From: Chitinophagaceae bacterium
GTDB lineage: Bacteria > Bacteroidota > Bacteroidia > Chitinophagales > Chitinophagaceae
Length of the DNA: 39,738 nucleotides
Assembly: GCA_019455085.1 (NCBI GenBank)
Contig: JACFNA010000007.1
Span: forward strand, 1 to 39,738
Direction of reading: 5' to 3'
Within the stretch, counting starts at the first letter, position 1; the number at the start of each line of letters is the position of its first letter. This document shows, one piece after another, positions 1-39,738 of this stretch. The translations under genes were made by a program, and so were the position numbers. Under the pieces are notes generated by a model, which saw only the letters and a program-made list of their open reading frames with translations, was not told the DNA's origin and ran no database searches.

Positions 1-2
1 CT

Positions 3-935
3 TCGAATGGATATAAGGCACTTTATTCCAATACCGAAGGTGAAAGTAATTCTGCTTTTGGTAGTTATGCACTTTACAGTAACACAAGGGGAAATTTAAA
101 TTCTGCCTTCGGTGAGGCTTCACTTAGTAATAATGAAACTGGTAATTATAATTCCGCTTTTGGTACCTATGCACTTCAAAATAACACCACGGGTGCGGAT
201 AATTCTGCCTTTGGTGGTTCAGCACTTGGGCTCAACATTAATGGGAATGAAAATTCTGCATTTGGTGGGTTTGCTCTATACCAGAATGAGACAGGGAGTA
301 ATAATACTGCAATTGGATATGAGGCACTATATAGCAATACCACCGGCTCTCATAATGTAGCCATTGGTACAGGTGCTTTATTTAATAATACGGCTCAAAA
401 TGGCTTGGTAGCTGTGGGCGATAGTGCATTGTTTACTAACACTGCGGGTGCAAATACAGCTGTTGGTTACGGGTCTCTTCGCAATAATACTTCAGGATCG
501 TCCAATACTTCGAATGGATATAAGGCACTTTATTCCAATACCGAAGGTGAAAGTAATTCTGCCTTTGGTAGTTATGCACTTTACCGTAACACAAGGGGAA
601 ATTTAAATTCTGCCTTCGGTGAGGCTTCACTTAGTTTTAATGAAACTGGTAATTATAATTCCGCTTTTGGTGCTTGGGCACTTTATTCCAATACCGAAGG
701 GGAAAGTAATTCTACCTTTGGTAGTTTTACACTTTACCGTAACACAGAGGGACATTTTAATTCTGCCTTCGGTGAAGCTTCACTTAGTTCTAATGAAACT
801 GGTAATTATAATTCCGCTTTTGGTACCTATGCAATTCAAAATAACACCACGGGTGTGTATAATTCTGCCCTCGGTGCGAGCGCACTTGGTTTTAATAAAA
901 CTGGTAATTACAATTCCGCCTTGGGTTATAAAGCT
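3..935 (+). repeat. Tandem 51-bp (17-residue) coding repeats with a 507-bp higher-order duplication
   Basis: About 18 units of 17 codons follow one another, each with the pattern N-S/T-A-F/I/V-G-x2-A-L-x2-N-x2-G-x2. One unit has only 16 residues. The DNA at 1-115 recurs almost base for base at 508-622, an offset of 507 bp. That equals ten units minus one codon, so a block of about ten units was duplicated recently. A further partial copy starts near 680. The high DNA identity, not just protein identity, points to recent expansion or gene conversion. It also makes the region prone to copy-number change or assembly collapse. Confidence 0.85.
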
Positions 936-1652
936 GAGGTAGCAAGAGGCAATCTGACCAATGCCACTGCCATTGGTGCTCTTGCAATGGCAGGTGCCAG
1001 CAACAGCCTGGTTTTGGGCAGCATTGCAGGGGTGAATAATGCTACGTCTGATGTCAATGTGGGTATCGGTACCACTACACCGGGGCACGCACTTGAAATA
1101 GATGCAGTCTCTGGTAACGGAAGAGTGCAATTATATTTATATGAAAAAGTTGCAGATTTTGCACGACTAAAATTTGGTAATGCCGGTACGACAAATTACT
1201 GGGATGTAGCCGGACTTTCAAGTAACACCTCCGCAAATTCAGAATTTAACTTTTATCAGTCTGGTGTAGGGAATATCTTAAGCCTTTACGGTGATGGGAA
1301 TGCCTTATTGATGGGAACCCTTACTCAATACTCAGACAAAACACTTAAGACCCACATTCTCCCTGTTACCCATATTCTCCCTTCCCTCCTTGCCCTGAAC
1401 GGATACCGCTATCAGTGGAAGGATAAAAACAGGGATCAGTCCGTACACATCGGCTTGCTGGCACAGGAGGTACAAGAGTATTTTCCTGAATTGGTGAAAG
1501 AAGACAAAGATGGAATCCTGAGTCTCAACTATTCCGGGTTGATTCCCCTAATCATAGAAGCCATGAAAGAGCAGGATAAGAAAATAACCTCCCTGGAACA
1601 GCGGGTTCAACAACTGGAACAACTTATTTCAAAACTGAACACTCAAAAATAA
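3..1652 (+). CDS. Repeat-rich fibre-like protein with C-terminal S74 peptidase/intramolecular chaperone domain (5'-truncated by window edge)
   Basis: The frame is open from base 3, so the start lies upstream of the window and 549 codons are visible. Up to about nt 935 the protein is built of 17-residue repeats of the type NSAFGxxALxxNxxGxx, which resemble the beta-roll repeats of trimeric fibres and YadA-type heads. A linker (VGIGTTTPGHALEID) follows. The C-terminus is an S74 chaperone domain: it begins at SDKTLK, with Ser at nt 1332 and Lys at nt 1347, the S-x4-K spacing of the autocleavage dyad. It continues with HIGLLAQEVQEYFPELV and LNYSGLIPLIIEAMKEQ, and ends in a short coiled coil. In this family the domain trimerises the fibre and then cuts itself off. 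No phage genes surround it, so a secreted or surface fibre is inferred. A TTG at 405 is not the real start, because the repeats continue upstream of it. The next gene follows after 5 bp. Confidence 0.85.
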   Translation, partial: SNGYKALYSNTEGESNSAFGSYALYSNTRGNLNSAFGEASLSNNETGNYNSAFGTYALQNNTTGADNSAFGGSALGLNINGNENSAFGGFALYQNETGSNNTAIGYEALYSNTTGSHNVAIGTGALFNNTAQNGLVAVGDSALFTNTAGANTAVGYGSLRNNTSGSSNTSNGYKALYSNTEGESNSAFGSYALYRNTRGNLNSAFGEASLSFNETGNYNSAFGAWALYSNTEGESNSTFGSFTLYRNTEGHFNSAFGEASLSSNETGNYNSAFGTYAIQNNTTGVYNSALGASALGFNKTGNYNSALGYKAEVARGNLTNATAIGALAMAGASNSLVLGSIAGVNNATSDVNVGIGTTTPGHALEIDAVSGNGRVQLYLYEKVADFARLKFGNAGTTNYWDVAGLSSNTSANSEFNFYQSGVGNILSLYGDGNALLMGTLTQYSDKTLKTHILPVTHILPSLLALNGYRYQWKDKNRDQSVHIGLLAQEVQEYFPELVKEDKDGILSLNYSGLIPLIIEAMKEQDKKITSLEQRVQQLEQLISKLNTQK

Positions 1653-1657
1653 TCATT

Positions 1658-3022
1658 ATGAAAAAGTTTATCTTAATTCTGTCTGTAATCTTCCTGATAC
1701 ACACAGCATCTGCACAGCTCTACATTGCTCCGGGAGCTGACCTCCGGCTTGCAGGCAATGTACAAGTTACTTTGCAGAATACAGACCTCATTAATGACGG
1801 CGCCATTTCCGTGCCCGCTACCGGCAGGTTTATCTTCAACGGCAATGGCAACAACCAGATATCCGGCGCATCCGTACCCTACTTTTCAGAACTGGAAATA
1901 GCCAAGACGGGTACCGGTTTGCTGACTCTTGCCAACGATATCCGGGTGGCTGGTAAGATCCTGTTTACATCCAACCTCATTGACATGGGCAATTTCTACA
2001 TTGACTTAGGTAGTACAGGCTACCTGGATGGCGAGGATGAAAACAGCCGTATTACAGCTACGGGTACCGGCGAAGTACTCAGCACCGTTACCCTGAATGC
2101 ACCCTCCGGTGCCAACCCAGGCAACTTAGGCGCCGTCATTACTTCTTCACAAAATTTGGGCAGTACGGTTATTCAGCGTGGGCACCAGTCGCAGGTAAAT
2201 ACACATGGCACCGGCAGCAGCATCCTCCGCTATTATGACATTACCCCATCCAACAACACCGGACTCAATGCCACCCTGCGCATCTACTATTTTGATGCAG
2301 AAAAAAACAATCTGGATGAAAACACCTTCGAACTCTTCAAAAGCGATGACAACGTAAACTGGACTAATGTGGGGCAGAGTGCAAGAAATACTTCAATGAA
2401 TTATACAGAGCAAACAGGACTGAACAGTTTTTCTAGATGGACACTGAGCAATGCTGCGGCTGCACTGCCCGTAACGGGATTGAAACTGAGCGGGCAATGG
2501 AAAAATGGCGCTGCATGGTTAGAATGGATTACACAAACTGAATACCACAACAGCCATTTTAATGTAGAAAGAAAATATGAAGATGACTTGAATTTCTTCA
2601 TCGTCGGCAGAAAGAATTCCGCACACCCCGGAGGTAATTCCAATACACTCACTACCTATCACTGGCTGGACCACCCGCTTTCCAACAAAGGGCCTGTTCA
2701 GTACAGAATTCAACAGCAAAGCCTGGATGGTGCTACAGCCTATTCAAATATCATAGCTATTCGTCCGGATGTGAATTCACAATTTATCGTAAGCATGTAT
2801 CCGACCCTGCATGTAAAGGATGGTATTTATTTAAAGACAGGCGGACTGCAGGTTGAAAAGATGCACGTCAGGATAGTGGATATGTCGGGCAGGTTAATGA
2901 TGACCAGGGAAATGAACTATCAGTCAGGATGGTTGAAGCTGCCCCAATTGGCAGGAGGGGCTTACAAAGTAAGCATAAAGTCGGGCGACCATCATTGGGA
3001 AGGGAGTTTTGTAAAAGATTAG
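1658..3022 (+). CDS. Secreted protein with T9SS type A C-terminal sorting domain
   Basis: A 454-residue protein. An N-terminal signal peptide (MKKFILILSVIFLIHTASAQ) is followed by a beta-rich region (about residues 22-255) of short repetitive strands, which I do not recognise as an enzyme. Next is the Ig-like segment that usually precedes a sorting domain (about 270-370; LPVTGLKLSGQW, then YRIQQQSLDGATAYSNI). The last ~75 residues form a type A-like sorting domain (YPTLHVKDGIYL, VDMSGRLMM, LAGGAYKVSI, ending GSFVKD). Such domains direct export through the T9SS translocon, after which PorU-type sortases remove them. The ATG lies 5 bp after the upstream fibre gene stop, so the two are probably co-transcribed and may act together at the surface. 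The stop is TAG. The substrate or ligand is unknown. Confidence 0.8.
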   Translation: MKKFILILSVIFLIHTASAQLYIAPGADLRLAGNVQVTLQNTDLINDGAISVPATGRFIFNGNGNNQISGASVPYFSELEIAKTGTGLLTLANDIRVAGKILFTSNLIDMGNFYIDLGSTGYLDGEDENSRITATGTGEVLSTVTLNAPSGANPGNLGAVITSSQNLGSTVIQRGHQSQVNTHGTGSSILRYYDITPSNNTGLNATLRIYYFDAEKNNLDENTFELFKSDDNVNWTNVGQSARNTSMNYTEQTGLNSFSRWTLSNAAAALPVTGLKLSGQWKNGAAWLEWITQTEYHNSHFNVERKYEDDLNFFIVGRKNSAHPGGNSNTLTTYHWLDHPLSNKGPVQYRIQQQSLDGATAYSNIIAIRPDVNSQFIVSMYPTLHVKDGIYLKTGGLQVEKMHVRIVDMSGRLMMTREMNYQSGWLKLPQLAGGAYKVSIKSGDHHWEGSFVKD

Positions 3023-3056
3023 AGTAGTAATATCACCATGTGAATTTTTTGTGTGC

Positions 3057-3117
3057 GAAACAAACCTTCAGGTGTGAACAGGGAAGTAAACGTAGGCAAA
3101 GACCGGAGGTTTGTTTC
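3057..3117. repeat. 11-bp perfect inverted repeat with 39-bp loop
   Basis: GAAACAAACCT at 3057-3067 is the exact reverse complement of AGGTTTGTTTC at 3107-3117. It lies 35 bp after the TAG of the T9SS protein gene. No T-run follows on either strand, so it is not a standard intrinsic terminator. It could be an mRNA 3' structure or a remnant of a mobile element end. Confidence 0.4.
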
Positions 3118-3376
3118 AAAATAAAAAATTGTGCCTGGAGGGAAAGCCTGGTTTGGGGATGTCTCTTCCATCTTCATCAGTTGCCTTTATAGGAATTGAC
3201 CGATATTAACCAGTTAAATCCCGGAAGCAATGAGAAGGCGGTTTCAGAGGTTCTTATAGTTAGGGGTTGCTATTCTCAATGAAGATCACTTCCAAAAATG
3301 CAGGCCGGAAAAATTGAATTAATACGGGTAATCATAAATACAACAAATAACTCCTGCATCACTGTCTGCATGGTTT

Positions 3377-3384
3377 TACTTTTG
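3377..3384 (+). promoter_or_regulatory. Orphan TAnnTTTG -7 promoter box
   Basis: TACTTTTG matches the Bacteroidota primary-sigma -7 consensus TAnnTTTG. No intact gene follows. It may be the old promoter of the DinB gene whose 3' end survives at 3815-3973. No clear -33 TTTG was seen at the right distance. Confidence 0.3.
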
Positions 3385-3814
3385 TAAATGACGTTTGAGG
3401 ATTGTAGTTAGGTTAAAATCCCGGCCTCTTTCCTTACGGCACAGGCTTTACCAGAGTTTATTTTCAGAAAGAACGACGCCTGATTATGGTTCCTGTCTAA
3501 GAGTTTTTCATACATAGAAAATTCGATTTTCCGGGTGTGCAACTTATATCTGCATTACGAATTTGTCGTGTTGACAAAGTGTGATGCAGGATAACAGCGT
3601 TTCAATAAAATACCTTTATAAAGAAACGAAGCAGTGGGGCTCTTGTGTGAATTTATTCTTTGTATGTAAGCCGTTTGAAAACTATAGGTTTTATGATCTG
3701 ATAAATGCAGGCTGCTTGTAATGAGGTTCGGCACAAAGTAAGATTCGTAACTTGAAAATGCGCCTGCTTCATGGTCTGCTTATCCTATAATCCGAATGGT
3801 TATGAAAATTGTAG

Positions 3815-3973
3815 ATGCTACCAGATACCTGTATGTGGCTGAGCGAGTATTTCATCCGCTCAATGGGATTGAATCACCTCTACCATCACAGAGCACAGCT
3901 GGGGGTTTACCTGAGGCTGCTCGATGTGCCCATTCCGGGATTGTACGGCCCAAGCGCAGATGAAAGAGCCTGA
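3815..3973 (+). pseudogene. C-terminal remnant of a DinB-family (DinB/YfiT-like) gene
   Basis: The frame ending at TGA 3971-3973 encodes the conserved C-terminal end of the DinB four-helix-bundle family: from about nt 3842 it reads SEYFIRSMGLNHLYHHRAQL, then GVYLRLLDVPIPGLYGPSAD and ERA. The HxxHHR segment holds two of the three metal-binding histidines of this fold. DinB/YfiT proteins include metal-dependent thiol transferases, some of them bacillithiol-dependent. The frame is closed upstream by a TAG at 3812-3814, and no N-terminal helices or first histidine can be found in any frame. Only about 50 codons of a normal ~160 remain. A terminator 37 bp after the stop fits an old gene end. I read this as a decayed gene; I see no evidence that it is translated. 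Confidence 0.7.
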
Positions 3974-4009
3974 GCCGAAAGAAATCTCTTGCTGAATTAA
4001 TGATATGCT

Positions 4010-4036
4010 TCCCCTGCTTTGTTCAGGGGATTTTTT
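4010..4036 (+). terminator. Intrinsic terminator after the DinB remnant
   Basis: A 7-bp stem (TCCCCTG at 4010-4016 with CAGGGGA at 4024-4030) has a 7-nt loop and is followed directly by six T (4031-4036). It sits 37 bp downstream of the DinB remnant stop and just before the promoter of the S15-family gene. Confidence 0.7.
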
Positions 4037-4051
4037 ATAATGGTACTTTTG
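4018..4051 (+). promoter_or_regulatory. Candidate promoter of the S15-family hydrolase gene
   Basis: TACTTTTG at 4044-4051 fits the -7 consensus TAnnTTTG. A TTTG at 4018-4021 lies 22 bp upstream, close to the usual -33 spacing. The ATG follows 33 bp later. The -33 part overlaps the loop of the preceding terminator. Confidence 0.5.
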
Positions 4052-4084
4052 GAAGGTGATTATACATTTCCTAAAATTGAAAAA

Positions 4085-5911
4085 ATGAAAAAGATTCTTT
4101 TCCTGCTTGCCCTAGCCTGGCTGGGTACTGCCTCCGGACAGTCAAATAATTTTGTAAAAGAAAACTATGATAAGATAGATACCACCATCACTATGCGGGA
4201 TGGAGTAAAGCTCTACACAATTATCTACATACCAAAAGACAAGTCGGAGAAGTATCCTTTTCTGATACAACGAACCCCGTACTCTGTTGCACCTTATGGC
4301 AGCGGGAATTATGCAGGAAGGGTAGGCCCTAACGAAGCGCTGATGCACGAGAAATATATTTTCGTATATCAGGATGTGAGAGGACGGTATATGAGCGAAG
4401 GGTATAACAAAGAGGTAACCCCCTACATTCCTGACAAGAAAACGAATAAAGATGTGGACGAAAGTAGCGACACCTATGATACTATGGAGTGGCTTCTTAA
4501 GCACATTCCTGACAATAACGGACGGGCAGGATTATACGGAATATCCTATCCCGGGTTTTATGCCACAGCCAGTCTTCCTGCAGCACATCCTTCTATTCGG
4601 GCAGTAAGCCCACAGGCACCGGTTACGGATGAGTTTATTGGAGATGATGCCAATCATAACGGCGCTTTTTTTCTGATGGATAATTTTGACTTTATGAATT
4701 TTTTTGGGAAAGAAAGAAGTGGCCCTGTGAAAAGCTATGGCTCACCGATATTTGAGGCTCCAAGAACTGATGCTTATAAATTTTTTTTAGAATTAGGGCC
4801 GGTAAAGAATACACAATCGGAGAAATATTTTAATAATCGCAGCTATATCTGGTATGAATACCTGGAACACGATACGTACGATAATTACTGGCAGCAAAGG
4901 AATATCCGCGGCCATCTTAAAAACGTAACGGTTCCGACTCTTGTAGTGGGCGGATGGTTTGATGCTGAAGATCTTTTCGGCGCATTGCACACATTTGATG
5001 CTATTGAAAAGCAGGGTTCCGGAATCAACAATTATCTGGTAATGGGGCCCTGGACACATGGTGCGTGGGCCAGAGATGGCTGGACCCGGTTTGCGACCTA
5101 CGATTTCGAAAGCAATACGAGCAGGTACTTCCAGGACAGCCTGCAGACTACATTCTTTAATTATTTTTTGAAGGATAAAGGTTCGTGGAATGCAACCAAG
5201 GCTACTATGTTTGAGACAGGCGGCAATCGGTGGCATCATTTTGACAAGTGGCCTCCCCGCAATATCAGAGAGGTAACTTATTATCTGGGCGCGGGTAGGA
5301 AATTATCTGAAAGAAAGAGTAGTGACCTGCGTGCATTTGACAAGTATATAAGTGATCCTGCTAACCCCGTTCCTTATACGGGGAAAGTACAGGCCAGGAG
5401 AAACAATGAGTATATGGCCGAAGATCAGAGTTTTGTAATGGGTAGAGGGGACGTGTTGAGCTATGAGTCGCCTCTGTTAACAGAGAATCTGACAGTAGCA
5501 GGACCAATATCAGCGAACCTCTTTGTAAGCACTACCGGTACAGATGCAGATTTTATAGTCAAGCTTATTGACGTAGTTCCCGGGGCTGATGGAGCGGCCG
5601 ATATCCGGCGGTTGGTGAGGGCCGAGGTAATGAGGGGGAAGTTTAGGAATAATTACGTAGTGCCGGAGGCTTTTGTGCCGGGTAAGGTAAGTGAGGTAAA
5701 GATTCATCTGAATGATGTATTACACACCTTCATGAAAGGGCACAGGTTGATGGTTCAGATACAAAGCAGTTGGTTTCCGCTGGTGGACAGAAATCCTCAG
5801 AAATTTATGAGAATACCAGAAGCAGATGAAAGTGACTTCCAAAAGGCGGAGATTAGCGTTTACAGAGACAGGGCTTATTCTTCTTCAATCATACTATCGG
5901 TGATGAAGTAG
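4085..5911 (+). CDS. Secreted CocE/NonD-family hydrolase (S15 peptidase-like acyl esterase)
   Basis: A 608-residue protein starting at ATG 4085, which opens a clear signal peptide (MKKILFLLALAWLGTASGQ). An in-frame ATG upstream at 4019 would put 22 extra residues before it and overlap the promoter. The alpha/beta-hydrolase domain of the X-Pro dipeptidyl-peptidase/CocE family has its expected triad. Ser154 lies in GISYPG, Asp293 in GGWFDAED and His325 in GPWTHG. The C-terminal third is the PepX_C-type jelly roll (about 430-600; LTENLTVAGPISANLFVSTT). Relatives include cocaine esterase, alpha-amino acid ester hydrolases and glutaryl-7-ACA acylase, so an ester or amide substrate in the periplasm or outside is likely. 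The exact substrate cannot be told. There is no sorting domain, which suggests a periplasmic or lipid-free secreted location. The stop is TAG. Confidence 0.85.
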   Translation: MKKILFLLALAWLGTASGQSNNFVKENYDKIDTTITMRDGVKLYTIIYIPKDKSEKYPFLIQRTPYSVAPYGSGNYAGRVGPNEALMHEKYIFVYQDVRGRYMSEGYNKEVTPYIPDKKTNKDVDESSDTYDTMEWLLKHIPDNNGRAGLYGISYPGFYATASLPAAHPSIRAVSPQAPVTDEFIGDDANHNGAFFLMDNFDFMNFFGKERSGPVKSYGSPIFEAPRTDAYKFFLELGPVKNTQSEKYFNNRSYIWYEYLEHDTYDNYWQQRNIRGHLKNVTVPTLVVGGWFDAEDLFGALHTFDAIEKQGSGINNYLVMGPWTHGAWARDGWTRFATYDFESNTSRYFQDSLQTTFFNYFLKDKGSWNATKATMFETGGNRWHHFDKWPPRNIREVTYYLGAGRKLSERKSSDLRAFDKYISDPANPVPYTGKVQARRNNEYMAEDQSFVMGRGDVLSYESPLLTENLTVAGPISANLFVSTTGTDADFIVKLIDVVPGADGAADIRRLVRAEVMRGKFRNNYVVPEAFVPGKVSEVKIHLNDVLHTFMKGHRLMVQIQSSWFPLVDRNPQKFMRIPEADESDFQKAEISVYRDRAYSSSIILSVMK

Positions 5912-5995
5912 AGAATCAGCCGTATCATACAGAAGCAGGACATACGGAAGCTATCACTATACATTGCGGCAATACAAAGGCCGCCTCCATAAAAC

Positions 5996-6034
5996 ACCAA
6001 TCCTCCCGGCAGCACGGGAGGATTGGTAATTTTA
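5996..6034. terminator. Strong hairpin between convergent genes, probably bidirectional terminator
   Basis: A perfect 12-bp stem (5997-6008 with 6015-6026; CCAATCCTCCCG / CGGGAGGATTGG) encloses a 6-nt loop, and an extra A-T pair at 5996/6027 extends it. On the plus strand it is followed by TAATTTTAAA. On the minus strand it is followed by a short T-containing tail. It lies between the plus-strand hydrolase gene, which ends at 5911, and the minus-strand RHS gene, which ends at 6079. Confidence 0.7.
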
Positions 6035-6078
6035 AAGTTGAGAGTCATCGGCAACAAGCCGAAGGGTTTCCCACAAGA

Positions 6079-9000
6079 TTAATGTTTCATTACTTTAAGG
6101 ACTTCTTTATTGGCCAGCCTGATAAAGTAGATACCATTGGTATAGCCACTCATATCAAACTGTTGACTTGCGTGGGTAATTTTTACTGACTGCAACAACT
6201 TGCCGGCCTCGTCATAAACCTGAGCTATGGTGCCAATAAGTGTTTTATCTGTTGAGGCCACCGTGATGAGTCCTTTAGTCGGATTAGGATATACAATTGT
6301 TTTAACCAGTGTAATGGCGTCATAATTGAGTCGGATCACATTAGAGTATTCTTTGCGTCCGTCAATATCCATTTGCGCCAGACGGTAATACATAATAGGT
6401 TGTCCCAGCTTATCAATACCGTAATCGGTGTAATGATAAGAAGCGTTGGAATTTGTATTACCCGAAGCCCTGACACTGCCGATGGCTTTGAAATCCTGAG
6501 CGTCAAAAGAGCGCTCTACGACATACTCTTTCGTATTTCTTTCGTTGGCGGTAGCCCACTCCAGCAGATTGTCATTACCCTTGTTGGTTCCTTTAAAATA
6601 CAACCACGACACAGGCACTACCCCAATCGGAGAGAGATAGGTATTGAGGATATCGCCGACACGCATCTGTTCGGTATTACCTACACTGTCAGTAGCAATT
6701 ACAAAGAAGTAGTATCGCTGATCGCCCGGCCCTGTGAAAGTAGTATCAGTTCGTGTAATCCTGTCTTTCCACAATGAGAAGTTGGTACCGTCAGTAGAGT
6801 AGTAGAGTGAATAATAATGCACGCCACAACCATTTGGATCATCCACACCAGACCATGAAAGAGGAATGGAGCCTTCGTAGCTGGAGTTCAGTGCATTGAG
6901 ATGACTGGTAGGCGCTACTGCATCAATCACGTTCTTCTCAATATTGGTAGGGATGGTATCGTTCTGGTCAAATACGATATCTGCATAAGCCAGAATAGAA
7001 TCCAGTGTCTGCGCATCAGCTACAGGCTTGACGCTGAAGGTCACAAAGCCATGACCATTCCTGGATTTGTCTTCAGTAGTGTCCTGAAGTAACAGGAAGC
7101 CTTTCATCGGATCCTCCGGAGCCATCATGGTTACGGGATCAATAGACTGGAACTCCCAGAAGAATTGATTTTTGGTAACATCATAACCGGCTACCAGATC
7201 AATAAACATCCCGAGCGAATCACGCGCATCCAGGCGCTGATAGGTTGAGTTTGCTAAAGAAGGCAGAGCGAAGTCCTGATTGTTGAATCCGAGGTTTGTG
7301 AGTTGAAAAGTAGTGACATCCATCTTCTCGTGTGCGGGCACAATCACCTTCACATATTTGGCGGGAGCGCTTGCCGAAATATCGTTTTCAAAGGTAACGG
7401 TATAGGGCAGGCGGTCCTTTACACTCACCCAGCGCTTATCAGGTTGCCCTTCAGGCCCGATGATTTCATTGGGATCGTTGGAGGTGATAGTTTCAGCTGT
7501 TCCACCAGCACCACCGGAATGTGGAGGTCGTTTCTGCGTACCGCCGGGATCATTGTTTTGAGGGCAGTCGGTTCCCCTGGTTTTTTTCCGCATCTTGTTC
7601 TTTGCCTTTATATAAGTATCATACTTGCCTATTCTTTTATAATACTCAATAAGCTCCAACTCTTCTTTCAAAATTTCTTTCTCCACTGTAGAATTGATAA
7701 CCGTATTAAAGTATGTGTTACTTGTATTTGAGATGTGTTGATTGATAGATTCTCCTGTAAGGCTCACAGAAATCAAATCGCCTAATCCCAATACTGTACC
7801 AAATCCCGGCACAAATGCCAGGCCACTGCCAATAAGGTCAGCAGTTGCCAAACCCACTTCGGGGTTAAATGATCCATCACTTTCAGCAATTGCATTACCA
7901 AGATTATAAGCGTTTACTCCTACCCCGAGAGCGCTACTTGCTTTGCCTGCCATTCCGGTAGCACGCATGACTTTTCCGTTTTTTGCAATTGCCCCAGGCG
8001 CCTTAGAGGCTGTACTTATTCGCCCATTCCGGGCGGCATTTATCCCCTTCGAGAGTTGCTGACTTGATTTTCCGAACAATTGTCTTATTTCTCTGTTTCT
8101 TTTTAGTAATTCTTCTTCAATTTTTCTAAACTCCTCCATTCTGCTTGTGATTTCTTCCATGGTATTCCTGAATTCTCTGGTTTTAGCAGTCTCGATTACA
8201 GTTATCACAAATCCCGTATAGGTATTCGCTGTACCTATCTTTGTTACTATCGTAGTTGTAGTCGTCTTTACTTTAGGAGGACAATCCTCTAACCCTAAGA
8301 TATCCACCCCATTAGCCGGGTTGTTTCCCACATACTGATACATTCCCATCCCATCGCCATAACCAATCAAATCCTGCTGGTCAAACAATCCTGTTTCCGG
8401 ATTATAGCTTCTGAAGTAGAACTGGTTGTGTCCGGTAGCGCTATCGTACTGCTGACCTGTGTAACCATAACGATTACCCGTGATACTACCCGTCAGTACG
8501 TTGCCATTAGCATCGTAGCGGGTTTGTTTTCCATAAGCATCGTATTGATATTTTTCTACCAAATCACCACCCACGTCAGTCAGTGCATCCACACTGAGCA
8601 GATGATTTTGATGGTAGTAAAAAGGAATACCATCTTTTTCATTCATTACCGGTGAAAGGAAACCACTGAAAAAGGTTTTATTGACAATTTCATCGCCGGC
8701 ATTTCTTTCTTCTATAAGGTTAAGACCTGAATGGGTAAAGTTGGATGCTACACCATTGACTTCTTTAACAGCTCTTCTTCCCAAAGCGTCGTACTGATAA
8801 TAAATCACTTCAGTTACCGATGCAGAATCTCTTATCAGCCTTTTATCCTGATCATACGTTTTGTAATACTTGCCGTCAAAGGTGAGGTTACCATTATTGT
8901 CGTAAGTGAAGTTGGTTGTTTTAGTGCCATCATTCATACTCACCGTCTGATTCAGATTGTTTTTGGTGTAGGTAATAGATTTGCCGCCGATAGTAGCTGC

Positions 9001-11937
9001 GGTGCGATTGCCCAGCGCATCATAAGTATAGGTATCATTTACGGTAAATGGACCGCCATCTTTTCCTTTTTTATAATTGATAAGCCTGCTGTTATTGTCG
9101 TAGGTAAAGAATTCAGATTCGTTGGAAGTGCCGCGTATGATGGAGGTGATGTTTCCATTATCGTCATAGGTGAATGCCATATTCTGAATGCTTCCTGTAT
9201 GGATGGAGATGAGCCTGCCGGCAAAGTCGTATTGATAAGTAGAGGTCAGGCCATTGGCATGCGACTTTGATACCACCTGGTCAGCATTGTTGTATTGCCA
9301 GGTAACCAAAGAGTCGCCATTTTTACGCATGGAGGTGAGTCTATTGCGTGTATCGTAGGTGCTTAGCACAACTGTGCTGTCGGGGTAGATGGTGGTCTCT
9401 GTTCTGCCGGCAACACTGTAATTGTATTTCACTTCTCTTCCATTAAATGATTCTGAAGTTACCCGTCCTAAATTGTCGTAAGTGAATTCAACCGTTCCGG
9501 TGTTGTTGGTGGCAGAGATTATTTGTCCCAGCGCATCATAGCCGTAAGTAAATACCTGGCCGCCAGGAAGTGTCTTGGTGATCAACCGGTTGAGGGAGTC
9601 GTAGGTGTAATTAGCCACACTACCATCTTTTGCCCGGTAGGTAGTGATATTTCCTTTTACATCGTAAGAGTATTCAGTGAATTTTCCATCGGGAAAAGTT
9701 TCTTTGGTCACCCGGCTCAATGCGTCGTAGGTGTAAACAGTGACATTGCCATTGGCATCAGTAAGGGAGGTAATATTTCCTGTGGCATCATAGCCAACCT
9801 GAGTAACGGCGCCGATGTTGTCCGAGTAGCTCGTTATCCTTCCGAGGTTATCGAAATTATAGGTAGAGATTTTGCCCATTTTATCTTTGATCGTCTTTTC
9901 CGTTCCGTTGGTATTATAGGCTATTTCAATAGATTTGCCCAAGGCGTCGGTAATCTTTTTGAGTCGATCCAGTTTGTCGTATTCATAGGTCGTGGCAGCG
10001 CCATTGGCCTCGGTAAACTTTGAAATGTTGCCGTTCGCATCGTATTCTAATGAACCGATTGGGCCCGTCTCATCACTTGCGGAAACGAGCCTGTTCAAAG
10101 GATCATAAGTATAAGTAATCGTACTACCTGTGGGGAGATTAGCAGTAATGAGATTCCCGTTACGATCGTAACCGAATGATACCTCATTACCATCGGCATC
10201 CAGGGCAGATTTCAACAGATTTCTGCTGTCGTACTGATAGGAAGTTACTGACCCTTTAGCGTCGGTGATGCTTGTGATATTGTCCATCCCGTCATAACCG
10301 ATATTCAACCTGCTGCCATGAGGACTTTCAATAGCCTTTATTCTGTTGGAGGCATCGTATTTGAGTATGGATTGTTCATTATTCTGATTGCGAAAACTTA
10401 CAAGGTTGCCGATGGCGTCGTAGCTCAGATTTACTTTGTTACTGAGGGCATCAGTCAGTTGTGTCATTCTTCCTAAAATATCGTATTGCAAAGTGCCTGT
10501 ATGGCTGTTCGCATCGGTGATGCTCAATATATCCCCTCTCTGAGATACATTGAGTGTAACCTGAAATCCTTCAGGGCCGTTCACTCCGCTCAGATTGCCA
10601 TTCGCATCGTAAGTAAAGGTGAAGGTTTTACCATCCGGAGTAGAGCCGGAGGTCATTTTTCCATTCGCATCATATACTGCGGTAAATATCCTGTTATCAG
10701 GGTCGGTTACTTTGGTCAGGTTTCCCTTACTGTCGTACTCCAGGGAAGTAACAAAACCTTTCGAGTCGGTAATTTTGCTTACCCAGTCCGTACCTGGAAT
10801 GTAAGCAAGCGAAACCTTTTGTCCCAGTGCATTGGTGATCGTTAGCAGGTTGCCGATATCATCATAGCTGAATGAAGTCGTGTTGCCATTGGCATCTGTT
10901 TCTTTTATTTTATTACCATTAGCATCATAATCTATTTTTTTGTTCAGTCCACAACAGTTACTCGAGATAGCGGTTAGCCAAATCTGTTTTCCTATTTTGG
11001 AATAGTAAAACTTATTCACCTGATTTTCTCCTGACTCCATATACTCTGTAATTACGGTCATCAATTGTGCCGTGTCGTAACTATAGCTCAGCCTTCTGTT
11101 ACAGCCAACCATTTCCTTCACACCGTATCCCGGGAAATACACAATATCTACCACATTCAGGTTTTTATCTGACACTGTTTGCACAGGGCCGTTGAGCAGG
11201 TAGGTGTATTTTTCCTTTGCTCCCAGAGGGTCAGTAACGGATGTCAGGTTTCCCTGTGCATCGTAAGCATAGCTCCAGGAGCGGGAAGGCGAAATGATGG
11301 CGTCGGTAACGGTTGTCAATTGCCCTTTTCCATTATATGCAAGGCTTATGGTTTTGCCATGATTGTTCGTTATGGACGTGATGCGTGTGCCGGTTCTGCC
11401 CAAGCTGATAAAATTACCGTTGAGGTCTGTGATTTTCGTCAGTCCCTTGTGGGTATTGTCTTCAAACAAGTATTTAAGCCCGGTTTTTTCGGTGAGGGAA
11501 AACTTTCCGGTTTCATATTCTTTCAGCACGTAAAAGAAACCAACCGGCGACTGATAATTGCCACCGCCTGTCGGGGTATATTCGTCTTCACGGCCATTGC
11601 CCCATTCCACAATTACCCTGTTGACGGAGTCTATCCTGTAGTGCATATCATATTCAAAACCCCATCCATTTCCAAAACCGCGATTGATTCCCAGATTATA
11701 GGAATTGTAATAAAAGTTAATAGCGATATCAAGGCCTTCGTCTGGGATGGCAAAATCCAATCTTTCAAAAAACAAATTTCCGGTATAGCTGTTCACCTGT
11801 AATCCCATCGGCCCATCAGTGTTGGGAATATTGACATTTTGGGCTTCAATGGTCAACCCTGTAAAGAGTAACCCTCCCAGCAATAACATTTTGCATTGCT
11901 TCATGAATCGTGTTTTATTGAAAATTAAGTACTTCAT
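6079..11937 (-). CDS. Giant RHS/YD-repeat protein with T9SS type A sorting domain
   Basis: A 1,952-residue protein with a signal peptide. Either Met1 or Met12 (MKQCKMLLLGGLLFTGLTIEA) could be the start. An RHS N-terminal domain (about 45-130) is followed by dozens of YDxxGN repeats (150-1080) that should form a beta-cocoon. The RHS core (about 1090-1215) includes NRYGYTGQQYD, SYNPETGLFDQQDLIGYGDG and GVDILGLED. Residues 1217-1456 form an insert: a charged coiled-coil-like stretch, then a Gly/Ala-rich hydrophobic part, then another helical part. Next is a domain opening with SNDPNEIIGPEG (from 1485), an Ig/Fn3-like domain (1672-1760), the pre-sorting Ig segment (1775-1875) and a type A sorting domain (1880-1952; VYPNPTKG, ending VMKH). 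Unlike polymorphic toxins, it has no toxin tip at the C-terminus and no immunity gene. It starts in frame, six codons after the TAA of the upstream CARDB gene, so the pair is likely one operon. Confidence 0.88.
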   Translation of the reverse strand: MKYLIFNKTRFMKQCKMLLLGGLLFTGLTIEAQNVNIPNTDGPMGLQVNSYTGNLFFERLDFAIPDEGLDIAINFYYNSYNLGINRGFGNGWGFEYDMHYRIDSVNRVIVEWGNGREDEYTPTGGGNYQSPVGFFYVLKEYETGKFSLTEKTGLKYLFEDNTHKGLTKITDLNGNFISLGRTGTRITSITNNHGKTISLAYNGKGQLTTVTDAIISPSRSWSYAYDAQGNLTSVTDPLGAKEKYTYLLNGPVQTVSDKNLNVVDIVYFPGYGVKEMVGCNRRLSYSYDTAQLMTVITEYMESGENQVNKFYYSKIGKQIWLTAISSNCCGLNKKIDYDANGNKIKETDANGNTTSFSYDDIGNLLTITNALGQKVSLAYIPGTDWVSKITDSKGFVTSLEYDSKGNLTKVTDPDNRIFTAVYDANGKMTSGSTPDGKTFTFTYDANGNLSGVNGPEGFQVTLNVSQRGDILSITDANSHTGTLQYDILGRMTQLTDALSNKVNLSYDAIGNLVSFRNQNNEQSILKYDASNRIKAIESPHGSRLNIGYDGMDNITSITDAKGSVTSYQYDSRNLLKSALDADGNEVSFGYDRNGNLITANLPTGSTITYTYDPLNRLVSASDETGPIGSLEYDANGNISKFTEANGAATTYEYDKLDRLKKITDALGKSIEIAYNTNGTEKTIKDKMGKISTYNFDNLGRITSYSDNIGAVTQVGYDATGNITSLTDANGNVTVYTYDALSRVTKETFPDGKFTEYSYDVKGNITTYRAKDGSVANYTYDSLNRLITKTLPGGQVFTYGYDALGQIISATNNTGTVEFTYDNLGRVTSESFNGREVKYNYSVAGRTETTIYPDSTVVLSTYDTRNRLTSMRKNGDSLVTWQYNNADQVVSKSHANGLTSTYQYDFAGRLISIHTGSIQNMAFTYDDNGNITSIIRGTSNESEFFTYDNNSRLINYKKGKDGGPFTVNDTYTYDALGNRTAATIGGKSITYTKNNLNQTVSMNDGTKTTNFTYDNNGNLTFDGKYYKTYDQDKRLIRDSASVTEVIYYQYDALGRRAVKEVNGVASNFTHSGLNLIEERNAGDEIVNKTFFSGFLSPVMNEKDGIPFYYHQNHLLSVDALTDVGGDLVEKYQYDAYGKQTRYDANGNVLTGSITGNRYGYTGQQYDSATGHNQFYFRSYNPETGLFDQQDLIGYGDGMGMYQYVGNNPANGVDILGLEDCPPKVKTTTTTIVTKIGTANTYTGFVITVIETAKTREFRNTMEEITSRMEEFRKIEEELLKRNREIRQLFGKSSQQLSKGINAARNGRISTASKAPGAIAKNGKVMRATGMAGKASSALGVGVNAYNLGNAIAESDGSFNPEVGLATADLIGSGLAFVPGFGTVLGLGDLISVSLTGESINQHISNTSNTYFNTVINSTVEKEILKEELELIEYYKRIGKYDTYIKAKNKMRKKTRGTDCPQNNDPGGTQKRPPHSGGAGGTAETITSNDPNEIIGPEGQPDKRWVSVKDRLPYTVTFENDISASAPAKYVKVIVPAHEKMDVTTFQLTNLGFNNQDFALPSLANSTYQRLDARDSLGMFIDLVAGYDVTKNQFFWEFQSIDPVTMMAPEDPMKGFLLLQDTTEDKSRNGHGFVTFSVKPVADAQTLDSILAYADIVFDQNDTIPTNIEKNVIDAVAPTSHLNALNSSYEGSIPLSWSGVDDPNGCGVHYYSLYYSTDGTNFSLWKDRITRTDTTFTGPGDQRYYFFVIATDSVGNTEQMRVGDILNTYLSPIGVVPVSWLYFKGTNKGNDNLLEWATANERNTKEYVVERSFDAQDFKAIGSVRASGNTNSNASYHYTDYGIDKLGQPIMYYRLAQMDIDGRKEYSNVIRLNYDAITLVKTIVYPNPTKGLITVASTDKTLIGTIAQVYDEAGKLLQSVKITHASQQFDMSGYTNGIYFIRLANKEVLKVMKH

Positions 11938-11955
11938 AGCTTTTAGTTTACAGGG

Positions 11956-14900
11956 TTATTTCAGGTTAAAGTGAATGAATTCATGTGGCGGTGTGTTCGG
12001 CGGCGTGTTCGTATAAATGGTAATGCTGCCGCTGCTTCCTGCACGGAAAATCCCCGGAGGGCCGTCTTTGCCCGTGAGTTCAATGTACAGAGAGGAGGTA
12101 CCATCCTGAATACCTTCTCTTGTGAAAGACATCGGGATACCGAAATCGTTGTATAATACCATCGTCTGTACCGGGATATCCATATTGGTAGGGTTGCTGT
12201 AATTGATAATTATAGGGAATATTAACCCGACAAAAACCCTGTCTGGAACTACTAACTCTACCGACAATTGAGAGTTCATTCCTGCCAGCATTCCGGGATC
12301 ACAACCGGGGTCGGAACCCGATCCTGTCTGACCGGTATTTACCCCTCCGCCTGAGTACAGGCCGCCATTGTCAGGGGTTACCACAGAGAATCCCGATGCA
12401 AGCCCGGCTTCGGAGTTATCGGTCTTGATGAGTTTTACATCATACACCCCAATTGGTTTCCCTGTTAACGGGAAGGTGGCATATACCTGCGTACTATTGA
12501 TAAAATACACCCTTGAAGCTGGGATAGTAGTTGCCCCATTTGAAAGCCTTGCCGTCATACTGTCTGTAAAGAGTGAGCCTGTCAGTTTCACCGTTACATT
12601 ACCACCGTTGCCACCTCTGTCTGATTGTACGTTGAGGATAGCAAATGGTAATACGGCAGCACTGAGCGTGATATCCTGCTGTACCCGTGGAATGGAGACA
12701 GAGCGCACAGCGATATAGTAAACAGAATCTGTCACATCTGTTAACAGCACTTCCTGGTTGCCATAATTAGGTGTATTGAATTTGTAATCTGATTTCAGTA
12801 CAGATGGTACATATCCACCGCCCACATATACTTCATTTTGTTGCGTCAGCGAATCTTTGGATTTGAGTGTTATCAAAATGGTGGAACCTTTGAGCGAATC
12901 GGGCACCAGCAATTTATAAAATCTGGAATTGGTCATGGTATCCACGAGTGGCACATCCATTTGTAACTGTTTAACAGACACGTAAACCGGTTTGGCCTTT
13001 ACGTTTTCATTGTTATCCTTATCGCTTTCATAGATGTTATTTTTGATATCCGAACGAACGATGATGTTGTAGTATCCTTCGGGTACATTGTCAATGACCG
13101 GAGTCATTGAGAACTCTTTCTGTGCTGCAGGATCCAGGTTTAACCACCTTTGTAATGAGCCTATCAGTAAGGCCGTTGAGTCATAAGTGCTGTTTTGCGA
13201 CAGGTACACTCCATCGGTAGAGATGCCTAATGCGGAAGCAGCAGATTGATTTTTTATGGTCCATTGGATGGTATCCAACGGGTATCCTAAATAAGCGGTA
13301 TCGGGGGCGGTTATGTTTTGCACGGTAAGGTCAGCCGGCTCAGGCAGATAGGCCTCAATGGAAATACCGCTGATATTGTTGTTCTCATCTGATTCAGTAA
13401 CTACGGTATTATGGTCAGGAGAAGCTAACAGGAGATAGTTACCCGGTTGGAAATACAAGGGGAGTGTTACGGTGACTGAGTCTGTGTAATTTTCACCAAC
13501 ATTCAAAACTCCGGTGTGATATACCGGCCAACTGGACACAGTACCCGATGACCCGGTGTTGACAGAGACGAGTACCCTATCCCACCATTTTTCAGGATAG
13601 GTGGAACCCACACCCACATTCGTTACTTTATATTTTACAGTAAAGGGCTGACCAATCGCAACTCTTTGCGGAGCGCTGATAATTTCCCCTGTAAGGTCGG
13701 GAAGCATCGTGCTCTCTACATGAATCAACTTTGCTTTGCCGGTGGCATCTCTGACGAAGTTGAAATTATTGCTGCGGTCTATTTCGTTCAGGTAAACACT
13801 GTATTGATCAGTAAATACATACACATAATAATCGCCTTCCTCTATATCGGGCATATTCACTGTTAGTGATTTAGACAGAGTAGCACCTGATAATACATCC
13901 TCGCGATAAGTTATTTCCTTCAAAAGGATTGCTTCCTCATTCACCACCGAATCTTTAGAGAAATAAACAGCGTCTGTTCTGGATACGTACCACCCCGCTC
14001 TGAGCGTGGCGCCACTTCCGTTGTTAATAACATCCCATTGCAGGTTAAAGATTCTGCCCACCTTGGCACTTTCATCGCCGGTAACCTTTGCTATAGCGAT
14101 GTTCGCATTCCGGTTTTCTACGGATTTTGCTCCTGTTCCGGCAATGTTGTTAGCCATATTACCAGGCTCGTATATTGATTCGGTAGCGTTTATCCTTACA
14201 AAGAAATATGCATTGTTAACATCTGCCTTAGGAAAACAGCCATCGAGCAGATATAGATATTGAGAAATGGAAACATTTACCGTAACATTGACTTCACTAC
14301 CCACAGTAATCGATCTGTAACCGCTCCAACTTCCGATCTCTATTGCGGTCGATTCACTAAATACCGGATTACAACTGATATAGATTTTATCCACCATCGT
14401 GTCGCTCAAATTGTTCCCTCCGACATTGCGGACAGTGTATTGCAGAGTAATGGGGCCCGGTACTTTTGCACTTCCATCTATGGACAAGCCATCAGCCATA
14501 AGATCCATCGGCAAGGCTGTGGATACTGTAGTTGCCATACCGGCACTGGTATTATTGCCTGTGTTGGATTCAGGGAAGGGGTTATCGGAGTTTGTTTTTA
14601 CAAAGATATACTTGGTGCCTGCAGTACTGTTGGGGAGTGTGACGGAAACAGTATGTGATGCGGACTCACCTGCGGGAATACTCTCTTTAAAGGAGGATGA
14701 TTTAACCTCCGTGGCCGTACCGTCAAATACCGGATTGTCACCGATATAAATCTTGTCGGTTCGTGCCAAATCATTTACGTCGACACTGCTGGTGTTGGTG
14801 ATGGTATAATCAATATTAAATGGCGTACCCCCTCTTACCGATGCAGGTACTGATACCGTTGGTACCGTGAGGTCAGGGTAGCTAACCGTAATCATGCCGC

Positions 14901-17900
14901 TACGGCGCACCACCGGCGTATCTATGTAGGTAAATACGTGTTTATCGGCATTTGATACTATGTAGATATAATAATTACCTTGTGGCAAGCTGGAGGAAAC
15001 GGTCCAGTTAAAGTTTGCAGGATGAACAGAACCCGGATTCAACACATATTGACTGTACGGGTAGCTATAGGTGTAAGGCGTGCAAAACGTGGTATCGTGG
15101 AGTAATTTTGGAGGATCATTTTCCGACAACAATCCAACCCCCTCTATTCCATGCCTGGCCATGCCCAGATAGATGGCACTGCCGATGTTGAGTCCCGACG
15201 GATCGGTGCTCAGGTAAACCTTATCCACCCAATAACTGGCGCCGTAAGAAGTAGTGTGTTTCATATTAAAGTACGGTTCTACAGAGCCATAGGAACCGCC
15301 TCCGGAGCCACCGACTACCACTCCACCACAAATTCCCAGATTCTGCCGGTAAACGGCTTTATTCTTTTCCCAATTGTCATAGAAACCCACATTGGTTACC
15401 GCCCAGTTGACGGTAACTTGTTGGGATGGGGTAACCTGTGTGGCCGAGGTATTGATGGTGCCCAATGAAAACTGTGGCGTGGGTGTCAGCATAATCTGGA
15501 TAGGCCTGTTGTTCTCATTGTTTCCGGCAAGGGCGCCTTCATACAGTATCTTGTCTTCGTTGGCAACTACATGTACAAACCAGGTTCCCGATATAAAGTT
15601 GGGTATTATCACCTCCACATTTCGGGTGTAGAAATCATCTGTTTCAATGTTTTCGTTGATTTTGACGAAAGCGTTTCCATTATTTGGCAAATTTGTGTGA
15701 GGGTAATAAGAGCCATTGGCTTTTGGAAACTTCAATAGTATGGCACTGTTCTTGTCAAACAACGGACTTTTAGACACATAGATTTTATCATTCCAGGTAC
15801 CGGAAGCCAGTGCTCCATAGTTGGTTACCTTGTAAGAAACATTTACAGTACTTCCTGAGAAAACGGTAGCCGGCGCCTGTACGGTGTCCACTCTTAAGTC
15901 GGGGGTAGGACTCATTGTTATGTGTATTGGATTAGCTGCCCTGGCTGTATCATTTGAGTGATCGGCATCCGGTGGTGCACTAGCCAGGCCCTTGTAATTG
16001 GTAATGACATACACGTACAAGGAATCAGAATAATCGAGCGGAAGGGTAAAGTCAATTGAATTCTGATATTCCTGCCCGACATTGAGGGCGGAAACATTGG
16101 GTTTTGTACCAATCAGGAGGGGTCTTATGGGAAATGCCAATGCATTAAATGCCGCAGTGGTGGCCGTCGCAATTTGGAATAGTGGTATCGTATCAAACGA
16201 TAGGAAAACCGCATCATTCCATTTCTCTTCCGTGATTGTATTGCCTGTGCCTTCATTTTTTACAGTCCAGTTGATGGTAATGGTTTGTCCGGAGTTGGCA
16301 GAAGCAGGTATGTTTACCTGTGTAACCACCAAATCCGGGGCTTTTCTCAATCTGAATGTTTGTATGGAGCCTGGGGTTTGGAGGCATCCGTTTTTAGAAA
16401 CCAACTGCCAGTTGTAGTCCACATCATATTCTAATCCCGACTGCGTGGTTAAGGTATAATTGATGAGTGTCCGGTTAGCTGCAATAGGATTGGCAGGGCG
16501 CGAGGTGCCGGTTTTCCACACGTACAGGTCGTAGGCCATGGTGTTGTTGCCTGGTACCCACGACAGGAACAAAGGCAGCTTCTGGTCGGTTATACCACTT
16601 GCCGGTAGCATATTCTGTACGGCATCAGGCGCCGTAACGCCATCCAATACGGTTATGGTGAGAGAGTCTATTGTTGTCTCCGGCCCACATGGACCTACTG
16701 CAGAAACGTAGAGTTTGTAGGTACCCTGAACAGGCCAGTTGATGGCCACTGTATCTTTGTCTGAAGCGAATGTGGTGCCATCACTCAAGCGCCAGCTATA
16801 TGTGAGCCCGTTTAGCTTCTTCGTCTTATACACCATTTCGATTCCCGGGCAGATGCTTGTAGCGCCGGTGATGGGCCCCAGTTTATCAGCTCTCACACAG
16901 AAAGTCTGTTCTACGGATGCAGCTGCATTGTAATTGGCATTGCCAGCCTGTGATGCTGTAATCTTAACTGTACCTACACCGGTTATAGTTATGTATTTTC
17001 CGCTAATCGTAGCATTGGCAGCGTCTATGGAATAGGTTACAGGCAAGCCTGATGAAGCATTGCCGGCAAGGGTTATATAATTGGAGGATCCGGTAAATAT
17101 CACATCCTCCATCGGCTCAAACGTGATGGTTTGGTTTCCTTTGGTGATGGTGAAGGTTTGTGTTACGTAAGCAGCGGTATCGTAGTCATTATCTCCCGGT
17201 TGCCATGCCCTGATGGTTACGGTACCGATCTGGGTAATGGTAAATACCCCGGCGGTGATATTGCCATGGCCGCTGACGATCTGGTATTGAACAGGCAGGC
17301 CGGAGCTGGCCACCGCACCTAATTCAAAGGGAGCATCTCCAAATGATTTGTCAACCAGGTTATTGAATGTGATAGTCTGTGGAATAGACGCATTCTCAAA
17401 AACTATGGAATTGGAAACAGGGCCGCTGCCGCAGTCGTTGATATACTCAACTGTAAATGTTCCCGCTTCTGAAGCATAATAAGACAGACCGGTTTCGCCT
17501 GCAATCAGCGATCCGTCCTTATACCAGTTGATAGCTGTCACCTGGTCGGCGGGAGGTGGCGCAGAGGCGTAAATCCAGCGGCCGGTATTGGTCAGTACCG
17601 GGGCGGTCGCTGATGCGCCGGGTTTTACCAAAACGGTTTTGGATGCTACCGTTCCGTTGCCGCAATTGTTTACGGGTGTTACCTGGACTGTTCTGTTGCC
17701 GGAAGCCGTGAATGTCACATACGCCGTATCGTTGTCTGTGGTAAATGTGCCGCCGGTAACACTCCAGTTGTATGTAACGCCCTCTTCTTTTTCGGAAGGG
17801 TAATATTTGATGGCGCCGGTATTCAGACACACTTCGGCATCGCCAATAACAGAAACGGTTACCTGTGGCTTATCGGCCACGGTAAAACCAATAGTATTCT

Positions 17901-20900
17901 GGCTCATAATTGCCTGGCGGTCGCCTGTCATCCGTAGCAGGTGGTGGTTTCCGGCAGTAAGCCATGCCGATGGAATACTCACTACTATACTGTCAGACAC
18001 AAAAGTTGTTTTACTGGCTACAATCAATGGTGAGCTGAAATCACCATTTTCGTCAGACATTTCTACTTTGAAAATAGTACCCTCTAAGGCCGCTGTATCT
18101 AAACTGAAATGTACTTTGAAGGAGCTGCCTTTACAGATTACTGTATCTGCAAGCGGCTGGATGGTAAGTATAGGTGTGCGGATATCCTGTGCATAGAAAG
18201 CAAGTGGACCGTATGTCGTAATTGCTGATGCGGTTGAAACGGTTCCGCGATCATTATCTCCGGTCGTTCCACCTTTTGGATGGCTAATCCATTTACTGCC
18301 ATCCCATCCTGTGATGTTCAGCGATGTGTGATCAAACACAGTTTCATAATGATTACGGTCGTATGTCAACGACACCTGCACGTCAGATGATGCTCCATTG
18401 GTACGCGTTAAATTCCAATAGGCATCCGGAAGAATACCATCTAAGCCGGCTTCTTTTTGTGAAAGATCGTAACCATCATTGGTAGGATTTCCCCTCTTAT
18501 ATTCTGCCACAAATTCTGCTGTGGCTTCAGCCGGAGCAGAAATACTGAGCGGCGCTTTAAAATCGCCATACAATTCACGTTGGGCAAATGAATTGCTTTG
18601 ATTTGGTTGCTTTCCGTTAAAACCCATCATGCCCACGGTCTTACCAAGTGGGAAGGTAAAAGCAGTGTTCCCAATTTTTTTCATGGGGCCTTCCACAAAT
18701 GTACCACTGACCGGGTCTTCATCCACAACAGAAGCGCCATTCCCAATCACGAGCATCGCGGTTTGCTGGCTTCCGAATATCCCATTTCCGTCTCCCATCA
18801 CCAGTTGTTCGGTCACCATTATATCCTGTTGAAGTGCCAGGTATCCACCGTCCTTTCTGAAAAAGATGTTCTTGATTTGGTATGGGCCTATTTCTATAGG
18901 GCCTCTTTGAAGACCACCGCCAGCCGGAGGAACAGTTAGTTGCTGAAAATTACTTCCCGTAAAAGTGATTTTATCTAAATAAACATTGCCTGGATAGGCC
19001 TGGTTGATGGTGACATGCCCATCTACTACCAGTGGTTCGCCATCTCCAATTCCAATAGCGATAGTTCCGGTAGCGGTATTAATGATGGTGAGGTCGCCGT
19101 TAATATAATCCTCGGCTGCTGCCCCATTAGCAAGATAATTTGACCCATAGGGACTATTGTTCGTAAACGTTAAATTACCATAGAAACTATTTCCAATCGT
19201 GTAGGCGTCTGCTGCCCTGCTGATATGGTCGCTTATATAGGTAGTGCCAGAAAAAGTATTAGTTATAATTTGCGCCTGTCCTGTGAAGTTGGATATTCTT
19301 ATTTCGCCATAAGAGTCAATACTGGAATAGAAGATTCTTGGACTGATAGGATTTAATACATGTAATTGGTCCAATCCCTCAATGTATGAATCGTACAAAT
19401 TGAATGTATCTGAAACCGTGAGGTTATATCCATTCATATACAAGGAAGCGCTACTCATTCTTAAGCCACCGATAGTGATATTATCATTTACATTGGGTTC
19501 ATAGTCATTGGGGGTATCGATGATTACCATAGAACATTCATCAGGTACCTGATTGGGTGTCCAATTTTGTGGATCGCTCCATTCGTCGCTCACACTTCCA
19601 TTCCAGACAATAATAGTTTTAACAGTACAATCAGATGAGGTGCCACAACTGTTGCTCAAAGAAATAAAATCATAACAATCTCCCGCATTCCCATCTACCT
19701 GTGGGTTTACGGCATTCCCACTGTTCAGATAATTACAAATAGCAGGAACATTACAAACAGACAATTGTGAATTATATAAAATTTGTAAATCATCCCCATT
19801 CACATTATTGATTTGTAAACTGCTGTTCAGCATGGTTAGCGATGTCAGTGCAGCGTTGTCTGTAATCCAGAGGGCATCGGTTTCCAGGATATTTTGCAGC
19901 CCATTCAGCGATGTCAGATTATCGTTGGAAGAAATCTCGATTTTATCATACGCCACAGTAGTGATCTGGCTAAGCCCCGAAATGCTTTGCAATGCATCAT
20001 TACTATATACAAGAATGCCATAGGGAGCACTGGTAATATTTTGAAAGGCATCCATATTCGTAAGCGCATCGCAATTCATAAATATAATATTGGCGACAGA
20101 AGTGAATTGTTCTACATAAGTGATGTCTGTCAATTGCGGCATACCCGCCAGCCACAGGGTGGCGATGTTGCCATTTGAAAGTCCGGAAGTGCTGGATCCA
20201 AGTGAGGTTATTTGGGGAAGATTATTTAAGAGCAGTCCGACCATATTTGTGAGGGGAGCCAGGCCAAGGTCGGTCATCTGGCTATTATTGTCATACCATA
20301 CATATCCGCCGACAGAAGTAAGGCTTGTAAGCCCCGGTGTAATCACACTACTGTTCAAAACCTTAAGGTCGCCTCCTATATTTTCAACTGTAGATAACCC
20401 GGCAAGCGATGTTACTGCCGAGTTGGATACGAGTACATCATTGGCAATATCAGTAAGCGAACTACTGAAGGCGTCAAGCGTAGTCAGTAACGGCAGGTCG
20501 CGCAATGTTAGGCCGCCCAATGTAGCTACATTTGAGAGCCCGACGCTGGTGAGTAAACTATTGTTATCAATTACCAGCGAATCGGTAATGGAGGTAAGGC
20601 TTGTGAGTGAGGCCAGGCTTGTAAGGGATGTGTTTTTCACAATGATGGTGCCGGCCGATTCTAATGCAGAGAGTGTACTCAGGTTGTTGATAACACTTCC
20701 GTCTATAGTCAGCAATCCTACTGAAGTACATCCCGGATAGAGGGTGCTGAAGTTATCTATATCTCCCTGGTTGGTCAGGGTAATAGTTTCATAATCCCAT
20801 GCGCGTTTCATTTGTTGCGAGATGCCTGATTCACTCTTAGGATAGTAAACCGGCAATTCTCTTGTCAGTTTTGTGCCCCGCAGATTGGTGCCTGAAGTTG

Positions 20901-21174
20901 TTTTCATATCTACCCGGATCATTTCTTTGGTGAAATTCCCCTTCGGAGGCACTTGCTTTTTTACCTTCTTATTTCTTGTAACGGGTTTGTTTTGTGGTCT
21001 TGTACGCAAGGTGCTCCCCTGATATGCAAATGGAGGCTGAATAGTCTTTTGTCCTGCGATGGTATTGATGATTACCGGTTTTCCGGTAGGACTCTTTTTA
21101 GTGTCGACTCTCTGGCCGAACAATAAGACAGGCGATAACAGGCAGATCAAGGCTGTAAAGGAAAGATTGCGCAT
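11956..21174 (-). CDS. Giant secreted LRR / Ig / MBG / CARDB-repeat protein
   Basis: A 3,072-residue protein starting at ATG 21174; a TTG two codons earlier is a poorer choice. The signal peptide MRNLSFTALICLLSPVLLFG is followed by a basic linker. Receptor-L/LRR-like repeats come next (about 125-480; phrases such as NLTSLNGLQNI). A segment with WNGSVSDEWSDPQNW follows (~530), then beta-helix-like strands, an Ig/PKD-like domain (~1110-1170), two MBG-like domains (~1260-1410), another Ig-like domain and an Fn3-like domain (~1500-1590). Eight CARDB domains (~1608-2740) begin with phrases such as PDLVVTQVNIPASANSGQ. An IPT-like domain follows (~2845-2930). The tail ends DGPPGIFRAGSSGSITIY, then PHEFIHFNLK. 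There is no T9SS sorting domain. All parts are binding or spacer modules, with no catalytic domain seen, so an adhesin or scaffold is inferred. The RHS gene follows in the same frame after 18 bp, which suggests a joint function. Confidence 0.85.
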   Translation of the reverse strand: MRNLSFTALICLLSPVLLFGQRVDTKKSPTGKPVIINTIAGQKTIQPPFAYQGSTLRTRPQNKPVTRNKKVKKQVPPKGNFTKEMIRVDMKTTSGTNLRGTKLTRELPVYYPKSESGISQQMKRAWDYETITLTNQGDIDNFSTLYPGCTSVGLLTIDGSVINNLSTLSALESAGTIIVKNTSLTSLASLTSLTSITDSLVIDNNSLLTSVGLSNVATLGGLTLRDLPLLTTLDAFSSSLTDIANDVLVSNSAVTSLAGLSTVENIGGDLKVLNSSVITPGLTSLTSVGGYVWYDNNSQMTDLGLAPLTNMVGLLLNNLPQITSLGSSTSGLSNGNIATLWLAGMPQLTDITYVEQFTSVANIIFMNCDALTNMDAFQNITSAPYGILVYSNDALQSISGLSQITTVAYDKIEISSNDNLTSLNGLQNILETDALWITDNAALTSLTMLNSSLQINNVNGDDLQILYNSQLSVCNVPAICNYLNSGNAVNPQVDGNAGDCYDFISLSNSCGTSSDCTVKTIIVWNGSVSDEWSDPQNWTPNQVPDECSMVIIDTPNDYEPNVNDNITIGGLRMSSASLYMNGYNLTVSDTFNLYDSYIEGLDQLHVLNPISPRIFYSSIDSYGEIRISNFTGQAQIITNTFSGTTYISDHISRAADAYTIGNSFYGNLTFTNNSPYGSNYLANGAAAEDYINGDLTIINTATGTIAIGIGDGEPLVVDGHVTINQAYPGNVYLDKITFTGSNFQQLTVPPAGGGLQRGPIEIGPYQIKNIFFRKDGGYLALQQDIMVTEQLVMGDGNGIFGSQQTAMLVIGNGASVVDEDPVSGTFVEGPMKKIGNTAFTFPLGKTVGMMGFNGKQPNQSNSFAQRELYGDFKAPLSISAPAEATAEFVAEYKRGNPTNDGYDLSQKEAGLDGILPDAYWNLTRTNGASSDVQVSLTYDRNHYETVFDHTSLNITGWDGSKWISHPKGGTTGDNDRGTVSTASAITTYGPLAFYAQDIRTPILTIQPLADTVICKGSSFKVHFSLDTAALEGTIFKVEMSDENGDFSSPLIVASKTTFVSDSIVVSIPSAWLTAGNHHLLRMTGDRQAIMSQNTIGFTVADKPQVTVSVIGDAEVCLNTGAIKYYPSEKEEGVTYNWSVTGGTFTTDNDTAYVTFTASGNRTVQVTPVNNCGNGTVASKTVLVKPGASATAPVLTNTGRWIYASAPPPADQVTAINWYKDGSLIAGETGLSYYASEAGTFTVEYINDCGSGPVSNSIVFENASIPQTITFNNLVDKSFGDAPFELGAVASSGLPVQYQIVSGHGNITAGVFTITQIGTVTIRAWQPGDNDYDTAAYVTQTFTITKGNQTITFEPMEDVIFTGSSNYITLAGNASSGLPVTYSIDAANATISGKYITITGVGTVKITASQAGNANYNAAASVEQTFCVRADKLGPITGATSICPGIEMVYKTKKLNGLTYSWRLSDGTTFASDKDTVAINWPVQGTYKLYVSAVGPCGPETTIDSLTITVLDGVTAPDAVQNMLPASGITDQKLPLFLSWVPGNNTMAYDLYVWKTGTSRPANPIAANRTLINYTLTTQSGLEYDVDYNWQLVSKNGCLQTPGSIQTFRLRKAPDLVVTQVNIPASANSGQTITINWTVKNEGTGNTITEEKWNDAVFLSFDTIPLFQIATATTAAFNALAFPIRPLLIGTKPNVSALNVGQEYQNSIDFTLPLDYSDSLYVYVITNYKGLASAPPDADHSNDTARAANPIHITMSPTPDLRVDTVQAPATVFSGSTVNVSYKVTNYGALASGTWNDKIYVSKSPLFDKNSAILLKFPKANGSYYPHTNLPNNGNAFVKINENIETDDFYTRNVEVIIPNFISGTWFVHVVANEDKILYEGALAGNNENNRPIQIMLTPTPQFSLGTINTSATQVTPSQQVTVNWAVTNVGFYDNWEKNKAVYRQNLGICGGVVVGGSGGGSYGSVEPYFNMKHTTSYGASYWVDKVYLSTDPSGLNIGSAIYLGMARHGIEGVGLLSENDPPKLLHDTTFCTPYTYSYPYSQYVLNPGSVHPANFNWTVSSSLPQGNYYIYIVSNADKHVFTYIDTPVVRRSGMITVSYPDLTVPTVSVPASVRGGTPFNIDYTITNTSSVDVNDLARTDKIYIGDNPVFDGTATEVKSSSFKESIPAGESASHTVSVTLPNSTAGTKYIFVKTNSDNPFPESNTGNNTSAGMATTVSTALPMDLMADGLSIDGSAKVPGPITLQYTVRNVGGNNLSDTMVDKIYISCNPVFSESTAIEIGSWSGYRSITVGSEVNVTVNVSISQYLYLLDGCFPKADVNNAYFFVRINATESIYEPGNMANNIAGTGAKSVENRNANIAIAKVTGDESAKVGRIFNLQWDVINNGSGATLRAGWYVSRTDAVYFSKDSVVNEEAILLKEITYREDVLSGATLSKSLTVNMPDIEEGDYYVYVFTDQYSVYLNEIDRSNNFNFVRDATGKAKLIHVESTMLPDLTGEIISAPQRVAIGQPFTVKYKVTNVGVGSTYPEKWWDRVLVSVNTGSSGTVSSWPVYHTGVLNVGENYTDSVTVTLPLYFQPGNYLLLASPDHNTVVTESDENNNISGISIEAYLPEPADLTVQNITAPDTAYLGYPLDTIQWTIKNQSAASALGISTDGVYLSQNSTYDSTALLIGSLQRWLNLDPAAQKEFSMTPVIDNVPEGYYNIIVRSDIKNNIYESDKDNNENVKAKPVYVSVKQLQMDVPLVDTMTNSRFYKLLVPDSLKGSTILITLKSKDSLTQQNEVYVGGGYVPSVLKSDYKFNTPNYGNQEVLLTDVTDSVYYIAVRSVSIPRVQQDITLSAAVLPFAILNVQSDRGGNGGNVTVKLTGSLFTDSMTARLSNGATTIPASRVYFINSTQVYATFPLTGKPIGVYDVKLIKTDNSEAGLASGFSVVTPDNGGLYSGGGVNTGQTGSGSDPGCDPGMLAGMNSQLSVELVVPDRVFVGLIFPIIINYSNPTNMDIPVQTMVLYNDFGIPMSFTREGIQDGTSSLYIELTGKDGPPGIFRAGSSGSITIYTNTPPNTPPHEFIHFNLK

Positions 21175-21798
21175 GAGCAAAATGATTTAGCATTAAGTAT
21201 TTCGTTTTCCGGTTGGGGGGAAGGTTCTGGATAGGTATTGGAGGAAACAGAAAGACCGGAAAAGGCGCAGTTAGTCCACCTTCGTGATCTCTACATTAGT
21301 ATATCGTAGGGAAAGAAAAATATCATCAGATTTTTGAAAATATTTTTTTAAAAATATATAATTATTTTAAAATACCAATAAAATATAATATAAATATTAA
21401 AAACCCTGAAGGTGAACCAATTAGATTTTATGGCAGGAAAATAGGGCCAAGAGACAATTTAAAGTACTAATAACCAGCAACTTATATAGTTTTTGCAATA
21501 AACGAATGATTTGTCCGGTTTGTTATTTAGCAGGATGATATGGTAAAAAAGAACAATAAAATATTATATGAATCCAGGTAATAAAATTTTTTTTCGGGGA
21601 TCAGCTGAATGGAATTTCTGTGGTAGAAATCCGGGAAGGTTTTCTGGTGTTGAAAAATAATCGGGAACTGGGTGATAAAGTTCTTACCCGGGTTTTGGAG
21701 AAGACAAAAGGGATTACCGGTCAGGCGATAAATAAGAGATATTCTAATACGATATCCAGTTTCTTTTTGTGCACCTTTGCACTCTTAAATTTTTACAA
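21175..21798. other. Intergenic region between divergent genes, with very AT-rich core
   Basis: Some 620 bp separate the CARDB gene (minus) from the EamA gene (plus). About 21315-21415 is almost pure A/T with short A and T runs and no gene. It probably holds the promoters of both genes, but no exact TAnnTTTG box was found for the CARDB gene. An open frame at 21620-21802 (GTG start) has no recognisable family and overlaps the EamA start, so I do not annotate it as a gene. Confidence 0.5.
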
Positions 21799-22719
21799 TT
21801 GACATCCACCCTGAAGGCGCATCTTGCTCTGGTAGGTACTAACCTGTTTTTCGCCCTGAATTATAATGCCATAAAGTTTTTTACGGTGAATAAAATTGCA
21901 GGTCCTTTTGGGCTCAATTTTTACAGGGTATTGGTAAGCGCCCTCCTCTTCTGGATTTTATTCCTGTTCAAACCCAGGAAAGAAGTGATTAAGAAAAAAG
22001 ACCTGATCAGGATTGCCTATTGTGCACTTACGGCAATTGCTCTGAATCAGATGCTGTTTATCAAAGGCCTGGAATTTACTTCACCAATGCACGCTTCACT
22101 GCTTACGCTTCTATCACCTCTGATGATAACTCTTTTTGCATCGTGGGTGCTTCGTGAAAAGTTAACACTGTTGAAGGGGATAGGATTATTCCTGGCTTTG
22201 GGAGGCGCCTTCTTTCTGCTCAGTGGAAAAGAGTCTTACGGAGGTGACAACCTGGTGCTGGGTGATTCGCTGATTATCCTGAGCACCCTTGCTTATACTA
22301 CCTATTTCATTATTGCAAAGCCATTGATGGAGGCCTACTCTCCTATGATGGTTACCCGTATGATATTCACCTTTGGCCTTGTAATGATTCTGCCATTTTG
22401 TATTACCGAGGTCAGGGATTTTTCTTTAATAAGCATGAATGCGAAGGAATGGTGGTTGCTATTGCTTATCTGTGTGCCGGGAACATTTCTGGCTTATGTT
22501 TTTAATCTTTACGGCATTAAGATACTCAACGCATCGCTCGCCGGTGCTTATATATACACACAACCACTCTTTACAGGAATAATTGCTGTATTGTTTATGA
22601 ATGAAATGATGACAGCAAATAAACTGATTGCTACCGTATTGATTTTTTCAGGCTTATACATGGTTCAGAAGAAACGGGTAAAAAAAGTAGATAACCACGA
22701 TCCGGCCACTGGATTTTAA
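21799..22719 (+). CDS. EamA-family (DMT superfamily) transporter
   Basis: A 306-residue membrane protein if started at TTG 21799 (reads MTSTLKAHLALVGTNLFFAL). A GTG at 21769 would add ten residues but lies in a near-consensus promoter box (CACCTTTG), so the TTG is preferred. The protein shows the two EamA repeats of the drug/metabolite transporter superfamily, with about ten hydrophobic helices: ALVGTNLFFALNYNAIKFF, then the pocket motif LNQMLFIKGLEFTSPMHASL, and in the second half GTFLAYVFNLYGIKILNASL. Family members move amino acids, drugs or other small metabolites across the inner membrane, usually outward. The substrate cannot be deduced. It ends 38 bp before dnaN, which has its own promoter box. 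Confidence 0.82.
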   Translation: MTSTLKAHLALVGTNLFFALNYNAIKFFTVNKIAGPFGLNFYRVLVSALLFWILFLFKPRKEVIKKKDLIRIAYCALTAIALNQMLFIKGLEFTSPMHASLLTLLSPLMITLFASWVLREKLTLLKGIGLFLALGGAFFLLSGKESYGGDNLVLGDSLIILSTLAYTTYFIIAKPLMEAYSPMMVTRMIFTFGLVMILPFCITEVRDFSLISMNAKEWWLLLLICVPGTFLAYVFNLYGIKILNASLAGAYIYTQPLFTGIIAVLFMNEMMTANKLIATVLIFSGLYMVQKKRVKKVDNHDPATGF

Positions 22720-22733
22720 TAATTACGAATCTT

Positions 22734-22741
22734 TATCTTTG
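22734..22741 (+). promoter_or_regulatory. -7 promoter box of dnaN
   Basis: TATCTTTG matches TAnnTTTG and lies 16 bp before the dnaN ATG at 22758, predicting a very short leader. It is in the 38-bp gap after the EamA gene. Confidence 0.5.
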
Positions 22742-22757
22742 GCAATAAACATACAGT

Positions 22758-23885
22758 ATGAAGTTCATCGTTTCCTCAACACAACTGCTCAAAAATCTGC
22801 AACAAATCGGTGGGGTATTAAATTCTAACACCGTATTACCTATTTTGTTAGATTTCTTATTTGAAATACAGGATAACCAACTGACGGTAATCGGTACCGA
22901 TCTGGAGACGGTAGTAAAGGTAAAGATTGATATAGAGGCTCGTGAAGAAGGGAAAGTATGTATCCCTGCACGCATCCTTATGGACTCGCTGCGGAATATT
23001 CCTGAGCAACCGCTTACATTTACGATTGATAAATCTTATGCTGTAGAAATTACAAGCGATACGGGTAAGTATAAGATTATGGGAGAAAGCCCCGAGAATT
23101 TTCCGAGAGACCCGGATAGTGAAGACTCTGATTCTTTCAAGATGCCTGCCACGGCGATGCATGCAATTATTGGCAAGTGTCTCTTTGCTGCAGGTACAGA
23201 CAATCTTCGCCCGGCTATGTCAGGAGTATTCTTTGAGCTGTCAAAGAATATGCTTACTACAGTGGCTACAGATGCACACAGACTGGCAAAACTTACACGC
23301 ACCGATGTCAGCAATAAGAAAGAAGCCTCTTTTATTGTGCCCCGTAAACCGCTTTTACTGATGAAAGGCCTGTTGCCGGTGAGTGATGAGGAACTTGTAG
23401 TATCCTATAACTCTAAACATTTGTTCGTGCAGCATGGTGCTTCGGAGATAATGTGCCGCCTGATAGATGCACGCTATCCTGACTACAGAGTGGTGATTCC
23501 TGCCAATAATCCCTATAAACTCGTCGTTAACAAGAACAACTTTGAGCTGGCGTTACGCAGAGTAAGTGTATTTAGTAATAAGAGCACTTATCTGGTGGCA
23601 CTAACCATTACCGGTAGCGAACTGGGACTTGAGTCGCAGGATACAGATTTGAGTTTTGAAGGAAATGAGCGGATGTCGTGCCAGTATGAAGGCGAAGACA
23701 TGAAGATTGCTTTTAATGCTAAGACATTGATTGAAATGCTTGCGGCTACAGATACAGAGGAAGTGGTTATAGAACTTACCTCCCCTACCAAGCCGGGCAT
23801 ACTGAGGCCTTACGATGGCGGAGAAAAGAAAGATAGCCAGGAAGAATTATTGATGCTGTTGATGCCACTGGTGATTACCATATAA
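22758..23885 (+). CDS. dnaN: DNA polymerase III beta subunit (sliding clamp)
   Basis: A 375-residue protein, the usual length for the bacterial beta clamp. It forms a ring-shaped dimer of three-domain subunits that tethers DNA polymerase III to DNA. Family features are the start MKFIVSSTQLLKNLQQIGGV, the segment GTDLETVVKVKIDI, the second-domain phrase RPAMSGVFFELSKNMLTTVA followed by TDAHRLAKLTR, the third-domain phrase DARYPDYRVVIPANNPYKLV, and a C-terminal LLMLLMPLVITI close to the usual MPMR end. The gene is not next to dnaA here, which is common in Bacteroidota. The stop is TAA. Confidence 0.97.
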   Translation: MKFIVSSTQLLKNLQQIGGVLNSNTVLPILLDFLFEIQDNQLTVIGTDLETVVKVKIDIEAREEGKVCIPARILMDSLRNIPEQPLTFTIDKSYAVEITSDTGKYKIMGESPENFPRDPDSEDSDSFKMPATAMHAIIGKCLFAAGTDNLRPAMSGVFFELSKNMLTTVATDAHRLAKLTRTDVSNKKEASFIVPRKPLLLMKGLLPVSDEELVVSYNSKHLFVQHGASEIMCRLIDARYPDYRVVIPANNPYKLVVNKNNFELALRRVSVFSNKSTYLVALTITGSELGLESQDTDLSFEGNERMSCQYEGEDMKIAFNAKTLIEMLAATDTEEVVIELTSPTKPGILRPYDGGEKKDSQEELLMLLMPLVITI

Positions 23886-23981
23886 TGGTTTTGCCCCGAC
23901 AACCTTCTTCTTTTGATGGCGCCATGAAATCTAGACTTTGGATGAGTTTAGATTGTCAGTAAATCATACATTTTTTTACCA

Positions 23982-24716
23982 ATGAAATCTGTAGCACTTA
24001 TACCGGCCCGTTATGGATCTACCCGCTTCCCGGGCAAGTTGCTGCAAATGCTGGGAGATAAAACGATTATCAGGCATACGTATGAAAATACGGTGCTTAC
24101 CCATTTGTTTGACGAGGTAATCGTAATCACAGATGACCAGCGGATATTTAATGAAATAATACAATACGGAGGTTATGCCATGATGAGCAAAGGGGAGTTC
24201 GAGTCGGGCAGCGACAGGATAGCCTCAGTAGCTGAAAGGCTGGATACGGAAGTGGTAATTAATGTGCAGGGAGATGAGCCTTTTGTCAACGTGCAGGGAT
24301 TAAAGTCATTACTCAGTGTCTTTGATGACGAGAAGGTACAGGTAGCTTCTTTAATGACCCCTATTAATGAGGAGTCGGATATTCTGAATCCTAACTATGT
24401 GAAGGTAGTGGCTTCCTGTAGTGGAAACGCAATGTATTTCTCACGGGCGCCGATACCATTTAGAAGGAATCAGGGGTCTTCAGTAGCCTACATGAAACAT
24501 ATTGGCATTTACGGATACAGAAAGGATGTGTTGTTGCAGTTTCCAACCCTTGAAAAATCGCCGTTGGAAACTACGGAGATGCTGGAGCAACTCCGTTATC
24601 TGGAGAATGGCATTTCCATCAGGATGGTGGTTACCGATGAGACGCCGTTGTCGATAGATACACCGGAGGATCTCGAAAAGGCAAAGGAGTTCTATAAGAA
24701 ATGGAATCACATGTAG
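23982..24716 (+). CDS. kdsB: 3-deoxy-manno-octulosonate cytidylyltransferase (CMP-Kdo synthetase)
   Basis: A 244-residue cytosolic enzyme that makes CMP-Kdo from CTP and Kdo, the activated sugar for the inner core of lipopolysaccharide. It has the nucleotidyltransferase start VALIPARYGSTRFPGKLL, the substrate loop ESGSDRIASVAERL, the metal and sugar motif NVQGDEPFV, FSRAPIPF, HIGIYGYRKDVLLQFPTLEK, and LEQLRYLENG followed by DTPEDLEKAK near the end. Length and motif order are normal. The gene lies 96 bp after dnaN and 27 bp before the corA-like gene, so transcription with corA is possible. It confirms a Gram-negative host. The stop is TAG. Confidence 0.96.
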   Translation: MKSVALIPARYGSTRFPGKLLQMLGDKTIIRHTYENTVLTHLFDEVIVITDDQRIFNEIIQYGGYAMMSKGEFESGSDRIASVAERLDTEVVINVQGDEPFVNVQGLKSLLSVFDDEKVQVASLMTPINEESDILNPNYVKVVASCSGNAMYFSRAPIPFRRNQGSSVAYMKHIGIYGYRKDVLLQFPTLEKSPLETTEMLEQLRYLENGISIRMVVTDETPLSIDTPEDLEKAKEFYKKWNHM

Positions 24717-24743
24717 GGGTGTATTCCGGAATAGGTAAATGAA

Positions 24744-25835
24744 ATGGTTATGCGTAAGAAAAAGAGAAAGTTATTTGGGGCTTCTTTTCTGCAACCGAAA
24801 ACACGTGTGCTCCATGTGAACCCTACCGTGCATCCTGCAAGGACTGAGCCTGAAAAAACTCACATCACTGTATATCAGTATGACCCGCTTAGCCTGAATA
24901 TTCACAGGTCCGTATCGGCACAGGACTGTGAGAAGTATAGAGTGGATAATGCCAACCTCTGGATAAACATAGACGGGCTCAGGCAGGACGACATCAGTAG
25001 TATCAGCCAGATATTTTCGATACACCCTCTTTTGACAGAAGATATTATGAGCCTTGGACAACGACCTAAAATGGACGAGATGGAAGGGGTGTTTTATGTG
25101 TTGATGTATATGATGTATTTCAATGCAGAGACGAGAATGCTGGAGACGGAACAGTTAAGTATTGTGCTTGGGAAAAATTTTGTAATCACTTTTCAGGAAG
25201 AATCTCAAAAAGATCTTTTAAAAATAGTGAACGATAAGTTAGGCAATGCTGCGGGAAAGATCAGACAGAACGGGTCTGACTACCTCTTTTATTCAATCAT
25301 CGACCTGATAGTGGACAATTATTTTGTGATTATGGAAAGGTTGGGTGAGAGTATTGAAGATCTCGAAGAAGATATTGTGCAACAAGCTAATACCGTTACA
25401 CTGGCCAATATCAATTCACTCAGGAAGGAGATGATTTTCCTGAAAAGAAATATCAGCCCTGTTCGTGAATTGGTGGGCAACATCATGCGTAGCGATTCTG
25501 AACTGATAGAAGAGAAAACAGAGAAGTATTTTAAGGATGTTTATGATCATATTGTGCAGGCGAGTGAACTTTCGGAAAACTATCGGGATATGATGCTCAA
25601 CCTGCATGACCTCTATCTGAGCGAACTGAACCTTAAGATGAATGAGGTGATGAAAGTGATGGCAATCGTTACCTGTTTGTTAGCTCCAGCCACAGTGATT
25701 GGCGGTATCTTCGGAATGAACTTCAGCAAAATGCCCTGGTTGGACAATCAGTTTGGATTCTGGATGGCGGTAGGGGTGATGTTTGTTATCCCGGTTGTAA
25801 TGATTTGGGTTTTTAAACGCAGAGGCTGGTTTTAA
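24744..25835 (+). CDS. corA: CorA-family magnesium/cobalt channel
   Basis: A 363-residue inner-membrane protein. Start codons at 24744 and 24750 are both possible. A long cytoplasmic N-terminal domain (about 1-300) ends in a long charged helix (EDLEEDIVQQANTVTLANIN onward), and two transmembrane segments follow at the C-terminus. Between them is the signature GMN (324-326, in IGGIFGMNF), which forms the selectivity filter for hydrated Mg2+ in CorA pentamers. After GMN the usual MPEL reads MPWL. The protein ends in the basic tail FKRRGWF typical of the family. Mg2+ (or Co2+/Ni2+) uptake is inferred from the family. It is convergent with the next gene, with only 24 bp between stops. Confidence 0.92.
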   Translation: MVMRKKKRKLFGASFLQPKTRVLHVNPTVHPARTEPEKTHITVYQYDPLSLNIHRSVSAQDCEKYRVDNANLWINIDGLRQDDISSISQIFSIHPLLTEDIMSLGQRPKMDEMEGVFYVLMYMMYFNAETRMLETEQLSIVLGKNFVITFQEESQKDLLKIVNDKLGNAAGKIRQNGSDYLFYSIIDLIVDNYFVIMERLGESIEDLEEDIVQQANTVTLANINSLRKEMIFLKRNISPVRELVGNIMRSDSELIEEKTEKYFKDVYDHIVQASELSENYRDMMLNLHDLYLSELNLKMNEVMKVMAIVTCLLAPATVIGGIFGMNFSKMPWLDNQFGFWMAVGVMFVIPVVMIWVFKRRGWF

Positions 25836-25859
25836 TAATGTTTTTTATAAGTGGTTTGA

Positions 25860-26873
25860 TCACTTTCGTTTACTTTCTTTGATCAGGCTCTTATGCGTAT
25901 TCGCGATTTTCCTTTTTCTTAAAATGTCTTTCATAATAATTCCGGCGTGTTCACGGCAGTTTTCAATAAACCATTTGTGAGTGTTCATACCACCACAGAT
26001 TACACCCGCCAGGTAGATACCTTTTACATTAGATTCATGGGTCTCTTCGTTATATGAGGGCTTAAGTACTTCATCGTTTGACAGTTTTACGCCCATCGAT
26101 TGCAGGAACTCCATATCAGGCCGGTAGCCGGTCATCGCCAATACCCAGTCGTTCGGTAAAGTTATTTTACCGTTTGGAGTTTTGATATCCACTTCCTTCT
26201 CGCGGATTTCTTTTATCGAAGAATTGTAATATACCCTGATGGCGCCTTCTTTTATTCTGTTCAGGATGTCAGGCCGTACCCAGTATTTTACACGCTGGCT
26301 GATTTCGTGATCGCGAATGACGAGAGTTACCCTGGCGCCCTTGCGCCATGTTTCGAGAGCAGCATCAATTGCGGAGTTAGCCGCTCCTACAACCGTTACA
26401 TCCTGAAAAGCATAGAAGTGTGGGTCGTCGTAATAATGTTTTACCTTCCTAAGTTGCTCACCTTTTACATTCATCATCACCGGCAGGCCATAGAAGCCCG
26501 TGGCCACGACTATATTGTCAGCCTTATAGGATGACACAGAGGTAATAACTTTTTTTCGTTTCCCGTATTTTGTCACCTCCTTCACTTCTTCGAAGAAATG
26601 AATGTTGAGGTCGAAGGTGGTGACTATTCGCCTGTAATATTCGAGCGCCTCTCTTCTTGACGGCCTTCTGTTGTTACTGACAAAAGGCACCTTCCCGATT
26701 TCCAGTTTCTCACTGGTGCTGAAAAAAGTCATGTTGACCGGATAGTGGTAGAGGGAATTTACCAGCGCTGCTTTTTCGATTATAAGGTAATTCAATCCGG
26801 CCTTATGAGCTTCAATACCGCAGGCCAGGCCAATTGGGCCTCCTCCAATAATAATTAAATCGTAGTGGGTCAT
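25860..26873 (-). CDS. YpdA-like putative bacillithiol disulfide reductase (FAD/NADPH)
   Basis: A 337-residue flavoprotein starting at ATG 26873. A TTG nine bases upstream is less likely, because it lies in the -7 box. The FAD-binding motif is at the N-terminus (YDLIIIGGGPIGLACGIEA). A YPVNMTFFSTSEKLEIG segment is highly typical of YpdA/Bdr proteins. A second dinucleotide motif VVGAANSAIDAALE binds NADPH, and GIYLAGVICGGMNTHKWFIE closes the FAD site. There is no CxxC redox pair, as expected for YpdA, which reduces oxidised bacillithiol using NADPH. Whether this organism makes bacillithiol cannot be seen here. The DinB remnant at 3815 belongs to a superfamily that includes bacillithiol transferases, but no link is shown. 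The stop is TGA. Confidence 0.85.
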   Translation of the reverse strand: MTHYDLIIIGGGPIGLACGIEAHKAGLNYLIIEKAALVNSLYHYPVNMTFFSTSEKLEIGKVPFVSNNRRPSRREALEYYRRIVTTFDLNIHFFEEVKEVTKYGKRKKVITSVSSYKADNIVVATGFYGLPVMMNVKGEQLRKVKHYYDDPHFYAFQDVTVVGAANSAIDAALETWRKGARVTLVIRDHEISQRVKYWVRPDILNRIKEGAIRVYYNSSIKEIREKEVDIKTPNGKITLPNDWVLAMTGYRPDMEFLQSMGVKLSNDEVLKPSYNEETHESNVKGIYLAGVICGGMNTHKWFIENCREHAGIIMKDILRKRKIANTHKSLIKESKRK

Positions 26874-26879
26874 CAAAAG

Positions 26880-26887
26880 CAAAATTA
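26880..26887 (-). promoter_or_regulatory. -7 promoter box of the ypdA-like gene, 6 nt from ATG
   Basis: On the minus strand TAATTTTG ends at 26880, and CTTTTG then precedes the ATG at 26873. With transcription starting a few bases after the box, the mRNA would begin at or next to AUG, giving a leaderless transcript. It also argues against the TTG start at 26882. Confidence 0.5.
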
Positions 26888-26944
26888 AGTATGAAGCACG
26901 ATTTGTCAGAGCGTGTCGACAAGAATGCCGCTATATGGCCACAG

Positions 26945-28063
26945 TCAGACCCCTTTCCATCTGGATTTTAATTTCAGGAATGGCAACTCATAGTAAACAT
27001 AAGATACCCATGCAACTGCATAGTTTATAATGAAAATAGTTGCGAACAATAATATCCCCGGCATATTCGGGAAGAAACGAGGTGCCAGTAATCCTATCAG
27101 GGTTATATTGAGTCCGTGAAAACAATAAAGTCCATAAGATATTCTGCCTGTAAAGATCAAAAATCTGTTTTTGCCAAAAATCCTGACCCTGGATGGGTTT
27201 GACATTTGTTCAATGATAAACATTGCTATATAAATGATGAAACAGTATCTGAAAAGCAGGGCGGCAAAATCAGAAGTCAGTGGGTTGTTGTTTTGTTCCA
27301 GAAAGTAGAACAATACAATAAGTGTCGGAAGCACGAGGTAGAAAAGAATGGTTTGTGTGCGCTTAAGTTTGGAAAAGAATCCTGCAATCTGTTTTTTATA
27401 AAAAAGAGAGTACGCGCCGAAAGCACCACAAGCGAAATCGAAAAAGTAGTTTAGCGTATGGAAATATTTAGGGACGTTATTCAATATTCTATACGTAGTA
27501 AATCCAACACTTATAATCATGAAGGCTAGGGCTATCCAACGGATGTGCTTTATGAAGAATTTCAGGAAGATTCCCCAGATTAGATAGAATTGCTCTTCTA
27601 CTGAAATCGACCAAAGAAACTGGAGAAAATACACGTGGGGGAGTGTGTAAAAATTGGCTACAAAGAATAGATAATACCATTTGTCGGGCAGGGTGACGCT
27701 ATGCCCGGCTGCCTTTGCAAGGTAGGGTACTACCACAAATCCCAGGATCATAATAACGAAATACAGGGGCCAGATCCGTAATATGCGCCGTGCAAAATAG
27801 TTCCTGATTGAAAACCGTCCTTTAAATTTTACTTCATTGAGGGCGAGCCAGGTAAGCAGGAAAGATGAAAGGACAAAGAATGTTTCAATTGCCAGAGGTC
27901 CTGACTTATTAAATGCATATAGTGCCAGTGATCCTTCGCGCAGTATTTGTCCCAGCCCCGAAGCGTGGTACACAAATACAACAAGAAAAGCAAACCCCCG
28001 AATTGCGTCCAGTTCGGGGTGGTACAGTTTACCTTTTGCTTCGGCGAGCGCAAATCTGTTCAA
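26945..28063 (-). CDS. Acyltransferase family 3 membrane protein
   Basis: A 372-residue integral membrane protein that starts at TTG 28063; no ATG or GTG lies upstream before the in-frame stop. It has the acyltransferase-3 pattern: YHPELDAIRGFAFLVVFVYH near the start, SSFLLTWLAL, the RRILRIWPLYF motif, then LWSISVEEQFYLIWG and about ten hydrophobic helices ending in YELPFLKLKSRW. Family members (OafA/NolX type) transfer acetyl or other acyl groups to cell-surface sugars such as O-antigen or exopolysaccharide on the periplasmic side of the inner membrane. The conserved catalytic His is in FVYHASG. No glycosyltransferases lie nearby, so the acceptor is unknown. The gene follows the C25 peptidase by 50 bp but has its own weak promoter box. 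Confidence 0.88.
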   Translation of the reverse strand: MNRFALAEAKGKLYHPELDAIRGFAFLVVFVYHASGLGQILREGSLALYAFNKSGPLAIETFFVLSSFLLTWLALNEVKFKGRFSIRNYFARRILRIWPLYFVIMILGFVVVPYLAKAAGHSVTLPDKWYYLFFVANFYTLPHVYFLQFLWSISVEEQFYLIWGIFLKFFIKHIRWIALAFMIISVGFTTYRILNNVPKYFHTLNYFFDFACGAFGAYSLFYKKQIAGFFSKLKRTQTILFYLVLPTLIVLFYFLEQNNNPLTSDFAALLFRYCFIIYIAMFIIEQMSNPSRVRIFGKNRFLIFTGRISYGLYCFHGLNITLIGLLAPRFFPNMPGILLFATIFIINYAVAWVSYVYYELPFLKLKSRWKGV

Positions 28064-28085
28064 TTTGACGGGTTGTTAACAAGGC

Positions 28086-28093
28086 TAAAGATA
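28086..28093 (-). promoter_or_regulatory. Near-consensus -7 box before the acyltransferase gene
   Basis: On the minus strand TATCTTTA differs from TAnnTTTG only in the last base. It lies 22 bp upstream of the TTG start at 28063, in the 50-bp gap after the C25 peptidase gene. Confidence 0.3.
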
Positions 28094-28113
28094 GTGTAAC
28101 GTGCTGATTGAGA

Positions 28114-31100
28114 TTATCTCATCAGGTACATTTTTCCATATCCTTTCCTGAAATACTGCTCGGTCATTTCGTCTCGGTCTGTAAACTTATCCATTCTTCT
28201 TCCATTCAGATTTGTGAGCACTCTGTACAGATATACACCATTGGCTAATTTCTGGCCGTATGTATCTGTTCCGTCCCACTTGTATTCTGTAACGTTCCTG
28301 CCTATGTGTAGAGGGCCAAGCTCCTCCTTTGTAATTTCACGTACGACCTTACCTGTTACTGTCAGAATTTGTATCCTCAGATTTTGCGGCACTTCAGATC
28401 CGGTGATTGTGAAAACAAAAGCTGTGGAGGTAGTGAATGGGTTGGGATAGTTCAGAAGATTTGAAATCATTGGTTTCCCAATAACCCGGAAGGTCACGTG
28501 GTAACCCGTCTTTCCCGCTTCGTTACCTACGGCATCTTTTCCTGTAACAAAGAGTTCATAATCATCGTCCTCTGCGTCAAATGTGGGAGTGAACTCTATG
28601 GTTGCTGTATTTCCATTACCGGTGGCCGGGATGAACTTCAGGGTGTCACTATTAAAATAGTAATCTTTCAGAGTACCATCCGGGAATTTCACTTTTACTT
28701 TTATCAGCGAAGTGTCCTGGAGTTTTAAGAACTCACTTTCATCCTGCAGTTTAATCAGGATATGAGGCTTTCCTGAAACGATATCCCGGTTCAATATGCG
28801 GACTCCGTCAAATGTTACGTCCATGAGCGGATTAAAGTTATCCGGTATTACATAAAAGTTGTGGTAAAGGAAGTTATTAAAATGGGTCTGTTCCGGCTGG
28901 TTATTATCAGGGTTAAAGTCGACAAACAGTGTGTTTGTACCCGGGTACAGTTTAGTATCAAGGTTGTAAACAAGTTTGATAGTGTCTCCACTAATCAGCG
29001 GCTTCATTTTTGTCATAGGAAGTACGTGGGTTACGTTCTTGTTGTCGATGACAGTGAGGTTGATTTTCATACTGTCAAATACAGCGGAGCTGATGTTCTT
29101 AAATGCGATTCCAAACTGCAGAAACTCTCCCTGTCTGAGTGTGTCTTTTGCACTTAAGAAAATGGAGGGAGCTAGTGCACCTTCAGGAACCTCATCTCCA
29201 AGTACCATCCATTTGTTAAGCTGATAGGGCGTGAGGTTTGTCTTGTCAATATTCTTCATCTTCAGCTGCAGGTATGGGTATTGTGCTGCGCTAATGCCTG
29301 AAATGTCCACATCCTTTTGGGATTCGTCTGCTGTCAGAAGTTGCGTTTGGTTGCCATCTTTATCAATACCCCATATTGAAACGGTTGGGATATCCGTTGC
29401 AGGCATATCAGACTGCTTTCCCTGCCAGTGCATGGACTTCCAAGCTTTGGACGGCCCGAATACCGGAGAAGTAATGAGGCCTAGCGTATCTTCAAGCAGG
29501 AAATCCTTTCTGATCGAAATCTTATCATAGAGTCCTTCACTGAATACAATCCCTGGCTCGAAATCCTGAGAGTTCTTCTTGAACATGAATATGAAAGTGC
29601 GTTTTCTGTCGAATGAATCTATGTTATAAAAGCCCTGTTCTCTTAGTTTATGATATAAGCTGATGCCCGAACCGTATATGCTGGTATCAGAAGCCCATTG
29701 GTCGGCATACACAAAGTTGCCAAGGGAGTATGCGTTATAACGTAACACAACAAAGAAGTTGTCGGGGATGGAATCCATGAAGTCCATTACCGTCTTTCTT
29801 CCGGCTACAGTGTTTAGGTTTGGAAATTCGAAGTTTCCTTTTCTTGTTTCCTGGCAAACAGGCAGACTTCCAAACCTCCCTGTCCCAGTAGTATTTATCC
29901 AGGCTTCCAGAGAAAGGGGATCGATTACTGTAAACGTCAATACGTCAAATGCGCAAACGGCAGCTGCTTTTGTGGAACCATTAATATTTACCTGCATTTC
30001 AGATCCCAGAGTGGCAGCCGTGGGGTAAACTCCTGAATTAGCGAAAATGTAATTTTCTTTCTTTACGAATTCCCACGATCTTAAACTATCCAGGAAGATG
30101 TCGGATACTCCGGAATTCAGGTGCTGATAATAGTGTCCTTGTGCAAATCCCGTTCTGTTTGGGATATACTGGAATGAAGATGTAAGCCAATGGTAATCTT
30201 CCGGAAGACCTGACTGAGGTTTGATAGATACCCTCCAGTAGTACACTACACTGTCCTGGTAGGTAATTCCCGGGTCAAACTCCAAAATACCACCCGGAGC
30301 ATTGATACTTCTTGTTATCTTAAATGGCGAATTGAACAACATGGTGGTATCAAGCTCAAAGTCGTATTGTTTAGCAGGCGACAGGGGGTTTGCCGTACTG
30401 GCGAAGAGCTTTTGGCCGGAATTTTCAATTACTGCATAGTTTGCCGGATAAAAAGGTCGGGCTTCGTCTTCATAGATATAAAACTCCTTGGTAACAGAGT
30501 TGTTTGATTCTGACATCTCATCAACAAGGTTGCCATCGTCTATGATTGCAATGATCTTATTTAATCCCTTGTCCCTGGTGGAAATAATCGGGACTTGTAT
30601 TTCAAGGGAATCGGCATATTTTATACCCTTGATTCTTTTTCTTGCAATTTCTTCGGTATTTCCTGCAGGGTACACCCGCTTCAAAACAAATGAGATGGAG
30701 TCATTGATGGCTTTGCCCAGGTTGAACGCTTTGGCATTTATCTTAAAGTTATTTTCAGACACGGAGATAAAGCCCGGATCGATTTTAATCTGGGGGCTTT
30801 CAATTACATAATCCGGTTTGTTTGTAGCATGAAACTTTATAGCAGGATCTCCCTGGAGATTCATTTCTTCCAGATCAGTACGACTGAAAAATCCAAGACC
30901 AGGGTCATCTCCCCTCAGGTTCTTAATTGTTTGTTTCATTATATCCCCGACTGCGCCACCGTAGTGCGTAGTGGATAGGAGTTTGTAAAACATCTTATTG
31001 TACTCATTGAGGTAGGGGCCAATGCCATAGTGTGTACTTGCCATAAAGGATATACTACCTCTTTCCGGACTAAGCACGAAGTTTTCTGAAATAGTCTTAT

Positions 31101-33168
31101 TTCCTGAAATAAACCGGGTGGAGTCAAATACAAAGGTGTTTCCTGCGGTACAACCGCTTACAATAAACATTGGATATTTCCCTGCATTGTTATAGGCAGA
31201 GGGGTCGTCCAGATTGTATTCCAGGGTATTGGCTGATGAGTGGCCGAAGTACGCAAGTATTCCGATACCTTGTTCAAAGAGCTCCTCAATCCGTTTGCTT
31301 GATAGGTTCTGAACGGCTACGTTAGATGTTTTGGTGAAAAGTTCCACATTAGACCCCATCATTGTGTCGCTTAGAATACTGGCGTAACCATTCATATAAG
31401 ATCTGAATTCGAAGTTTTCGTCACTTGTTTTACCTCCAGATATCTGTACTACGTTTTTCTTCCATAGCTGGTCGTTGATATCGTAAACCTGTGACTGCTG
31501 TGCGTCTTCATATTGCATTACTTTGGTAAGATAATCGCCTACCTCACCTCCGTTTACTGCCGACAGCCTGCCAATAGGAATCGAAGGGGTAGAAATGCCA
31601 TAAGGCGAGGATAAGAGAACATCAGATCCCGGACTACCGAAAGTGGGAACCAGATTCAACATATCTCTGTAGGTACTGTTTTTCAGTCGTACATATTCAT
31701 CGTAAATGACGCCTCTTCCAATCAGGAAAACATATCTGGCAGCAGGACTAAAATTAGCCGCTGCAAACTGAATAAAGTCTTTTATTGCGAGAGGATGTTT
31801 TGAAATTCCATAAGCAAACTGATCAGAAAGCTCATTAATATCGACGACAATTGAATTAAACCCTCCTCCTTTTACCGAGTTTCTGTATTGTTTGTATTCA
31901 TCTACATAATTTTTTCCTGAGGTGGATGTGTAGAGAACCGGGTTCGATATTATTATATAGTTACCCTGATTAACCGCCAGTCCGTAGTTGATGAATTCTC
32001 TTTTCCTTAGGGAAGTAATGGCTGTAATTGCTGCAGGTGATTGTGTAACTAATCTGAACTTTCGTTTGGGGGCCAATGATGGTGGTAACACAAACTTAAT
32101 TTTTCCGGGGGTGCTGGTTATGTCAGCCGTGTACCTCTTCATGTTAGTATAGTCATAGAGGACAGGTGCGACAGATCCCATATCGAAGTTGGTGATTTCC
32201 AGATAGTTTCCCTGTGCAGATGCCGGTAACTCAAACGAGAATTCTTTTTGGTTTGAAAAATTAAAGGTACTTGGATAGGTTAACTCCCAAAAAGCTGGAT
32301 TATATCTGTCATATTGTACAGAAGAGGTGTTATAAAACCTCATAGTAGCATTGTTAGGGCTGGTAAAGACAGTTAAGGGGATACCGCTGATTGTCTTCCT
32401 TAAAAAGTTAAAGTAGGGCAATGAAACCTCGTCTATATAAGTGTTGTTTAATTGAAGTTTTACATTTCTTGTATTAAAAGCGTTGCCAACCACGGCATAG
32501 GTAACAGATGCTGCAGGACCGCTCATGTACATGTTTAGGTTTCCCATTGTGGAAATTCTGGTTTTGGCTGGCTCTACAGGGTTTCCGGCCCACCCTTCAC
32601 CCTGTTCGTAGGATGATGAGAAAACATATACGCCTCCGGCAGGTTGAGCAAAACCGGGGCTTAGCAGTTCATTAAAATAAATTCCTTTCGTATTCATAAA
32701 ATAAACCTCGGCGGGAAGAGAATTTCCTGCAACATTGTTGGCTTCATCCATAAATCGCGGACTACCACCTGACGGGGTTACTGTTAAAAAATACGATGCC
32801 GTGTCAGAAATTATACTACGGTATTCAGTTAATTGATATTCTGGTTTTGAATAGAGTTTCTTATCAGGTTTGCCATCATTGCGCCTTCCATAGATCTCTA
32901 TAAAGTCACTTGCACCCATTGTACCTGATGTCACACTAGAGTAAAAGGGTTCTACTTCGCCATTTCTCCAAAGTTGAAGCTGTTCAACAGGCACACTTCC
33001 AAGTCCTGCATTTTGCAGAACAGCTTGTGAAATACGATATACACCGTCGTTGATAATATTAAACTTATAGTAAGGTTTACTATAATCAATCCAGCTATTG
33101 TTAAAGGGTTGGCCTATCGCTCCCATAGACCATAAAAACAGTGATATAAATATGAAATTCCTCTTCAT
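28114..33168 (-). CDS. Long C25-family cysteine peptidase, PorU2-like T9SS sortase
   Basis: A 1,684-residue protein with signal peptide MKRNFIFISLFLWSMGAIGQ. The gingipain-type C25 domain occupies roughly residues 380-790. Its dyad is visible as His643 (YFGHSSAN) and Cys673 (IVSGCTAGN), with spacing close to that of PorU and gingipains. The rest is Ig/CARDB-like beta modules. The C-terminus (about 1580-1684; LLNYPNPFTTSTAFVFTI, then GTDTYGQKLANGVYLYRVLT, ending KGYGKMYLMR) is FlgD-like rather than a standard cleavable sorting domain. PorU removes sorting domains and attaches cargo to lipopolysaccharide, but it is nearer 1,100-1,300 residues. The longer PorU2-type paralogues pair with PorV2. 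The upstream neighbour, 12 bp away, is such a PorV-like gene, which supports the call. The role as a second sortase is inferred. Confidence 0.78.
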   Translation of the reverse strand: MKRNFIFISLFLWSMGAIGQPFNNSWIDYSKPYYKFNIINDGVYRISQAVLQNAGLGSVPVEQLQLWRNGEVEPFYSSVTSGTMGASDFIEIYGRRNDGKPDKKLYSKPEYQLTEYRSIISDTASYFLTVTPSGGSPRFMDEANNVAGNSLPAEVYFMNTKGIYFNELLSPGFAQPAGGVYVFSSSYEQGEGWAGNPVEPAKTRISTMGNLNMYMSGPAASVTYAVVGNAFNTRNVKLQLNNTYIDEVSLPYFNFLRKTISGIPLTVFTSPNNATMRFYNTSSVQYDRYNPAFWELTYPSTFNFSNQKEFSFELPASAQGNYLEITNFDMGSVAPVLYDYTNMKRYTADITSTPGKIKFVLPPSLAPKRKFRLVTQSPAAITAITSLRKREFINYGLAVNQGNYIIISNPVLYTSTSGKNYVDEYKQYRNSVKGGGFNSIVVDINELSDQFAYGISKHPLAIKDFIQFAAANFSPAARYVFLIGRGVIYDEYVRLKNSTYRDMLNLVPTFGSPGSDVLLSSPYGISTPSIPIGRLSAVNGGEVGDYLTKVMQYEDAQQSQVYDINDQLWKKNVVQISGGKTSDENFEFRSYMNGYASILSDTMMGSNVELFTKTSNVAVQNLSSKRIEELFEQGIGILAYFGHSSANTLEYNLDDPSAYNNAGKYPMFIVSGCTAGNTFVFDSTRFISGNKTISENFVLSPERGSISFMASTHYGIGPYLNEYNKMFYKLLSTTHYGGAVGDIMKQTIKNLRGDDPGLGFFSRTDLEEMNLQGDPAIKFHATNKPDYVIESPQIKIDPGFISVSENNFKINAKAFNLGKAINDSISFVLKRVYPAGNTEEIARKRIKGIKYADSLEIQVPIISTRDKGLNKIIAIIDDGNLVDEMSESNNSVTKEFYIYEDEARPFYPANYAVIENSGQKLFASTANPLSPAKQYDFELDTTMLFNSPFKITRSINAPGGILEFDPGITYQDSVVYYWRVSIKPQSGLPEDYHWLTSSFQYIPNRTGFAQGHYYQHLNSGVSDIFLDSLRSWEFVKKENYIFANSGVYPTAATLGSEMQVNINGSTKAAAVCAFDVLTFTVIDPLSLEAWINTTGTGRFGSLPVCQETRKGNFEFPNLNTVAGRKTVMDFMDSIPDNFFVVLRYNAYSLGNFVYADQWASDTSIYGSGISLYHKLREQGFYNIDSFDRKRTFIFMFKKNSQDFEPGIVFSEGLYDKISIRKDFLLEDTLGLITSPVFGPSKAWKSMHWQGKQSDMPATDIPTVSIWGIDKDGNQTQLLTADESQKDVDISGISAAQYPYLQLKMKNIDKTNLTPYQLNKWMVLGDEVPEGALAPSIFLSAKDTLRQGEFLQFGIAFKNISSAVFDSMKINLTVIDNKNVTHVLPMTKMKPLISGDTIKLVYNLDTKLYPGTNTLFVDFNPDNNQPEQTHFNNFLYHNFYVIPDNFNPLMDVTFDGVRILNRDIVSGKPHILIKLQDESEFLKLQDTSLIKVKVKFPDGTLKDYYFNSDTLKFIPATGNGNTATIEFTPTFDAEDDDYELFVTGKDAVGNEAGKTGYHVTFRVIGKPMISNLLNYPNPFTTSTAFVFTITGSEVPQNLRIQILTVTGKVVREITKEELGPLHIGRNVTEYKWDGTDTYGQKLANGVYLYRVLTNLNGRRMDKFTDRDEMTEQYFRKGYGKMYLMR

Positions 33169-33180
33169 AAAATCTCTTGA

Positions 33181-34290
33181 TTAGTATTCACTCTTTGTAC
33201 CGAACAGTATTTTTAATGAAAATATGTGAGTATATAAGGGGTTTGATTGATTAGCCAGATTTGAAAAGGCATAATCGATCACAATATTGGAAACTTTGAA
33301 GCCTGCACCCAGACTTGGTTGGTAAATCCACACCCTCTTTTGGTTGGTCGTATCGCCGTCCTTAAGTGCTTTCTGAAAATTAGTAAGTCCTGCTCTTATA
33401 AAAAAGGCATCCTTAATTTGGGCCTCTAGTCCGATATGCGGATCCACACTGGTGAGATTACTGCGGATCAGTGTATTTCTTTTTCCGTCAAAAGTAAAGT
33501 CCAGATCCCCCTCCACAAGGAGTTTGAATGACTCATTGAAAGGGAAAAGATAGGATGAAGCCAGCGTGAGTCTTGGAGCCGTAATTTCGCTCGATTTTAT
33601 CGGGATATCATTCTTTGTCAGATAAAGTACTTCTTTCTATTTTTCATTAAAATGGAACGACCATGCGTTAAATGTGGTAGAAATATCTTTTACAACGGCC
33701 GCTGCACTCCAGTTCCCCTTCTTCATAGCGAATCCTGCATCCAGGCCGAACCCCCACGCATTGGCGAATTGGCCCACCTTACGGTAGATAATTTTCGTGT
33801 TCACTCCAAAAGAGGCTTTAAAGTCTTCCTCATCGCGTATTTTTTGTGCGAAGGAAAGAAGCATGGCCCAGTCTGCAGAAGAAAAGCTCGAGATGTTATT
33901 GTAGTTTATACTGCCGTCAGGTTCCACCAGAAAGAGTGTGTTGGGAATGTCGTCCACTCCAAAACGGAGGAGAGAGACTCCCAGTGTCCTCTTATTTCCG
34001 CTAATGGGTAGTGCCAAAGCCCCGAATTCGTAATTGGCAATATTGCTGAAATAGCTGGCGTGCATCAGGCTGAGAGAGGGAAAGTCTTCCACACGGGTAA
34101 GCGCTGCGGGATTCCAATATCCTGCTGTAGCATCTTCAACCGATGCGGCCTGAGCAGAACCCATTGCTAATCCTCTTGCACCTGCACCGATATTGAGAAA
34201 TTCGTTAGAATATTTCCTGAACTGGCCTTCAGAAAGCAAGGGTATAGCGAGCAATACTATGGCTATGTAAGTGACAATGGCAGATTTCAT
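33181..34290 (-). pseudogene. PorV2-like T9SS outer-membrane protein gene interrupted by an in-frame amber codon
   Basis: The start ATG 34290 opens a signal peptide (MKSAIVTYIAIVLLAIPLLS) and the PorV family block KYSNEFLNIGAGARGLAMGS, followed by ATAGYWNPAALTR. PorV is an outer-membrane beta-barrel of the FadL type that carries T9SS cargo to the PorU sortase. Codon 218 is TAG (33637-33639). The same frame then continues without interruption for another 151 codons (KEVLYLTKNDIPIKSSEITA, then VEGDLDFTF, ending ILFGTKSEY) to TAA at 33181. The full product would be 369 residues, normal for the family. There is no frameshift; one base change from CAG, GAG or AAG explains it. Either the gene is broken, the stop is read through, or it is a sequence error. 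It lies 12 bp upstream of the PorU2-like gene. Confidence 0.8.
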
Positions 34291-34476
34291 AATCGCGGAA
34301 AAGAATTAAAAAAAATCAGTTTTACTGTGTAAGTGGCCGTAAAATAAAACGTGTACAGATTTGTTATATTGTCATTTTCTTTAAGGAAGCCAATAAAAAT
34401 ACGTAAAAATAACAACCTTGACCGAAAAATACGCTATCAGAAGTAACAGAGTGCAGTGAATAATGTTTTCGTATCG

Positions 34477-34484
34477 TAATTTTG
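34477..34484 (+). promoter_or_regulatory. -7 promoter box of tyrS, 6 nt from ATG
   Basis: TAATTTTG is followed by CAGCCC and the ATG at 34491. The spacing is identical to that of the ypdA-like gene, and it predicts a leaderless mRNA. The TTG at 34482 lies inside this box and is therefore not a plausible start codon. Confidence 0.5.
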
Positions 34485-34490
34485 CAGCCC

Positions 34491-35774
34491 ATGAAAAATG
34501 TTATTGAAGAACTGAGATGGCGTGGCCTTCTGCATGATATAATCCCCGGAACAGAAGAGCAACTGCTAAAAGAGTCAACCGCCGGTTATGTGGGTTTTGA
34601 TCCTACCGCAGAGAGCCTTCATATTGGAAGCCTTGTCCCTATTCTGGTAATGGTGCATTTGCAGAGATTTGGACATAAACCTGTAGCACTGATAGGAGGG
34701 GCTACCGGTATGGTGGGTGACCCGACCGGAAAAAGCGAGGAACGAAACCTATTGGACAGGGATACCCTCGACAGAAACATGGCCGGAATCAGGAAGCAGC
34801 TTTCAAAGTTTATAGATTTTGACTCGAATCAGCCTAATAGCGCCGTAATGGTAAACAACTATGACTGGTTTAAGGATATCTCCTTCCTCGATTTTATAAG
34901 AGATACCGGTAAGCATATTACAGTGAACTATATGATGGCGAAAGATTCGGTAAAAAAGAGGCTGGAGAGTGATAATGGGATGAGTTTCACAGAGTTCTGC
35001 TACCAGTTAATGCAGGGATATGATTTTTACAGGCTCTACCATGAGCAAAACTGCAAACTACAGTTCGGTGGAAGCGATCAATGGGGAAATATTGTTACCG
35101 GAGTGGAATTGCTGCGCAGAAAGTCGGGTAAGGAAGCCTTTGCCTTTACCAGCCCGCTTATAAAGAAGGCTGACGGGAACAAGTTTGGAAAAAGTGAGAA
35201 AGGTAATGTGTGGATTGATGCAGAACGAACTTCTCCTTACTCCTTTTACCAATTCTGGTTAAATACGGCTGATGAAGATGCGGAAAGGTTTCTCAGGATA
35301 TTCACATTTCTGTCCCGGGAAGAGATTTCAGATTTGGCTGCCCGGCATAAAGGCAATGAACATCAGAGAATTCTGCAAAATAAGCTTGCAGAAGAGGTAA
35401 CCCGCTTTGTGCATTCTCAGGAAGACCTTGATTTTGCTATTGAAGCGTCCAGGATTTTGTTTGGAAACGATACTGAAAACGCATTACGCTCACTTACCGA
35501 AAAACAATTTCTGCAGATCATGGAAGGCGTTCCTCAGTTTAGCGTATCCCGAAGCCAGCTTGCGGAACAGGATCTCACCACAATTTTAGTTTATGGAGAG
35601 GTCTTCAAAAGCAAAGGAGAAGCCCGTAAGATGATAACTGCAGGTGGGGTTTCTCTTAATAAGGCTAAAGTGCTGGATGAAGGCATGAAGATTGACTCTT
35701 CGTTGTTGCTAAGCAATAAGTACTTATTGATTCAGAAGGGGAAAAAGAACTATTTCCTGTTGACAGTAAACTAA
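34491..35774 (+). CDS. tyrS: Tyrosyl-tRNA synthetase
   Basis: A 427-residue class I aminoacyl-tRNA synthetase that charges tRNA-Tyr with tyrosine using ATP. The start is ATG 34491. The N-terminal catalytic domain has the HIGH-like motif in [13 protein letters not shown], the tyrosine pocket motif [30 protein letters not shown], and KMSKS-type KFGKS at residues 231-235. The C-terminal S4 RNA-binding domain (about 360-427) contains [19 protein letters not shown]. Length and order are those of bacterial TyrRS. It is transcribed divergently from the porV2-like gene. No T-box leader is present or expected with the promoter so near the start. Confidence 0.97.
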
Positions 35775-35792
35775 CGGATAAAATATAATTTA

Positions 35793-35838
35793 ACAGGCAG
35801 ATAATGGACTTGTCAGATCAGATTTACTGTCTGTTTTA
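35793..35838 (+). terminator. Possible weak terminator after tyrS
   Basis: ACAGGCAG (35793-35800) can pair with CTGTCTGT (35827-35834) with one G-U pair, around a 26-nt loop, and is followed by a short TTTA. The long loop and short T-run make this a weak call. Confidence 0.25.
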
Positions 35839-35906
35839 TAGCGTTGATAAAGAGTTAAATACGTTACACTTTCCCGATTTCGTAAACCCACCCCACCTTC
35901 ACCTTC

Positions 35907-35914
35907 TATATTTA
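35907..35914 (+). promoter_or_regulatory. Near-consensus -7 box before feoB
   Basis: TATATTTA differs from TAnnTTTG only in the last base and lies 13 bp before the TTG start codon of feoB. No iron-box (Fur) palindrome was recognised in the 153-bp gap after tyrS. Confidence 0.3.
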
Positions 35915-35927
35915 CGCGCTTTTTAAA

Positions 35928-38048
35928 TTGAAAGAGTCTGTCCATATCGCGCTCGTAGGAAATCCCAATAGTGGAAAGAGTTCGCTGTTTAATGCGCTAA
36001 CCGGTCTTAAACAGCGGGTAGGGAATTTTCCCGGGGTCACGGTAGATAAGAAGACCGGGGCTGCCCGAATATCTGAAAGTGTCCATGCAAAAGTCATCGA
36101 CCTTCCGGGTACGTATAGCCTTTATCCTAAAAAAGAGGATGAATGGGTGTCGTACAGAGTACTTATTGACCAGGATATAAAGAATAGAGCTGACCTGATT
36201 GTATTGGTCGCAGATGCAAGCAACTTAAAGCGGAATTTGCTTTTTTGTTCACAAATCATTGATTTGAAAAAGCCCATGGTTATTGCGCTGACCATGATGG
36301 ATATTGCTGCGAAGAATAAAACCAATGTGGACATTGCAGGGTTGGAAAGGGAGTTGGGGGTACTCATTGTACCGGTAAATCCCCGGAAAGGAAAGGGTAT
36401 ATCTCAATTGAAAAAGGCTATCGATCAAACGCTAAAGCATTCCGAAGCGAAGGCTTCAAGAGACTTCATAGATGTCAAATCGCTTGCTCCACAGGCAGTA
36501 AGTGAAGTACAGCAACTGGTGCCCGGCAGTAGTAACTATCATGCCATACACTACCTTATCAACCATGAGAATTTCAACCTCAGGGATGATCAACAGGAAT
36601 CAATTGAGCGTGTAGAGCAGCACTATAATTTTAATCACGCCAAAACACAGGCTGAGGAAATACTGAGGCGATATGGCAGGATTAATGAGATTATGAAGCA
36701 GACTGTGGCAGTAGAAGACCCGCTGAAAAAGGAAATGTTTACCCATCGGCTGGATAACATACTGCTACATCGTTTCTGGGGATATCTTATCATGCTGGCT
36801 GTGCTCTTTGTGATATTTCAGAGCATTTTTGTATTTGCACAATTCCCAATGGATGGAATTGAATGGACATTCGCAAAAGCCGGAAGCTGGCTTTCGGGAA
36901 TCCTTCCGACTGGTTGGCTGACCGACTTGTTTATTAACGGAATTCTTGCCGGGTTAAGCGGTATTGTGGTCTTTGTACCGCAAATCATGATCTTGTTTGG
37001 CCTGATCACTCTTCTGGAGGATACGGGCTACATGGCAAGAATCAGCTTCCTTACCGATAAGGTTATGCGGAAAGCAGGGCTTAACGGCAAGAGCGTAATG
37101 CCGATGATCAGTGGATTGGCATGTGCAGTTCCGGCGATCATGAGTGCGCGGAGTATTGAGAATAAGAAGGAGCGCCTCCTGACTATCATGGTAACTCCTC
37201 TAATGAGCTGCAGCGCTCGTCTTCCGGTTTATACTGTGTTAATTGCATTAGTGATCCCCAATAAACTATTCTTAGGTTTTATCAGCCTTCAGGGGTTGGT
37301 GATGATGCTGATGTATTTTCTGGGCACTTTCATGGCACTGGCTGCTGCGTATGTAATGAAGTGGTTTATAAGAAGTAAAGAGAAAAGCTATTTTATTCTG
37401 GAATTACCACTGTACAGAGGCCCGCGTTGGAAGAATATTTTTCACACCATGGTGGAAAAAGCAAAAATCTTTGTAGTAGATGCCGGGAAAGTCATCATGG
37501 TAATCAGCCTGATACTTTGGGCTTTGAGCAGTTATGGGCCAAAGCAGAAAATGCAGGCAGTTACTGCCAAATATGATCAACTTATTTCAGCAGATCCTGC
37601 AAATACTCAGGAGTATGAGAACGAAAGGCAGACAGCATATCTCGAAAATTCATTTGCCGGCAGGCTGGGTCATGCAATTGAACCGGTTATTCATCCGCTT
37701 GGATATGATTGGAAGATAGGGATCGCGCTGATTACTTCTTTTGCAGCAAGGGAAGTTTTCGTGGGAACGATGGCCACGCTCTATTCTGTAGGAAGCGATG
37801 CAGACGAAAACAGCCTTACCCTGCGGGAGAAAATGAGTGCAGCTACCTGGTCGGATGGCAGTAAGGTTTATACACTTGCAGCAGGCCTGTCTCTGCTTGT
37901 TTTCTATGCGCTTGCCATGCAGTGCATGAGTACTCTTGCCATTGTCAGAAGAGAGACCAAATCCTGGAAATGGCCGTTGATTATGCTGTTGTACATGACC
38001 CTGCTCGCATACAGTACCAGCTTTATCACGTATCAACTCTTTTCATAG
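35928..38048 (+). CDS. feoB: Ferrous iron transporter FeoB
   Basis: A 706-residue protein from TTG 35928; no ATG fits the expected N-terminus. It takes up Fe2+ across the inner membrane. The N-terminal GTPase domain shows P-loop GNPNSGKSS (11-19), switch segment NFPGVTVD (33-40) and DLPG (58-61). The usual G4 motif NxxD is TMMD (122-125), with Thr in place of Asn. After a helical spacer come the membrane segments with Gate motifs (IVVFVPQIMILFGLITLLED, then SGLACAVPAIMSAR, LMSCSARLPVYTVLI and ITSFAAREVFVGTMATLY). The length matches Bacteroidota FeoB. No feoA gene precedes it, although FeoA is often adjacent or fused. The stop is TAG, 52 bp before the ROK gene. Confidence 0.94.
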   Translation: MKESVHIALVGNPNSGKSSLFNALTGLKQRVGNFPGVTVDKKTGAARISESVHAKVIDLPGTYSLYPKKEDEWVSYRVLIDQDIKNRADLIVLVADASNLKRNLLFCSQIIDLKKPMVIALTMMDIAAKNKTNVDIAGLERELGVLIVPVNPRKGKGISQLKKAIDQTLKHSEAKASRDFIDVKSLAPQAVSEVQQLVPGSSNYHAIHYLINHENFNLRDDQQESIERVEQHYNFNHAKTQAEEILRRYGRINEIMKQTVAVEDPLKKEMFTHRLDNILLHRFWGYLIMLAVLFVIFQSIFVFAQFPMDGIEWTFAKAGSWLSGILPTGWLTDLFINGILAGLSGIVVFVPQIMILFGLITLLEDTGYMARISFLTDKVMRKAGLNGKSVMPMISGLACAVPAIMSARSIENKKERLLTIMVTPLMSCSARLPVYTVLIALVIPNKLFLGFISLQGLVMMLMYFLGTFMALAAAYVMKWFIRSKEKSYFILELPLYRGPRWKNIFHTMVEKAKIFVVDAGKVIMVISLILWALSSYGPKQKMQAVTAKYDQLISADPANTQEYENERQTAYLENSFAGRLGHAIEPVIHPLGYDWKIGIALITSFAAREVFVGTMATLYSVGSDADENSLTLREKMSAATWSDGSKVYTLAAGLSLLVFYALAMQCMSTLAIVRRETKSWKWPLIMLLYMTLLAYSTSFITYQLFS

Positions 38049-38072
38049 CGTGCAATCATAGTTTTTTTCGCA

Positions 38073-38091
38073 TAGGAAAAAATTTTTCCTA
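38073..38091. promoter_or_regulatory. Perfect 9-1-9 palindrome before the ROK gene, candidate operator
   Basis: TAGGAAAAA, one central A, then TTTTTCCTA form a perfect inverted repeat ending 9 bp before the ATG at 38101. A regulator binding here would overlap the transcription or translation start. It could also be a chance A/T palindrome; the loop would be too tight for a good terminator hairpin. Confidence 0.4.
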
Positions 38092-38100
38092 ATTTCAATC

Positions 38101-39060
38101 ATGTCTTTTCTTGCGATAGATTTAGGCGGCACCAAACTGGCTCATGCAATAATTTCATGTGAGGGGTATATACTTACAAATGATACTACTACTGTAGGCA
38201 GGCGGAGAGGTCGTGAGATTTGTCAACTGTTAAAGTCAATAATCAGAGATCACCTGAAACCGGGGAACAGCAAACACGCTGTCGAAGCCATTGGTATTTC
38301 GGTACCTGGAATTTATAATGAAAAATCAGGCACTGTGTGGGCTCCCAACCTGCCCGAATGGGACAATTATCCGCTTAGAAAAGAACTGAAAACGGTTTCC
38401 CGAAAAATTCCGTTGATAATCCAGAATGACCGTGCCTGTTATATTATGGGGGAGCGGTGGCAGGGAGCTGCAAAGGGTTGTGATGATGCCTTGTTTATTG
38501 CTGTAGGTACAGGAGTTGGAGTGGGGATTATTTCTGGTGGCAGGATAATCCAGGGCAAAAGCGGAGTAGCAGGCGCTACCGGATGGATGGCGCTGGATCG
38601 ATCTTTTAAACCGGAGTATAAAAAATATGGGTGCCTTGAAAGTACGGCTTCTGGCAATGGAATTGCAAGACAGGCTCGCAAAGTGCTTGATAGGAATTAT
38701 TCGTATAAGGGCATTCTCAAAGGAAAGAAAAATATTACGGCAGCAGATGTATTTGATGCGTATTTTAAGAAAGACAAAGTAGCCTTGCAGGTGATAAAGG
38801 AGTGTATCGGGTTATGGGGAATGATGACTGCAAATATGGTGAGCCTGTTTAATCCGGAAAGAATCATTTTTGGGGGAGGTGTTTTCGGGCCTGCAATTTC
38901 TTTGATTCCTGCAATTGTGAAGGAGTCTGCAAAATGGGCACAGCCAATAAGTATGAAGGAGGTTGTTGTAACACACTCGTTGTTGGGGGGTAATGCCGGG
39001 CTGTATGGGGCCGCTTTCCTTGCAAGAGAAATTTCAAAATCCACTGTCATTGATGCATAA
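38101..39060 (+). CDS. ROK-family sugar kinase-like protein with divergent active-site motif
   Basis: A 319-residue protein of the ROK (repressor, ORF, kinase) family with no N-terminal DNA-binding domain, so kinase-like. The ATP phosphate motif is at the N-terminus (FLAIDLGGTKLAHAII), then IGISVPGIYNE, the catalytic base Asp110 (IQNDRACYIMGERW), the GTGVGVGIISGG loop and the C-terminal PERIIFGGGVFG. The sugar and zinc motif is unusual. Where most ROK kinases have ExGH followed by CxCGxxGC, this protein has ATGW (159-162) and keeps only the last Cys (Cys178 in YGCLESTASG). It therefore should not bind the structural zinc and may use a different sugar. It overlaps the MFS gene by 8 bp, which suggests transport and phosphorylation of the same sugar. 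Confidence 0.85.
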   Translation: MSFLAIDLGGTKLAHAIISCEGYILTNDTTTVGRRRGREICQLLKSIIRDHLKPGNSKHAVEAIGISVPGIYNEKSGTVWAPNLPEWDNYPLRKELKTVSRKIPLIIQNDRACYIMGERWQGAAKGCDDALFIAVGTGVGVGIISGGRIIQGKSGVAGATGWMALDRSFKPEYKKYGCLESTASGNGIARQARKVLDRNYSYKGILKGKKNITAADVFDAYFKKDKVALQVIKECIGLWGMMTANMVSLFNPERIIFGGGVFGPAISLIPAIVKESAKWAQPISMKEVVVTHSLLGGNAGLYGAAFLAREISKSTVIDA

Positions 39061-39738
39061 GAACCTCCCCGCTTTTATTGCCGCTTGTGCCGGAATGCTT
39101 CTGTTTGGAGTCTGCCTGATTGCAATGGGATCATTGGCTACAGACTTGCAGGAAAAGTTTCAGCTTAGTGGTACAGAGTCGGGAACGCTGTTTTCTATAC
39201 TGCCGTTTGGCATTCTTGGAGGGTCATTGATTTTTGGCCCGATATGCGACAGGTATGGTTACAGATACCTCCTGGTATTCGCGTGTCTCGCAATGTTTGC
39301 GGGTTTCGAGGGGTTAGCTTACAGTAATTCGCATGAAGCACTCCGCGGATTTGTATTTCTTTTCGGCTTTGGTGGTGGCATTATAAATGGGGCTACCAAT
39401 GCTGTCGTGTCTGATATTAGTGACATGCATAAAGGGGCGAATCTAAGCCTGTTGGGTGTATTTTTCGGGCTGGGTGCGCTGGGGATGCCATTATTATTAA
39501 GTGCATTTGATGCACAAGCATCCTCGTTTAAGATAATGGCCATTTTGGGATGGCTGCCAATGCTGGTGGCGGCTTTCTACTTGTTTGTAGATTTTCCGCC
39601 CGCAAAACATCGTCAGGCAAATGGAAGTGTTCCGCTGAAAGGATTGCTCAGTCTGTTACTACTTCTGATTGCTTTTTTCCTTTTCTTCCAAAGCAGTTTT
39701 GAAGCGATAATAAACAACTGGACTACTACTTATCTTAC
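39053..39738 (+). CDS. MFS transporter, probable sugar permease (3'-truncated by window edge)
   Basis: The start ATG 39053 overlaps the last 8 bp of the ROK gene. The frame stays open to the window end, giving 228 codons, so the gene is incomplete. Hydrophobic helices of a major facilitator superfamily protein are clear: ACAGMLLFGVCLIAMGSLAT, GTLFSILPFGILGGSLIFG, the loop 2-3 motif GPICDRYGYRYLL, then GFGGGIINGATNAVVSDIS and LLGVFFGLGALGMPLLLSAF. This is about the first six to seven of twelve helices. The translational overlap with a sugar-kinase-like gene suggests import of a sugar, similar in layout to FucP/GlcP-type permeases. The substrate is not known. Confidence 0.83.
   Translation, partial: MHKNLPAFIAACAGMLLFGVCLIAMGSLATDLQEKFQLSGTESGTLFSILPFGILGGSLIFGPICDRYGYRYLLVFACLAMFAGFEGLAYSNSHEALRGFVFLFGFGGGIINGATNAVVSDISDMHKGANLSLLGVFFGLGALGMPLLLSAFDAQASSFKIMAILGWLPMLVAAFYLFVDFPPAKHRQANGSVPLKGLLSLLLLLIAFFLFFQSSFEAIINNWTTTYL

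What the first reader, a model, noticed from the sequence alone, without database searches (positions are those of the whole stretch)
6079..21174. Giant CARDB protein and giant RHS protein encoded in one frame, parted by a single stop
Seen: the 3,072-residue CARDB gene ends with TAA at 11956, and the RHS ATG at 11937 is in the same frame, six codons later. The first protein has a signal peptide but no T9SS sorting domain. The second has both. Known (recalled, not checked): giant single-chain proteins of planctomycetes and cyanobacteria carry CARDB-type repeats, a GxPGxLxPGxSG-like tail, RHS repeats and then a DPNDIIGPEG domain. The tail of the first protein (DGPPGIFRAGSSGSITIY) and the SNDPNEIIGPEG of the second would fit the two sides of such a chain. 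Inference: a split two-component surface system in which the RHS cocoon is the T9SS-anchored part and the LRR/CARDB chain is its partner. The RHS signal peptide argues that two separate proteins are made.
Basis: partly seen in the sequence, partly recalled or inferred. Interest (0 to 1): 0.7.

Follow-up and report, generated by a model that had tools for sequence, protein, structure and literature searches.

The report
Split giant surface protein, swappable cargo
Two neighbouring giant genes encode the two halves of a surface protein that many other bacteria make as one chain; one half forms a hollow shell whose contents are swapped wholesale between close relatives, which suggests a replaceable part for dealing with other cells.

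Summary
In detail: a 3,072-aa CARDB gene (TAA at 11958..11956) is followed six codons later, in the same frame, by the ATG (11937) of a 1,952-aa RHS gene. The shared frame is chance: among 23 homologous pairs the offset is 0/1/2 in 7/7/9.

The pairing is real. All 20 genome-collection relatives of the CARDB tail have the partner as the next or next-but-one same-strand gene; two contigs end inside the partner. Single chains with the order tail – (RHS or other insert) – DPN[D/E] domain occur in this family, elsewhere in the phylum, in cyanobacteria and in alphaproteobacteria. A DPND tree nests split forms inside fused ones.

Not noticed before: about 0.72 kb inside the RHS gene (aa 1217 to about 1455) is a swapped cassette. 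DNA identity to a sister species falls from about 95% to about 42% and returns to 95%. The cassette lies between the RHS core and the DPND/T9SS tail, matches no Pfam family, and has no consistent immunity-like gene beside it. The CARDB half has a signal peptide but no T9SS tail.

Best reading: a split shell-and-stalk surface protein with replaceable cargo, the CARDB stalk partnering the T9SS-anchored RHS half. Binding, joint export and cargo function are inferred.

The parts
11956..21174 (-). CARDB gene, 3,072 aa, with N-terminal signal peptide and no T9SS sorting domain
11959..13413 (-). End of the CARDB protein: CARDB, PPC-like, IPT/TIG-like and a final Ig-like domain; its last 260 aa are the 'TAIL' used for searches and lie in the most conserved part of the protein
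   Evidence: AlphaFold2 pLDDT 83; VIA-align to CARDB 3idu Z 12.9, TIG 3muj Z 12.2; conservation profile
11938..11955 (-). 18-nt intergenic gap; same frame by chance
6079..11937 (-). RHS gene, 1,952 aa
11839..11937 (-). Own signal peptide of the RHS protein (aa 1-33)
   Evidence: sequence; hydrophobic N-termini ending before a similar QN start in the homologues
8290..11838 (-). RHS shell (aa 34-1216) ending in the Rhs-associated core with both Asp and the DxxG motif kept
   Evidence: AlphaFold2 pLDDT 82, pTM 0.64; Foldseek best hits are T6SS Rhs cocoons, 8qjc E 1e-61; invariant D1156, D1179, G1182 in A3
7575..8289 (-). Variable internal cargo cassette (aa 1217 to about 1455)
   Evidence: DNA identity to L057 about 95% -> 42% -> 95%; shell 0.91, cargo 0.21, DPND 0.98; no significant Pfam match
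6694..7485 (-). DPND domain (SNDPNEIIGPEG..., overlapping Pfam DUF7619), the partner of TAIL in fused chains
6088..6294 (-). T9SS type A sorting domain (aa 1882-1950)
   Evidence: TIGR04183 33.5 bits, PF18962 40.2 bits

Best explanation
The two genes are the two halves of one widespread giant-protein architecture: long Ig/CARDB stalk - TAIL - RHS shell with internal cargo - DPND domain - anchor. An ancestor of this Bacteroidota lineage probably made it as one chain, as cyanobacteria and another family of the same phylum still do. The chain was later cut exactly between TAIL and the RHS shell, and the second half gained its own signal peptide. SHOWN: conserved pairing, fused homologues, domain-boundary split, T9SS tail on the RHS half only, and a cargo region between the RHS core and the DPND domain that is replaced as a cassette between close relatives. 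INFERRED: both halves cross the inner membrane by Sec; the RHS half is exported by T9SS through its C-terminal domain and anchored; the RHS repeats form a shell around the variable cargo; the CARDB stalk, which has no export signal for the outer membrane, joins the RHS half through its conserved TAIL and travels or stays with it. The variable cargo would be the part that meets other cells (ligand, receptor or effector), which would explain why it is swapped.
For: Adjacency on the same strand in all 20 named loci, with a short junction. Fused TAIL-DPND chains in 23 loci, with RHS in between in the family-f17 genomes, Gloeothece and Nostoc. Reciprocity: DPND proteins of G080, G008, G011, G034 and G039 all carry TAIL in cis. 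The DPND tree places split forms inside fused ones on starred branches; a single origin is not excluded, the only inner fused row being the weakly placed Hymenobacter. G085 carries the architecture as three genes: CARDB, RHS, DPND. TAIL is among the most conserved parts of the CARDB protein (0.50-0.62) while the N-terminus is variable (0.09-0.38). RHS shell confirmed by sequence and fold. Cargo swap; the same pattern in fused chains, shell 0.71-0.79, cargo about 0.2, DPND 0.76-0.88 among four of them.
Against: No direct evidence that the two proteins bind. The CARDB half lacks a T9SS domain in the window and in the one other CARDB end scanned (L071), so it might stay periplasmic. L059, L063 and L065 have lost the T9SS tail on the RHS half too. 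A helical segment of about 65 aa between TAIL and shell in fused chains is not seen at the RHS start in the split form, so the junction is not simply cut. The CARDB-end model matches ordinary Ig-like domains, not a specific plug.
Confidence: 0.6

Rival explanations
1. Polymorphic-toxin reading: the RHS shell encapsulates a toxin cargo that is released into competitors, and the CARDB stalk is the targeting or reach part.
For: Rhs cocoon fold close to T6SS Rhs effectors; self-cleavage Asp/DxxG motif conserved in 17 of 17 aligned shells; cassette-like cargo replacement as in Rhs toxins; hydrophobic stretches in many cargos.
Against: No significant Pfam match in 10 cargos. No same-strand downstream gene recurs across loci, and convergent genes follow closely in several, whereas an immunity gene follows almost all bacterial teneurin-like proteins (PMC13018210). 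The cargo is not C-terminal; it is followed by DPND and an anchor.
Confidence: 0.25
2. Adhesin or recognition reading: the variable cassette is a displayed binding domain under diversifying selection and the shell is a structural head.
For: Same cassette pattern without a recurring neighbour gene; teneurins use the same shell as adhesion receptors (PMC6425310); permanent T9SS anchoring; stalk-like CARDB/Ig repeats.
Against: Rhs cores with conserved catalytic Asp normally enclose and release the cargo; Gly/Ala-rich hydrophobic cargo is unusual for an exposed binding domain.
Confidence: 0.3
3. Two independent secreted proteins that merely share an operon; the fused chains show common origin but the split products no longer meet.
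For: Different export signals on the two halves; loss of the inter-domain helical segment.
Against: Strict pairing and order over Chitinophagaceae and Saprospiraceae-type loci, no unpaired copies found.
Confidence: 0.2
4. One polyprotein made by readthrough of the TAA, or a sequencing error.
For: Same frame and only six codons between stop and ATG.
Against: Frame offset is random in homologues (7/7/9), a stop is present in all 23, the second ORF starts with a signal peptide, and the sister genome has the same stop (L057).
Confidence: 0.02

Closest known systems
Giant single-chain CARDB-(RHS)-DPND proteins (e.g. Gloeothece verrucosa PCC 7822 WP_245602873.1, Nostoc sp. HK-01 BBD63171.1)
   Same: Same TAIL, RHS shell, variable segment and DPND domain in the same order
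   Different: One chain, with a helical segment of about 65 aa between TAIL and shell; the window has two genes, two signal peptides and a T9SS tail on the second
T6SS Rhs effectors (8qjc, 8qja, RhsA 7q97, RhsP 8h8b, Tse15 8uy4)
   Same: Closest solved shells by sequence and fold; Asp/DxxG core motif
   Different: Sec signal peptide and T9SS tail instead of VgrG/PAAR; cargo internal, not C-terminal; no immunity gene found
Bacterial teneurin-like proteins (9ifo/9pt5; PMC13018210)
   Same: YD shell with variable cargo; relatives often have CARDB/Ig repeats upstream (PMC6425310)
   Different: The shell model starts directly in the shell: no TTR, FN-plug or NHL propeller region was seen; no immunity gene; weaker match than T6SS Rhs
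TcB-TcC of ABC toxins
   Same: Shell with Rhs core
   Different: Lower match; no TcB propeller or TcA partner; here the partner is a CARDB stalk
TANFOR polymorphic toxins of Bacteroidetes (PMC7073777)
   Same: Large Sec-exported proteins, proposed T9SS substrates, encoded next to proteins with the T9SS tail
   Different: No TANFOR hit among the NCBIfam matches; toxins are C-terminal with downstream immunity genes
DUF7619 isopeptide domains (PMC12617251)
   Same: DPN[DE] domain matches DUF7619 in part (profile 81-130)
   Different: Lys and Asp proposed for the isopeptide bond are replaced in the window type (DPNEI; V for D), present in L054, L122 and L124

Membership tests
CARDB-RHS-DPND giant-protein architecture | TAIL upstream of DPND in a fixed order | tested here: met
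CARDB-RHS-DPND giant-protein architecture | single polypeptide chain | tested here: not met
   two or more genes with their own stop and start in all 23 split loci; filed as a split variant, not as the single-chain form
Rhs cocoon proteins | YD/RHS repeats closing with the Rhs-associated core | tested here: met
Rhs polymorphic toxins | variable toxin domain at the C-terminus | tested here: not met
   variable segment is internal, followed by DPND and the T9SS tail
Rhs polymorphic toxins | recognisable toxin activity of the cargo | tested here: inconclusive
   no significant Pfam match for 10 cargos; activity cannot be tested here
Rhs polymorphic toxins | cognate immunity gene directly downstream | tested here: not met
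   no recurrent same-strand gene; a lone LytTR-like ORF in L059/L063/L065 only
Rhs polymorphic toxins | autoproteolytic Asp/DxxG core | tested here: met
   motif present and invariant in A3; cleavage itself not testable
Bacterial teneurin-like proteins | TTR, FN-plug and NHL propeller before the shell | tested here: inconclusive
   the shell model starts directly with the shell and T6SS Rhs rank above 9ifo; no NHL hit among the Pfam matches
T9SS type A substrates (RHS half) | TIGR04183/PF18962 at the C-terminus plus a Sec signal | tested here: met
   signal peptide by eye
T9SS type A substrates (CARDB half) | C-terminal sorting domain | tested here: not met
   no hit in the whole protein or the last 260 aa
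DUF7619 isopeptide domains | Lys/Asp/Asn triad | tested here: not met
   Lys and Asp positions substituted in the window type

The most novel reading that the evidence does not exclude
A two-protein, T9SS-anchored Rhs device: a shell with an internal, horizontally swapped cargo cassette whose C-terminal exit strand carries the surface anchor, and a separate 3,000-residue CARDB stalk that reaches the surface only by binding the shell (T9SS export in trans). It would show that T9SS can carry a partner lacking a sorting domain and that Rhs shells can hold a replaceable cargo in the middle of a chain.
Probability: 0.3. Interest if true: 0.78.

Novelty: new variant of a known kind. Interest (0 to 1): 0.58.

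Why it matters
Giant CARDB/RHS chains are annotated in many environmental bacteria but I found no paper on the architecture in the held library. This lineage separates the stalk from the shell at a domain boundary and adds a known export system to one half only, so the roles of the parts can be tested one gene at a time. The cassette swap between two sister genomes marks the fast-changing part and gives a direct test of whether internal Rhs cargo is a weapon or a recognition domain. If the CARDB half reaches the surface, T9SS can export a partner in trans.

Tried and rejected
Readthrough or polyprotein because of the shared frame: rejected, frame offsets are random. CARDB end as a teneurin-like FN-plug: the model gave ordinary CARDB, PPC-like, TIG-like and Ig-like matches, so no support. 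Silent alternative cargo cassettes in the genome or in the sister genome: none found (the genome is a 441-contig draft). The window's cargo elsewhere in the family: only one weak match, G030. Known domain in the cargo: no significant Pfam match at E up to 5. Literature: no paper holds CARDB with RHS repeat and giant; the few hits for T9SS with RHS were not about this architecture. Planctomycete forms were not searched, for want of a handle. Calls with wrong coordinates (22, 58, 62, 86) and failed scripts (19, 68) were repeated or dropped.

Full report
OBSERVATION. The pair is in the sequence as described. The CARDB gene runs from ATG 21174 (a TTG lies two codons earlier) to TAA 11958..11956; the RHS gene from ATG 11937 to 6079. 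The first has a signal peptide and no sorting domain; the second has a signal peptide, RHS repeats, the Rhs-associated core, part of DUF7619 and a T9SS type A tail. The shared frame is not a signal: in 23 homologous pairs the offset is 0, 1, 2 in 7, 7, 9, while the short gap or overlap and same-strand order are constant.

PAIRING. A search of the family with the CARDB tail found strong hits in five genomes. Four (G091, G029, G085 with two copies, G002) have the DPND partner as the next gene or next but one; G000 is the window itself. A scan of 84,980 species genomes with the tail alignment gave 20 loci, all Bacteroidota. Each is followed on the same strand by an RHS and/or DPND protein, in L074 and L076 after one small gene; in L064 and L068 the contig ends inside the partner. 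In G085 the architecture is three genes: CARDB, RHS, DPND. Copies without RHS (L052, L053=L074, L075, L076) still have the tail gene followed by a DPND gene.

FUSED FORMS. In the phylum scan all of the strong tail hits that I fetched lie in single chains that also carry the DPND domain downstream, save one whose contig ends before it (L115). Family f17 has open frames of up to 9,840 aa, with RHS repeats between TAIL and DPND. Plasmid records gave named examples: Gloeothece verrucosa (2,738-aa frame: TAIL 745-965, RHS, DPND 1993-2252), Nostoc sp. HK-01, Hymenobacter volaticus, Terrarubrum flagellatum and Pseudosulfitobacter. In the window's own family, G034, G039, G080, G008 and G011 carry TAIL and DPND fused without RHS. 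Generic RHS proteins in the family (G077, G004) have neither. A DPND tree of 44 rows nests the 21 split rows inside fused ones on starred branches; it needs two changes, one of them the weakly placed Hymenobacter row, so one splitting event is likely but not proven. The cut falls between TAIL and the shell. A helical-looking segment of about 65 aa that joins them in fused chains is not seen at the RHS start in the split form, where a stop, a short gap and a new signal peptide stand instead.

THE SWAPPED CASSETTE. Between the RHS core (...NNPANGVDILGL) and the DPND domain lies a stretch of about 240-320 aa that hardly aligns among homologues (identity 0.10-0.15 in its core, against 0.4-0.6 for the shell and 0.6-0.7 for DPND). 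Against L057, a sister species, DNA identity runs near 95%, falls to about 42% for some 0.72 kb (about 8289 to 7575), and returns to 95-100%. Shell identity is 0.91, cargo 0.21 and DPND 0.98, with shuffled cargos at 0.207 +/- 0.023. L060/L062 (0.74/0.26/0.90) and L059/L063 (0.64/0.27/0.91) repeat the pattern, and the L057 cargo is closer to those of L062-L064 (0.32-0.36) than to the window's (0.21). Fused chains of family f17 show the same (shell 0.71-0.79, cargo about 0.2, DPND 0.76-0.88 among L107, L109, L111 and L114). So the replaceable part is internal. Ten cargos have no significant Pfam match. Many contain hydrophobic Gly/Ala-rich segments, and several share a TGxS-like motif (seen by eye). 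No recurrent immunity-like gene follows.

STRUCTURE. The shell (aa 34-1222) models as a long beta-hairpin ladder (pLDDT 82, pTM 0.64). Its best matches are T6SS Rhs cocoons, then bacterial and animal teneurins, then TcB-TcC. The end of the CARDB protein models as CARDB, PPC-like, TIG-like and a final Ig-like domain. The two Asp and the DxxG of the core are invariant in 17 shells, so self-cleavage is possible. The DPND domain belongs near DUF7619, but the Lys and Asp proposed for its isopeptide bond (PMC12617251) are replaced in the window type.

MECHANISM. Shown: conserved partnership, split at a domain boundary, a T9SS tail on one half, a shell-type fold, a swapped internal cassette. Inferred: Sec export of both; T9SS export and anchoring of the RHS half; cargo held in the shell with the chain leaving it towards DPND and anchor; docking of the CARDB stalk by its conserved TAIL (TAIL identity 0.50-0.62 while the N-terminus is 0.09-0.38). 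Whether the cargo is an effector or a recognition domain is open. The lack of a recurrent immunity gene, in contrast to bacterial teneurin-like proteins (PMC13018210) and TANFOR toxins (PMC7073777), leans away from a classical antibacterial toxin.

VERDICT. Kind: a new variant of a known kind.

Noticed in passing
window 28114-33168 (-): Protein called putative T9SS sortase PorU2 by NCBIfam NF052324 (845 bits), about 7 kb beyond the CARDB gene.
   Followed up: no
L059, L063, L065 (3' end of the RHS gene): Relatives whose RHS protein ends in ...RPGASGTVNSGFTLTILK; no T9SS sorting domain in L059 and L065, none from the in-house model in L063; a 104-aa LytTR-like ORF lies 54-58 nt downstream.
   Followed up: partly
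L114 (G229) 11488-11490: A fused-type giant chain interrupted by one in-frame stop in the stalk just before TAIL; open in relatives (L107, L108). Real stop or sequencing error not decided.
   Followed up: no
L052 (G085) 2368-6978 (-): DPND protein without RHS whose N-terminal part looks like an M23-type peptidase (by eye), i.e. another kind of insert between TAIL and DPND.
   Followed up: no
window 18001-18600 and 15001-15300 (CARDB gene): Two further dips in DNA identity to L057 (0.64-0.83 and 0.79) inside the CARDB gene, smaller than the cargo swap.
   Followed up: no
L053 2902-4011 and L054 9033-10169: A conserved secreted protein of about 370-380 aa that looks like a right-handed beta-helix (by eye) is encoded just upstream of the TAIL-bearing gene in these two non-RHS loci.
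   Followed up: no
window 22758-23885 (+): DNA polymerase III beta clamp gene between an EamA transporter gene and a cytidylyltransferase gene, close upstream of the CARDB gene on the other strand.
   Followed up: no
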